Positions 1-64,000 of a stretch of DNA of 64,000 nt are shown here, in pieces. A model generated the notes under the pieces. That model was not told the origin of the DNA, did no database searches, and saw nothing but the letters and a program-made list of their open reading frames with translations. The DNA is taken from NCBI GenBank assembly GCA_037447655.1, contig JBBHKE010001423.1:1-64000 (forward strand), in the 5' to 3' direction. The position numbers were made by a program, and so were the translations under genes. How positions within the stretch are numbered: position 1 is the first letter of the stretch; each line of letters begins with the position of its first letter. Origin of the DNA: Zygnema cylindricum (Eukaryota; Streptophyta; Zygnematophyceae; Zygnematales; Zygnemataceae).

Positions 1-266
1 AGCAGTGTTTGGGTGTCTTTAAATTTAGATGTCATTGTGAACTTTGGGCAAAACCTTGAAAAATTTTGCATGTTGTTTTTTTGTTGTATAGTTTACATTG
101 TGGCAAATTCGCAAACCTAGGGTGTGTCTGGTTTGCTTGGGACTTCATTGTGAAGTTGGTCTTTTGTGGGTTTTCGTGAGAGTTTCTTCTTTTTGTACTG
201 ATTATTATGGCAACTGCCGGTGCTTTTTTTATTTTCTTCCGGGGCACCTGTTGCCTCAAAACAACA
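1..266 (+). repeat. 5' LTR of family A, right end only
   Basis: This stretch matches 8410-8682 closely and ends in AACAACA. It is the R/U5 end of the LTR, and the left part lies outside the window. The gag ATG at 207-209 lies inside it, 60 nt before the LTR end. One extra T in the following T run breaks the frame here. The 3' LTR copy keeps the frame but has ATA instead of ATG at 8621. Confidence 0.8.
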
Positions 267-1170
267 AGTTACGCGCCCGCCCTCACGGATCGCGGTGTTT
301 AATGGGCAAAAATATTTATCTTGGGCGGATTTGACTAAGTCTTACCTTAAGCAAGTTAAATTATATGATGTGGTTTCCGGTGTTCTTCCGGATACGGATC
401 CGGATTTTGAAAAGAAAAATGAGGATGCTTTTCCCACATGTGTGGCAACCGAGTTACTTCAAAACCTTCACACCTGTTCCCACTCGCCGGATTTATCATT
501 CGGATGTGTGGCGACCGTCAAAAGTCCCTTCCCTCAGTGGCAACCGGATTTTGGTTACTTTTACCAACGATTTCTCCCGATACAGTAAGGTTTACTTTAT
601 GAAGGAGAAGAGTGAAGTGTTCACTCACTTCAAGCACTTTCGAGTTTGAGCGGAAAAGGTTTATGGGAAGCCGATCCTCTCCCTTCGGTCCAATAACGGA
701 GGTGAATATATTTCCTATGCATTTTCGGACTACCTAACAGAAAATGGCATTTCCCGACAATTTACAGTTCCCTATACTCCGGAGCAAAACGGATTATCGG
801 AAAGACTTAACCAGACTTTAACGAAAGTGCAAAATCTATGATGTTAGATAAAGGGATAGATTTCAAGTTTTGGGGTGAGGGTTTATCTTGTGCTTCTTAT
901 ATAAAAAATAGAATAGAAACTAGAGCCGTAAAAGGTAAAACACCATATGAAGTGTGGACTGAAAGAAAGCCTAATGTTAGTCACTTCCGAGTTTTTGGGA
1001 GCAAATGTTTATTTTGGATAATCCCCCTATTTCTAAGCTTAGTCCGAAATCGGTTCCCGAGATTTTTATGGGATATGATGATGAGTCCGTAGGCTATAGA
1101 GTATACAATACGGATAGAAAAACAATTCAAGTTGCTAGGAATATTTAGGTTAAGGAAAAGAGTCAATCGG
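207..1170 (+). pseudogene. Copia gag start fused by deletion to integrase core
   Basis: From about 245 to 425 the frame gives a Gag N-terminus (motif VTRPPSRIAVFNGQ, then DVVSG). Around 470-490 it jumps straight into integrase (HSDVW, then TFTNDFSRYSKVYFMKEKSE). About 1 kb encoding the zinc knuckle, protease and integrase HHCC region is gone. The second catalytic Asp of the DDE triad reads Asn (RSNNGGEY). The Glu region (PEQNGLSE) is present at about 780-800. A stop after FKHFRV (647) and further frameshifts break the frame. It continues into a Pro-rich linker near 1250-1440. Confidence 0.8.
267..280 (+). other. Primer-binding site, half-tRNA type (degenerate)
   Basis: Directly after the LTR comes AGTTACGCGCCCGC. 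This is a mutated form of GGTTATGGGCCCAC, which follows the LTR in the other families of this window and complements the anticodon arm of initiator tRNA-Met. Confidence 0.6.
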
Positions 1171-1459
1171 TTAATGTGTTTGGCTTGACATATTTGGAGA
1201 AAAATGCCAAAATCCAAAGATATGTAATTTTTGAAAGTGTTTTTTTACATCTTCCACCACCTCTTCCTCATCTGCCGATGGCGGAACATCTCTTAGTCCT
1301 ACCCCGGACATTCCGGCTGCTCCACTCAACGAGAATACTCCTCCTCCTCCCCCTCCTCCTCCTCCTCCTCCCGTTCGTCAGCCACGTACGGATCCAACAG
1401 TTTTTACCTCAGATTTTCCGAGGGGAAAAAGGCAAAGCAGCAGGCCGCGAGGTGAACCG

Positions 1460-2599
1460 GTGGAGCATGCTCTATTTTTTGCCAGCACGATGGAACCGGC
1501 CACCAAATCGGAGGCTTTTTTTGCTCCGAAAAAAGATCAATGGATCTCCGCGGCGAACGATGAAATGCGATCTATAATGGAGGCTCACACTTGGGAGCTT
1601 TTGGAACTTTCGCCAAACCCAAAGGCAATCGGCTGTAAGTGGGTCTTCAAAGTTAAGTTAAATCCGAATAATTCCATTGAAAAATATAAAACTAGGCTTG
1701 TCGCAAAAGGCTATAGTCAGAAGGAGGGAATTGATTATGACGAGACTTTCTCTCCGGTTGTTCGGTTTCTAGGTATTAGAGTTTTCTTGTCTCAAGTGGC
1801 CATTGAGAATTTGGAATTACATCAAATGGATGTTAAAATTGCTTTCCTGTACGGAGATTAACAAGAAGTGATTTATATGAAACAACCTGAAATGTATGCA
1901 GAGACAGGAAAATTAAATCTGGTCTGTAAGCTGTTGAAATCCTTGTACGGTCGTAAACAGGCTCCACGTCAGTGAAATATGAAACTAGATGAGTTTCTAA
2001 TCGGTCTTGGTTTCGTGAGGATTAGGTTAGATCACCCAGTCTATGTTACGAAAGGGGAAGATAGGATTATTTACATTGCGGTATATGTAGACGATTTGCT
2101 GTTTTTAGGTAAGTCATTGAATGCGGTTAATAAAATAAAAGCAACCTTGAATTCAAGATTTGAGATGAAAGATTTAGGAGAGGCAAACTATATTTTTGGA
2201 ATTCAAGTAGAAAGGGATAAAGATAGGAGATAAAATTATCTAACACAGCGAGAAGCGATAGGGAATGTGTTTTAAAGATTCAACATGGCAGAGGCAAAGG
2301 GAAGTGCCACTCCCATGGAATTTAAGCAGAAAATGGAAGACATGGAGACCGATGGAGGAGTCATTTTTGAAGACACCATGGAGTCAAGGGAGGCAGATTT
2401 TATGGCCACCATTCTTTACCGGCAGATTGTCGACAACCTAATCTACTTCATGAATTGCACGAGGCCGGATATTACGGCAGCAGTTGGTGCTTTGAGCCGG
2501 AGTTTGCAAAATCCGAGGAAAATGTATTGGGAGGCAGCAAGGAGGATTCTTTGGTACTTTGCAGGGACACGGAATCTTCGACTCGCTCTCGGTGGAGAC
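1460..2599 (+). pseudogene. Copia reverse transcriptase and start of RNase H, broken
   Basis: Three open stretches (1460-1861, 1979-2233, 2285-2599) give an RT in order: [20 protein letters not shown]-like text, then the YVDD catalytic box at 2084-2095, FEMKDLGEANYIFGIQVE, and the connection region PYRQIVG-like (LYRQIVDN). Stops at 1859, 1973 and 2231 and a degraded QAPRQW motif separate the pieces. The frame ends in ALGGD at the family B insertion, and the matching RNase H text resumes at 7363. Confidence 0.85.
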
Positions 2600-3623
2600 T
2601 GTTGTCCATAGCCAATTCCATCCATGGATTTACCTACCCAAAAAACAACCTACTTTGAATCCACTCAGAATTTTTCAGAATTAACAAACCATGCTGAAAC
2701 TACATGAAAAGATAATTTCTAGGCCATATAGTATTCCCACAATTTTTCATATAATATTACCCAACAGAATTATCACATCACTCAGTCAAAGTTGTAGAAA
2801 AACAATCTGCCAGAACTTTGATAAATCTGACCAACTTCACGTTAAAGCCCCAAGCAAACAAGACACACAATAGGTCCGCAAATTTTCCACAATATTTCCA
2901 ATACAAGGAGAAAAACACATGAAAATTTCAGATAATTCCGCCAACAGGTTTGAGAGCAATCCTTAGATGAAATTACCAAAAATGACCAAAAACAGATTTG
3001 GTACAGAAAAGTTCCTTAGTGCAAAAATGACGAAGTCCTACAAATATACACTAGAGCTCACTATTGACTGTACGGAGGCACACCAACCGTACGTAATCTA
3101 TCAACTACCTCTATTAATTTGAGAATACCCGAATACTTCGTGATATGTCAGAATGAATAGATTTACACTAATAATTAATACACATAGGACAAAACATTGT
3201 TGTAAATATTTACAAACCTTACGAATTTCGTCAAACGGATTTGTTCCGTCCAAAATAAATATCATGTGATGGACGCGATTTCACGTCCCTCACCAAAATG
3301 ACCAAACTGACGGCGCCGCCGTCCGTAGCTCCGGCGGCGTCCTATTTATCAAATGTCGCTCGTCGTATTATGTTTCGTACGTGCGACGTACAATTCCAAC
3401 CTTGTCGATTATTCCTTCATGCAAACCGTACTTTTGCCTATGTTTCTTCGCGTCACTTGAAGTCCAATATCGTACGTTCCAATACAATTAGTAGAATTAC
3501 TCCCCCAATTCGCAAATCCATTCGAGCCTCCACAGTAAATTAAGATAGTATTAGAATCGATTATGAAATATTGTGTACGCACGAAACGATACGCACGCAC
3601 GAAACTAACTTTCAAAAACAACA
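2600..3623 (-). repeat. 3' LTR of family B copy 1
   Basis: On the plus strand it begins TGTTGTCCATAG and ends AAAAACAACA, the TGTTG/CAACA inverted ends typical of copia LTRs. It is 1024 bp. Just beyond it (3624-3640) lies CTCCTTCGAAATTTT, the complement of a polypurine tract, which fixes the orientation. Confidence 0.8.
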
Positions 3624-3640
3624 CTCCTTCGAAATTTTAG

Positions 3641-4440
3641 TTTCGTGCATCCAAAATAAAGTATGCCGCGTGTTAGATGTAACTGTACCTTTCCGTACCT
3701 TCAATTTTCCTTCCTTTTTCCCTTTCGTGCAATCGTCAACCTTGCTCTCGCTGACGTCACCACTGCTTTAGCTGCCTGCTGCCATGTCTTCCGATTTTTG
3801 TCCTTCCCAACCAAACCATTTCTTCCACTGCCTCTTTCTGTCTTCAAAAATAAAACTTTCTTTTACAACCAATTTCAAAAATCAAAATGCAAAATTTAAT
3901 ATTCCACAAATATTACTGAATGTTAATAGTAGTCACTTCCATAAAATTACTTTTCACGCCGTTTTCTTTTAACCACTTTTGGAACATGTTTTCTTCTACG
4001 GTTGATCCTTTGAATTCTACTTATTTTCTTCGTTTTCTTAATGAATTTTGGCATTTTCTCAATTTTATAGTTTTTTTTTTCTTTTCACATATTATAAATT
4101 TTTTCGCTTACTCCAATTTTTTGAACAGTTTTCCTCCCTCATTCTCTAAGTGCATTAATCTCCTCACACAAATTATTTTCAGTTTCCACTCCCAAGTCAC
4201 CTTCAGTTCCTCCTACTATTCCCACTTCAATATCCTATTCCTCTTGCAAATCTTTGTCACTCACCAATCTGTCGTTGAAATTTTTGACAGAAACTAACTC
4301 TTTTCCTGTCACTTCGTTCTCCACTCGATTTCTGATGACAACAAATTTTTTGTTTCCTTCATCATTTTCCATATTTCCAAAAGCAACAATTGGCAAGTAT
4401 ACAAATTCGTCGACGGGAAGTGTAACCCTTCGTTTAGGGG
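3641..4440 (-). pseudogene. Family B Glu/Lys-rich downstream frame (decayed)
   Basis: On the minus strand this matches 31523-31966, where the frame is open and encodes an acidic/basic, low-complexity protein. Here it is broken by stops. It lies between gag and the polypurine tract. No known domain is recognised. Confidence 0.5.
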
Positions 4441-5160
4441 GTCGAACTTGATTGTCATCCCATCCCTTTCTGAAAGTTCTTACGACACATGCACTTTTAT
4501 GCCTTAAATCATTACAGTAAAAACAATTTTTTGACTTACAACCCTTTTTATTTTTCTGGAACTGTGGTCTAACATCTTGAAAACTCCCCCTATTCTTTAG
4601 AGCCTCTTTTCTAGCCTCTTCCTCTAAAACACATCTGATTGCTAAAGGTAAATTATAATCATTTTTATCAACTTGTTTTAATCTATCTAAAGCACACCTA
4701 CATTCCTTTAGGTAATTCTTTCATTAACAAAAAAACCTTTTGAGCATTTGTAAAGTCTCCTCCTGCAATGTCATTTTTTTCAAACAATATTTGTATCTCA
4801 ATACAGTAATTCAGCATACTACCTCCATCATACTTATACTCAACTATTTTTGTGACATTACTCATCCAGTGATACACATAAGTCTTTTGATATCCACGTT
4901 CTAAGCACTTCCATAATTCAGCTGCACTTTCTAGATTAAGGTAAGTCATACCAAGTTCCTCGATCAAAGATAGTTTGATAATCAAGAAACACTCATCTTT
5001 CTTCTCCTCCCATCTAACCCATGATTGAGCACATGTCCCATCCACCACATCCATTAACTTCCTCGACTTGAAGTAGCCCTCCATAATACTCCTTTGATAG
5101 CAATATTACGATCCATCAAATATGGGTAAGATTGTTTCATCCAATATGGGTAGACATGGA
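4441..5160 (-). pseudogene. Family B Gag
   Basis: An open stretch at 4698-5084 encodes a copia-type Gag (MEGYFKSRKLMDVVDGT, later SVAELW-like ESAAELWKCLERGY, then a KIVEYKYDGGSM segment). Further on, toward 4500, comes a Cys/His zinc-knuckle region homologous to 31370-31410. The true start lies in the LTR: ATG near 5198 reads MAGNGYRQ before entering the primer-binding site. A stop before 5084 separates that leader from the body. Gag would form the virus-like particle, which in a gag-only element must recruit enzymes from another element. Confidence 0.7.
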
Positions 5161-5175
5161 CGTGGGCCCATAACG
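5161..5175 (-). other. Primer-binding site of family B copy 1
   Basis: On the minus strand the 5' LTR end (…GACAACA) is followed by CGTTATGGGCCCACG. Positions 2-14 match the complement of the initiator tRNA-Met anticodon arm. This is the best preserved copy of the site together with 44671-44684. Confidence 0.8.
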
Positions 5176-7362
5176 TGTTGTCTATAGCCATTTCCAGCCA
5201 TGGATTTACCCTCGGAAGCACCACAGACTACCCCAAAAACAGCCAACTTTGAATCCACTCAGAATACTACACAATAAACAAAACAGGCTGAAAATACATA
5301 AAATAATAGTTGTTAAGCCACTTAGTATTCCGAAAATTATTGATAAAACAATTCCAAACAGACTTATCACATCACTTAGTCAAATTTTCAGAAATACAGT
5401 TTGCCAGAACTTTGATAAATCTGACCAACTTCATGATAAAGATCCAAGCAAACCAAACATACAACATGTTTGCAAATATTACAAAATACTGAAAATACAA
5501 GAAGAAACACACATGTAAAATTTCAGATAATTCTGCCAACAGACCGGAGAGCAATCCTCAGATGAAATAACTAAAAATGACCAAAAACAGATTTGGTACA
5601 GAAAGTTCCTTTGTGCAAATATGACGAAGTCCTACAAATATACACTAGAGCTCACCAGTGACTGTATGGAGGCATACCAGCCGTACGTAATCTATCAACT
5701 ACCTCTATTAATTTCAGTATACCCGAATACTTCGTGATATGTCGGAATGAATAGATCTACATTAATAACTAATACACATAGGACAAAACATTGTTGTAAA
5801 TATTGTTGTTCATAGCCCTTTTCAGCCATCAATGTACCATCGGAAGCACCATAGACTACCCCAAAACTACATCTTTTGATTCCACTCAGAATTTTTAAGA
5901 ATTACCAAAACAAGCTGAAACTACTCAACCATATATTTACTAAGCTAGTTAGTATTTCCACCAAATTTCATATAACAATACCTAACCGAATCATCACAAC
6001 ACTCAGTCAAAGTTGCAGAAAAAGCAACTTGCTAGAACTTTGATAAATCTGACCAGCTTCACAATGAAGCCCCAAGAAAACCAGACACACAATAGGTCTG
6101 CAAATTTGCCACAATATTTCCAACAGAATGAGGAACACATATGCAAAATTTCAGATAATTCTGCCAATTAAACTGAGAGCAATTCTCAGATGAAAATAAC
6201 AAAATGACCTAAAACAGATTTTAGTCCAACAGTTCCTAAGTCCAAAAAATGACCAAGTCCTACATATACAAAGTGAACCTACAGCTGATCTACACCGTAC
6301 CACAACTACCGTGGTGTGTCGGTACACTAAACATTAATCAAACTAAACCCCGCCATCTAACGTACAAGTATTTACATCAATCCTTAACCCTAGCCGCTGC
6401 TAAAGTACGGAGTCAAAGTTAGTCCACTGAAATGATGGTTCGGTCAATATTTCTCTTCCAAAAATGACGGCGAACTCCTTCCGCCGTCCGCGTTTTCATT
6501 TATCACCGAAAATGAACCTCCACGTGTAAATCAGGTCCCTAAATTAAATATGTACTTTGTCAACCAACTCAACCAAGCTTGACTTCCCCACGGACCGACA
6601 CGTGTACATAGAGTGTACCAAATCTGTGAACTCCCTTTGGAGTTACAGACCACATCACATCTTGTCTACGTCAACTCAATTTGTACAAAAAAACCGGCTA
6701 AGTTTAGACTCTCTTTCTCTCACACGAGATATAGAGAGGACAAAAGGTTTCCAAAACCAACATTCTTACTCCCCCCCAATCCTCAAATGTATTAGAACCT
6801 CCACAGTAAATTCAAATAGCATACGCATGAAAATCGCGTCTTGTACTCACAAACCATTGTGTACAAATGACACACACACGCACGAAACTATCTTTTCAAA
6901 CCAACAAATATTTACAAACTTTACGAATTTTGTCAAACTAATATGGGCCGTCCATAATAAATATCATGTGAGTGACGCAATTTTGCGCCCTTTTTCAAAA
7001 AGACCAAACTGACGGCGCCGCCGTCTGTAGCTCTAGCGACGTCCAATTCATCATATGTCGCCCGTTGCATTACGTTTCGTATGTGCGACGTACAATTCCA
7101 ACCTCGTCGATTTTTTAACGTCGGATCGCTTCGCGATCCGCCGTCCATTTCCCTTTATGCAAACATTACTTTTGCCTATGTTTTTTCGCGTCACTTGAAG
7201 GCCAATATTGTACGTTCCAATACAATTAATACCATTACTCCACTAATTCGCAAATCTATTCGAGCCTCCACAGTAAATCAAGATAGCATTTGAATCGAGT
7301 ACGAAACATTGTGTACGCACGAAACGACACGCACGCATGAAACTAACTTTGCAAAAACAACA
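5176..7362 (-). repeat. 5' LTR of family B copy 1, split by a nested solo LTR
   Basis: The segments 5176-5803 and 6912-7362 together match 2600-3623. The break is at GTAAATAT/TTACAAAC, which is uninterrupted at about 3205 in the other LTR. Ends are TGTTGTCTATAG on the left and GCAAAAACAACA on the right. Confidence 0.85.
5804..6906 (-). mobile_element. Solo LTR of family A nested in a family B LTR
   Basis: It begins TGTTGTTCATAG and ends AAACCAACA (1103 bp). It is flanked by AATAT on both sides (5799-5803 and 6907-6911), a perfect 5-bp target duplication. Its middle part, read on the minus strand, matches the family A 3' LTR at 7900-8400 (for example the GTGGTACGG and CTGTAGGTTCAC blocks). 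It carries no internal region, so it is a solo LTR left by LTR-LTR recombination. Confidence 0.85.
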
Positions 7363-7838
7363 GATTCGAAGTAAAATTTCAGACTTGGAGCGATGCTATT
7401 TAGGGAGACATGCAAGGTTGCCGTTCCACCACTAGATTTATTTTGAAGATTGGAAGTGGAGCGTGTTGCTGGAGGAACAACCTTTAAAAGACAACAACTC
7501 AGTCTACAATGGAGGCCGAATTTATGGCGGCAAGCTCAGCTGTTAAGGAGTTAGTGGGTGAATTCCCTCCTTCAAAAACTTCATTTCATACAATCTTGAC
7601 CTTAAATAGTGTGGTGTGATAACCTGGCAGCAATTGCGATTCCATCTAACCCAAGTCATCACTTCAAAAGCAAACACATTGATTTTAAGCTGCATTTTGT
7701 GTGAGAGAGAAGGTGATGAACAGAATCTTGAAACTCAATTATCTGCCGGATGAGATAATGGTAAGCGATATGATGACTAAGGATTTACTGTCGCCTGAAT
7801 TGAAGTTTTGTAGAGAGGAATGTGGACTTAATGGCTGA
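7363..7838 (+). pseudogene. Copia RNase H, C-terminal part of the family A element
   Basis: This continues the frame cut at 2599: a degraded TWSDA region, RSTTGFIL-like text, then MEAEFMAASSAVKEL, DNLAAIAI-like and SNPSHHFKSKHIDF-like blocks, and a final SPELKFCREECGLNG with stop at 7836-7838. Several frameshifts interrupt it. It shows that 2600-7362 is an insertion. Confidence 0.8.
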
Positions 7839-7864
7839 AAGAGTCTAAAGGTTCAGTGTAGTAT

Positions 7865-8682
7865 TGTTTTGGAAAACTTTAGTCTTCTCTAAATCTCGTG
7901 TGTGAGAAAGTGGTTCCGGACTTAGTCATGTTTGTGTACAAGCTGAATTATCGTCGAAGGGTTTTTAGTGTGGTATGTAAGTCCAAAAGGAGAAAACAGA
8001 TTTGGTACACTCCAAAGACACGTGTTGGCCCATGAGAAAGTGAAAATTGTTTGTTTCGGATAAGGAAGTATAGTTTCATTTGGGAACCGGATTTACACGT
8101 GGAGGTCCATCTTCGGTGATGAAAGAATGCACGGACAACGCATGGAGTCTGCCGTCATTTTTTGAAGAGAAATATTGGTTGCGCCGTCATTTCAGCGGAC
8201 GAAATTTGACCGCGTACATTTCATTTTAGTTGTTGTAGGTTTTTAGGTTGATGTAAATATTTGTCTATGGTTGACAGCTGGGTTTTGTTCTCATAAAGTT
8301 CAATGTACTGGTCGACCACGGTTATTGTGGTACGGCGTCATTAGCTGTAGGTTCACCTATATATATGACTTATAATATTTTTGGAGTTAGGAATTCATTG
8401 TATACTAAACCGCGAAACAGTTTTTAGGTGTCTTTAAGTTTAAAGATAATTGTGATCATTGGGTAGAACTTGTGAAATTCTCCATGTGTTTTTTTTGTTG
8501 TATAATTTACATTATGGCAAATTTGGAGACCTAGGGTGTGTCTAGTTTGCGTGGGAATACATTGTGAAGTTGGTCTTTTTTGGGTTTTCGTGAGAGTTTC
8601 CTCTTTGTGTACTGATTATTATAGCAACTGCCGGTGCTTCTTCTTCTTTTTCTTACAGGGCACCAGTTGCCTCAGGACAACA
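7865..8682 (+). repeat. 3' LTR of family A
   Basis: It begins TGTTTTGGAAAAC after a short purine-rich stretch and ends CTCAGGACAACA. Its last 270 bp match 1-266. The in-LTR gag leader is in frame here (ATA-GCA-ACT…, 8621-8682), but its ATG is mutated to ATA. The left boundary is approximate. The nested solo LTR at 5804-6906 has about 130 bp more U3. Confidence 0.75.
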
Positions 8683-9071
8683 AGAGGCTCCCTTGTTCTT
8701 GTGGGAGAAGCATGTTCCATCAGCCGGTTACTTTGTTTTCTTCCCCGCGGAAAATCTGAAGCGGGAACCGCCAATTGGGTGAAGGGAATCGGCTCAAGTA
8801 TGATATATTCTTACAATTTTTGTGTCTTTTCTGCCTTATTCATACTAAATACATCGACAAATTGACTTTTTTCTTTGATTTGGACATTCGTAGCAATTTG
8901 AGTTGTATTTTTCTGAGGATTATACACTCTATATCCTACAAATTCATCATCATAGCCCAAAAATATTGAAGGTACATATTTTTGATTTTATTTCGAATTT
9001 GGAAGATTATTCAACAATAAATACTTATTTCCAAAGACTATAAAGTGATTGACATTTGGTTTCTTTCCTGT
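8683..9071 (-). pseudogene. Integrase C-terminus and Pro/Ser linker to RT (decayed)
   Basis: The minus strand continues the integrase frame with recognisable GYDDEFVGYRVYN-type text near 8900-8960. It ends in a linker resembling 1400-1490 of family A (SDFPRG… then EHA). Frameshifts are present. It is cut by the family A insertion. Confidence 0.6.
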
Positions 9072-9623
9072 CTAGATTTCATAAGGTGTTTTATCCTTCA
9101 CGAGCGTGGTTTTTATTCTATTTCTTATGTAAGAAGCACATTGAAAAGCTTCCTCCCTGAATTTTGGATCCACTCTTTTATCCACAGCACATTCAGTCAA
9201 AGTCCGATTGAGTGTTTCAGCAACACCATTCTGTTCCAAAGTGTAAGGAACACTAAACTCATGGGAAATTCCATTTTCTTTCAAATATTCAACAAAGGCA
9301 TTTGATATATACTCTCCCCCATTGTCGGAGCGCAAAGCATGTATCGGTTTCCCGTGAAGTTTTTCGGCCTTCATCCGAAACTGCTTAAAATGTGTGACGA
9401 CCTCACTCTTTTCTTTTATGAAATACACTCGACTAAACCGCGAGTAATCATCCGTGATGGTGACAAGGTATTTTCTGCCACTGAGAGAAGGAACTCTGGC
9501 CGGTCCGTATACATCCGAGTGGATAAGGCCGAAATGCTCGATAGTGTGAAATCTGTGGTAAGGGAAGCTTATGAAGCTTTTAGAGAGCACAACCATCACA
9601 CACATGGGATTCTTTTTGACCAA
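9072..9623 (-). pseudogene. Copia integrase core, open over 183 codons
   Basis: Motifs in order are LIHSDVYGPARVPS (first catalytic Asp), VTITDDYSRFSRVYF, LRSDNGGEYIS (second Asp) and EQNGVAETLNRTLTE (Glu). The DDE triad is complete, so this is the best preserved integrase core of the left half. The frame is open but lies in an element with broken neighbours. Integrase would insert element cDNA into the genome. Confidence 0.85.
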
Positions 9624-9859
9624 ACTTGAAACCTTCTATCATATTGGTCTTCACCATCTTTTCAAGCCTCTCATTACGAACATGCCCTAGCCTTTTATGT
9701 CAAAAATCATTTTTAGATTGGACACTAGAGTACACAAAATCAACTTTATTAACCAGATCCATCCGGTACAACATGTTTTGGCCTCTAGTTCTCGTTAATG
9801 TTACTCTCCCATCCTTGCTTACTATATTTTCGCCTTTTATCTAAAGAGCATCAAAACCT

Positions 9860-10250
9860 TTAATATTTGCAACTCAGATAGATTTTTTTTTTCTTAAATT
9901 TTGGCACATATAAGAGATCATGCAAAGTTTTTTTTACAGCTTTGCCATCTATCTCACAATTGAGATCAATGCTACCCTTAGCATTAGCTTTTACCATGGC
10001 ACTACAAGCATAAAAGATTTGACGAGTGAGGATAGGTGTCATATCTTTAAATACGATTTGTTCCAACACATATGGGAGGAACTCCGGAATCCATAATCCA
10101 CCCGAGATCTTTCTCTCCCTCTATCATCTAGGCCATAGCAAAGAACCCAGTGTCGTCAGTTTTAGGAAAATTGACAACCTCCAATTTCTCCTTCTCCATC
10201 TCTTTCACCGGTTCTTCTTCCTCCGCTGAAAAAATCGCAGTACCTGTTTC
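9860..10250 (-). pseudogene. Copia protease domain with Gag C-terminal spacer
   Basis: The minus strand gives MDSG-type active site text (WIMDSGVPPHMCWN-like, with a frameshift), then TRQIFYACSAMVKANAKGS and KTLHDLLYVPKFKK. The pattern matches the family C protease at 23960-24200. An acidic spacer (EEEEPVKEMEKEKLEV) precedes it. Confidence 0.7.
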
Positions 10251-10974
10251 AGACACTTTTATATACAAAGGACAAAATGTTCTCTTGGACAAGTATCATT
10301 TTTACAACTGAAATCTTGATCCACAAGTGATCGTCAAGATCTTGCACTCGGTTGACCACATTCTCATATTCATCCTCTAGTTTCATGATCAGGGTGTTGA
10401 CCTTGGCTTTCATGGTTCCCATCCGACCGACACTTTTTAACTCTATATATAAAGAGCGTAGAACATTATGGTAGTTTAACATCTTTCCGCTTTTAGAAGA
10501 GTATGCATTTAGTTTTTGCTCAGCTAGTTGTTGCTTCGAATAATCCCACCCTTGTAAATATTGCCCACAGATCCGCAGCCGCAACTATGTTACGATGAGA
10601 TGTTGCGAAAACCTGAGTGAAATGTCTCAGAATAAAGTGTCTTATTGCCGTATTGTTCTATCTTCATGTGAGAGTATTATTATCCTCCATTTTGAGAACC
10701 GATGACTATATCGCAAGGGTGATAGGAGTAAGGGGCACCTTCATTTTCTACTTTCCTCCCCCCAAAATGCCGCTTTGCTGTTCATCTGCGTCCTTGGTTA
10801 TACCAGATGATGTTCTAATAAATCTGACTCCCCCAAACACTAGTGGAGTCTTTGGAGATGGTTTTCTCACTTGTCCACTTACTATTCCCCAATATCAGTT
10901 CTCACACAGTGCACCGGTCATCATCGTTTCCCAATAGGTGAATCTTGTTCCATTGAAAATGGGCACCCTAGAGG
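10249..10974 (-). pseudogene. D-type Gag N-terminal half
   Basis: The open part at 10249-10584 aligns with residues ~165-245 of the intact family D Gag (60355-61854): KQQLAEQKLNAY, GKMLNYHN, ELKSVG, LIMKLEDEYENVVNRVQDL and MILVQENI. Upstream, degraded text matches D Gag residues 25-60. It ends before any zinc knuckle and runs directly into the A/C-like protease region. Confidence 0.75.
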
Positions 10975-10987
10975 GTGGGCCCATAAT
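10975..10987 (-). other. Primer-binding site
   Basis: The minus strand reads ATTATGGGCCCAC immediately after the LTR end, one mismatch from the tRNA-Met anticodon-arm complement over its last 12 positions. Confidence 0.75.
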
Positions 10988-12088
10988 TGCAATTATGTGT
11001 CCCCCATTGGATCACCGAATTCCACTTTACGTATGAAGCCTGTAGTGAATTTTCAATGGCCTCCTTTGTGCAAGATTAACTCTCACCTTGGCAGGCAAAA
11101 AATATCACCGACTACACCCTTGTGTAGTCTGGACTCTTTTGTAAATTGGCATTTTTGCCGGCTCATAACTTATCGCCTGGTTGGCCGTTTTCAGTGATTC
11201 TTTTTGCTACGGACTCAGGGGAGTCCAGGCTACACAGGGGTGCACTCAAATTCTCAGTTTGCCTTCTTGGGCAGAAGTGGTCGTGGCTTAAAGTGGGTTA
11301 GTTAAAAACTATCTAGAGGCTTCCTGTATATTCTATAGTCCAATGGAGGACACAGAATTGCAAACACCAATCACAGGACTGTATCGTACAAGAAGGTACA
11401 GGAACCGTGGTACCTTCTATACGGTGAGTGTACGGCGTCGCCATGGTGAAGACGTCTGTCACATTTAGACTCGCCTTGATGCTTTGTGGAGATTCCGCTC
11501 TTCAATGATGTTGTGCCACGTGTCATCCGGTGACGTAACATCCATAAACCGCCAAAATGGCCATTCTACGATACCGGCTTGGATATCCACCGTGCGATCC
11601 ATATAGATGTTCGACGTCCGCCGTTCAATTTAATAACCAATCAATTTGATTAGTGCGGTGCCGGCTTGCATATGAAATCTCCTCCAGTTATATGTGGGAT
11701 TTCCCATCTAACTAGTTAATCGGTCTATTTTGCATGTTTATCTTTAAGTATTATCGAACCTTATATATCTCAACACAGGTCCTAGACTATAGGACAAGGC
11801 TGCCGGCTATTCCGGCGAACCATAAGGACCAGGATCAAATCCTAGCTGGTCCGTATCTTTTTGGTACAGTCTACTAAGATTGTTCTCTGCGCTCTGTAGC
11901 TTTTTGGACTGCTTAGGGGGCCATTGATCTATCTCTTTCTCTCTCTCTAATCATTAATGAATACAACAAGTATGGAGCCCAAAGAGAGAGAGGTTAGAGC
12001 TTAGCAAAAAAACCTTTTATTTTGTTATTTTAGAGATGATCATAAACAATACAAAAACAACGTTGAAAATACAAATAAAAAACACACA
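10988..12088 (-). repeat. 5' LTR, family D type
   Basis: This resembles the D LTRs at 57225-58275 and 59320-60374: blocks around the CACCCTTGTGTAG, AGGATCAAATCC and CGGCTAT motifs occur in the same order. The outer end is near AACACACA at 12081-12088, where a second D LTR in opposite orientation begins. The boundary is approximate. Confidence 0.65.
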
Positions 12089-12525
12089 TATTTCAACAGT
12101 TTTCTTAATGTGTATTTTCTAGGTCTAAATTATGAAAGATAAAAAGGGAAAACAACAGAGGCAGTGTGCTTCTTACTCAACTCTTTAAGTCCCCACACTT
12201 GTTGTAGTCACTAAAGACAAGAGAGGTAATAAGAGCCATGGCTGCCTATGTTGTTTTGAGAGACAAGCATCGACCAAAGTAGTCGTTACTAAAAGGTGGT
12301 TGCCGTAACCAGTATTTGATTTTAGAACCTACTGTCCGTCAGTGTAGCCGGTAGCTGATAGCGTTATCATTAAGTTTAGGAACTCTGCTGAGGTATACAG
12401 GGTGTGATATCTATTTAAATATGTACACATATGATATTTCATTTAATTAGATGAACGAACTTTGGAACATAGATTTAGTTGTACCTTATGTACCGGAAAA
12501 AACAAATGCTACGAACATTAGTTTT

Positions 12526-13390
12526 TGTTGTTTGTGGAAAGCTTTCACTCTCAGCAAATTAGTAAGACTGTAGAAAGATTTGTAATTTGTAGCGTAAAGT
12601 TTCACAAAGACATGCATCATAATTTGAGTGCAGCGCAACAGCGCAGCTGCTATGCAAACAGAGCAGCGAAGCAGCGCAGCTGTTATGCAGACAGAGCAGC
12701 ACAGCAGCGCAGCTGCTATGCAGACAGAGCAGCGCAGCAGCGAAGCTGCGATACAGACAGGACAAACGCAGCTGCGGTTACCTTAGATATGATTCGTACA
12801 GACTACGCAGCTGCGGTTACCTTGGATATGATTCGTACAGACTACGCTGCTGCTGTTATCTTGGATATGATTTGGTACGGGACACCGCAGCTGCGTTTGA
12901 TATGAATCAAGTCAACGAACCTCAACTTAGTGGGTAGCTCAGTGGTAGCTTAGTGGTAGCTCAGTGGTAGCTCAGTGGTAGCTTACTGGTAACTTAGTGG
13001 TAACTTGACAGATTAGTATTAGCTTGGTAGATTGACGTACCTCTGAGGTACACTGGTATTGCCAGTACAACACAAGTATAAGACTTAGGACTCAGAACAC
13101 ATCTTGTATTCAGACTTCCAAGTAGTAAAACTGCAGACAGTTTTTTCGGAAACTTATGAGTATTATATCTTGAGTGTTGTCAAGTCAACTGCGCTGAAAC
13201 TTTGGGAGTTGTCATTGTTTATGCTACTCTTTATTCTGATAGAGTTTTGTGAGGTTTGGATGCTTGTATAAGAATTGGTGAGCAATTGAAAACAGGTGTT
13301 TGGTAGGATTCTTGATAGCTTCTAAGAGTGTATCATGTCTACTTCTACTACTACTGCTGCTCCTCCACCTGCACTGGTGGTTGTACAACA
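12526..13390 (+). mobile_element. Solo LTR of family C nested in a family D LTR
   Basis: It begins TGTTGTTTGTGGAAAGC and ends GTTGTACAACA (865 bp). It matches the two LTRs of the complete family C element (22137-23032 and 27276-28164). It retains the in-LTR gag ATG at 13335, which both LTRs of the complete element have lost (GTG and ATA). Flanks (GTTTT and ATAGT) do not form an obvious target duplication. Confidence 0.85.
12640..13010 (+). repeat. Three tandem minisatellites in the LTR U3
   Basis: 12640-12770 repeats a 33-bp unit built on GCGCAGCTGCTATGCAGACA about four times. 12778-12875 repeats a 39-bp unit (TTACCTTGGATATGATTCGT…) about three times. 12929-13010 repeats an 11-bp unit (GTGGTAGCTCA) about seven times. 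The first two recur in both LTRs of the complete family C element, so they belong to the family. Array length differs between copies. Confidence 0.75.
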
Positions 13391-13956
13391 ATAGTTTCGA
13401 CGGCTTCTATTAATATCCAACTTCAGATCAGAGGGCCATGGTGGAAGCTGACATCGCGACATGGTCGCCTTGGCGATTTGCGGTCACAGTCACTTAGGAT
13501 GACATGTGGCAGCACCTCATTGATTTGCGAGATCTTCGAGAAGCATCAGAACAATTCCTGATGTGATAGGCGTCAAATTTTTAGCCATTTCCTACAATGG
13601 TCGTATAAAAAGTACTATGACACTTGTACTTTTCTGTACTACACAGTCTAATGATTAGTGTCATACTTTAGTAGAAAGGGGTGTAGAGAGGGGTTTAGAA
13701 CTTACACATTTTTGAGGTAGTAGCCTCTCTCTCTAAGGCCATCTGCATTTATAGGCCATCTTTGGCCATTCATAACTTATTGCTCATCGGAGCAAATGAA
13801 TCCATTATTTTTGTTTTCAATTAAAGAGAGTTCTGTCTTCATAATTGTGACGTTTGTCAGTGTTATTGATGGCAGGGTGGCAGTTATTCTTGTTGAAACT
13901 CAAAGGGGTTAATGTTATCCTAGGGGCTTCGTGTGTGTTGCCTACTCTGAGAACCA

Positions 13957-15040
13957 ATGGATGTCATAGGTTGAAATTATAGCCCCACCCTCTAAGGTGC
14001 CCATATTTAATAGAACTGGCTTCATATACTGAAGAGTATGATGATAGGAGCTCTATGTGAGAAAAGGTTTTGAGGAATAGTGAGTTGACGAGTGAGGTGT
14101 CCATCCAACCTAGGCATCCCTCCACGGTTTAAAGGAAGCAGATTCACCAGAGATGCAAATCCATCTCCAGCGGGGGAGACAAAAGAAGAGAAGGTGGTGG
14201 ACAAAAAAAAAGAGAAGGAGACGATCACACTCATAACAACCGGTTCAGCATTCATGTCGCCGATTATGAGGAAACGAGGAGAATGATATAAATGCCTAGG
14301 ACTATAACAACTTGGCGGCAAAGCCCTTCATCCTCCGCCATCTTACTCAAGGACTTACGTCCCCTCATTTGCAAGTAGAAAGAAATTACGGACTATGGAT
14401 GGCTCTTCTAGAGATGTATTGAAGTGGTAAGATTCGAAACAACAATTGGCTAACCAGAAAATAGGTGCATATGTATACAAAGGTGGGAAGATGTTGAATT
14501 TTTGAAATGATCTCGTGACACATTTTATGGAGTTAGAGAGTGGTGGACAAGTTGAAACTGAAAAAATGAAGGTCAATTGCAAACTTATGAAGTTACTTGA
14601 TGATTACGAGAAAATAGTAAACCGTGTGAAGAATTTGTCGAACTCCTAGTGGATTTGGAATCTTTCGTAGGGATGATTCTTGTTCGAGAGAATACGATAG
14701 AGATTTGAAGGCGAGGAAAGAGTGGACGAGCCTTGGTTATCGATTTTGATTGGAGAAAAAATGATCCCAAAAAACCGGTTGGAAACTACGGAGGAGGAGG
14801 ATAGAAAAACCATTCCAATTAGTTCGGACCCAGGGTCTTTAAAGGATTGTGCCATATTTGCAAGAAACCAGAACACTATATGTCGGAGTGTTCTAAACTA
14901 ACCGAACTTCGGTTAAACGAGGGGCAGATCGGTGGACCTCCAAGAGGAAAGAAAAATGCCCTTGAAACGCAGGTACATGAGGAGGAATTAGAGGACGAGG
15001 ACGGCGAGCTCTTGTTGGATGAGGATTTGGAGGCAAAAAT
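13957..15040 (+). pseudogene. Family D Gag (decayed)
   Basis: It follows the intact D Gag at 60355-61854 over its whole length with stops and frameshifts. The clearest part is 14847-15044 with a zinc knuckle CHICKKPEHYMSEC (CX2CX4HX4C, with Glu replacing the usual Gly before His) and the acidic tail ELEDEDGELLLDEDLEAK. Confidence 0.75.
13975..13988 (+). other. Primer-binding site (degenerate)
   Basis: AATTATAGCCCCAC follows the LTR end. It aligns with GGTTATAGGCCCAC of the younger D element at 60375. Confidence 0.6.
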
Positions 15041-15430
15041 TTAGGCCGAAATTCCACGAAAGCATAAATGTGCTTACGGTGGATTGTAAGGTGAACAGGG
15101 TTAGATCGTGGATTTAGGTGCCTCCATGCATATGTGAAAGGACAATCACATGTTTACAAATCTAAGAAAGATTCCCACCGTAGAGATAGAGTACAGGAAT
15201 AGGAGGGTGGTCACTACTACTTTTGTAGGGTCGATAGATCTAAAAGTATTAGTAGAAGAACAGACATCCACAATTACATTATCTGATGTGCTGTTTATTC
15301 CTAAAAAAAACCTCATCTCAACATCTTAGTTAGATGATAAGGGCTTTGACACTAGCACTAGAAAGGGAATCTTTATTGCTAGTTTTTAGGAGGAAGTGTA
15401 TTTCATTGCTGAAAAGGGTAGCCAAGGGAT
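15041..15430 (+). pseudogene. Family D protease (decayed)
   Basis: IVDLGASMHM-type text shows the active site with Leu replacing Ser/Thr in the D-S/T-G triplet. Then come EIEYRNRRVVTT and TLSDVLFIPKKN. Stops occur before and within it. Confidence 0.65.
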
Positions 15431-15433
15431 ATT

Positions 15434-16440
15434 TTGGCTGATTTTAAGCAATATAAAAAAAAGTTTTATTATACTTGTGTTCATGATATTATGTTATGGC
15501 ATAAGAGATTTGAACATGTGCATTTAGATAAGTTGAAAGAAATAAAAAAAATAGGGGTAGTGGAAGGAATACATTTTGGAGAATATGAAAATCTAAGTGA
15601 CTATAGTGGATGTGCTCAAGATAAAGCACACAGTTTACTCTTTCCAAAGGTAGTCACTTATAAAATAGAAAAAATGTAAGATTTGGTACACAATGATATA
15701 TAGGGACCGAGAAGAGTGAAATCACCCAAAGGTAAAAGCTTTGTAATGACTATCACCGACGATTGGTCTCGGTATTCTAGAGTGAATTTTCTAAAAAATA
15801 ACTATGAGGCCCCATAGATCTTTAAGGAATAAAAAAACATGGAGTGAGAAACTCTATGAAACTCCTATTAAGAGAGGAAGGAGTGATAATGGAGGAGAGT
15901 ATACCTCGAATCAGTTTGAGGAGTTTTCTGAGAGAAAATGGAGTGCAACACCAAAAGACAGTCTCTAAAAATCCTGAGCAAAATGGTGTAGCAAAGAGGT
16001 TAAATAAGACACTAACTGCCAGTATCAGGAGTATGCTGTCGGATAAGAATATACGAAAGTTATTTTGGGGCCAAGCAATGAACTGTGCAAATTATCTAAA
16101 GAACACAAATCTTACTTTGGTAGTAAAAGGCCAAAGATCTTATGAGAGATGGACTGGCCGAAAACCTGATGTTTCACACTTAAAGGTTTTTGGTAGTGAA
16201 GTGTTCAGTGTAGATACAGATCGAATAAACAAAAAGTTAGATCTGAAAGGAAAACCATGATATCTGCTAGTATATGATGAAGATGTTAAGGGATATATAG
16301 TCTATACTATTAAGAGAGAAGATGCAATTTTAGTGAAACGTCTAGTGGTGATGGATGAAGGCAAGTCTATAGATCCCTTTAAGTAAACAAAGTCAGTCAA
16401 AATCAGATTTGAGTCAGATAATTTTGATGACTTTGATCTC
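15434..16440 (+). pseudogene. Family D integrase (decayed)
   Basis: The 15434-15679 frame has the HHCC zinc region (MLWHKRFEHVHLDKL … CAQDKAH; the second Cys of CX2C is intact, one His spacing altered). The core spans 15700-16260 with TITDDWSRYSR and PEQNGVAKRLNKTL. In the second Asp region the RSDNGG motif is lost by frameshift. GKP then stop at 16258. Confidence 0.75.
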
Positions 16441-17534
16441 CCCAATAATCTAGGTTTCCAAGAAGATGATGATCTTGCAAGTATAAATTAGACCGAAAAG
16501 GATCAAATAGTGAAACCGCAAGAGACATCTCGGCTAGAAGCGGAAGACGTGTTGGAAATGGAATTGGAACCAAGGGAGAGGGGAGAAGTTAAAACTGTTA
16601 GATGGAACCAAAGAGAGCCATCTATACCGGCGACAAATTTTGAGGGAGGAAAGAGAAACAACAAAAGGTTGCAAGAAAAACATGTCAACAACAAAGAAAC
16701 CAGGCTATCCCATCAAAATAAACCTCAAACTTACAAAGAGACGATGAACTGTCCGGAGAGAAACCAATGGAAAACAACCATCAATGAGGAAATGGTCTCT
16801 ATCATGGCGGCCGATAATTGGAAGTTGGTGGACTGTTCACCAAACCAAAAGCCGAACAAATTCCTATTCAAGTTGAAATTGAACATGGATAATACCATTG
16901 AGCGCTACAAGGCCCGGTTAATGGCTAAAGGATTTACATAGAAAGAGGGAATAGACTATGAGGAGACCTTTGCCTTGGTTGTCCGATTTCCCTCTGTCCG
17001 AATACTTCTCAATCTGGCGACAACAAAAGATATGGAGGTGCACCAGATGGACATCAAAACAAATTTTCTCTATAGAGAGCTAGAAGAAGAGATCTTCATG
17101 CGGCAACCCGAAGGCTTCTTGGAACACGAAGAAGAGAGCAAGGTATGGTGACTGATAAAATCTCTCTATGGCATGAAACAGGCTCCTTGGCAATCGAACA
17201 AGAAACTTGATGAGTTTCTTACCAGTCTAAGATATATAAGGATAAACTCAGATCATGCAATTTACCTGTTTGAAGATGAAAAATAAATAATTTTTATTGC
17301 AATTTATGTTGATGATTTGTTGGTTTTAAGTAAATCCATGGACAAAATTAACCAACTCAAAACAAATCTAAAGGGAATATTTGAGATGAACGATATGGGA
17401 GAGGCAAGGTATATTTTTGATAATCCAAGTAGAGAGAGAAAAAGATAGGAAGATAATATGATTAACACAAAAAGAGGCCATTGGGAATATGCTAGAAAGA
17501 TTCCAAATGGATAAGGCTAATAGTTGTGAAATTC
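16441..17534 (+). pseudogene. Family D linker and reverse transcriptase (decayed, truncated)
   Basis: 16510-16941 covers an acidic/basic linker and the RT start ([35 protein letters not shown]). A TAG ends this frame at 16939. YVDD is intact at 17305-17316. Text continues to MLERFQMDKANSCE and is interrupted at 17534. Confidence 0.75.
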
Positions 17535-20132
17535 TGTGGGTTCCATCCCCCCCAAAGAATTCGCAGATCTAAAGAAGCTTATCTAGATAGTGCCGACTCC
17601 AAGTTGATACAAGCCCAAATGACTGACACCTTGAAAGTTATAACCCCAATGCAACTTCACCCCTGTGAAATATGACTTTATATGTGCTCAGTTCCACCTT
17701 AGAATGCAAAGTTAGAATATGAGTTTTGGATAACATTTCCCACTTTGAATTTCCTTTAGAAATGTAGCCACCCTGGCATGTAAAAACTCTGACCAACTAC
17801 ACCACTGTGTAGCTACTACTCCCTAAAGTCCGCAGCAAAAAGAATCACTGAAAATGGTCAACTAAGTGAGTTGATATAAAATGGCAAAGTCAGCCGATTT
17901 ATATAGATGCTCTGTGGGAGAGAGGCGCCTACCTACCAAAATATTATAAGTCCTAAAACCCCTCTCTAAGCCCCCTAGTATTGAGGTACGAACAAATCAT
18001 ATGACTGTATCGTACAAAAAAATATAGGTGCCAGAGTACTTAATGTACGATCCGTGTAGGACATCTCCATAACGTAACATTTGTCATATTCAGAGTTGTC
18101 ATCTCGCGTTCCGGAGTTCTCGCAATCCTCGAAGATATTGCCACGTGTCATCCGGAGTGGTGGCGCCCGAAAACGCCAAAGTGGCCATTCCGGAATTCCG
18201 GCTCGCACCACGGCTGTCGATGAAGACCGACATTTAATACTGACCGTCGAAATATAATGTCGTTTCGTTAATTCCGTGCGGTCCGGAACTCGTGCGGTCT
18301 AATTAATTTCCGTGTACAGTGTGTCCCATAATCTGTAAAATGAAACATATTTTTCAATCTCGTGTACCCTCCGGCACACCTACATATATCCTAGATTGTC
18401 GAAACCCTCTTTTCCCGTACGGCTATCGACGTACGGATGTTGAGGCGTAACAAGCCGGACCAGAGTCTTTCATTTTCCACATTGAGCGCAATTCAATTTG
18501 GTTTACGCCTAACGGAGGCCGGACAACGAAGTAATTCAGCTCCCCAGATTGCAATTTCGCCACTTGGAAGCAGTTTCCCACATCCCTAGCGAAGGGTACA
18601 TTGTGGATTTGAACGTAAATTTTGGGATTGCAATCTAGATTATACTATTAGACGTTAGTCGGACTTTAGTTTAGGTCCAACCAACTTTTTGTTCATTTAT
18701 TACCCTAGGACAAAGTCTGGTGTTCCAGCGCCAATTTAGGACTTTTGGTAGATTAGTGGTTCCAATTTGGACTCTCAGTTCCGGATTTAGCTGGAGCCTG
18801 AAGTAGAACTTTTTGCCCTGAGTGTGGTACGACTTTATTTTGTCCTATGTCTATTCGATAGCAATTTCTCTCCGCTCATTGGCTCCTTGCATTGTGTTGA
18901 CCTTTTGGATCTAAAACTGGACAAACTCCGTTGTATAAGGCGCTTGGGGCCGAAAGAGACAGGTTGCTGTTTAAGTACTGTCTCCTGAGAAATCCCTTAA
19001 AAACTCCAGCAAACTTCTTTTGGAGAATCTTTGTTTGTTATGTGATTATGACCCTACTGCCATCTTGGTTTGCATTTGTCCTCTGTGGAAATCGTAGTCC
19101 GGTTGGGTAGTTGGCACTATCTTTCATTTTTTTGGGCGATTTCAGACTTCTGGCTGTTTAAAACCGAGAGGGGTCTTGCCGGTTCCGGGTTGCCAAAACC
19201 GAGGAGTTAAGGAGGACATTACCTGTTTCAGTGTCTTCGAGAGAGATTTTGTCTCCTCTTGTTGTCAGCGTTGCTTTTTGGGGTATGTTGAGCTTGATTG
19301 CTATTATTTTGAATCCTATCTTTATCTCTATTTTTCTAGGGCAAGGTGATATTGTTAACTCTCAAACAACTTATTATTCTTTTATTTTTAAGTTATTCTG
19401 CGTAGAAGTGCTTTTGTTCTCTCTTTGGTAGTCATTTTTGGCCTTCAGTGGCATTTCAACCGGGGTTGACTACTAAAATCTTTTGGACCTGAACAGTGGG
19501 TTTTGAGGGAATCTTTGTTAGACTTCCAGCGGAGAAGCAATACATTGGGATATCCGCTCACCTCTTTCGCTCCCCCCTCCTGGGGAAAGAGGGGGGGGGG
19601 GAGAGAGGAGGTTTATCTTATTTTTTTTTTTCCTACGCTTGGATTCATGTCACCGAGAGAGATTGGGGCAAAAGGGGGTATGGCCATTTTCGGGGAAGCA
19701 TTTGCATCTAGGGTTCTTTGCATGTCTCCCCTTTGGGACAACTTTGTGGATTATGGACCCTTCCTTTCTTCTCATCAGGCACGTTTGACATATTGCGTTG
19801 CTAATGTTTATAAAATTATCGTACCCTATATAGTATAACATTGATCCTAGACTATAGGATAAAGCTTCCGGCTATCGGATTATTGACGGCCGGCAGGTAC
19901 TAGGATCAAATCCTTGGTCCGTCAAGTCCTTTTTGGTAAACCTACCAAAAACTACAGCATGTGTCTCTCTCTGGGCAGCATGGGCAGCCATGGCTCTAGC
20001 TTCCTCTCCAACCTTCAGTGATTCAACAAGTGTGGGGGTTTGGAGAGTGGAGTGAGAGGCATGTTGGCTTTGCTGACTTCGTGTTATTATTTTTTCCTTT
20101 ATTCAGACCTAGAAAATACATACAATTTAACA
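17535..20132 (-). repeat. Family D LTR, minus strand, with ~1.4 kb foreign insert
   Basis: 17535 to about 18400 and about 19790 to 20132 match the D LTR in reverse. A polypurine-tract complement (CTCCCCTTATTTCC, 20133-20146) follows. It is therefore a 3' LTR of a minus-strand element inserted into the RT of the element ending at 17534. The flank is AATTC (17530-17534). D LTRs are normally ~1050 bp and this one is 2.6 kb, so the middle is extra DNA. Confidence 0.65.
18400..19790. other. Unclassified insert within a D LTR
   Basis: No copia coding motif, tRNA, or clear terminal repeat was seen. It contains a C/G-homopolymer stretch (19565-19600) and an open frame of 111 codons at 19503-19838 without recognised features. 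It could be a diverged solo LTR or U3 expansion. Both boundaries are approximate. Confidence 0.35.
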
Positions 20133-20457
20133 CTCCCCTTATTTCCTAGTCTACTTTCTTTTCAACTCATACAAAACACATTTTTTTTTTCTTATTTCTT
20201 TTCTTCTCGTAAATCTTGAAGTAAATAACCTTATATTTAAAAAATTATGTTAGATGAGCTGAAATAAACATTGCATCTTGTTGATCACACATTTTATTAA
20301 GCATCCCACTTTTCATAAATCCGAACAAAAGTTTATCCACCTCATCTCTTTTCCATCCACACAAAATCCAATTTCCCTCTTGCAATTCAAATAGCCAGCC
20401 CCATCTCCAATCAGCAACACGCACCCAGATGCTAACCCTTTAACAAGCACACATTCA
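20133..20457 (-). other. Internal remnant of a minus-strand D-LTR element
   Basis: It lies between a polypurine tract and the family B LTR. In the other D element (58276-58420) this place holds the end of RNase H. Here the minus-strand frame (containing GCVLLIGDGAGYL) is not recognisable as RNase H. It may be non-coding or captured sequence. Confidence 0.4.
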
Positions 20458-21593
20458 TCTTCTTTTTTAAAAGTGAGTTTCGTGCGTACACAATGTTTCG
20501 TGAGTACCTAACGAGATTTTTAATGCTTACGCTATCTTTATTTACTCTGGATGTTCGAATGGATTTGTGGTTTGGGGGAGTAACGGTACTGATTGTTTTG
20601 AGACGTACATAACTATTTGAGTGGCGTGAACATACATAAGAAAAGGTACAGAAGGTTTAAGTCAAATGTACGGCGGATCGCTAAGCGATCTGATTTGGAA
20701 TGTTTGGAAAGGTACGCCACAGGTACGAATCATAATGATGACAAAAGAATTTCGAACTGAAAGTGGCGTGAGTGGCACTTTTTGGAAAAGGACGCCGCCA
20801 GTAATAACTAATTTGGATGAGGTGACGTCAACTCGTCAAGTGGATTGTGTGACCACGCGACACGACATTAAGGATGCCGAATAAGATTTAAGGACGGCGG
20901 CGCTGTCAGTTTGGTGAGGGACGCGAAATCGCGTCCATCACATGATATTTTTTTTGGACGGTCCCGGTTCTTTTGTCGGAATTCGTTAGACTTCTAATAT
21001 TTAACAATGTTTTGTCCTGTGTATTAATTATTAGTGTAGATCTCTTGTACACTCACATTAATAGAGGTAGTTGATTGATTACGTACGGCTTGTATGCCTC
21101 CGTACAGTTAGTAGTAAGTTGTAGTGTATATTTGTAGGACTTAGTCATTTTTTAGATTTAAGAACTTTTGGACAAAATCTGTTTTTTCTCCTTTTTTGGA
21201 ATTTCATCTGGGAATTGCTCTCAGATCTATTCGCAGGATTATCTGAAATTATGCATGTGTGTTCCTCTTTGTATTGGTAATATTGTTGCAAATTTGCTGA
21301 CCTAGTGTGTATCTGGTTTGCGTAGGGATTCATTGTGAAGTTGGTCAGATTTATGAAAGTTATGTCAGCCTGTTTTTCTGCAAATTTGACTGGGTGATGT
21401 AGTTATTCTGATAAGTAGTTTTATATGAAATTTGGTGGGGATACTAAGTGACCTAAGGAATATCATTTTATGTAGTATCAGATTGGTTTGTTGATTTTGT
21501 AGAATTCTGAGTGGATTGAAAGTAGGTTGTTTTTGGGGTAGTCTAGGGTGCTTCTGAGGGGAAATCCATGGCTGAAAATGGCTATGGACAATA
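20458..21593 (+). repeat. 5' LTR of family B copy 2
   Basis: It starts TCTTCTTTTTT (mutated from TGTTGTTTTTG) and ends GGACAATA (from GGACAACA); 1136 bp. The gag ATG at 21568 reads MAENGYGQ, then a mutation converts the next Gln codon, which spans the LTR end, to TAG. Confidence 0.8.
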
Positions 21594-21660
21594 GGTTATG
21601 GCCCCACGCCCATGGCTACCCATTTTGGATGAATCAAACTTGCCCATATTGGTTCTAAAT
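21594..21660 (+). pseudogene. Primer-binding site and first codons of family B Gag
   Basis: GGTTATGGCCCCAC (21594-21607) is the primer-binding site and is also translated as VMAP. The following PWLPILDESNLPIL matches PCLPILDETILPIF of copy 1. The match ends near 21660 at family E sequence. Confidence 0.7.
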
Positions 21661-22136
21661 GATGGTCCTAAGCACTACGTATTTATGACATATCGTTCGA
21701 TAGACATGATCGGACCGACAAAGACTTACCAGAATTTGGAAGTGGACCACATTGACACCGCGGCATGTTTCGTCACGTATAATGTTTCAATGTCGGTGGT
21801 AACTTTGTGGAAACGGGAGTTTATCATCACACGTAATTGTATAATAGTGTGTACGGTTAGTAATAGACGTCCGTTGACAATTAAGGTTCCATTGTATTGT
21901 ACTAAACAGTAGACACCGTAGATGAATTTAACATACATCAGGTAATTAGTTAGAGTACATTAGAGTACGATTAAATAGTACCGTAACATTCTTTACACTG
22001 CTGTGATTGGCTAATTAGAGATTAGTAGAATTTATTTGTATAAATTCTAGGATTTGGGTACTTTCATGTACTTTTTTTTATGAGGTTTGAAGGAGCACAT
22101 ATGTGCAATTTAAGGGATATTCTCTAAGGTATATCT
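21660..22136 (+). repeat. 5' LTR of family E, left part
   Basis: 21879-22136 matches 30802-31060 almost base for base, then both continue as ATATCTCTT…; here the continuation is displaced to 28165. The true left end is uncertain because the 3' LTR is truncated. Confidence 0.75.
22132..22136. other. Target-site duplication TATCT (left copy)
   Basis: TATCT precedes the family C element and recurs at 28165-28169 directly after it. The uninterrupted family E LTR at about 31055 has it once. Confidence 0.9.
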
Positions 22137-23032
22137 TGTTGTTTTTGGAAAGCTTTCAGTCTCAGCAAATTAGTAGGACGGTAGAAAGGTAGTAATTTGT
22201 AGTCTAAGTTTCACAAGGACATGCGTCATCACTTGAGTGCAGAACACGACAACGCAAATGCGACGCAGACAGAACAGCGCAGCAGCTATGTAGACATAGC
22301 AGCGCAACAACGCAGTCGCTATGCAGACAGAGCAACGCAGTAGCGAAGTTGCGACACAAACAGGACAACGCAGCTGCGCTTACTTTGGACATTATCAGTA
22401 CAGACAACGCAGCTATTGTTATCTTGGATATGATTTGGTACGGGACACCCCAGCCGCGGGTGATATGAATGTGATTTGGTACGAGACAACGCAGCTGCGA
22501 TTGATATGAATCATGTCAACGGACGAGATTCATAAGAGTATCACAAGTGACTTAGCCGACAAGTATTTGTACAATCACTTAATATAGATTGTGAGTAATA
22601 TTGACTGTACGTTGATAGATTGGGTTGGCAGGATTAGGAACACGTAGATCTTAATAGGTGGGTTGATTTTGGACGTACCTCTCAGGTCACTTATATCAGC
22701 TATAGAACACCGAGAGTATAAGACTTAGGCCTTAGAGCATTTTATGTATCCAGAATTCCAAGTTGTAAAACTACAAACAATTTTTGGGAAACATCTCAGT
22801 ATTATATCTTGAGTGTTGTGGGGTCAATTGTACTCAAACTTTGGGAGTTGTCAGTGTTTATGCTGCACTATATTTTGATAGAGCTTTGTGAAGTTTGAAT
22901 GCTTGTATAAGATTTGGGGAGCACTTGTAAACAGTTGTTTGGTAGGATTCTTGATAGCTTTTAAGAGTATATCGTGTCTACTTCTACTACTACTGCTACT
23001 CCTCCACCTGCACCGGTGGTTGTAGAACAACA
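22137..23032 (+). repeat. 5' LTR of family C
   Basis: 896 bp, TGTTGTTTTTGG to GTAGAACAACA. It contains the same CAGCAGCGCAGC-type minisatellites as the solo LTR at 12526. The gag start codon position (22974) is GTG here. The frame continues without stop through the LTR end into the primer-binding site. Confidence 0.9.
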
Positions 23033-23850
23033 GGTTATGCGCCTGTCATCAAAAATTCCTATCTTTTATGAGGAAAAGTATGTTTACTAGGCGGATATGG
23101 TGGAAACACATTTTGAGAATGTCAATCTTTTGGATATATTCGATGGTTCGCTGGATGAATCTGATCCGTCATGGTCTAAGAAAAATACGCAGTTTCGCAG
23201 GTCTGAAATTTTTTATATTTGAGGACTTAGCTATGTCTTGGATAAAAATGAAAAAAATAATTGATATCTGGAAATCTCTTAAAAATGATTATGAAAAGGC
23301 TAATGTTTAGGAAGAGCTTCTATTGGCTGGAAAAATTTGGGACTATAAGTACACTGGCGGTACAATGGCTGAATATTCTAACAAATTTTGCATCCTTGTA
23401 GATGCACATGCTTGTGCAGGTGGGGTGTTTCCTCAGTTTCAATAGGCAGCATTACTCATGAGGGGTCTCCCTCGTAGTTTGAAAGGAGCATCTGATATAA
23501 TCAAACAGAAAGATAAGGCTAGCTAGACTTTACAGTTAGCTATCAATATTTTACTAGAAGAGGAAGCTACATATAATATTCTCAATGTTGAGCAAGTAGA
23601 GGCTTTTAATTCAGACTTTGAGAGGAAAGGACAGTTAAATCAGCAAAGGAATAAGTTTAATCAGTTCAGACAGTTTAACCAAAGTGGAAATAGACAATCC
23701 AACAATGCATGTTTCTATTGTAGGGAGAGACATCAAGGATACAAATTCTATCCTAAGCTTAAAAAAGCTAACGATACAAGTTTATACAGGCCGGGATGGC
23801 AACAAAGTCAGTTTTACAAAATCTTCACGGGGCCTACACCTCGTGGAAAT
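22974..23850 (+). pseudogene. Family C Gag, starting inside the LTR
   Basis: From the mutated start (GTG, 22974) the frame reads a Ser/Thr/Pro leader, then the LTR end, then SSKIPIFYEEKYV with a TAG in place of the conserved Trp codon of YWAD. Further parts at 23300-23640 show IWDYKYTGGTMAEYS and RGLPRSLKGASD. The zinc knuckle near 23710 (CFYCRERHQGYKFY) is degenerate: the last Cys is Tyr and one spacing is off. Several stops are present. Confidence 0.8.
23033..23045 (+). other. Primer-binding site of family C
   Basis: GGTTATGCGCCTG directly follows the LTR. The first seven bases match the tRNA-Met anticodon-arm complement; the remainder has drifted. It is translated as VMRL within Gag. Confidence 0.7.
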
Positions 23851-23859
23851 GCACTAATT

Positions 23860-24264
23860 TTGGTTTCTTTCTCTCTCCAAGACGAGACTTTGACGTTTTC
23901 TGCGAAGGACAACACAAATCTATTTGCTTTGGCGGCAGCAATAGAGGGCGCGAAGGGCCCTGGATGGATAATGGATACGGGAGCGTCAGCCCACATGTGC
24001 TGGAACAATGCCATCTTCAAAAATCTGAAAACAACACTGGAGAAAAATATTTATTATGCTTGTGGAATGAGTGTTCAAACTCTTGCTGTGGGTGATATAT
24101 CCTTGCTATTTGATGTAGAAGGAAAGGTAATTGAAAGGACTCTTCACAATGTCTTATTTGTGCCTGACTTTAAGAAAAATATATTTTCTACGTCTTTGGT
24201 AGTGAGTAAAGGCTTTGAGGTTAATTTGAAAAATGGTGGCAGGTTGTTAGCAAAAATGGAATAG
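23860..24264 (+). pseudogene. Family C protease, open over 134 codons
   Basis: WIMDTGASAHMCWN carries the intact aspartic-protease triplet DTG. IYYACGMSVQTLAVGD and TLHNVLFVPDFKKNIFSTS follow, the usual copia protease order. The frame ends in TAG at 24262 just before integrase. It would cleave the Gag-Pol polyprotein. Confidence 0.85.
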
Positions 24265-24279
24265 TTGCGGTAAAAGGTA

Positions 24280-25640
24280 CTAGAGAAAATTGCATGATGT
24301 ACCGCATGGATATGGGTAATACCAAGGAGAATGATGTTATGTACTCCGGTTTTTGCACTCAGATGAGTTGTGGCAGAAAAGATTAGGCCATGTAAACTTT
24401 GATAGTTTGAGAAAAATGGTACTTGCTAACAAAATAGAGGGTGTATCAATCACAGATCAGCCGTTCAAAAAATGTGATTGCTGCGCTTTAGGCAAAATCC
24501 ACAAACTGCCATTTCCTAAAGAGTCTGAGCATCATTTAACAAAACTTTTACAACAAATTCATTCGGATGTTTTTGGTCCTGCGAAGGTTCCATCTATTTG
24601 GGGGATGAAACATATGGTCACATTCACAGATGATTTCTCCAGGTTTACAAAAGTTTACTTCATGAAGGAAAAGAGTGAAGTGTTTGGTCAATTCAAACAC
24701 TATAAAGCATGGGTTGAAAAGCTTCATAATTTACCTATTTTATAGCTCAGGTCGTACAATGGTGGTGAATATACATTGAAGGAGTTTGAAAACTTTTTAC
24801 TCGAGGAAGGTATAAGTCATCTGTTGACTGTTCCATATTCACCGGAACAAAATAGGGTGTCGGAGAGATTAAATAGAACTCTCACGGAGATCTCTAAGTC
24901 GATGCTCGCAGGTAAAAGTGTGGATCTGAAATTCTGGGCTGAGGCACTAAATTGTGTAGTATATATTAAAATAGGATAGGATCAAGATCATTAGACACTA
25001 CACCATACGAGATCTAGATAGGTAGCAAACCAGATGTTAGCCATTTCAAGGTCTTTGGTAGTCAATGTTTTATCTTGGATACGTCTACAAATCGATGGAA
25101 AATGGAACCGAAGGGATTACTGGGTATTTTATTAGGATATGATGATCACTCAAAAGGTTATAGAGTCTTTATGTTTGAGAGGCAGAAAGAAGTTGTAGCA
25201 CCGAATATTATTGTAAAGGATGAGCTTGACTCCATAAATTTATTTCAAATGACAGAGCAACAAAAGCAGCAAAAAGTACAGGAATATGTCATTTTAGATT
25301 GCTTGCAAGAACTTGTCCCGCAGATGCAACATTCTCCGGTAGTGACTTTGGAGTCCGTCCCTCTCCAAGTTCCTCAACAAGTTCAGTTCCAACCAGACTA
25401 ACAACGGTCAATACACACAAATTTCAACGAGCGCAATCAGCGCAATGCGCGGCATCCATTGATCTCAGCCTCAGAATTTCCGGGGGGAAGAAGATCCAGC
25501 AGCCGCCTGCAAGCAATCTATCACTTTGCCTACTCGGCAACCTTAGGGGAGCCCTTAACCATCAAAGAAGCCTGTTCATCACCGGAGTGGAGTCACTAGA
25601 TCGAGGCAGCAAACGACCCATCATGGAGGCTCAAACATAG
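24280..25640 (+). pseudogene. Family C integrase and linker
   Basis: 24353-24745 holds the zinc region (LWQKRLGHVNFDSL … CDCCALGKIH) and the core start (QIHSDVFGPAKVPS, TFTDDFSRFTKVYFMKEKSE). A TAG follows LPIL. RSYNGGEY shows Tyr for the second catalytic Asp. PEQNRVSERLNRTLTE carries the Glu. A stop at 24977, then 25075-25401 with LGYDDHSKGYRVF, and a Gln/Pro-rich linker. Confidence 0.85.
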
Positions 25641-26360
25641 GAGCTTGTGGATCTTTCTCAGAACCGAAAAGCGATTGGCAGCAAATGGGTATTCAAGGTG
25701 AAGTTAAATCCTGATAACACAATTGAACGATATAAGGCAATACTTGTGGTTAAGGGGTATAATAAAAAGGAAAGAACTGATTTTGAAGAAACTTTTTTGA
25801 CGGTTGTAAAATTTCTGACAGTTAGGATTTTGTTGTCCCTAGCTGCTATAAATGATATGGAAATACATCAAATGGATGTAAAGATAACATTCTTGCATGG
25901 AGAACTAGAGGAGACCATTTACATGCAGCACCCTGAAAAGTATGCCGAACCATGTAAAGAGCACTTAGTTTGCAAGTTGCTAAAATCTTTGTACGGCCTA
26001 AAACAGGCCCCTAGGAATGGAATCTGAAGCTTGATGAATTCTTGACCAGTTTAGGATTTTAAAGGATAAGTTTTGATCACTCTGTCTACGTTCTAAAGGG
26101 TGAAAATGTGATAGTGTATGTAGCGGTGTATGTAGATGATTTACTATTAATTAGCAAATCAATGACTAAAATTAACAAAATCAAAACTGCTCTAAACTCA
26201 CGGTTTGAGATGAAAGACCTCGGTGAGGCAAAGTATATTTTGGGTATCCAGGTAGAGAGGAAACAGAAATAAGAAAGTAATAAAATTGACTCAAAAAGAG
26301 GCTATTGGGAACATGTTTGATGAGTATGGAATGCGGGGAGCAAAATGATGTCTAACTCAA
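25641..26360 (+). pseudogene. Family C reverse transcriptase
   Basis: [40 protein letters not shown] and [13 protein letters not shown] are followed by a frameshift, then SFDHSVYVLKGENVIVYVAVYVDDLL with an intact YVDD at 26129-26140 and FEMKDLGEAKYILGIQVE. The frame is broken by stops near 26025-26060 and at 26270. Confidence 0.9.
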
Positions 26361-27115
26361 ATGGAGTTTCGGCAGAAGTTACAGGGAGAAGAGACAAAAC
26401 CGGGTGTCATTGTTAGCGAGTATTTAGAGTCAGAGGAGAATGATCCTCTGTCACTGATACCTTATAGACAGATAGTGGGAAGCTTAATATATTTCATGAA
26501 CTATACCCGTCCTAACATTGCTGCAGCAGTTGGGGTACTGAGTAGAAGTCTAGAGAATCTAAGAAAATCTGATTTTGATGCAGCAAAGAGAGTCTTTAGA
26601 TTTTTGGCAAGAACCCAAGACCTCAAACTCACACTAGGCGGAGGAGAATTACTACTGCAAACATGGAGTGATGCAAGCTATGGCGACATGCCAAGCCGGA
26701 AATCCACCACGGGGTCGTTCTACAAATTGGGAACGGGACTTGCTGCTGGAGCAGCAAACTTCAAAAGGTTACAGCACAGTCGACAATGGAGTCAAAATAT
26801 ATGGCAGCAAGCTCGGCCCTCAAAGAACTCTTATGGGTAAAATCAATGTTACAAGAACTAGGATACATGCAGGTTGATCCACAGGTGATATGGTGTGAAA
26901 ACCAAGCTGCCATTGCCATAGCTTCTAACCCGAGTCATCACTTGAAAAGTAAGCACATGGATGTAAGATTACACTTTGTAGGAGAAAAAGTGTTCTCTAG
27001 AGTGATTAAATCATCTTATTTGCCAGATACAAAAATGACTGCTGATATGCTCACTAAAGCCCTTCCTGCTCATAAGTTGAAGTATTATAGGGACGCAGTG
27101 GGATTAAGTGAATAG
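26361..27115 (+). pseudogene. Family C RNase H
   Basis: 26361-26770 gives PYRQIVGSLIYFMNYTRPNI, SRSLENLRK and TWSDASYGDMPSRKSTTG. After a one-base shift 26786-27115 gives MESKYMAASSALKELLW, WCENQAAIAIASNPSHHLKSKHMDVR and TADMLTKALPAHKLKYYRDAVGL with a natural stop. The domain is complete apart from that shift. Confidence 0.9.
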
Positions 27116-27260
27116 TTCAATTGCTGCACTACTATACTGCCACGCTGCAATAAGTCTAACATTGAGATGTAGTGGGTCTAGGTGACTTGCTAATTATTAT
27201 ATTGTTATGTTGCGATGCTGCGCTAGTTTGTCATCGCAACTGCGCCGGTATACTGAGTCT

Positions 27261-27275
27261 AAAGCTTTAGGGGAG
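27261..27275 (+). other. Polypurine tract of family C
   Basis: AAAGCTTTAGGGGAG lies directly against the 3' LTR, the usual position for the plus-strand primer. Confidence 0.75.
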
Positions 27276-28164
27276 TGTTGTTTTTGGAAAGCTTTCAGTC
27301 TCAGCAAATTAGTAAGACGGTAGAAAGGTAGTAATTTGTAGCATAAGTTTCACAAGGACATGCGTCATCACTTGAGTGCAGTAAAGGACAACGCATCTGC
27401 GACGCAGACAGAACAGCGCAGTTGCTATGCAGACAGAGTAGCGCAGCTGCTATGCAGACAGAGCAGCGCAGCAGCGAAGTTGCGCCACAGACAGGACAAC
27501 GCAGCTGTGGTTTCTTTGGATATGATCCGTACAGACAACGCAGTTGCTGTTATCTTGGATATGATTTGGTACGCGACACCGCAGTCGCGGGTGATATGAA
27601 TGTGATTCGGTACGCGACAACGCAGCTACGATTAATATGAATCAAATCAAAAGACGAGATTCATAAGAGTGTCACATGTGACCTAGCCGACAACTTTTTG
27701 TAATATCACTTAATATAGATTTTGAGTAATATTGACTGTACGTTGATAGATTGGGTTGGTAGGATTAGGAACACGTAGATCTCAATACGTGGGTTTATTT
27801 TGGTCGTACTTCTCAGGTACACTTGTATCGGCGGTAGAACACCGAGAGTATAAGACTTAAGACTTAGAGCATTTTATGTATCCAGACTTCCAAGTGGCAA
27901 AACTACAAACAGTTTTTGGGAAATTTCTGAGTATTATATCTTGAGTGTTATCGGGTCAATTGTATTGAAACTTTGGGAGTTGTCAGTGTTTATGCTGCAC
28001 TATATTTTGATAGAGCTTTGTGAAGTTTGGATGCTTGTATAAGATATGGTGAGCACTTGTAAACAGTTGTTTGGTAAGATTCTTGATAGCTTTTGAGAGT
28101 GTATCATATCTACTTCTCCTACTACTGCTGCTCCTCCACCTGCACCGGTGGTTGTAGAACAACA
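27276..28164 (+). repeat. 3' LTR of family C
   Basis: 889 bp, TGTTG…GTAGAACAACA, matching 22137-23032 including the minisatellites. The position of the in-LTR gag ATG reads ATA here. It is followed by the second TATCT. Confidence 0.9.
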
Positions 28165-28379
28165 TATCTCTTCGGTTAATTGGGTGTTTTGCTTGAAACT
28201 TCTTGAGTTGTCAGCACACGCAATAAATTGTAGCCTCATACAGTTTGGGGCCATTTGGCCATATTGACTGCTTTTTGTAGTGGATCTAAGTTAGTATCTT
28301 GAGTGCTTCCTATCTTTGGTTCTGTGATGGCTACTACTTCAGCAACTGTTGGTGCTACACTGGCTATCATAGAACAACA
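28165..28379 (+). repeat. 5' LTR of family E, right part
   Basis: It continues the LTR cut at 22136 and matches 31056-31263. An ATG at 28327 opens gag, 53 nt before the LTR end (MATTSATVGATLAIIEQ). The 3' LTR keeps an equivalent ATG at 31211 with a very similar leader. Confidence 0.85.
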
Positions 28380-29025
28380 GGTTAGGGGCCCACCCTCAAG
28401 AATTCCTATCTTTGTTGGCAATGACTATATCTATTGAGCGGATATGGTGGAACTTTACTTTCTTAACTCGAATTTGATGGACGTGGTGGACGGATATCTT
28501 GCGGAATCAGACGCCAAATGGAAAAAGAAAAATTTGTAGTGTCTTCACACTATTAAAATGCTTATTTCAATGGAGCTGGCTATGGCGCACATTCATATGA
28601 AAAAGGTGTCAGAAATATAGAATTCTCTTAAAAAGATGCACACAAACACTAAAATGCAGCACCAAATGATTACGGCTGGGAAAATTTGGGAGTATAAGTA
28701 TATCGGCAGTACCATGGTTGAGTATTCTTACGGTCTAAGAACACTAATAGTAGAAAATGCATGTGCAGGTGGTACATTTCATGATGATCTACAAGCTTTG
28801 TTACTAATGAGAGGACTTTCTAATGAATATAAACGAGCCTCTGACAATTTGAAAAAACTAGCACAGGCAGATTGGAATCTAGCGATAGCAATTCAGTATG
28901 TCTTAGATGAAGAGTTCAGTCAAGAAGCGTTTAAAGGTACTGTACAGGCATAAGCTTTTAACACACAAACTTTTAAAAAGGAACAATTTCAAAATAGTCA
29001 AAATCAAGTTCCTTGCAAACCTGAC
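28327..29025 (+). pseudogene. Family E Gag, starting inside the LTR
   Basis: ATG at 28327 reads through the LTR end into PPSRIPIFVGNDYIY, then a TGA in place of Trp, then ADMVELYF and DVVDGYLAESD. 28636-28953 gives KIWEYKYIGSTMVEYS and LLMRGLSNEYKRASDN. Interrupted by several stops. The zinc knuckle lies just downstream (29029-29070). Confidence 0.8.
28380..28394 (+). other. Primer-binding site of family E
   Basis: GGTTAGGGGCCCACC matches 14 of 15 positions of the complement of the plant initiator tRNA-Met anticodon arm. It is translated as VRGPP in Gag. Confidence 0.8.
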
Positions 29026-29568
29026 ATGTGTTATTATTGTAATGCAAAAAGGCATGGTTACCAAAGCTGCCCTGATTATATAAAAGCGTATGAGACAGGT
29101 GTGTTTCGACAAGGATGGTTTATTAGAAAATCGAAAATTCGACAACCTGCAAAAACGTCGGCATTTTCCTCGGAGACAAACAAAAACGAAAATGAAGTCG
29201 TCACTTTTTCCCAACCGTCTGACAAAGAATTATTTGCACTAAACAACAGAACCAAAGGAGACAGGGACCTTGGGTGGATCATGGACACCGACGCTTCTCA
29301 ACACATGTGCTCGAACAGAAAATATTTTGACAATCTTCATCCAATATCTCAAAAGAAAATTTATTATGCGGACGGACAATTCATCATATCTAACGCCAAA
29401 GGCACGACAACACTCAATATTCTAATCGAGGGTAAACAAGTTGAAAGAACACTTAACGATGTTCTCTATGTTCCTGACTTCAAGAAAAATCTCTTCTCCA
29501 CTACGATTGAAGGAAGCAAAGGCTTTGAAGTACTGCTGAAAAAAATAAAGCAAATAGTCAGTAAATAA
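29026..29568 (+). pseudogene. Family E Gag zinc knuckle and protease, 180 open codons
   Basis: CYYCNAKRHGYQSC is a CX2CX4HX4C knuckle. The protease follows at about residue 83: WIMDTDASQHMCSN, where the essential Gly of D-T/S-G is Asp, then KKIYYADGQFIISNAKG and LYVPDFKKNLFSTT. Loss of that Gly should inactivate the enzyme. Confidence 0.85.
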
Positions 29569-29607
29569 TGTAGAGTAACACTCCTAGGAACACGAGGTCA
29601 AAATCTG

Positions 29608-30211
29608 ATGTATAGGCTTGATATTGCCAATATTAATGAAAAAGATGTTTTGTACTCGGTTGCCCTATGTGACAATGAGTTATGGCATAAAAGACTTGGT
29701 CATGTCCACTATGAAAGTCTTGATAGAATGGTAAAAGAAGGTATAATTATAGGATTTAATATTAATAGCAGAGAAAAACATATTTGTGATGAATGTGCTC
29801 TCGGAAAAATTCATAAAAATCCATTTCCTTGAGAAAGTAGCCATAGAGCAGCTAGTGTGTTAGAAGTAATTCACTCTGATGTATGGGGACCGACTCTAAT
29901 ACCATCATCTGGTGGATTTCCATTCATGAATGACCTTTACAGATGACTTTTCCAGGTTTACAAAAATCTATTTTATGAAAGAGAAGAGTGAAGTGCTCTC
30001 TCACTTCAAAGAATTCAAGATATGGAGCGAGAAAATTCACGGGGTTCCTATTTTAACCTTGAGATCAGATAATGGCGGGGAGTATTTATCACGGGACTTC
30101 ATCAACTTTTTAAAAGAAAACGGAATTTCTCGTCATTTAACGGTCCCATATTCTCTTGTACAGAATGGTGTAGCTGAGAGAGTTAACATAACACTATCAG
30201 ATAGTGCCTAA
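29608..30211 (+). pseudogene. Family E integrase, C-terminally deleted
   Basis: The zinc region LWHKRLGHVHYESL … CDECALGKIH is intact. A stop follows at 29831. The core has VIHSDVWGP, TFTDDFSRFTKIYF, LRSDNGGEYLS and LVQNGVAERVN, so the DDE residues are all visible across two frames. The C-terminal part is missing and the sequence jumps to a Gag-Pol linker near 30215-30420. Confidence 0.85.
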
Positions 30212-30413
30212 TCAATGCTAGCAAACAAAATAGAAAGACAAGGAATCGGCAGAAATACGCATATTAGCAACGAAACAACTTCATCGCTGAACGAGCGACG
30301 AGAGCATCCCGTCGCTAACTTACCAAATCAGAACACAATGGACAACAATTTCACAAAAATGCAATGTAAGTCTTTCGTCAATTTCAGCCTCGAAATTTTC
30401 GGGGGGAAAAAGG

Positions 30414-30800
30414 ATGATTAGTCGACGAAATGCAAATGCAAACCATTATGCATTTAATGAAAATTCTAAGGAGTCTGTTACCAATCATCAAGCGTTCTCA
30501 GCACCGGAAAAAAAACACTGGATAGCAGCAGCAAATGACGAAATGAAATCGATCATGGAGGCCCAAACGTGGGGATTGGTGGAACTACCTCCGTATCATA
30601 AAGCTATTGGGAGTAAGTGGGTTTTTAAGGTAAAACTTAATCCAGATAATACCATCGACAGATACAAAGCTAGGCTAGTAGCAAAGGGTTATAATAAAAA
30701 ATAAAGAATTGATTATGTGGAGACATTTTCACCAGTTGTCAGATTTCCAACTGTCTGCATTTTGTTAACACTTGCGGCTATATAAAGAATAGAAATACAT
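30414..30800 (+). pseudogene. Family E reverse transcriptase, N-terminal piece
   Basis: [36 protein letters not shown] and ARLVAKGYNKK end in a TAA. Text continues to the HQMD-like start of the catalytic region (EIH) and breaks off at the truncated 3' LTR near 30801. No YVDD box is left. Confidence 0.85.
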
Positions 30801-31263
30801 TAAGGTTCGTTTGTATTGTACTAAACAGTAGACACGGTATATGAATTTAACATACATCAGGTAATTAGTTAGAGTACATTAGAGTACGATTAAATAGTAC
30901 CGTAACATTCTTTACACTGCTGTGATTGGCTAATTAGAGAGTAGTTGAATTTATTTGTATAAATTCTAGGATTTAGGTACTTTCATGTATTCCTTTTTAT
31001 GAGGTTTGAAGGAGCACATATGTGCAATCTAAAGGATATTCTCTGGGGTATATCTCTTGGGTTAATTGGGCGTTTTGCTTGAAACTTTTTGAGTTGTCAA
31101 CACACGCGGTAAACCGTACTCTCATATAGTTTGAGCCATTTGGCCATATTGACTGCTTTGTGCAGTGGATCAAGTTAGTATCTAAAGTGTTTCCTATCTT
31201 TGGTTCTGTGATGGCAACTACTTCAACAACTGCTGGTGCTGCACCGGCTGTCATAGAACAACA
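30801..31263 (+). repeat. 3' LTR of family E, 5'-truncated
   Basis: It matches 21879-22136 plus 28165-28379 and ends TCATAGAACAACA. It lacks the U3 start and polypurine tract, removed by the deletion that also took RT and RNase H. Confidence 0.8.
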
Positions 31264-31470
31264 TGTTTTAGAGGAAAAGGCTAATAACGAGGCTCTAAAG
31301 ATTAGGGGGAATTTTCAAGGTGTTAGATCACAATTTCAAAGAAATGAGAAAAGTTGTAAGGTTGAAAACTGCTTTTATTGTAATGATGCAGGACATACTT
31401 TCAGGGTATGTCCGCTATATAAAAGTGCATGTGTCACAAGAAATTTCATAAATGGATGGGATGATAATTG
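31264..31470 (+). pseudogene. Family B Gag, zinc-knuckle part
   Basis: LEEKANNEALKIRGN and RNEKSCKVENCFYCNDAGHT followed by FRVC give a CX2CX4HX4C knuckle. GWDDN then a stop at 31469. It matches the minus strand of copy 1 at about 4450-4650. The stop may be the natural end of Gag or a mutation, since similar text continues in frame (VRPPKLKVTLPVEEFVYL). Confidence 0.7.
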
Positions 31471-31522
31471 AGTTCGACCCCCTAAACTAAAGGTTACACT
31501 TCCCGTCGAAGAATTTGTATAC

Positions 31523-31966
31523 TTGCCAATTGTTGCTCTTCGAGATATGGGACATGAGGAACGAAAAGAAAAAAATGTTGTTACCGGAAATGGAGTGGAG
31601 AAAGAGGTGACAAGAAAAGAGTCAGCTTTTGTCACTTTTACAAATGACAGATTGGTGAGTGATGAAGACTTGCAAGAGGAAGAGGTTATTGAAATAATAA
31701 TATTAGGAGGAAGTGAAGGGGATTTAGTAGTTGAAATTGAAAATAATTTGCATGAGGAGAATAATACACTTCGAGAAGAAGAGAGGAAAAGTGTTCAAAA
31801 AAATGGAGTCAGTGAAGAATTTTATAATACGGAAGAAAAAGGAGAGAGAAAAAGTGTTAAGAAAATTGAAGTAAACGAAGAAACTTATAATATGGAAAAA
31901 GAAAATAAAATTGTGAAATTGAGAAAATACCAAAATTCAAAAAGAAAACGAAGAAAAGAATCATAA
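31523..31966 (+). CDS. Glu/Lys-rich protein of the gag-only family B
   Basis: 147 codons, highly charged: acidic first half (EEEVIEIIILGGSEGDLVVEI), then blocks of EERKSVQKNGVSEEF and GERKSVKKIEVNEETYN that look like a duplicated ~22-residue unit, and a basic end (KRKRRKES). No known domain. The same region in copy 1 is decayed. It sits where pol would begin in an autonomous element and could be the C-terminal part of a longer Gag, since the frame is open upstream across the stop at 31469. Its role is unknown. Confidence 0.5.
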   Translation: MPIVALRDMGHEERKEKNVVTGNGVEKEVTRKESAFVTFTNDRLVSDEDLQEEEVIEIIILGGSEGDLVVEIENNLHEENNTLREEERKSVQKNGVSEEFYNTEEKGERKSVKKIEVNEETYNMEKENKIVKLRKYQNSKRKRRKES

Positions 31967-32368
31967 CTCAAAGGATTAACAGTAGAAGAAAATATGTTCC
32001 AAAAGTGGTCAAAAGAAAACGGCGTGAAAAATAATTTTACGGAGGTGACTACCATCAAAATTCAGTAATATATGTAGAATTTCGAATTTTGCATTTTGAT
32101 TTTTGAAATTAGTTGAAAAGAAAGTTTAATTTGTGAAGACTCAGAAAAAGGCAACGGTAGCAATGGTTTTTAGAGAGGATGCATTTTGGAAGAAATGGCA
32201 GTAGGAAGCTGGAGTTGTCTTAGTGTAGCAAAAGCAGTGGAGACTAGGGACACATCTGGCTACGCTGCTATGTTGTGTTGCTATGCTGCTCTTATCCAAC
32301 ATCGCAATCATAGCAGCTACACTGCTCTTATTTTAATTCCGCATGCACGAAACTAAATTTTCGAGGAG

Positions 32369-33505
32369 CGTTATTTTCGAAAAGTGAGTTTCGTGTGTAC
32401 ACAATGTTTCGTGAGTACCTAACGAGATTTTTAATGCTTACGCTATCTTTATTTACTGTGGAGGTTCAAATGGATTTGTGGTTTGGGGGAGTAATGGTAC
32501 TAATTGTTTTGGGACGTACGGAACTATTTGAGTGGCGTGAACATACATAAGAAAAGGTACGGAAGGGTTTAAGTCAAATGTACGGCGGATCGCGAAGCGA
32601 TCCGATTCGGAATGTTTGGAAACGTACGCCACATGTACAAATCATAATGATGACAAAAGGATTTCGAACTGAAAGTGGCATGAGTGGCACTTATTGGAAA
32701 ATGACGCTGCTAGTACTAACTAATTTGGATGAGGTGACGTCAGCTCGTCAAGTGGATTGTGTGACCACGCGACACGACATCAAGGATGTCGAATAAGATA
32801 TACGGACATCGGCGCCGTCAGTTTGGTGAGGGACGCGAAATCGCGTCCATCACATGATGTTTATTTTGGACGGTCCCGGTTCGTTTGACGGAATTCGTAA
32901 GACTTGTAAATATTTAGCAATGTTTTGTCCTGTGTATTAATTATTAGTGTAGATCTCATGTACACTCACATTAATTGAGGTAGTTGATTGATTACGTACG
33001 GCTGGTATGCCTCCGTACAGTAGTAGTAAGCTGTAGTGTATATTTGTAGGACTTAGTCATTTTTGGACTTAGGAACTTTTTGGACAGAAACAGTTTTCTG
33101 CTCCTTTTTGGGAATTTCATCTGAGAATTGATCTCAGTTCTATTGGCAGAATTATCTGAAGTTTTGCATGTGTGTTCCTCCTTGTATTTTAAATATTGTG
33201 GCAAATTTGCAGACCTATTGTGTGTCTGGTTTGCTTGGGGCTTCATTGTGAAGTTGGTCAAATTTATCAAAGTTCTGGCAGGCTGTTTTTCTGCAACTTT
33301 GATTGGGTGATGTGGGAATTCTGGTTGGTATATTTATATGAGAATTCGTGGGTCTACTAAGTGGTGTAAGAACTATCTGCTTGTGTAGTTTCAGCTTGGT
33401 TTGGTAATTATGTAGAATTCTGAGTGGAATCAAACTAGGCTGTTTTGGGGTAGTCTGTGGTGCTTCCGAGGGTACATTCATGGCTGGAATTGCTTCAAAC
33501 CAACA
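32369..33505 (+). repeat. 3' LTR of family B copy 2
   Basis: It begins GTTATTTTCG after a purine-rich tract (TTTTCGAGGAGC) and ends TTCAAACCAACA. It matches 20458-21593 throughout, including the GGATCGCGAAGCGATCC palindrome at 32586. Confidence 0.8.
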
Positions 33506-33632
33506 CTAGGGCGAAGGGAGGCTTCTGTGAAAAACAAAAAAAAATGGTCGTGAAGGTTAGTTTTTTGTAAAAAGGTGAGTCATTAGAGACACACAATAAA
33601 GGTGAGTCATGAAGATGACGAAACAATAGCCC

Positions 33633-33749
33633 CAGAGCAAGCTTTTTCATCTTGTTCATTGCAGCAAATTGTTTCAGCCTAGTCATGACAACAGAATCAA
33701 GGGGCTTCTCCGGAGCAGATCCATTAGGCTTGATCCTAGGATGGTTTCC
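33633..33749 (-). pseudogene. Calcium-dependent protein kinase fragment (C-lobe end and junction)
   Basis: The minus strand encodes [20 protein letters not shown] then [18 protein letters not shown]. This is the end of the kinase domain and the autoinhibitory junction of CDPKs, which respond to calcium in plants and some protists. The match stops abruptly after KKLAL, where the regulatory helix and EF-hands should follow, and no consensus splice sites were seen at either side. No other CDPK exon was found nearby. It is therefore a truncated copy, or a fragment carried by the element that ended at the family B LTR. Confidence 0.7.
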
Positions 33750-34740
33750 ATAATAAAAAAACAAAATAGTTCCAATCAGCAAAATAAATTCTTCCAAATC
33801 ATTTAGAAGAAATTAAAACTAAGAGTGAACGAAATCAAAATCAAAACAATGTCAAGTATTTCAAAACTATTGTTGTTTTGACTCAAGCTCTTACAAAAAA
33901 GCTCTTTGCTGCGTAAAATAAAACAACATAAAATAAATCCATCCCTATGCACCTGCGTGAAATTCAAAACATAAATCAAAAACATGGGTTACAAAAAGGT
34001 TTCCAAACATGCACATATTATAGGGAAATGACCATCAAATGACAACTGAAAGTATACTACACGTGCCATCAATGTAATACACTCAAGGAGAACTCTAACG
34101 GTGAACTTAAATATACGTGATGACTAGCCAAACCGGATGGCTAGACAGAGTGACACACGGAAAGGTTGGTTAACTCACCGGCCCAAAAAGAGGGCACACC
34201 ACAGAGTAGAATATAAAAAATGACGCTGTTGCTCCATGCCCTTGCTTCCGGCCATACTTACGACGTAGTACCCGCAGTTAGATCATAATATGTACACAAT
34301 TAGGTCATCACTCTCAATCCAAAACTCCAGAAGGAGGCTCATTTCGATATTTGAATTCTCATATTGCAAATTAGTTTTCTGTTTTATTGAAAATAAAACA
34401 ATTGAAGAAAGAGCTTAACGGGAAAAATGGTGATGAGAAGCTCATAGAAAGTACCTCTGGTACAACATAATATGGTACAACATAATATGCAGAGCCCACG
34501 GTATCACTAAAATGTTATCGTGCAAAGCAAAAAAAGCCCAATTCAGATTCGGATAAACCCCCTAACAACGTTCAAAAAAAGAAAGGATAAATAAACCCCA
34601 AAATTAAACATAAAAATAAAAAGGAATGAAATACATGTTTACGATAACTACAACAAAGTATATATAAATTGCTGTTTGTGGAGGACTGTGGCTTACACTA
34701 TTTGAGTCTTAACTATCCTATGCGCCCTCACAACAACTTC
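33750..34740. other. No gene seen
   Basis: AT-rich sequence without a coding frame, repeat end or RNA gene that I can support. Confidence 0.4.
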
Positions 34741-34767
34741 AAATATACACATATGATGTGTCGTAAG

Positions 34768-34860
34768 GTGACGTGATATGACGTGACATAACGTGACATG
34801 ACGTAACATGACATGAAATGCCATGACGTGCCATGACATGACATGTCATGACATATGATA
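34768..34860. repeat. TGACA/TGACG pentamer-based tandem repeat
   Basis: Runs of ATGACATGAC, ATGACGTAAC and ACGTGACATG variants repeat with 5- to 10-bp periodicity. Confidence 0.75.
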
Positions 34861-35214
34861 TTGAAACCCTCTCCGTCTGAAAGCTCCTTTTGCGTAACAT
34901 TATCATAAGACAACTGCCATGTCATGAAGCGCCACGGAAATGGTCGTCACAGTCACAAAGTTTTTGCATTTTTTAGGTTAGTTTATATTCCGTTGGGAAA
35001 AAAAAAAAAAAGCCTATCAAGCCATCGCCCTAACATGCCCTAGAAATCCTTTCGGAATAAAGATAATAAGATCTATGTTACGTCACCAACAAAAATGCCA
35101 AAAATGACAAAACTCTAAACCCTAAACCCGAAAATCCCCGGATCTCTAGGCAAAAGATCCGGAATGAACATTTTAATCATTGAAAACTAATTGAGAATGA
35201 CACTAACTACTTAT

Positions 35215-35345
35215 AAATAACATTAACATTAACAATAACAACAACAATAACAAAAACAATAACAACAACAATAACAACAACAACAATAACAATAACAAAA
35301 AACACAACAACAACAATAACAACAACAATAACAATAACAATAATG
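35215..35345. repeat. AAC/AAT-rich microsatellite
   Basis: An imperfect array of AACAACAATAAC units on the plus strand. Confidence 0.85.
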
Positions 35346-35499
35346 TACTTTATTCATTTTTGCAAACCTACCTTGCTTTGGTCATTCTGCTCTCGTCATC
35401 ATTTGATTCCAAACCACTGGAGACTTTTCGACAACAACCTGAAAGTCAAACTCACCACCCAAAAAAATCAAAAAACCACCAAATATTAAGTGTATGTCA

Positions 35500-36213
<714 letters not shown>

Positions 36214-36624
36214 CCCCCCACTCTCTCACTTCTCCCCTCTCTCTTTTGCCTACACACACCCTTTTTTGCCCTCCAGTCTCTCCGTTTTTATCTCTCGCTC
36301 GTTGACTCACTATATCCCTCCCCCCTTTTCCCTCTCTTTGCCTCTCTTCCACTCTATTGCGGAAAGGGGAAAGCGGCAGGAAAGAGGATGGAGTGACTGC
36401 ATGTGAAGGAGAGAGAGAGGGGGGTCAGAGAACATGTTAGGGGGAGGGGGAAGGAAAGAGAGGAAAAGGGAGAAGAGAGTTTACTTGGGAGGAGGGGAAG
36501 GGGAGTGGAAAAGAATGGCGGGATGAGAAGAAGAGGTTAGGAGGGAAGGGAAGGCGATACAGAGTTGTAGAGAAAAGGAACTTGGCAGGAGGATAAGGGA
36601 AATGATGCGAAGGTGGAGAGAAAA

Positions 36625-36629
<5 letters not shown>

Positions 36630-36682
<53 letters not shown>
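36630..36682. repeat. (GA)n microsatellite
   Basis: About 26 GA units in a purine-rich 300-bp stretch (36360-36760). It is the complement of the CT run 450 bp to the left, so the two could pair. Confidence 0.95.
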
Positions 36683-36684
<2 letters not shown>

Positions 36685-36882
36685 TAGAAGGTAAGGGCAT
36701 GGTGGGTGAAAGAGAGAGATATTGGAGAAAGATATCCAAGATGAAAGAGAGAGGAACCATGGCAAAGAAGAATAAGGAAGCAAAGGATAAGACAAAAGGA
36801 GACAAGAAGAATACAAAAAAGATAAGCACAGTGGAGAAAAAGTCTTCTCATTATAATCGGTAAATTTGAATGTACAAAAATG

Positions 36883-38980
36883 AACAAGCTAAGTAGTAAA
36901 CCTAACTCTAGATTTAGAATGGACTAAGTACACGACGTCCACAAATGAATCGAAGCCGCAAAGTACAAAAAGGTATAACTAGTGACGGCCAATGACAAAG
37001 TCGGTGGACGGCAGAGTAAAGGACAAAAGGAATATTTAGTACAAGGAATCTAGGATGAAAGAATCATTAATCTACAATAAATATTGTGAAGGTACATTTT
37101 GACGTACGCGTGAACAAGTGCGACGGACGTAATTAACAATTATAATGTTTCACTAAGCTAAAAGACAAAATGAGTACAATGATTACAAAGTGTGTTCGGA
37201 TAGTCAAAAGGTATCCATACACGAACAGCAAGTTTACTTGAATCGACGTAAAGGGACGTGAAACGACACTACCATATTCAAAATATTGTACGCACAATTA
37301 TACATTTGAAACGTACAATTTACTATTTACATAACTGAAATTGTACTTCAACACTCCCTCTCAATTTTAGTTGTGGAAATAGGTGAATGAATGTGGAAGA
37401 TAATTGTTGGAAAAGGTTGAAGGCAAAAATTGAGCCTTGAAGAAAACAATCTCTTCATAATGTTGAAATTTGAACTATAAGAGAAATTCAAAAATAAAAT
37501 ATGAGGAAACGGGAAAATCGGAAAGTGTTTGATGTAGAATCCAAGTGAAAAATGGTTTGTAAAAAGGAATTCTCTATCATTGAGGGGAGAGGTAAATTAA
37601 GTTTTCCCGCAGGGGAAAAATTAAAGGTGGAATGTAAAAATTACAAGATGGAAATGGGAAGGATGGAGTAAAAAGAGGATAAAAACATACAAAAAAAAAT
37701 AATGTTAATGGAAAAACGAGAAATGAGTTAGTTAAAGCAAGTGTCATACGTTGATGAATATAATGAAAATGATAAAAAGGAGTTAAAAAGGATGTTGAAC
37801 GAATAGGAAAATGAAAGAGAAAAAATGATTCCAAAGAAAAAAAGTTGGAAAAGAAAACGGCCCAATGGTTTGATGGTTTTTGGTTTTTTTTGTTTTTTTG
37901 GTTTGTGGTTTATGGATATGGGGATGAAAAAGAGTTGTGTTAAAAAACATCAGAAGTTAAGTTTAAATAAAGTGGAAAAATAGAGAAAAATGGTGTGAAT
38001 AGAAACAAAGACAATATTGGGGAAGTTGAGAGAATTAAAGTGTCAAACATAAAGACGATGATAGAAAAGGGTTAAAGGAAGTGAAAAAAAAAATGAAAGT
38101 GATAGAAAAAAGATTATGAAACAAAAAGAGGCTAAATGAGAAGGTAGATGGTAATACGAGAATTTTAGTGGAATACAAAAGAATGTCACAAAAAAATGAA
38201 GAGCAACAACAAAATCTAGTGATATGCAAAAAGGGAATTCACAACTAGAAATGCATGTCAATACTCCCTCTCATTTCTAGGAGTGAAAAATGAGAGCATG
38301 AAAGAGTAAAAGAAAAAAGTGGAAAAAACAAGGAAAATGTAGTGCGCAACTAGAAGTGTGTTGCAGTTATTCCCTCTCAGTCCGAAACGGGGAAATGAGT
38401 GAAAAATGAATAAGGAGTAGAATTATGAACAAATGAGCAAAAAAAAAAGGGCAAATAAAAGTTAAAAAAAAGAAGAAATTGGGAAGAAGGGAAATCTAAC
38501 AATCACAATAGATTGGAAGGTATAGTGACAAGGGGAGGAAAGGTCTTGCGACATTTAGAGAGAGAAATGAAAAGTCATTTTTTGAGAGAGGAAATGTAAG
38601 AGTCACCATATGTATTAAAGTAAAGTGCAAAGTGGAGTAAAAAAAAACAAGGTAGAAAAGAAAAAAGAAATTGAGGGAAAAAGGTGCATGTGTCCATCTT
38701 TGTAAACATGTGAGGGTAGGAAAGGATTAAGAGACGCTTGCAAAATGGAAGATGGTAAGAGAAGGTTGATTAGAGAGAAAAAACGAAAATAAAATTTGGT
38801 CAATAAAAGCAAGATGAAAAGATTTTTTTTGTTTTTTGGTGAAAATTATAAATATGGACAAATGAAAAATAATAATAATAATAATAATGCTCAACAAGAA
38901 TGCAAAAAATGGGGGAATGGAAAAATCCCAAAAAGAAGGTACAAGGTAACAGTGGTGGGTTGGAAGAAAAAGTGGAGGTT
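36883..38980. other. AT-rich region without recognisable genes; repeated CTCCCTCTCA junctions
   Basis: Three related sites (about 37352, 38261 and 38371) read AACTAGAA… then CTCCCTCTCA. This looks like the complement of a polypurine tract (TGAGAGGGAG) next to an LTR end in minus orientation. No matching pair of LTRs could be delimited by eye. Long frames here are low-complexity Phe/Leu/Ser translations. Confidence 0.4.
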
Positions 38981-39490
38981 TTTGGAAATGTGGAAGAGGA
39001 AAGAGAAGTCGTTTCCAACAAATGCTCCAATAAACCGAAAAAATGTCTCTAAAAAAAAAAAAGTGGCGGATAGGGTCAAAGTGGAATGTCAAGGGGATCT
39101 TTGAAGACAAAACTTTTAATACTTAGACACTCTGAAAACACCTCCAAAATGCCGAAATTAGGGATAAGATAGAATAATTTCTTAAACTAAGGTGGTTGGT
39201 GGAGTGGAAAAAGCGGAATATTGGGGAAATTTGGAAGGGAAGATGAAAAAAGTCCATCCAATGCTCCAATAAACCGAAAAGATGTCAAAAACAAAAGGTA
39301 ACATGGCGGATGGAAGTGTTGAGGGATCTTGAAAGACGAAACTTCAGGTACTCAAACACTACAGGGAGGCCTCCAAAATGCCAAAAATAAAAATAGACAA
39401 AATCGGAATGGTGAATAGAGGTCAAAAAATGGATGGAGGATAGATTTTCGAAGAATGAACTTCTGGTGCTCCAACAAGCCCTAAAAAAAA
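38980..39490. repeat. Tandem repeat, ~240-bp unit, about two copies
   Basis: AATGCTCCAATAAACCGAAAA occurs at about 39021 and 39258 and, diverged, near 39461 (GGTGCTCCAACAAGCCC). The following GGCGGAT… GGGATCTT… CCTCCAAAATGCC text repeats with it. The unit diverges by small indels. Confidence 0.65.
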
Positions 39491-39904
39491 AAAAAAAACA
39501 GACAACGAGGTTGCAAGAAACATCAATAAAACAAAATAATTTTTTATATATGTTACGACAATTTTGTCAGTCATCACTTCACATTTTTGCAATCCTAGAA
39601 GAAATTCTAAAAGTTTGGAAGGTTTACAGAATTATTTCCCAATCTTGAAGTGAAAAAAAAAGCAAAATCTGTCGAAACAAGGTATACTCAACTAGATAAG
39701 CACAAAAAAAAAAAAAAAAAAAGATAGTGCTAAAAAAATGTTAAAGTACTAGAATATATGCAAATAAATACTAATATATGCTTACCACTTCCCCTGCATT
39801 CTAGTGGACCTTGACGTCATCCACCACGGTACGATCACCGTACTTGATCGTACTCTTTGAACGTACTATCGAGAGCTATCCTTTGAAGATGCTCCGACAG
39901 AGCC

Positions 39905-40626
39905 CGAAAAGTGATGCTTTTGGGCAACCATCTGAGCGATCGGAGGAATCCCCCGCAGCCACAGATAGATTTGTCCTAGCGCAGGCAATCACTAGAAGGA
40001 CACTGAGATAGATCACAAAGGTATAGATAGGATATTGAGAGAGGAATAGAGAGGATACAATCACATCAAGATTAGAAAAGACAAGATAGTTGTAATTCAG
40101 CTTATAATAGAACTAGTCAAGGGGTCACTTAGCGAAAGCTAAGGTGATCCCCCAAAGAGATTACAATGAAATTCAGACACTTGTAATCCCTAATCTCAAC
40201 TGAGACTAAAGCTGAGTTCTTAACTACTCTCTAATCTAATTTGTACACTGAATGTAATGATATGAAATGTCTTATGAAGTCTACACTCTTGTACTCTCAC
40301 GAAATAATGTGTAACAAAGTGTTATCTTCTGAAAGCTTCTCCTGTGCATCATAAGCCCTATGCTTTGATTCCTTAAGCCTTAATGAAATGCTTGCCTTAC
40401 ATGCCCATTTATCCCTTTCTGAATGCATCTGTGGTGATGTGCTTAATGGAGTGGTGGATTGTGGTCCAATGGATGAATGGCATGTGTCTTAGTGTACTCC
40501 ACAAGTGTGTCCAATGAGAACACTCGGTTTTGTCCTCTGTCAGATGATTTCCCATTGGAAATCGTCACATGTGACGTCCTGTCACAAATCGGTACTGTAG
40601 TCCCGATTTTGGTATATACTTGGTCA
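39905..40626 (-). repeat. 3' LTR-like region of family F (U3 matches, rest diverged)
   Basis: 40452-40626 is nearly identical to 44958-45134. Beyond that the two LTRs do not align well, but this side still ends in a similar arrangement (CTATCTGTGGC…, then ATGGTTGCCC near 39935), like ATCTATCTCTGTCGCTCGTAATGG at the 5' LTR. It may be a recombinant LTR with a U5 of another subfamily. Confidence 0.5.
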
Positions 40627-42719
40627 AATATCGGTTGGCTAGCAATATCGCCAAAGACAATATCTCGTTGATTGTACTGCTGTCCCAAATCGCCTTGAAT
40701 CGTTCGTCTCGGCATAAATTGGTATCGCGTGAAGTCGTACTTTTCAACACTCCCACTCGAATTCAGTGCGGTACCGATTTCACTTGATGTTTCAGATTTG
40801 AAACGTCGTTTCACTTTCCGAGAGGACTTTGTTGTGCTGTCCTTTTCATCATGGAAGTAATTTGTACCTTGGTCACCATTTCGAATATGCGTGACGTCGC
40901 GGTCAGACTTCCTGTAAACTTCCTGGAATTTAACAAGCGGCAATTCGATTGGACCACGTTGTGTCACATTGAATTGCGTCGACGGCGGACTGACACCTGT
41001 GACTGTACCAGTCGACCGGACCTGTACTTGCCTCGCTGTGATTGTTATCACCACCTCGTCCGTCGGATTCTTTGGATTACATTTGATCGAGCGCCTCTGC
41101 CGCGCATGCTGAATCGTACCCTCGAAAGACGATGTTGTACCCTTGGAAATTGCCGAACCTTGTTCTGAACCTTCTCCAGCTGTACTTAGGTTAGCTCCTT
41201 CAAGCCTCCTTTCATCTTGTCTTTTGTCACCTGCAGGACAAAAATTGTTAGTCTTCTCCTTCTCTGCAATTTCTTTTCTTGCAGATTTCTTTCTTGCAGA
41301 CTCCTCTTTCTTTGCCGAGTCCTCCTGTGAGTGATTAAACGTAGAAGTCCTTCCATTCTCTTTCGAATTGGAGCCGCCTCCACCTGTTTTAATCAATATC
41401 TTCCCTTTATCCAAAAATTCTGTATGCAGAATTTCACCTTTGTGAATGCTCCCACTCACTGCTTCCGCTGCCATGTCTGGGTGTTGCTCTTTGTCCTTCG
41501 GCTCTGGAAAACTTTCCTTGGTGGCCGGATTTTGAAAGCCTTGAGGTAAGTTCCCTTGAGTTTGCTCCTCAAGCATGTTCCTCGCTGCATTTTTCCCACT
41601 GAAATCCGCTAGCAGTGCATCCTTAAATGTCCTAAATTTCGTTTTCCCGCCTTTTCCCTGCTCTTCCTTCACCAATGTTTCTGACATCTTGATATTGTGT
41701 GCAGGCTGAGTTGATGTGGTCGGCTGATTGAGGGATTTCGGAGTGATGGACTTCGCTTCTCCCACTATCTTTGTGCTCTCTTGCTTGATATGGTAAGTTT
41801 TGATCTGTCCCCTCCCTTTATCCTTGACATTTGCAGAAATTGGGTTGCATTGCTGTTTTGTGACTTCTATTGGAAGAGTTTCTAAATTCCTCCTTCCACT
41901 TTTCTCCATCTTACAAATTCTGATTGTTTGTAAGGACTCTCTATTGTGCAGAAAATGCCTCTTGTCTGGACCATTTTCTACCATGGATGAATTCTGTCCA
42001 TCCGGATTCTCAATCTGCTCCTTCCTTGTTTGAAGTGTGGAGCCTTGAGTTTCAGTCGCCTCCTTGAGACCTTCTCCATCCTCTAAATCTTTTTCTGGTA
42101 AGTTCACCTCTCCCTTTTCTATCGAAACACTGGTGTTTTCCCTTTCCCTAAGTGAGTTTCTGAGTATTCTACCAGCTGCATTTTTGTCACATTTGCAGTT
42201 GTCTTTCTGTCTCCTCTCACGTCTTTGATGTGTCTTTGGGGAGTCTTTCACTAGCTTGCTAGCTACACCATGATTGCTAATCATTTTCTGTATTTTGATT
42301 TCTTGCAGGTTTTGTGAGTTCCTAGGTTTTGAGACGTGATTGTGGGATGTTTGTGGATACATGTGTGGAGAGGGGAAATGGGGGATGCCATTGACTTTTG
42401 TGAAACTCTTGCTACTCCTTGTATGTTTCTGTTGTGGTAAGTCATTGCGACCATCCTCTATCTCTTTGTCTACTCTCCCACTATCTTGTATCGCTTTCAG
42501 TTTGAGTTCTCTATCATTTTGGTTGACCTTAACTCCTGCTGTCTCTGATGCATCACCATTACTCTTTTGTGATGCCCATCCACCTCTTGCCTGTCCACTA
42601 CTGCTTCCGCTGCATGATCGTTGTGTTTTGGCCTCTAAAAGTGGGTTTTGTTTTTCTGACACCTCATCATTACTCTGATCATTTCCGTGGACCTTGCCTT
42701 TCTGTTGTGCCAGGTGCAC
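40443..42719 (-). CDS. Long hydrophilic protein of unknown function in element F
   Basis: 758 codons from the first ATG (42717-42719), but the frame is open without ATG back to about 43057, so it probably continues the upstream frame after a frameshift. The protein is Ser/Lys/Glu/Gln/Asn-rich and looks disordered, with a Lys/Ala/Glu helix-like block (residues ~468-490, KKEESARKKSARKEIAEKEK) and a basic patch at ~635-640. No copia or host domain is recognised. The last ~60 codons lie within the LTR repeat: the same peptide is encoded at 44958-45134. A 2.3-kb frame without stops in a decayed element region suggests it is recent or was under selection. It may be a captured host gene or a very divergent element protein. 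Confidence 0.6.
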   Translation of the reverse strand: MHLAQQKGKVHGNDQSNDEVSEKQNPLLEAKTQRSCSGSSSGQARGGWASQKSNGDASETAGVKVNQNDRELKLKAIQDSGRVDKEIEDGRNDLPQQKHTRSSKSFTKVNGIPHFPSPHMYPQTSHNHVSKPRNSQNLQEIKIQKMISNHGVASKLVKDSPKTHQRRERRQKDNCKCDKNAAGRILRNSLRERENTSVSIEKGEVNLPEKDLEDGEGLKEATETQGSTLQTRKEQIENPDGQNSSMVENGPDKRHFLHNRESLQTIRICKMEKSGRRNLETLPIEVTKQQCNPISANVKDKGRGQIKTYHIKQESTKIVGEAKSITPKSLNQPTTSTQPAHNIKMSETLVKEEQGKGGKTKFRTFKDALLADFSGKNAARNMLEEQTQGNLPQGFQNPATKESFPEPKDKEQHPDMAAEAVSGSIHKGEILHTEFLDKGKILIKTGGGGSNSKENGRTSTFNHSQEDSAKKEESARKKSARKEIAEKEKTNNFCPAGDKRQDERRLEGANLSTAGEGSEQGSAISKGTTSSFEGTIQHARQRRSIKCNPKNPTDEVVITITARQVQVRSTGTVTGVSPPSTQFNVTQRGPIELPLVKFQEVYRKSDRDVTHIRNGDQGTNYFHDEKDSTTKSSRKVKRRFKSETSSEIGTALNSSGSVEKYDFTRYQFMPRRTIQGDLGQQYNQRDIVFGDIASQPIFDQVYTKIGTTVPICDRTSHVTISNGKSSDRGQNRVFSLDTLVEYTKTHAIHPLDHNPPLH

Positions 42720-42826
42720 AACCTTTGGGGAGATTTTGAGAGCGTCCTTGTCAGAGGTTTCGTCTGGGGTTTGGTACTTTTGATCGTCGCGTGTGGATAC
42801 AACAATGTAACCCTCGTTGACCGATT

Positions 42827-43813
42827 TCAGGTCGACGCCTTTTGGTGAGCACCTTTTGCTCCCCTTTGGGTCGCTTCCACTCCTCCCACTGAATTGGGAC
42901 TCCGTGAACTTAGTTCCATTGCTCCTTTCTTTCTGTTCCCAGCAAGTCCCAAAAATTGTCTTACCGTGTAAAGCGGTGTTAGTATGTTTTTCTGCTTTTG
43001 TAGCAATGCTTCTGCTTGCATTGCAAATTCTCTCCTTACTGCCATTGCAGATTTATCCATGCTCTCGTTGCAGATTTTGAATTTGAAATAGGAATGTTTC
43101 CCTACCAGCTGGTTTCTAATGTTCACAAGTTTTCTTGCTATTTTCAGATTGGCGTTCCGTGAACCCAGCTGTCCTCTTTGTTGTGGAAAATCTTCCTTGT
43201 TCAATTTTGCATTCCTGTCCTTCCAGCTTCCATTGCCCTGGTGAGTTGCCTCTATCTTAGAGTCTATTTTGTTGCCCTTGTTTGTTGTTGAGCTGGCTAT
43301 GGGTTCTCCTTCTCCTTTGATCTCTAGCCTGACAACTGTTTCTGGTGATCTCTGAGCCGTCCTAGCTGAGTGGATGCCCTGATCTCTCCTGTTGTGACTA
43401 TTGGTCCTTTGTGGTTGCTCGTGCCTTTGTGACTTATCTGACTCATCTTTCTGCCCTGTTTGATCTATTGTGACATGCAGATCATGAGTGAAGATCTGTG
43501 GGGAGGTGCCCGTTGTTGCATCAGAGTTTGTCAAAACTCCATCTCTTTGTGGCCCCCCTTCGTCATCTGTTGCACCTGCACCTACACAATGGTGAGTCTT
43601 AACCTGAGTGTCTTGTTTATCTGCTCCTCTGAGGGGCAGATTCTCCTTGCACCTCTTGTTGACTGCTTCCCATGTGTCCTTTGCTGCTGATTTGAAGCTC
43701 TGTCTGCACTTTGATGACTCCTTCATTTTCCTGCAGCTTTTGTTAGTAATATCAATTACTTTCGATGTGGCAGGGACCTTGATTCTCTGTGATCTGTCCT
43801 CACCATCTTTTGC
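42827..43813 (-). CDS. Upstream part of the family F hydrophilic frame
   Basis: From the TAA at 43814-43816 the same frame as the protease continues open for ~329 codons to a stop at 42827-42829; the first ATG is at 43724-43726. It begins basic (SCRKMKESSKCRQSFKSAAK) and continues Gln/Arg/Asp/Gly-rich. Near its end it has the only segment that looks foldable (KLVNIRNQLVGKHSYFKFK). It overlaps the downstream frame between 43057 and 42830, so one indel there would join the two. No domain recognised. Confidence 0.5.
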   Translation of the reverse strand, partial: AKDGEDRSQRIKVPATSKVIDITNKSCRKMKESSKCRQSFKSAAKDTWEAVNKRCKENLPLRGADKQDTQVKTHHCVGAGATDDEGGPQRDGVLTNSDATTGTSPQIFTHDLHVTIDQTGQKDESDKSQRHEQPQRTNSHNRRDQGIHSARTAQRSPETVVRLEIKGEGEPIASSTTNKGNKIDSKIEATHQGNGSWKDRNAKLNKEDFPQQRGQLGSRNANLKIARKLVNIRNQLVGKHSYFKFKICNESMDKSAMAVRREFAMQAEALLQKQKNILTPLYTVRQFLGLAGNRKKGAMELSSRSPNSVGGVEATQRGAKGAHQKAST

Positions 43814-44497
43814 TTAGTCGTTTTTGACATTCTCCTTCTCGTTGCTGTTTGCAGGATTTGCGACCTTTGTCGCGCACCTCGCACTGCTGGTTGGTTGAGG
43901 GCATGGTGACTTCTTGAAGATCTTGAGGCGATATAGTTTGTCGCCCCTTCTCTCTCCTACCGCCAGTAGCAAACCGTTTCTGGTAAGCTCTACTTTCCCG
44001 TTTTCCCAATTAGAAGAGATGCCAATGGTTTCGGCTTGACAAATAGAATATATGTTGTGGAGTGAGTCTGGAACAAAGTGGACGTTTGTGAGGGTTCTCT
44101 CTAACCTTTTCCCTTTTACTACGACATCTATGGTGATGTTGCCTATGCCTTTAGCTAGTAGAGTCCTACCATCTACCATCAGTGCTCGTTTGGGATGGAT
44201 GCTTTTGAAAGATGAAAAGTGTTCTCTCGTGAATGTTATGTGTGTTGGGGTAGTAAGGTCTATGATCCAGTCATGATCTAGAGGTTTTGTGTTGGAAACT
44301 GTCATTGTGTTTAACATTTCTCTCCCTCTCTCTGTGGTTGTTTCCCTATCCCCTTCCGCTCGTTTGTGGCGTGAGGCCAGTGCCTCCCACATATTCCATG
44401 AGTTTCTCAACCTCACCATTTCTGCCAGTTCGGGATCCGCTCGATGATCTTTGAATTGGCTTGTGTTTATCCACTTTGCTTGAATCTCTCTTAGATC
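43814..44497 (-). pseudogene. Family F Gag remainder and protease-like domain lacking the catalytic triplet
   Basis: The frame opens after a TAG at 44498-44500. A Gag-like stretch (RNSWNMWEALASRHK) leads to WIIDLTTPTHITFTREHF, where copia proteases have D-S/T-G-A. Here the triplet reads D-L-T. The rest of the fold is well kept: MVDGRTLLAKGIGNI, LTNVHFVPDSLHNIYSI and DKLYRLK. The conserved surroundings with a lost active site suggest the domain is inactive but otherwise little damaged. It ends in TAA, after which the same frame continues. Confidence 0.75.
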
Positions 44498-44704
44498 CTA
44501 GATCTCCATTAAATCATTCTCATTTTTTGTCTCTGTTCCCTTTGATCCAGGGACAGTCTGCAGCTCCTCTCGGGTGACAATTCCCAAGAGGCTTCTCTCC
44601 TCGAGCAATCTGGTCACTCGTATTCTCCACTCTTCGAAGTACCGTACCTTGAACCTATCTAATGGCCCAAGTGGGCCCATAACCTGATACGCGGGGTCGG
44701 CCAT
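44498..44704 (-). pseudogene. Family F Gag N-terminus, starting inside the LTR
   Basis: ATG at 44702-44704 is 20 nt inside the 5' LTR. The frame reads MADPAYQVMGPLGPL, crossing the LTR end and primer-binding site, then DRFKVRYFEEWRIRVTRLLEE. A TAG at 44498-44500 separates it from the rest of the same frame. The middle and end of Gag, with the zinc knuckle, are absent. Confidence 0.75.
44671..44684 (-). other. Primer-binding site of family F (perfect)
   Basis: The minus strand reads GGTTATGGGCCCAC, an exact 14-base complement of the plant initiator tRNA-Met anticodon arm GTGGGCCCATAACC. Confidence 0.85.
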
Positions 44705-45134
44705 TACGAGCGACAGAGATAGATCTCAGCGCCACAAACTTCCAACTCCGGAGCAGAATACACAAGGCTCAGATAGGACAAGTGACCAGGCAGTTTGATC
44801 AGAATTTAGAGTGGGTAGAGATAGGACAAACACAGAAGCTTTAGAAAGATTTTTTACTTCCCATTATAAGAATAGAAGTACAATTGATGTAAGACAAAAA
44901 TGGACAGATTGTCCCTATTAATAAAGTTGGATGCTATTCTGTCTTTTACTCCCTGTGAGTGGTGGATTGTGGTCCAATGGATGAATGGCATGTGTCTTGG
45001 TGTACTCCACAAGTGTGTCCAATGAAAACACTCGGTTTTGTCCTCTGTCAGATGATTTCCCGTTGGAAATCGTCACATGTGACGTCTTGTCACATATCGG
45101 CACTGTAGTCCCGATTTTGGTATATACGTGGTCA
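44685..45134 (-). repeat. 5' LTR of family F
   Basis: About 450 bp on the minus strand, TGACCACG… to …GCGTATCA. The first 177 bp encode in frame the same C-terminal peptide as the long ORF and match 40452-40626. Homology with the 3' copy extends 8 bp past the assigned start, so that end is approximate. Confidence 0.7.
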
Positions 45135-45142
45135 AATATCGG

Positions 45143-45216
45143 GATTTCACGGAAATCAACACAAAGGTGGTGGAAGCAGGTGAAAGGATTAGAGATAAAA
45201 GGAGATCCACGTGTCC
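45143..45216 (-). pseudogene. DUF674-like fragment cut by element F
   Basis: The minus strand reads GHVDLLLSLILSPASTTFVL, close to the DFLDLLLSLLLLPASTTFGL of the copy at 46709-47322. It ends exactly where the F LTR begins. A short upstream frame near 45435-45468 (MAESASSLVFS on the minus strand, followed by GTAAGT-like sequence) could be the first exon. Confidence 0.55.
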
Positions 45217-45539
45217 GCTTGTAAAAGAAAAGGATGTGAAATTACAATATTGTTCATGTTACAAGTTCTTCTTCATGCCTCGCTTTATTGTATTTTGCGA
45301 AAAAGCAGAACTTCGCATAACTTATTGGATAAGGAATATATTTTTGCATGAACATGAGTTGGTATTCTTTGCCTTATCACTTTGAAGTGAAAAATTTCAC
45401 CTTATCTCTTGGAATACTTACTGGAGAAAACAAGAGAAGAAGCTGATTCAGCCATAGATGCTTCTTCTCCTGATTCCACATTTTCTTGTGAGTACTCTTG
45501 CGGAATATGAATCCTGGCTTCTACCCAATACGCCAAAAT

Positions 45540-45620
45540 TTGTTACCGAAATTATACCCTCCCTCCCCCTCACCTTCTCCCCCTCTCCCCCTTTCCCTCT
45601 CCCTCTCCCTCTCTCTAGCT
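45540..45620. repeat. CCCTCTC-rich pyrimidine tract
   Basis: Imperfect CCCTCT/CCCCCT repeats on the plus strand. Confidence 0.85.
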
Positions 45621-45785
45621 TGTAGAGCGCCATTTTGTCAAAAATAAATTGTTGCACACTGGCAGAATATGAAGCCAGAAAGTAATTCCATGTACACTGC
45701 CCATCGTTATTAAGCTTTAAGGAATTAATACCACTTTGGTGCTAAGAAGACGTAGCAGTTGCTAGTCGGCTCCCTCAAATAGTGT

Positions 45786-45872
45786 CGTTAACACCATTTT
45801 ATGATTTTTGGTTAAAGAAAGTGGCAACTCGTTAACACTGTTTTATGATTTTTGGTTAAAGAAGGTGCCAAC
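45786..45872. repeat. Tandem duplication of ~46 bp
   Basis: TTATGATTTTTGGTTAAAGA with its flanks occurs twice in a row with few differences. Confidence 0.85.
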
Positions 45873-46708
45873 TGAATAACGATGGGCAATATGGTATAGT
45901 GTTTTCGTTAGGGCAAACTCCGCTGATGTCACTTTTGTCAGTGTTGTTTTCGCTTTCGCTTTGTGCCATCTCATTTGGTTTTGCTCCATGATTTGGTAGT
46001 GCAAAAGCTATTGGAAACTCTTTTATGTGGTTAACCCGTACTCCAAGCGTTTTATATTTGCGTATAATACGCAAGAGGTACGCGGAAGTCACATTTAAGA
46101 TTGACAATTATTTTCGCATATATGGAGTTCAAATTTTGACCCGAAAAAAATCACAAAATTACCACAAAATTCATTGCAAATCACTTGAAGCTTCAGTGTC
46201 TTTATTAAGAAATTGGAACGAAATCGTTAACACCAAAATGTAAAACTTACAAATAGGAATACCGTGTTGAACAACAAATAGGAGCTTGATGAATGTATGA
46301 CTTCATGATTAAAACTTCAAAACAAGAATTGAACAACAGAATTTTAGGCACCTTTTAGGCACCTTCTATTGCAGTGAAATTGTTTCTTATGGAAGCTAGA
46401 AACCAAACTACTTGACCACATTCAATCAATGTGTATTGCCTTGAGCATCTATGAAGGATTTTCCAAATGCTATTCAAGGTTATCAAGGTCCTAACCCTGC
46501 CATATGTCTATGCACTACTAACAGCATACAATTTTTAACATCTTTGCTTTAAAAGTTCTCTCGAAGACGTCATTAAGAACCAAAGAAAGAAAGAGTCACT
46601 TAAAACTTCACTCCAAATATATAAATACGTCGAACAAGCCTTTCCCGTCTTTTTCCCTCAAGTGAGGTAATTATTTCTATAAACAATAATAAAGAGTGAA
46701 CATCTCAC

Positions 46709-47322
46709 CTTTTTTGCGTCAACATCAACATCAAGGCTCTCCAAATATTTGAGCTTGCAAACTTTCACATGATTCAACAAACTGAATGTCGTTATCGTAG
46801 AAGCCGGAAACATCTCCAAGTCATCAGTCACGATGAATGTGACCGTCTCCTTCACAAAGCCTTCTAAGTGACGGCTGAAGTAGTCAAGTTGGTCGGTCGA
46901 CCAAAATCGTCATCCAATGTCATTTCCACTATCATATATCCTTTGTAGGCTTCCTTGCAACGACTGTTGTATTTTGTAGATAGTGTGTTGCTACCTCCAA
47001 AACCCTAGTTGTGTGAGTATTGAGCACTGAATGAGCACCCGTTTGTATCGCTATCCGTCAACCGGAACATCGATTAACTTGCAGCACTTGTAGGAAGCTT
47101 TGGAGAAGGAAACTCCACTTTTTGTTCCAACAAGTAGTGAACCGGCAATTTTAATAGGTTGCCGTACAAGTTTACAATTCCTGCAAAGGCATCATGTCCT
47201 TCTTTGACCATCGCATTCTCAAAGAGGAGACCAAAGGTGGTGGAAGCTGGTAATAAGAGGAGAGATAAAAGAAGATCTAAGAAATCTTTCCCTACTCCCA
47301 TGTAAAGAATTTGTCCACTTTT
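46709..47322 (-). pseudogene. DUF674-family gene copy, broken
   Basis: DUF674 is a land-plant family of unknown function. On the minus strand a splice acceptor (T-rich tract, then GTGCAG at 47323) opens SGQILYMGVGKDFLDLLLSL and LLPASTTFGLL, then GIVNLYGNLLKL, as in the family's N-terminal block. A Cys-rich middle (KYNSRCKEAYKGYMIVEMT) follows in the same frame after two stops. After a frameshift comes GFVKETVTFIVTDDLEMFPA and STITTFSLLNHVKV, the family's second repeat. It closes at a donor-like AAG/GTGAGA (46709). The stops and shift argue for a pseudogene, unless extra introns remove them. Confidence 0.6.
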
Positions 47323-47794
47323 CTGCACGAAAAAAAAAACGGTGTGGAAAATATAACTCTTGTTAACAGTGTTTTTCATTTGTTTTGCCAAAGAGCGAAA
47401 ATTGTGCATAGATTTAAGCAGCATAATTTTTCTGCATACTCCTAATTGGAAACGCATATGAGCATGTACTTGAATTGTTGTTCTCTGCATTTTCACCCTG
47501 TCATTGGAAAGCATTTCACCTCATAACCTAAAAGAGTGACCATTATTGGAGGAACTAGCGAAGAATCTAAAGCAGACATTGTGTGTTTTTTTGTATTAAT
47601 TTTTCTTTGGATCCTGTAGAGTGTGTTTTCAAGCATTCAATATAACAACACAAATATATTCAAAAACGTGTTTCCGAATTTCTACAGCTCGTAAAGAACG
47701 ATTTGTCAATTAAAAATAGCTGGCCTGATTGGCACTGCCATAATCTGAAGCGAGAATGACATTAGCAAATTGCTAATATAGAGTTACTGCTAAA

Positions 47795-48025
47795 AAAGGA
47801 CAAAAAATGGAAAGAAGAGCACTAGAGCAGTACCTTGCCAAGTGTCGTAAAATAATTCAAAATGAAGGCCATGCGTTCTTTGTTTTTTTTTGCAGATTTT
47901 TTCGTTTTCGCCAATATAGAGTTTACCGTTGGAAACGGGAAAAACAAGGGAAAGAAGGACTAGAGCACTAGAGCAAAAACTCGCCAAGTGTCAAGAAATA
48001 GTTCACAAAGAAAGCCATGCATTCT
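47795..48025. repeat. Imperfect tandem duplication of ~140 bp
   Basis: The text from GGAAAGAAGAGCACTAGAGC to CCATGCGTTCTTTG (47801-47880) recurs diverged at 47949-48025. Confidence 0.65.
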
Positions 48026-48715
48026 TGTCCTTTTTGAGTTTTCTCTCTCTTAGAAAGCAGGTTTGCCGAAAAAAATACTTCAAATGCCTCGTTGGACAAT
48101 GATTAATCCTTGTAGTGCATAGAAATTCCGAACTAAAATTTCAAACCTCTGTACAACTACGATTCCTAGAACCTTACTACCCGAAGCTACAAAGTTCCAA
48201 ACTCTTGGACAAATTATGTTTCATTTCGTACATTTAAACTCTCTACTGTCTCCTCCGTAGTCTGTCTCCTTTTCTGTAAAGAATAAGGTAGGAAAAAAGA
48301 TGTTGATCTTCTGAATTTTTCATTTTATTATTTCTTTTAAATACACGTGTACTTTCATTCCTTCTTTCTGTGCTGATTGGAGGTTTTTTTTCAACATGCA
48401 AAGACATGCTTACTACGAATTTCAAATGTTAGGCAAACACCGTTCAAGCTTTTACGTTTTAATGTGGATCAGGAAAAGATATTCTAGAAGCGACGATCTT
48501 CGTTTCAAGGATTACAAAAATAGTCAAGATTTGAAGGCCAATTAATGCCTACGGAGCTAAAAATGAAGCGACCAATGGTTGTCGTCCAACTACACATTAT
48601 TGGAGGTGGATTGGCGGATGCCATGAAATTATCCCAAATACAAATCAATTTCTCTTTCAAATGCATTGATCTTTCTCTTGTTTACAATTTCATGTGGCTT
48701 GCCAACGCCCCCTAA

Positions 48716-48726
48716 CTTTGATACCA
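48716..48726 (-). other. Canonical plant primer-binding site
   Basis: The minus strand reads TGGTATCAAAG directly after an LTR ending CTCAACA. This matches the 3' end of initiator tRNA-Met, the usual site in plant LTR elements, unlike the half-tRNA sites of the copia families here. Confidence 0.75.
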
Positions 48727-48973
48727 TGTTGAGGATCAGCGATATTCTATATATCGCATGGGCGCCAAAGTGAAAGCATTGGTTAAATGGCCAAGCCAGG
48801 GATCCAACCCGAGACCTTGTGCTAGGCATACACTAGCTCTACCAATTGAACTACCCAGGCGATTGTGCATGCAAGCGCCTGAAACCGAATTTACGGCAAT
48901 GAACGACGCAATGGCGGACCAGCATTTACTGTGATACACACGTGTGGAGTCCGAAGTGGACATCCCTCCAACA
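48727..48973 (-). repeat. Small LTR containing a tRNA-like sequence (family T2)
   Basis: On the minus strand it runs TGTTGGAGGGATGTCC to GATCCTCAACA (247 bp) and is followed by a canonical primer-binding site, so it is a 5' LTR. The partner LTR was not found within the next kilobase. A tRNA-like cloverleaf occupies 48789-48860. Its first ~94 bp are tandemly duplicated upstream (48933-49120). Confidence 0.7.
48789..48860 (-). ncRNA. tRNA-like cloverleaf inside an LTR
   Basis: Exactly 72 nt with tRNA geometry on the minus strand: acceptor 7, D arm GTTC/GAGC with 8-nt loop, anticodon arm with loop ATGCCTA (U33, GCC in anticodon position), 5-nt variable loop AGGTC, T arm TCGGG/CCTGG with loop TTGGATC. 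A-box (TAGTTCAATTGGTAGAG) and B-box (GGTTGGATCCC, one mismatch) match RNA polymerase III promoters. The acceptor stem has one mismatch and several G-U pairs, so it is unlikely to be a working tRNA. Confidence 0.75.
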
Positions 48974-49120
48974 CAGATGTGCATGTATACATTTTGAAAT
49001 ATGTTATTGTCCAGACTGAAGTGTGCGATACACACGTGTGGAGTCCGAAGTGGACATTCCTCCAACACAGATGTGCATATATACATTTTGAAATTTATTA
49101 TTGTCCAGATTGAAGTGTAC
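48933..49120. repeat. 94-bp tandem duplication of the small-LTR start
   Basis: GATACACACGTGTGGAGTCC begins both copies (48933 and 49027). The copies differ at only a few positions. Confidence 0.9.
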
Positions 49121-49140
49121 TATAATATGTTGTGTCAGAC

Positions 49141-49500
49141 AGGTTGTATTTGGTACTCAAATAGGTGGAATGCTCTCTTTCGTGTGATATTTTAAGAATG
49201 CTTCAGTTGTATCTTGCACTCTGATTATTATGTAAAATCCTTTCAATGCTGAAGCTTTTCTTCCACGTAAAATATCAGGTGGTTTAACAAGTTTTGAAGT
49301 TGATAGTTCAAATTGATTCCCCGCCCAAATCGGTCTTTCCGAATAAGTAGTAGGAGGTGATGCTTCGTACTGAGCGTCAATAAACGCCTTCTCACCAAAC
49401 TTGGACGACTTTTTTATAGGTTTTTGTAATAGCTCTTGTGGTAATGCATTTTCTTTCGAAGGCCTCGTGGGAGTCTTGCGGATTTGCCAGAGTCGTGCGG
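49141..49500 (-). other. Unrecognised open frame of ~110 codons
   Basis: The minus strand is open without an ATG start: KTPTRPSKENALPQELLQ, then KFGEKAFIDAQYEASPPTTY, ERPIWAGNQFELS and GFYIIIRVQDTTEAF, ending in TGA at about 49164. It follows an LTR-like end and primer-binding site at 49580-49593, so it may be the start of an element's interior. No family recognised. Confidence 0.35.
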
Positions 49501-49579
49501 ATTTGCAAATGGGGAAGGTGTCTATTTCTTCTTACTTCCTCCCATCTCTCACAAAACCTCACACTACTAGAGCACTATG

Positions 49580-49830
49580 CGTGCTGCGATACCAAATGAT
49601 AGGAGCTTTACAAAACACGTTCACTCATAGACCTCAAATTACAAATATAAATTGGAGGTATTCACATCAATGCATCAACGAACACATAATTCAACAAAAC
49701 ATAAATATATTTGAAGGAGGATTTTCCTCGCTTACAAAGTTTTCCTCGCTCACACTCAAACTAGCAATCCAATTATTCCTAAGTGGCTTCTTACAACATT
49801 AACACCACTTCGAGTGTCAAAACTACACAA
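49580..49830 (-). repeat. LTR-like end with canonical primer-binding site
   Basis: The minus strand ends AAAGCTCCTATCA and continues TTTGGTATCGCAGC, a plant-type primer-binding site with two changes. The start is probably TGTTGTAAGAAGCC (about 49799) or TTGTGTAG (about 49830). No partner LTR was found. Confidence 0.5.
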
Positions 49831-50170
49831 CAGCCACGCGTCACTCAAAACCTTCTATTGTACGTCTGACTCCTAACCTTCAAACGAACCTTCAAAGAAC
49901 GACACAACTTCACCGAAACGAAATGGTGCGCTAGACCGGACACCGTACTGGACACTACGCACAGAATAGTACATCTTATAGAGGAAATATTCAAATCATG
50001 CGCTAGACCGGACAAGGTACCGCATACTACTCACAGAATAATGCATCTCATCTTTATTCAAAATATAGACCTTTGTGTTGACGTCCGCATAGTGTTCCGC
50101 TTGATACTCGGAATTATGGTAATATCCACATTAAAACCTATATAAAATTGGACCCACCATTGTCATATCT

Positions 50171-50247
50171 GAGCTGGTGGTACAGTGGTTAGTATGTTCA
50201 CAGCTAAAGTGAAAGGAAAGGTCCCAATTTCAAATCCTGGCCGGCTC
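50171..50247 (+). ncRNA. tRNA-like cloverleaf in the 5' LTR of the TRIM
   Basis: The 7-bp acceptor stem GAGCTGG/CCGGCTC is fully paired (one G-U), and the anticodon stem TTCAC/GTGAA is perfect. A-box TGGTACAGTGG fits. The B-box region is TTTCAAATCC. A 5-nt duplication (GGAAA) enlarges the variable loop to 77 nt total. The anticodon loop AGCTAAA lacks U33, so decoding is unlikely. Confidence 0.75.
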
Positions 50248-50470
50248 ATCAATCCTTTTATTGGGATCGTCCATTCTATCCCCCGATTCTAGGAATCGTA
50301 ACATGGTATCAAAGCCAAGGGGACCAGGTTTACATGGACAGTTATGACCGGCTACCTCTCGAGGGGGGTGTTGACGTAGGCAAGGTGTACAGCTCGATCT
50401 CAAAATTGTGGTAATATCCACAATAAAACATATATAAAATTGGACCCACCAGCGTCATAGCGTCATATCT

Positions 50471-50542
50471 GAGCTGGTGGTATAGTAGTTAGTACGTTCA
50501 CAACTAACGTGAAAGGTCCCAAGTTCAAATCCTGGCTGGTTC
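50471..50542 (+). ncRNA. tRNA-like cloverleaf in the 3' LTR of the TRIM
   Basis: Exactly 72 nt: acceptor GAGCTGG/CTGGTTC, D arm GTAT/GTAC with loop AGTAGTTA, anticodon arm TTCAC/GTGAA with loop AACTAAC, variable AGGTC, T arm CCAAG/CCTGG with loop TTCAAAT. The B-box GTTCAAATCC fits the polymerase III consensus. Stems remain paired although the two LTRs differ at several positions. Confidence 0.78.
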
Positions 50543-50889
50543 ATCAATCCATTTTTTGGGATAGTCATTCTATCCCCTAATTCTAGGAATCTTAACAATT
50601 TGGTCGTCCGTTTGAAAACCTTTAAATAGGCCGACTTTTTGTTTATTTGCACCCGTAAACGACGTGTTCCTCGACCGACGTCACCGAACAGGTAGCTTTG
50701 TCCCTTCAGCCGACGTCAACAAACTGGTAACTTTGTCGGAGACCTCAACGACCGGGTAACTTTCAAAGTACAACCTCGGCAATCGTTTTTAACCGTCGGA
50801 TCTTGGGTGCTCAAACCTGTCAATGAATATAGATCAAACCGCCACCTGCAATAATGCGCCTTCAACTGTCCATACTTCGTTTGTGGTCG

Positions 50890-51240
50890 TCCAATTTTCC
50901 GTCAATTGTTGTGTTGTTTTCAGTCGCGTCTACAAATGCCCGTACTAACGTCTTAAATAGTACAAAAGTTAATTACACGTTTTGATAAATAGGACGCGAT
51001 TCATGCGCGTGTCAATGGGCATGATAAACGGGATAATGTCTAGATTGGATCTTGGTTGCTCGATCCTTTTAACCGGTTTGCGTCAATCGTTGTGTTGTTC
51101 TAAGTTGCGTCTATAAATGCCCGGACAAACGTCTAAAACAGTACAATAGTACTTTGAAGTTTTGATAAACAGACACAGTCTAAGCTTAACAGGCATGAAC
51201 AATGGGCACGGCAAACGGAACATTGTCCAGGTTCGTGTAA
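50890..51240. repeat. Tandem duplication of ~180 bp
   Basis: CGTCAATTGTTGTGTTGTT … AAATGCCCGTACTAACGTCT … GGGCATGATAAACGGGA (50899-51050) recurs, diverged, at 51080-51235. Confidence 0.75.
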
Positions 51241-51739
51241 CGGGCAAAAAAAATAGGATACAGACCATGCCCGTGTAACGGGCGTGATTTACTAATAAAG
51301 GAAATGTTCAAATAAACAATACTGAACAAAGACGACTGATACGTCGATTCGCACATCGCAACCGAATCGTAGCCCGCGATGTTTTCTCATTGATCCCACA
51401 TTGCCCAAATTTAAATGTTCAGTTCTCGGTATTTTCCACAGAACTTTGAAGTTAAATATTGCTCAGCGTTGTAAGGTCGATGTCAAAAGGTGTCCTAAAT
51501 TAAAAGATTTTTAGTATTTTGCGAAATTTGAATGTTTTCACCTAACACCTACCTATGTTCAATGTTATAAATTGAATGTTAAGCGACAACAATCCATTAT
51601 ACTGTTAAAGTTCCTGTATAATCCAGTATCGTTTTTTTTAGTGTCCGTTTTCTGCCTATTCAAAATTCAGATTAAAACTGACATACTTTCTTCCACCCCT
51701 CAAACTTTGCATAAACTTGATATTCTCCTTTCACCTCTC

Positions 51740-53809
51740 TTACACAAACATCACTTTGACCTCTCTATTTAAGAACTTGTCGATTTCATCGGGATATCTC
51801 ATTTTCCATACCCTGAGATACACCTCTCGAGAGATTTCTACATCACAAAATAATTCCACATACTTCCTTTTTAAAATTTTTTTTTGCCATAATGCCTGTC
51901 CATGTGGATGGAAATGACAGTACAGGAGCCCAATAATTTGAACTAGTTTGAAAAGAGGACCAAATGAAACAGAGGACATATTCCAAAAAATGAGGCCGAG
52001 AAGGTCACCAAATCGCATAGTAACACATGTCCTCCGTAAATTTTTTGACCCTAGGCGATCAGCCAGCATTTGCCCCTCAAAACTTGTAGGTTTGTACTCG
52101 CCTTCTTTTGTCGGGAAAGATTTAGGAAAGTACCAAGGAACCAACCATCCATGGCTTGTTCCATCTTTTACCACGTGATCTCCTTGAAATTTGTAAATAC
52201 TCAGTTTGTTTTCATATTGTACGAGCCGGAAAGCCATATTCCATTCCCCTCCTTTCAAAATGTTAACACAAGATGGTTTTTCTGGAGATATTGTAAATCC
52301 AACATGCAGTGCCGCACCGTCTGCCCGCTTCAAACTCTCTAAACTCTTATCTTCTCCTATTGTTTGAGGGACTCCTGTGTGGAATTCCTTATAAGTTTTC
52401 ACCGTCATCTTCCCCTCGACGATCTTCAGGGATCTTAAATCAACCAGAAGATCCAGAAATTCTACTAGATTATTTTCATGGAGCATTAACTCTGTCACAG
52501 AAAGCGCACACCCGTTTATACCTTTATCATAGCTTAAAACGATCACTTTAGTATCATTGAAATAAATATCGGCTGCTGTCAGCTCTATCCTAGAAAATTG
52601 CTCGAGGATGAGCCAAAAGAGATCTCCAGCACACAAGGAAACAGACTTATTCCGTGCTTCTCTGTTGAAGAGATTCTGTGCCAGCTCAGTATCAATGTAT
52701 TGTGACGTTGTGTATTTACAAGCAGCTGACATCTCAAAAGTTGCATCACTCCACCATACACCATCGGAGTTATGCTTGCCTCTCTGCCTCCAAGCATCTT
52801 TTCTAATCTTAAAAAGACCTAACTCACGGTTTACTTGCTTGATACTATGCGTCTGGTTCCTCTCAACTTCAGAAATAGCATCTTTTCTAATCTTAAAAAA
52901 AACTAGCTCACGGTTTACTTGCTTGATACTATACGTCTGGTTCCTCTCTAATTCAGAAATGTTACCTGAAGCAGATGACGTGGCCTCCTTCAAAAAAATT
53001 TGTGTTTTCCGTGCTCTGGAAGCCACTACCAAAGCAGATGCTGAAGGTTTTTCTTCAACCTCTCTATTCATTAAAAGACGCAGACCAACCTCTTTCCGAA
53101 CTTCCCCTTTTACATCCATTGATATTCCATCTTCAGTAGAAATGACATTGACAATCTCGCCCATTTTCTTAGAATCACAAGAATAATGCTTCAATTTCAC
53201 TGATTTCACTGAGTTAAAAGATAATATTTCCAGATCTTGACTGCATACTATTTTCATCTCGCCACCGTGTTCTTGTACGGCTACACATCCTTCCCAAGCA
53301 CGTGGCAGGGAGGAAGCCATTAAGCCGATAAGTTGTCGTATCTCCATGGAAACACACTTGTACGATACATCTCCCTTTACACGTCCTCCAAGCACCATCT
53401 TCTTCATAAATATCGATGTTTTGTATATGCAAGTTTTTGTTGGAAAAGTGTCACAAGGCTTTAATACGAAAACCGGTCTAGGCTTATGGACAAAATTACG
53501 TTCTACCATTTTATAAATACGAGTAGTGCCACCATTCTCTTCGAAAGGAACCTGGACTTGATCTTCTTTTTGTTCGTGAGCTTTGCGGTCGCGCGGATTT
53601 TGCGAATTATTTTCTCTGGCCCTCCCTTCAAGGCTTTTACATATGGTTGTAGTACCACCTTGTAAGCCATGGGCGCAATAAAAGTAAAAAGACTGGTCGG
53701 ATCCATTGAAAAGAGCAAAAGCGTTGAAATTATGGAAAGCGATGGCAAAGACAAAAAAAAGGGAAGTAGAAAAAGAAGTGGGAGGAAAAGAAAGCTCGTT
53801 ACTACTCAT
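51740..53809 (-). CDS. Intact single-exon 689-codon ORF, unknown protein
   Basis: The longest undamaged frame of the gene-like section. ATG at 53807-53809, TAA/TAG-free to the stop at 51740. An N-terminal hydrophobic stretch (residues 15-33) could be a signal or anchor. Residues 285-311 and 312-338 are a 27-residue tandem repeat (ERNQTYSIKQVNREL). Three short segments resemble each other: CVSMEIRQLIGLMASSLPR (152-170), SVSLCAGDLFWLILEQFSR (389-407) and CVTMRFGDLLGLIFWNM (595-611), hinting at a protein built from three related modules. A glutamate/lysine linker lies at ~230-290. I do not recognise a family. There are no copia motifs. It could be a lineage-specific host gene; introns cannot be excluded. 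Confidence 0.65.
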   Translation of the reverse strand: MSSNELSFPPTSFSTSLFFVFAIAFHNFNAFALFNGSDQSFYFYCAHGLQGGTTTICKSLEGRARENNSQNPRDRKAHEQKEDQVQVPFEENGGTTRIYKMVERNFVHKPRPVFVLKPCDTFPTKTCIYKTSIFMKKMVLGGRVKGDVSYKCVSMEIRQLIGLMASSLPRAWEGCVAVQEHGGEMKIVCSQDLEILSFNSVKSVKLKHYSCDSKKMGEIVNVISTEDGISMDVKGEVRKEVGLRLLMNREVEEKPSASALVVASRARKTQIFLKEATSSASGNISELERNQTYSIKQVNRELVFFKIRKDAISEVERNQTHSIKQVNRELGLFKIRKDAWRQRGKHNSDGVWWSDATFEMSAACKYTTSQYIDTELAQNLFNREARNKSVSLCAGDLFWLILEQFSRIELTAADIYFNDTKVIVLSYDKGINGCALSVTELMLHENNLVEFLDLLVDLRSLKIVEGKMTVKTYKEFHTGVPQTIGEDKSLESLKRADGAALHVGFTISPEKPSCVNILKGGEWNMAFRLVQYENKLSIYKFQGDHVVKDGTSHGWLVPWYFPKSFPTKEGEYKPTSFEGQMLADRLGSKNLRRTCVTMRFGDLLGLIFWNMSSVSFGPLFKLVQIIGLLYCHFHPHGQALWQKKILKRKYVELFCDVEISREVYLRVWKMRYPDEIDKFLNREVKVMFV

Positions 53810-54000
53810 TTACGGCGAAGTAGCAGCCTTTATATGAAAAAAGAAAAAAAAAGTGAAATAAAAAAAAACAAAAAAAAGCGAAAAATGAAGCGATATGGTA
53901 CAGGTGATCCGCTACCGTGTAATAGCTTTTCAATTCGATTCTGTTGAAGAAAAAGCTGCCTCACAATTGTGTACTGAAAATGCTTTTACCTTATATTGGC

Positions 54001-54066
54001 CCTCCCATTACGCGTTTTTCCCATTACGCGTTTTTACCTTATAGTGGCCTTCCATTACGCGTTTTA
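54001..54066. repeat. CCATTACGCGTTTT short direct repeats
   Basis: Three copies with interrupted spacing. Confidence 0.85.
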
Positions 54067-54216
54067 GTAATCGTACGGAAAATTTTGCTGAAAGGCGTGC
54101 CTTCCATTATGTCGCGTTAGTAAACCACTTTTTATTTGCTTGGCTCAATCTGGTTCTAACACGTAGGTGAATATTCGATTCTTAAAATCTCAATAGAGTC
54201 TCCGAATGCAAAGTTT

Positions 54217-54282
54217 GAACGCAATATCTGTACCACCGGGAATAATATCTGTACCAGCGGAGGTAATATCTGTACCACCAGA
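54217..54282. repeat. Tandem repeat of AATATCTGTACCACCGG-type units
   Basis: Three ~21-bp copies in a row. Confidence 0.85.
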
Positions 54283-54689
54283 GATTTTCTTTTCTTTTAC
54301 ACGCGGCCCAATTTTACGCATTCAGCCTGTGCAAAGTGTCCTCCCTATGCACGGTCTTCAGAAAATGTAGGGTTGGCGACGTGGCGTCTCAGATAAAAAG
54401 TATAATGGCATCCGACGGCCAGATTTTATGCCTACAACCTTGGAGATTTTTCGTTAAAGATGTTTTCATTGGAAAAAAATAAAATGGTACGAACCTGTAC
54501 CAAACGGTACGGCCCTCAAAAAACAACCCCAATTTTTCGTTAATGGAAGGTCACCGTTAACGAAAGGGAAATTGTCGACTTTAACGTAAAGGCGACTTTC
54601 ACACTATATCGTAATATAACCTTTCCCGATCATGGCTTCACCAATGACATGGTCACTTAGGGTGAGTTCCCATGTAACCTAAACTTAGT

Positions 54690-56830
54690 CTTGCTACTTT
54701 GTTTTTTAGCGAAGAATTTCTATACTACTATCAAAGCGTTCCGGTGTAACGCAATGAAATTGTTACTTTAAATTGTGACGGATGTAGACGTGTGTCTAGT
54801 TTGTGACGGTTGTAGGCGACTACAAAAATTGCGACAATTGATGCAGTTTACAAAATAGAGTTCACAAAATAGCGACGGTTTGTAGGCGTTTAGTTTATTG
54901 TGACATTGTAAATGTTTAGGGTTTGTGACATTTTGGCTTCACACTCAATTATGATAGCGTCGACGTCACAATTCCTAAAACTTTACGCCATGGTTTCACG
55001 ATTTTGTTTTTTCATCCTTTCTAACTCTCGTTACCATCAAAATACATCCAAAGAAAGTCAAAAGAAATATTTTTTAGAGATCTTTCATTTGATACCATGA
55101 TGGTCATTTTTCATTACAAGAATTGTGAGATGGACGTGGTAGTGGGAGAGGGAGAGAGAAAGAGACGTCTTCACGTACTTCGCTTTTTGTGAAATAGCAT
55201 CCGTTGCTCGAGACCCCTCCACGGCCCCTGCACCGAAAAAAATTGCAGGCTGAAATTCGAGAGGGGTATTTTTTCCAAGTACTCCGTGAACTGCAAAAAA
55301 AAAAAAAAACCTTAGACACGTGCGACAACGTTTGCCAATTCGTTCCCATTATGAAAATTGCGTTGAAATAGCCCAGCGAGGTGATTTGAGTAGAAGTTTG
55401 AAGATTAGCCAAAGGGACAAGAAAGTGTGTCCAAACGAGCTTAGCGACAAATTGCAGTACATTTAAAATTTTAAAGTGACGCAAAATGTAATATAATAAT
55501 TTCATTTTTTTGGTACGGTTGCAGATTTTATCGTTGCGGCCAAAGTTTTGGAGGAAAGCGACAGGAAAAAACCGTTATTATATCACATAGGAAAATGACG
55601 TAAAATATGGGAGTTGACCTTAGGTATCATATCAAACATATTTGTTTCTAACTACATGGGATATGTCCACATCAACTCCACATATAAGTGAGGAACCACA
55701 CGTAAAAGTCAAGTGAGAGAGAAAAAGAATTGATAATCTTATACAAATACGAAATTCATTGGAGCATTTCGTACACACCATTTACAACACAAGGAATCAA
55801 AGTGCAAAGCGTGATATTCAACAAAAACCAGTAAATGTAGGTGAAGTTTGGTTTTCTTTGATTCTAAAGTATCTAATACAAATACACTCCAAGGTACTTA
55901 GGGTGTGTCCACATGTATTTAATTATCAACCTTTTTCAATCGTTTTCTCCCAAAATTCAATCTCAAACGAATAAAGTTTTAGCTGTACGTAAAAATCACT
56001 TTTACCACATTATAGTGAATGTCAATTTGGTACTTCAAATGTACCTCCTGTTTGTTGTCATTTGAACGAATTTTGGCGTTTTCCTCTTTTCCACCCCCGG
56101 GCAAGAGAATCAAGCCTATAAAAAAACTACATCCTAAATCACCTCGAGAGGGTGGTTTCAATTTAAGTATCGCCCAAACAACAAATGAAAGACGACCCAA
56201 GCACGCGCCACACAAGTGGGAAAATTTTACGACAACGGAGAGTACTCCTTATTTTTCTCCCTCCTCCTCACACGAATGTACAGAAAAGATGAGCATGTAC
56301 GGAAAAAAATCTCGAACCTCCACTTACATTCATGCGTCTTTTGTTGAATTGTGCACCGTCACCGCCTCTCCCCTCTCCCTCTCACACTATCGATTTAATC
56401 TCACACTTATTAAAATGAGGCACAACAAAAATGGTATGAAATGAAAAAATAATTATTTAGACTACTTAAATGTATATTTTTATTGCAAGTCTCTTGTGAA
56501 AAGTCGAAAAAACCAAAATTGGGTAGCCACTGCCAAATGCTTTTGAATTTGTGATGTTGACACTATCACAAGTGAGCATGGTGTCACAATGTCACAAATC
56601 CCTAAAAATCTATCATGTCACAAAATTATAAATATCTAAACGTCTACAGTTGTCGTTGATTTTGTTGGTATCACCAATTTTGTAGTCGTCTTCAACAGTC
56701 ACAAAGTAATACCTACGATTAATCAACGTCAGATGTCAAAGTTTTGATTTCATTTTCGCACATTTGGACGCTTCTCACAGTAGTACGGATGTTCTTCACT
56801 ACGGTCCAAAACACTTTATCAAAGCACCGA
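54690..56830. mobile_element. ~2.1-kb element with ~325-bp terminal inverted repeats
   Basis: 54690-55015 read forward matches 56505-56830 read in reverse over most of its length. Shared blocks include GCGACTACAAAA, GGCGTTTAGTTTATTGTGAC against GACGTTTAGATATTTATAAT, TTTAGGGTTTGTGACATT against TTTAGGGATTTGTGACATT, and CAATTATGATAGCGTC against CACTTGTGATAGTGTC. The arms are roughly 65-75% alike by eye. The interior has no recognised coding sequence. The layout fits an old non-autonomous DNA transposon with long inverted repeats (MITE or foldback). Exact ends and target duplication were not resolved. Confidence 0.6.
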
Positions 56831-56884
56831 CTACCTAAGGACAAGGCGTTAGTGACATTTGAGACTTAAAAACTCACCACAGTA

Positions 56885-57224
56885 TGTCTCGGCCGCGTTC
56901 TCGGACAAAGACAAACAATGTCATTATTGTGGCAAGTGGGGCCACACCAGCCCGCACTACTTTTCATAAAATGGCAACGATGGAGGTCGTGGTGGTAGTT
57001 ATGGTGGAAGCGGCGGCGACCAAAATGGTAGACAAGGTGGTGGTCGCTCAAATGGCGATGTACATTTCTTTAATTCGCGAATTTTGAAGGCAATGGAGGA
57101 GGAAAATTTTTCTTATGTCTGAACTTGCTCCTCACAGTGACACATTTTTGAGTTTGCCAGCGTGACCTTGTGACGATTGTATTATTGATGGGAGCGGATC
57201 ATTGACTCGGGTGCATCATACCAT
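56885..57224 (+). pseudogene. Family G copia remnant: Gag zinc knuckle and protease start
   Basis: QCHYCGKWGHTSPHY is a zinc knuckle whose last Cys has become Tyr. A Gly-rich stretch (GGRGGSYGGSGGDQNG) follows, then after a gap with stops RIIDSGASYH, the protease active site with intact DSG. The text stops exactly at the LTR that begins at 57225, so the family D element inserted here. Confidence 0.75.
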
Positions 57225-58275
57225 TGAAACTCTGAGACCTCCATAAGTCCTCAGAGTGGACAGCTTCCAAGAAGCCTCTAGGATAATCCTGACCCCTTTG
57301 TGTTTAAGCAAAATTAACTGCCACCCTGGCAGACAAAAACTCTGACCAACTTCACCCCTGTGAAGACAAGACTCCCCTGAGTCGATAGCAAAAAGAATCT
57401 CTGAATTTGCTCCCCTGAGCAGTAAGTTACGAAGGGTCAAAGTTGACCTTTTGTACAGAAGCTCTCTGGGAGAGAGGGTCCTATCTTCTAATTTTTCTAA
57501 GTCCTATCTCTCTCACAGACTTTATCTATTGATGTACGGAAACCAATCAGAATACAGTTCCGTACGCAAAAGTACAGCTGGCGGTGTACTTTATGTACGG
57601 ACATTGTACGACATGGCCTAAATGTCCACACGTGGAATATCCGGATTCGCTCCTTAAATCCGCGGAGATGCTGCGCTCCAATGTAGCATCGCCACGTGTC
57701 ATCCGATATGGCGATGCGAACAAACCGCCGAAATCTTCTTTCGCGATCTCTGCGCTAATTCCGGCCGTCCGATTAAACTCGCATTTGATAGTAGCCGTAA
57801 TAAATACATGCGCGGTATTTGTTTCGATTACGAAATCAATGCGGGGTATTGACTTCTTATCCGTACCGCAATTCGTACTTTTACATTACCATATCTATGT
57901 ATCCCGTTAACAGTTATAGTTAAATGATTTATCCTACGTGTAAATGTTTAAATAATTATCGTACTATATAATGCGTTAGACTACTTCTAGACTTAACAGC
58001 TAACGCTACCGGCTATCTACTCTCTGTCGGCCGGCAGGTACCAGGATCAAATCTTGTCGCCAGCACATACCTTTTAGTAATTAATCCCCTAACCAATATA
58101 AATTTCCTGTAAACCTCAGGATAGCCTAGGTAGCCATGAAGTAGCTTCCTCTCCAATTTCTCAGTGACTGCGACAAGTTTGAGAGTTGGAGAGAGAAGTT
58201 TGAGGTAAACTGCCTCGGCTTCTGTATTTCTATTTAGACCTAGAAAATACTTAAAAAGGACCATCAATTTCTACA
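57225..58275 (-). repeat. 3' LTR of a minus-strand family D element
   Basis: 1051 bp, TGAAACTCTGAG… to …TTTCTACA on the plus strand. The polypurine complement CTCCCCTTATTTTCT follows at 58276-58290. It matches 59320-60374 in reverse. Left flank is ACCAT. Confidence 0.88.
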
Positions 58276-59319
58276 CTCCCCTTATTTTCTAGTCAATCTT
58301 TAATTTTAGACCACACTTCTCATTGCAGAAAATAAGATTAGGGGAAGGCATAGGTTTGGTCATCATATCTGCTACCATCTCGCTATCTGGTCGGTACTCT
58401 AAACTGATTATTTTGTTTTCTACTTTCTCTCTAACAAAGCTGAGTCTAATGTCCATGTGTTTGGCTTTAAAATGGTGTATGCCTGATTATCCAAATAAAA
58501 CTTTTGCACACCACTCTTAAGGTGACCAAACTCACCAAGCAAAGACTTGACCCATATCAATTCTTTTACATCAGAGAAAGAGGCCATACACTCAGCCTCC
58601 ATGGTGGACTGAGCAATAACCTTTTGCTGTTTGCTACTCCAACAGCAAGCCCCATCACCCGCATATAATACATATCCAGAAGTACATCTCCTCATCGGAG
58701 CATCACCATAATTGGCATCACTCCAAGTAGTGATGTTAGTATGTTCCCCACCCAAATGCAACCATAGATCCCTATTTCCTATCAAATATCTAAGGACTCT
58801 CTTAGCTGCCTCCCAATCCTTCCTAGTGGGAGCATTTAGACTTCTACTCACCACTCCTACAACTGCAGCTAAATCTGGCGGGGTATAATTCATAAAGTAT
58901 ATCCCACTACTTCCCACTACTTGCCTGTAAGGAATAGTTTGCATGAACTTTTGTTCTTCATGACTTAATTTCTCATCTAAGGATATGACTCCTTCTTCCT
59001 CACTCCCCTTACTTCCCTTCTTTAACTCCATTGGAGTTGTACAACTATTAGCTTTATCCATCTGAAATTTTTCCAGTATGTTCCCTATTGCTTCCTTTTG
59101 AGTCAATCTTATAATCTTTCTTTCTCGGTCTGTCTCTACTTGAATTCCCAAAATATATTTTGTTTCTCCCATATCCTTCATTTCAAATCTCCCCTTAAGA
59201 TCGGTTTTCAGTTTATTAATTTTTTCCATTGATTTACTTAAAACAGCAAATCATCAACATAAATTGCAATAAATATATAACCTTCCTCATCTTCGAAAAC
59301 ATAGATTGAGTGATCTGAG
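58276..59319 (-). pseudogene. Family D RT (3' part) and RNase H
   Basis: The minus strand starts mid-RT (SDHSIYVFEDEEGY, then IAIYVDDLLF with intact YVDD near 59240-59260). After a stop the 269-codon frame 58420-59229 gives FEMKDMGETKYILGIQVE, PYRQVVGS, NYTPPDLAAVVGVVSRS, TWSDANYGDAPMRRCTSGY and STMEAECMASFSDVKELIW. The end of RNase H toward 58300 is frameshifted. It is cut at 59319 by the plus-strand D element. Confidence 0.88.
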
Positions 59320-60374
59320 TGTAGAAATTAATGGTACATTTTTAGTATTTTCTAGGTCTAAAATAGAAATATAGAAAGAAGCCGAGGCAGTCTACCTCTA
59401 ACTTCTCTCTCCAAACTCTCAAACTTGTCGCAGTCACTGAGAAATTGGAGAGGGAGCTAGAGCCATGGCTACCTAGGCTATCCAGAGGTTTACGGGAAAT
59501 ATATATTAGTTAGGGGTTTATTTACTAAAAGGTATGTGCCGACCACAGGATTTGATCCGGGTACCTACCGGCCGGCAGACAATCGGTAGTCGGTAGCCTT
59601 AGCCGTTAAGTCTAGAACTAGTATTACGTACTATATGGTTTGATTATTAATTAAACATTATAAGGTAGGATAATTCATTTAACTGTAACTGTTTACAGGA
59701 TACATAGATCCACTAATGTAAAAGTACGGATTACGGTACGGATAAGAAACCAATACCGCGCATTTATTTCTTTAGTGAAAAGAATACCACGCATGTATTT
59801 ATTACGGCTACGATTAAATATGAATTTAATCGGACGGCCGAAATTAACGCCGAGATCGCGCAAGAGGATTTCAGCGGTTTTTGGTCATCGCCACATCGAA
59901 TGACACGTGGCGGAATGACATTGGATCGCGACATCTCCGAGGATTAAGGGAGGGAATCCGGACATACCACGTGTCGACATTTAGGCCATGTCGTACAGTG
60001 ACCGTACAGAAAGTACACCGGCAGCTGTACTTTTGTGTACGGAACTATAATTTGATTGGCTCCGTACATCAGTAGATAGAGTCCGTGAGAGAGATAGGAA
60101 TTAGAAAAATTAGGAGATAGGACCCTCTCTTCAGAGAGCTTATGTACAAAAGGTCAACTTTGACCCTCCATAACTTACTGCTCAGGGGAGCAAATTCAGA
60201 GATTCTTTTTGCAATCAACTCGGGGAGTCTTGCCTTCACAGGGGTGAAGTTGGTCAGAATTCTTGTCTGCCAGGGTGGCAGTTGATTTTGCTGAAACACA
60301 AAGGGGTCAGGGTTATCCTAGAGGCTTCTTGGAAGCTGTCCACTCTGAGGACTTATGGAGGTCTCACAGTTTCA
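59320..60374 (+). repeat. 5' LTR of family D
   Basis: 1055 bp, TGTAGAAATTAA to CTCACAGTTTCA, followed directly by the primer-binding site. The gag ATG is 20 nt inside the end. Confidence 0.88.
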
Positions 60375-61854
60375 GGTTATAGGCCCACCCTCTAGGTTAC
60401 CAATCTTTAATGGAACTGGCTTCATATACTGGGAAAGTATGATGATAGGAGCTCTATGCAAAAAAAGACTTTGGGGGATAGTGAGTGGACGGTTGGAACG
60501 TCCATCAAGTCTTAGAATTCCTCCAGGGTTTGGAGGAAGCAGATTCACTAGGAAAGAGGATCCACCTTCAACGGAGGAAACAAAAGAAGGAGAGGTGGTG
60601 GATCAAGGAAAGGAGAAGGAGGCGACCACACCAATAGCAACTGGTTTGGCATTTATGTCACCTATTCCGAGGAACGAGCAAAATAATACTGAAACCTGGG
60701 ACTTCAACAATATGGCGGCAAAGCACTTCATCCTACGCCATCTCACTCAAGGACTTGCATGTCCTCATTTGCAGGCAGAAAGGGCATCCGATCTTTGGAT
60801 GGCTCTCACACAGATGTACCGAAGTGGTACGATTCAGCAACAACAGTTGGCTGATCAGAAAGTTAAAGAGTATGTATACAAAGGGGAGAAGATGTTGGAT
60901 TTTTGCAACGAGCTTGCTTTACTCTTCATGGAGCTAAAGAGTGCGGGAAAAGTTTTAAGTGAAAAAGAAAAGGTTAACTGTTTACTGATGAAGTTACCCG
61001 ATGAGTTCGAGAACAAAGTCAACCGTGTGCAGGACTTACCGGACTCAAGTTGGATATGGAACTCAGTGGTAGGGATGATTCTCGTTCGAGAGAATACGAT
61101 TGAGATCCGAAGGGGAGGAAAGAGTGGCCAAGCCTTGGCAACTGCGACCGATTGGAGAAACAAGGATTCCCAGAAAGCGGTCGGAAACTATGGGGGGGTG
61201 GAGCTGAAAAATCAGACCGACGAGTTCGGACCAAGGGCTCCCAAAGGTTTATGTCATTTTTGTAAGAAACCTGGGCACTATATGGCACAGTGCACTAAGC
61301 TTACCGAGCTTCAGTTAAAGGAGGGGCAGACCGGTGGTACCCCGAGAGGAAAGAAAAAGGCCCTTGTGACACAAGTACATGAGGCGGAATCCGAGGACGA
61401 GGGCGATGAGCTCCTTTTAGATGAGGAGTTAGAGGCGAAAAACGAGGGTGAAATTCCACGAAGGCAGAAATGTGCTTACGGTGGATTGAAAGGTGAAGCA
61501 GGCTGGATTGTAGATTCAAGTGCCTCAATGCACATGTGTAAGGATAGGCACCTGTTCACTAAGATAAGAAGTATTCCCATCGTAGAGATAGAGTACGGGG
61601 ATGGAAGGATAGTCACCACTACTCTTGTAGGATCGGTAGATCTGAAAATGTTAGTAGAAAGAAAGACATCCATAGTAACATTATCCGATGTATTGTTTAT
61701 TCCGGATCTGAATAAAAACCTCATCTCTACATCTGTATTAGATGATAAGGGTTTTTTTACTAGCACTAGGGAAGGAGTCTTTACTGGTAGTTTTGAGGAG
61801 GATGTCTATTTCATTGTTGAGAAAGGTAGCCATGGGATGTTTAGGCTGATTTAA
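60355..61854 (+). CDS. Family D Gag-protease, 499 open codons starting in the LTR
   Basis: The frame starts MEVSQFQVIGPPSRLPIFNG, so the first six codons are LTR and the next five come from the primer-binding site. Gag body: DLWMALTQMYRSGTIQQQQL (about residues 145-165), MKLPDEFENKVNRVQDL, then zinc knuckle CHFCKKPGHYMAQC (~302-315, CX2CX4HX4C), an acidic tail, and protease WIVDSSASMHM (~382), where the third residue of D-S-G is Ser. EIEYGDGRIVTTT and LSDVLFIPDLNKNLIST follow. The frame is the largest intact copia ORF in the window. The protease triplet change suggests reduced or no activity. The stop at 61852 precedes integrase, so Pol would need readthrough or the stop is a mutation. Confidence 0.85.
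   Translation: MEVSQFQVIGPPSRLPIFNGTGFIYWESMMIGALCKKRLWGIVSGRLERPSSLRIPPGFGGSRFTRKEDPPSTEETKEGEVVDQGKEKEATTPIATGLAFMSPIPRNEQNNTETWDFNNMAAKHFILRHLTQGLACPHLQAERASDLWMALTQMYRSGTIQQQQLADQKVKEYVYKGEKMLDFCNELALLFMELKSAGKVLSEKEKVNCLLMKLPDEFENKVNRVQDLPDSSWIWNSVVGMILVRENTIEIRRGGKSGQALATATDWRNKDSQKAVGNYGGVELKNQTDEFGPRAPKGLCHFCKKPGHYMAQCTKLTELQLKEGQTGGTPRGKKKALVTQVHEAESEDEGDELLLDEELEAKNEGEIPRRQKCAYGGLKGEAGWIVDSSASMHMCKDRHLFTKIRSIPIVEIEYGDGRIVTTTLVGSVDLKMLVERKTSIVTLSDVLFIPDLNKNLISTSVLDDKGFFTSTREGVFTGSFEEDVYFIVEKGSHGMFRLI
60375..60389 (+). other. Primer-binding site of family D
   Basis: GGTTATAGGCCCACC: 14 of 15 positions complement the plant initiator tRNA-Met anticodon arm. Translated as VIGPP. Confidence 0.85.
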
Positions 61855-63009
61855 GCAATGAAAAGAAGAAACTTTATTATACTGGTGTTCATGATATAAC
61901 GATGTGGCATAAGAGACTCGGGCATGTGAATTTAGATAAGTTAAGAGAGATGAAAAAGATGGGAGTAGTGGAAGGGATTGAGTTCGGTGAAAGTGAGAAT
62001 CTAAGTGATTGTAGTGGATGTGCTTTAGGTAAAGCACACATGTTATCCTGCCCAAAAACTGCAACCTATAAGGGAGAAAAAATTCTAGATTTAGTACACA
62101 CAGATATTCGGGCACCGGCCAAAGTGCCCTCACCGAGGGGGAAGAGATTTATGATGACTATCACTGATGATTGGTCTCGGTATTCCACGGTGTATTTTTT
62201 GAAAAACAAATCAGAAGCTCGGGATTGTTTTAGACAATATAAAGTATGGAGCGAAAAACTCTATGAAACTCCAATCAAGAGAGTAAGGAGTGACAATGGT
62301 GTAGAGCATACTTCTAACCAGATTGAGGATTTTTCTAAGGGAAGATGGAGTTCAACACCAAAACACAGTTCCACAAAACCCGGAACAGAATGGGGTAGTT
62401 GAACGATTAAATAGGACAGTAAGTGATAGTGTAAGAAGTATGTTGTCGGATAAGAAGATAGGAAAAAGGTTTTGGGTAGAACCAATGAACTGTGCTAATT
62501 ACCTCAAAAATAGAGTTGTTACCTCAGCTATAAAAGATCAAACACCTTATGAGAGATGGACAGGCCGGAAACCAGACATATCTCACTTAAAGGTTTTCGA
62601 AAGTCAAGTAATTAGTATAAATACAGATCGGTCTAATTTGAAGCTAGATCCTAAAGGAAAACCGGGATACTTATTAGGATATGATGAGGATGTTAAAGGA
62701 TATAGAGTTTACGATCTAAAAAGAGAAGATATAATCTTAGTTAAGCATGTAGTAGTTATGGATGAAAGAAAGTCCTTGGATCCCTTCAAGTATACAAAGT
62801 CAGTAAAAATCAGATTTGAGTCAAAAAAATTCGATGACTTTGAGCTTCCTAACTATCCAAGTTTTAGAGAAGATGACATTCTTGCAGGTACAAATCAGAC
62901 CGAAAAGGACTCGGCTGCGGAAACTCTAGTGACTACTCTACCCGAAGCGGAAGACGTGATGGAAATTGATTCGGAATCAAGGGATAGAGGAGAAGCTGAG
63001 ACTGTTTGA
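61855..63009 (+). pseudogene. Family D integrase, one frameshift
   Basis: 61902-62402 has the zinc region (MWHKRLGHVNLDKL … CSGCALGKAH) and core (LVHTDIRAPAKVPS, TITDDWSRYSTVYFLK, VRSDNGVEHTS). Near 62325 the frame shifts to 62323-63009 with PEQNGVVERLNRTVSD (catalytic Glu), ERWTGRKPDISHLKVF, GYLLGYDEDVKGYRVYD and the acidic linker. All three DDE residues are visible. The single shift separates them. A TGA at 63007 ends the linker. Confidence 0.88.
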
Positions 63010-64000
63010 AAGAACCCTCGAAAACCATCTATTCCGGCCACAGATTTTGAGGGGGGAAGGAGAAGTAGCAAAAGATTGCAAGAAAAACACGTTAATAACA
63101 ACGTAACAACCTCAAACTTATGGAGAGGCGATGACTTGTCCAGAAAGGAACTGGTGGAAGACAACCATCAATGAGGAGATGGCCTCAAATATGGCAGCCG
63201 ATACTTGGGAGCTGGTGGACTGTCCACCTAACCAAAAACCAATCGGTTGTAAGTGGGTTTTCAAATTAAAAATGAACCCTAATTACACCATTGAGCGTTA
63301 CAAAGCCTGATTAGTGGCAACGGGATTTATACAAAAAGAAGGAATCGACTACGAGGAACCTTTGCCCTAGTCGTCAGATTTCCCTCCATCCGCATACTTC
63401 TCAGTTTAGCAGCAACAGAAGACATCAAGGTGCACCAAATGGTAATCAAGACAACCTTTTTGCATGGAGAATTGGATGAGGAGATCTTCATGTGACAACG
63501 CGAAGGATTTGTGGAGGAAGGAGAGGAGAGTAAGGTATGTCGGCTGATTAAATTCCTTTACGGTTTGAAAAAGGCGCCTCGACAATGGAATAAGAAACTT
63601 GATGAGTTTCTTACCGGTCTGGGATATATCCTGATCAGCTCAGATCACTCAATCTATGTTTTTGAAGATGAAAAAGGTGTTTTATTTATTGCAATTTAAG
63701 TTGATGATTTGCTTGTTTTAAGTAAATCAATGAAAAAAAATAATAAACTGAAAATCGATCTTAAGAGGAGATTTGAAATGAATGATATGGGTGAAGCAAA
63801 ATATATTTTGGGAATTTAAGTAGAAAGAGACGGAAAAAGAAAGATCATAAGATTGACTCAATAGGAAGCAATTGGGAACATGTTGGAAAAATTTCAGATG
63901 GATAAAGCTAATAGTTGTACAACTCTAATGGAGTTAAAGAAGGGAAGTGAGGGGAGTGAGGAAGGAGTCCTAGTCTTAGACGAGGAATTAAGTCTTGAAG
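63010..64000 (+). pseudogene. Family D reverse transcriptase, catalytic Tyr codon is a stop
   Basis: NWWKTTINEEMASNMAADTW, IGCKWVFKLKMNPNYTIERY then TGA (63308), frameshifts near 63360-63500, and 63511-63699 with FLYGLKKAPRQWNKKLDEFL and SSDHSIYVFEDEKGVLFIAI. There the Tyr of YVDD is TAA (63697-63699), followed by VDDLLVLSKS. Further stops follow. Window ends before RNase H. Confidence 0.9.

Follow-up and report, generated by a model that had tools for sequence, protein, structure and literature searches.

Two TRIM families of the Helenus layout, with tRNA-like sequences in their LTRs, in the genome of Zygnema cylindricum

Introduction

Helenus elements are TRIMs defined by a tRNA-derived sequence within their LTRs, reported from fungi, animals and one plant (Kojima 2024, PMC10886601). 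The sole plant listed in that paper is Selaginella moellendorffii, whose Helenus-1_SMo has an LTR of 120 bp and an interior of 85 bp. Target duplications are given there as 5 bp in plant and fungal members, and the conserved boxes as TRGCY and YGG (box A) and GGTTC (box B). The same text leaves Pol III use as not validated and proposes SINE2, the tRNA-headed SINEs, as the source of the LTR tRNA module. A 2026 meeting report mentions Helenus (PMC12859917), and the available text of a plant TRIM survey lists eight subfamilies in S. moellendorffii, with the term "tRNA" absent from its main text (PMC4717578). Our literature searches, limited to openly licensed papers, found no further plant Helenus.

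The window examined here, a 64,000-nucleotide stretch of Zygnema cylindricum DNA, contains copies of two TRIM families, F1 and F2. Like Helenus, F1 has tRNA-derived sequence inside its LTRs (by ARAGORN and Rfam) and carries a PBS and a polypurine tract between them. It is likewise a TRIM of two LTRs, shorter than about 1000 bp and without mobilisation proteins (522 bp, no ORF of at least 150 aa). Both families share the 5-bp target duplication, which is perfect in 17 of 30 F1 loci and 6 of 11 non-overlapping F2 loci. By published dimensions alone, they differ from Helenus-1_SMo, with LTRs of about 222-229 bp and an interior of 65 bp in F1, and 247 and about 60 bp in F2. F1 and F2 are thus two tRNA-TRIM families of the already described Helenus layout in one genome. 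The initial annotation, which knew of no described family with this layout, was wrong on this point, as the published account of Helenus sets out the same arrangement (PMC10886601).

Cassandra is the other close relative. According to the text of PMC7215508, it is a plant TRIM with a small-RNA Pol III promoter in its LTRs, the PBS TGGTATCAGAGC and tandem arrays, all of which have counterparts in F1 (where the promoter is putative). Its LTRs carry a 5S rRNA-like part, whereas those of F1 and F2 carry a tRNA-like part instead; Rfam scans of the stretches examined listed tRNA and no 5S rRNA in the F1/F2 region. SINE2 elements share with both families a tRNA-like head with A and B boxes, but are without LTRs, PBS or integrase-type duplications.

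Results

Anatomy of the window copy

The F1 copy occupies window positions 50076-50597 (522 bp). Its 5' LTR (50076..50303, + strand, 228 bp) and 3' LTR (50369..50597, +, 229 bp) both start with TGTTGACG and end in TAACA, confirming the two direct repeats of about 228 bp with LTR-type ends that were initially described. The pair is identical at 193 of 221 aligned sites, with 28 differences, 8 and 7 gap columns and a K2P distance of 0.139. At plant substitution rates of 1.3e-8 to 6.5e-9, this copy would be about 5 to 11 million years old.

The 65-bp, non-coding interior (50304..50368, +) opens with a primer-binding site of the initiator-tRNA type, TGGTATCAAAGCC (50304..50316, +), and closes with the polypurine tract GAGGGGGG (50361..50368, +) directly 5' of the 3' LTR. 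The PBS is identical to the published Cassandra PBS at 11 of 12 sites, and a site of this type is that of plant elements in the account of PMC7215508. Flank comparison showed CTTTG at 50071..50075 and ATTTG at 50598..50602, a 4/5 match. The PBS, polypurine tract, 65-bp interior and near-perfect target duplication claimed for this element are therefore all present. No ORF of at least 150 aa overlaps it. A TATATA motif occupies 50139..50144 (+) in the 5' LTR, 32 nt upstream of its tRNA-like part, and has a 3' LTR counterpart at 50431.

The tRNA-like part of the window LTRs

A tRNA-shaped sequence had been reported in each LTR, and both were recovered. ARAGORN called tRNAs at 50170-50250 (5' LTR) and 50470-50545 (3' LTR) with anticodon CTA, and the parts themselves, at 50171..50248 and 50471..50543 (both +), scored 35.7 and 42.3 bits against the Rfam tRNA model (gathering score, 29 bits). 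None of 1000 dinucleotide shuffles of either LTR gave a tRNA call, and 60 whole-window shuffles gave a mean of 0.0 calls. These tRNA matches were not listed in two whole-window Rfam scans but were listed when shorter stretches were scanned, and we take their absence for a search-size effect. A third tRNA-like stretch, at 11783-11854, is not claimed; it appears only at a threshold that yields 111 calls in the window.

Box positions were assigned by reading the sequence. The A boxes lie at 50178-50188 in the 5' LTR (TGGTACAGTGG) and 50478-50488 in the 3' LTR (TGGTATAGTAG), and the B boxes at 50227-50237 (ATTTCAAATCC, decayed) and 50522-50532 (AGTTCAAATCC), all on the + strand. GGTTC has been lost from both LTRs of this copy.

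The 3' part had been described as exactly 72 nt long and folding into every canonical arm. As a drawn fit this stands, with 72 nt plus one unpaired 3' base and standard pairs at 20 of 21 cloverleaf positions (19 of 21 in the 5' LTR part). As an actual fold it does not, because the cloverleaf is not the minimum-energy structure (-11.9 versus -14.0 kcal/mol) and the folding energy of the part is no better than that of shuffles (z 0.24). Minimum-energy folding was rejected as proof of a cloverleaf altogether, since three tRNA parts folded no better than most shuffles (z -1.09, 0.24 and -1.63). Covariation between the two window LTRs alone was also set aside. Four stem pairs had changed yet remained paired and one had changed and broken, events too few to count, so an alignment of 56 sequences was used instead.

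The F1 family across the genome

The window's own genome (352,776,454 bases in 2689 contigs) was searched with the whole element as query. From 634 first-look candidates the best 40 were scored and 48 matches listed; the first 30 loci and then 12 more stretches were fetched. F1 LTRs measure about 222-229 bp and the interior 65 bp. Among the first 30 loci, target duplications match at 5/5 positions in 17 and at 4/5 in five (window copy included), with at most 3/5 in three others and five unscored. L002 and L003 may represent a single event, as their flanking 5-mers are identical, and the duplication of L016 (GGGGG) is of low information. L005 sits in a local duplication and has its own flanks, GATGT/GATGT. 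LTR-pair identity ranges from 0.873 in the window copy to 1.000, the two LTRs being 100% identical in L009, L012 and L028. The perfect 5-bp duplications at 17 of 30 loci, together with some identical LTR pairs, indicate that F1 moved recently. Arrays of at least three LTRs that share interiors occur at L008, L016, L023 and L026.

The tRNA-like part is present in all 82 F1 LTR hits that span its place, at 39 other loci among the best 40 of 634 candidates. This count leaves aside L001, the refetched stretches L033 and L036, and LTR hits that do not span the tRNA place. One further LTR, at L041, breaks off after about 31 nt of the tRNA-like part. Two observations had been named in advance as telling against the element: copies lacking the tRNA-like part, and a SINE inserted separately in each LTR. 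Neither appeared, the first among the spanning hits just counted, the second in that the part lies in register in both LTRs. Because the search used the full-length element and scoring stopped at the best 40 of its 634 candidates, copies devoid of the part may have ranked below that cut. Separately, at L005 (3158-3247, minus strand), the F1 tRNA part of an LTR inside the local duplication is interrupted at its anticodon arm by a 17-nt insertion.

Sequence types, pairing and divergence of the F1 tRNA-like part

The fetched loci gave 68 F1 tRNA parts, 58 of them distinct, and 56 were aligned (L016:1947-2019 and the broken L030 part were omitted). ARAGORN called 51 of the 68, with anticodons CTA (28), CTT (22) and ATT (1). 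In 12 chosen loci (7 F1, 5 F2), 22 of 24 LTRs exceeded the Rfam tRNA gathering score, with a maximum of 58.4 bits. Boxes were scored with the words TRGYNNA (A) and GWTCRANNC (B) in place of the Helenus TRGCY/YGG and GGTTC. Of the 68 parts, 66 contain the A-box word and 52 the B-box word. By alignment reading, the F1 parts mostly have GGTTC, and their box A starts with TGGT or TGGC, not TAGC.

Upstream, TATAWA lies within 45 nt of 63 of the 68 parts. Downstream, the longest T run within 40 nt is at most 3 in 62 of 68, so F1 has no conserved Pol III terminator; the T4 and T6 of the window copy are atypical of the family. We rejected avoidance of T runs as a Pol III signature. TTTT is absent from 12 of 17 intact single copies (counted without L005, L022, the arrays and any locus whose duplication matched at fewer than 4 bases), yet it is also absent from 14 to 47% of shuffles, and the copies are related, which makes the signal weak.

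Across the 56 F1 sequences, 94.6% of pair cells are standard, against a shuffled mean of 93.6, and none of 500 shuffles reached as high. The number of pairs with double changes was not above that of shuffles (3 versus 2.5; 220 of 500). Sliding the partners by +2 columns gave 6 double-change pairs and 30 cells against 3 and 26, although only 36.8% of cells then pair. One D-stem pair is UA in 29 of the 56 distinct sequences, CG in 24, UG in one and unpaired in two. Taken together, these results point to one inherited event rather than broad covariation.

F1 has two tRNA-like types, represented by 25 and 27 LTRs, that are set apart by a compensated change in one D-stem pair. Their differences fall at 6 of 73 tRNA positions (one being a deleted base), 3 of 102 in U3 and 0 of 54 in U5; comparison of the tRNA part with the rest of the LTR (6/73 versus 3/156) gives a Fisher p of 0.031 with relatedness ignored. 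Both types occur within one locus at L008, L024 and L029, and mosaic parts at L011 and L026. Mean pairwise difference among 52 LTRs is 0.119 in U3, 0.084 in the tRNA part, 0.056 in U5 and 0.067 in the interior. Both window LTRs and LTR hits not near full length were omitted from the divergence and type comparisons.

A second tRNA-carrying family

A window scan combining the PBS (at most 3 mismatches) with the junction pattern returned a single further LTR-end/PBS junction, on the minus strand at 48726. It bounds a decayed 247-bp F2 LTR (48727..48973, -, TGTTGGA..TCAACA), 1.1 kb from the F1 copy, which the initial annotation had overlooked. Its tRNA-like part (48788..48860, -) is also decayed, scoring 26.6 bits in Rfam, below the 29-bit gathering score, and called by ARAGORN at a relaxed threshold that 4 of 1000 shuffles of that LTR reached. 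The PBS/junction scan and comparison with other F2 copies place the first 40 bp of the interior, with PBS and G-tract, at 48687..48726 (-); its remainder and the 3' LTR are missing. Just upstream of this copy, a 94-bp tandem duplication (48930-49124, 92%) repeats the start of the F2 LTR.

The identity of this decayed and truncated copy was settled by a genome search, in which 573 candidates were found, the best 40 scored and 72 matches obtained. These gave 19 F2 loci, four of which (L053, L055, L058 and L062) overlap others. Across the 19 loci, LTRs measure 247 bp, mostly with the ends TGTTGGA...TCAACA, and interiors 59-62 bp. Eleven non-overlapping loci have chained LTRs, and six of these (L046, L047, L050, L054, L056 and L059) show a 5/5 duplication; the others are L044 (4/5), L045 (3/5), L052 (2/5) and L051 (1/5), with L061 unscored.

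At its default threshold, ARAGORN called 38 of 41 F2 tRNA parts, assigning 24 to Asp, 11 to Ala, 2 to Val and 1 to Ser, overlapping loci included. The A-box word is found in 40 of the 41 and the B-box word in 37. Alignment reading places a TAGC-type box A start and GGTTC in these parts, both in standard form, and the fetched F2 copies carry near-canonical tRNA-like sequence. Mean pairwise difference among 27 F2 LTRs is 0.038 in U3, 0.043 in the tRNA part and 0.033 in U5. In neither family, then, is the tRNA part the best-conserved region.

The tRNA parts of the window F1 and F2 copies are identical at 47 or 48 of 86 columns, with 0 or 1 of 500 shuffles higher, as would be expected of two tRNA-like sequences. 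Outside the tRNA parts, the LTRs of the two window copies show no likeness beyond shuffles. Since only the tRNA parts are alike, separate tRNA captures in F1 and F2 are likely. None of the 94 ARAGORN calls obtained from the 229,632 bases examined fell outside F1 or F2 tRNA parts. Pattern scans of viral contigs for the LTR word, the tRNA head, the LTR-PBS junction and the B-box-to-PBS layout gave 0 matches each.

Two composite loci were also observed. L049 (1501-2037) is a chimera running from an F2 LTR through an F1 interior into an F1 LTR, with an apparent F2 interior end upstream. L048 (1441-2953) has three F2 LTRs in mixed orientation. Each adjoins a complete or incomplete F2 interior, and the PBS of the first LTR is followed by a longer stretch without a match.

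Copia elements and other window features

A decayed Copia on contig C2640 (L063, 599 onward) lies beside an F2 locus and contains Pol_BBD, gag_pre-integrs and rve domains. Its start, directly after CTCAACA, is TGGTATCGGAGC, identical to the 12 nt that open the F2 interior of L044. No LTR pair was found for it in the surrounding 7.5 kb, for which reason we treat it as a lead only to a possible helper type for F1 and F2.

Three Copia elements are nested in the window at 20460-33492. Copia A (LTRs 22137-23032 and 27276-28164) lies inside B (LTR pieces 21880-22136 plus 28164-28383, and 30799-31267), which lies inside the outermost element, D (LTRs 20460-21580 and 32371-33492). The PBSs of B and D match at 13 of 14 sites, and that of A at 10 of 14, a word that we take to be of the half-initiator-tRNA type. 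This is a different PBS, and B and D accordingly look like poor helper candidates. Among plant elements, the available text of PMC6317226 gives half-tRNA-Met PBSs only for the Osser, Bryco and Gymco-II Copia lineages, which would make a non-flowering plant host likely.

Elsewhere in the window, a 186-bp repeat pair (40449-45142, minus strand; 96% identical) flanks an interval of about 4.3 kb. This interval contains an ORF with a Copia Pol_BBD domain and two further ORFs, of 299 and 758 aa, for which Pfam gave no match at 0.001. A 689-aa ORF at 51740-53809 (-) is a possible host gene; it had no Pfam match at 0.001, and a PDB search gave one non-significant match (E 0.18). A long AT-rich array at 35533-36085 has 26-bp spacing between many copies.

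Discussion

Our data suggest that the element at 50076-50597 belongs to a high-copy, non-coding TRIM family of the Helenus type, of which it is an old and decayed copy, and that the tRNA-like part in its LTRs most likely serves as a Pol III promoter; we hold this account as a whole to be probable. Pol III, acting through the A and B boxes, would most likely initiate transcription close to the tRNA-like part of the 5' LTR, and the RNA would extend through the short interior into the 3' LTR. A helper reverse transcriptase would then copy this RNA in trans, with initiator tRNA as primer at the PBS and the polypurine tract priming the second strand, and a helper integrase would insert the element with a 5-bp duplication. 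The promoter step is inferred from the box words of both families (66 and 52 of 68 parts in F1, 40 and 37 of 41 in F2), and the reverse transcription and integration steps from the anatomy of many copies and the known biology of LTR elements. We propose with less confidence that a Copia element acts as the helper. The initial proposal of a Cassandra-like element using a tRNA-derived promoter in place of 5S thus holds for the Cassandra-like TRIM and its tRNA-like part, while Pol III use is predicted from box sequences.

The anticodon loops of tRNAs carry U33, which that of the F1 part is without. At least in F1, then, the tRNA-like part is likely to be a promoter module that was captured, and not a functional tRNA. 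The layout recurs in the same genome in F2, with a different tRNA-like part.

The strongest alternative, in our view unlikely yet deserving of weight, is that the TRIM is transcribed by Pol II from the TATA motif, with the tRNA-like part as a passenger or as an RNA structure serving as R region or in stability or packaging. The TATAWA found close upstream of most F1 parts would fit such a promoter, as would the lack of a conserved downstream T run. TATA-like motifs also occur upstream of plant tRNA genes, so the motif is not decisive between the two polymerases. Published Cassandra-like TRIMs without a 5S part are described as having TATA boxes (PMC10853983), which again suits Pol II. Against this stand the A- and B-box words retained in most F1 parts, and the recurrence of the arrangement in two families whose tRNA-like parts differ; a passenger would leave this unexplained.

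A further idea, which we regard as doubtful, extends the Pol III promoter account. The tRNA module would be exchangeable and kept as a fold beyond its two promoter boxes, with module swaps and cuts by tRNA end-processing. Template switching between TRIM families served by one helper might exchange their LTR modules, and enzymes that process tRNA ends might cut the cloverleaf and so set the RNA ends. The concentration of type differences in the F1 tRNA part, the compensated D-stem pair, the mosaic parts and the L049 chimera led us to this reading. If true, such processing would account for the missing T-run terminator.

An ordinary TRIM whose two LTRs each received a tRNA gene or SINE independently would agree with the SINE insertion proposed as the origin of the module (PMC10886601), but is extremely improbable given a part that lies in register in both LTRs and in all 82 spanning hits at 39 other loci (best 40 of 634); a single capture of the tRNA module in an ancestor is likely. 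Equally far-fetched is a SINE or tandem tRNA pseudogene array that merely resembles an LTR element, for although tRNA heads are typical of SINEs (PMC10886601), the unit has TG...CA ends, a PBS and a polypurine tract, is flanked by perfect 5-bp duplications around its LTRs at 17 of 30 loci, and forms arrays of LTRs with common interiors of a kind known for TRIMs (text of PMC4717578).

TRIMs with a tRNA promoter had previously been listed among plants for one lycophyte, and F1 and F2 add two families in one genome. Each has hundreds of candidate places, and some near-identical LTR pairs imply recent movement. Such copies can inflate tRNA gene counts, as ARAGORN at its default threshold labels most of the fetched F2 parts tRNA-Asp or tRNA-Ala. 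If Pol III uses the module, these families would offer a natural system for an LTR element that runs on Pol III without an obvious terminator.
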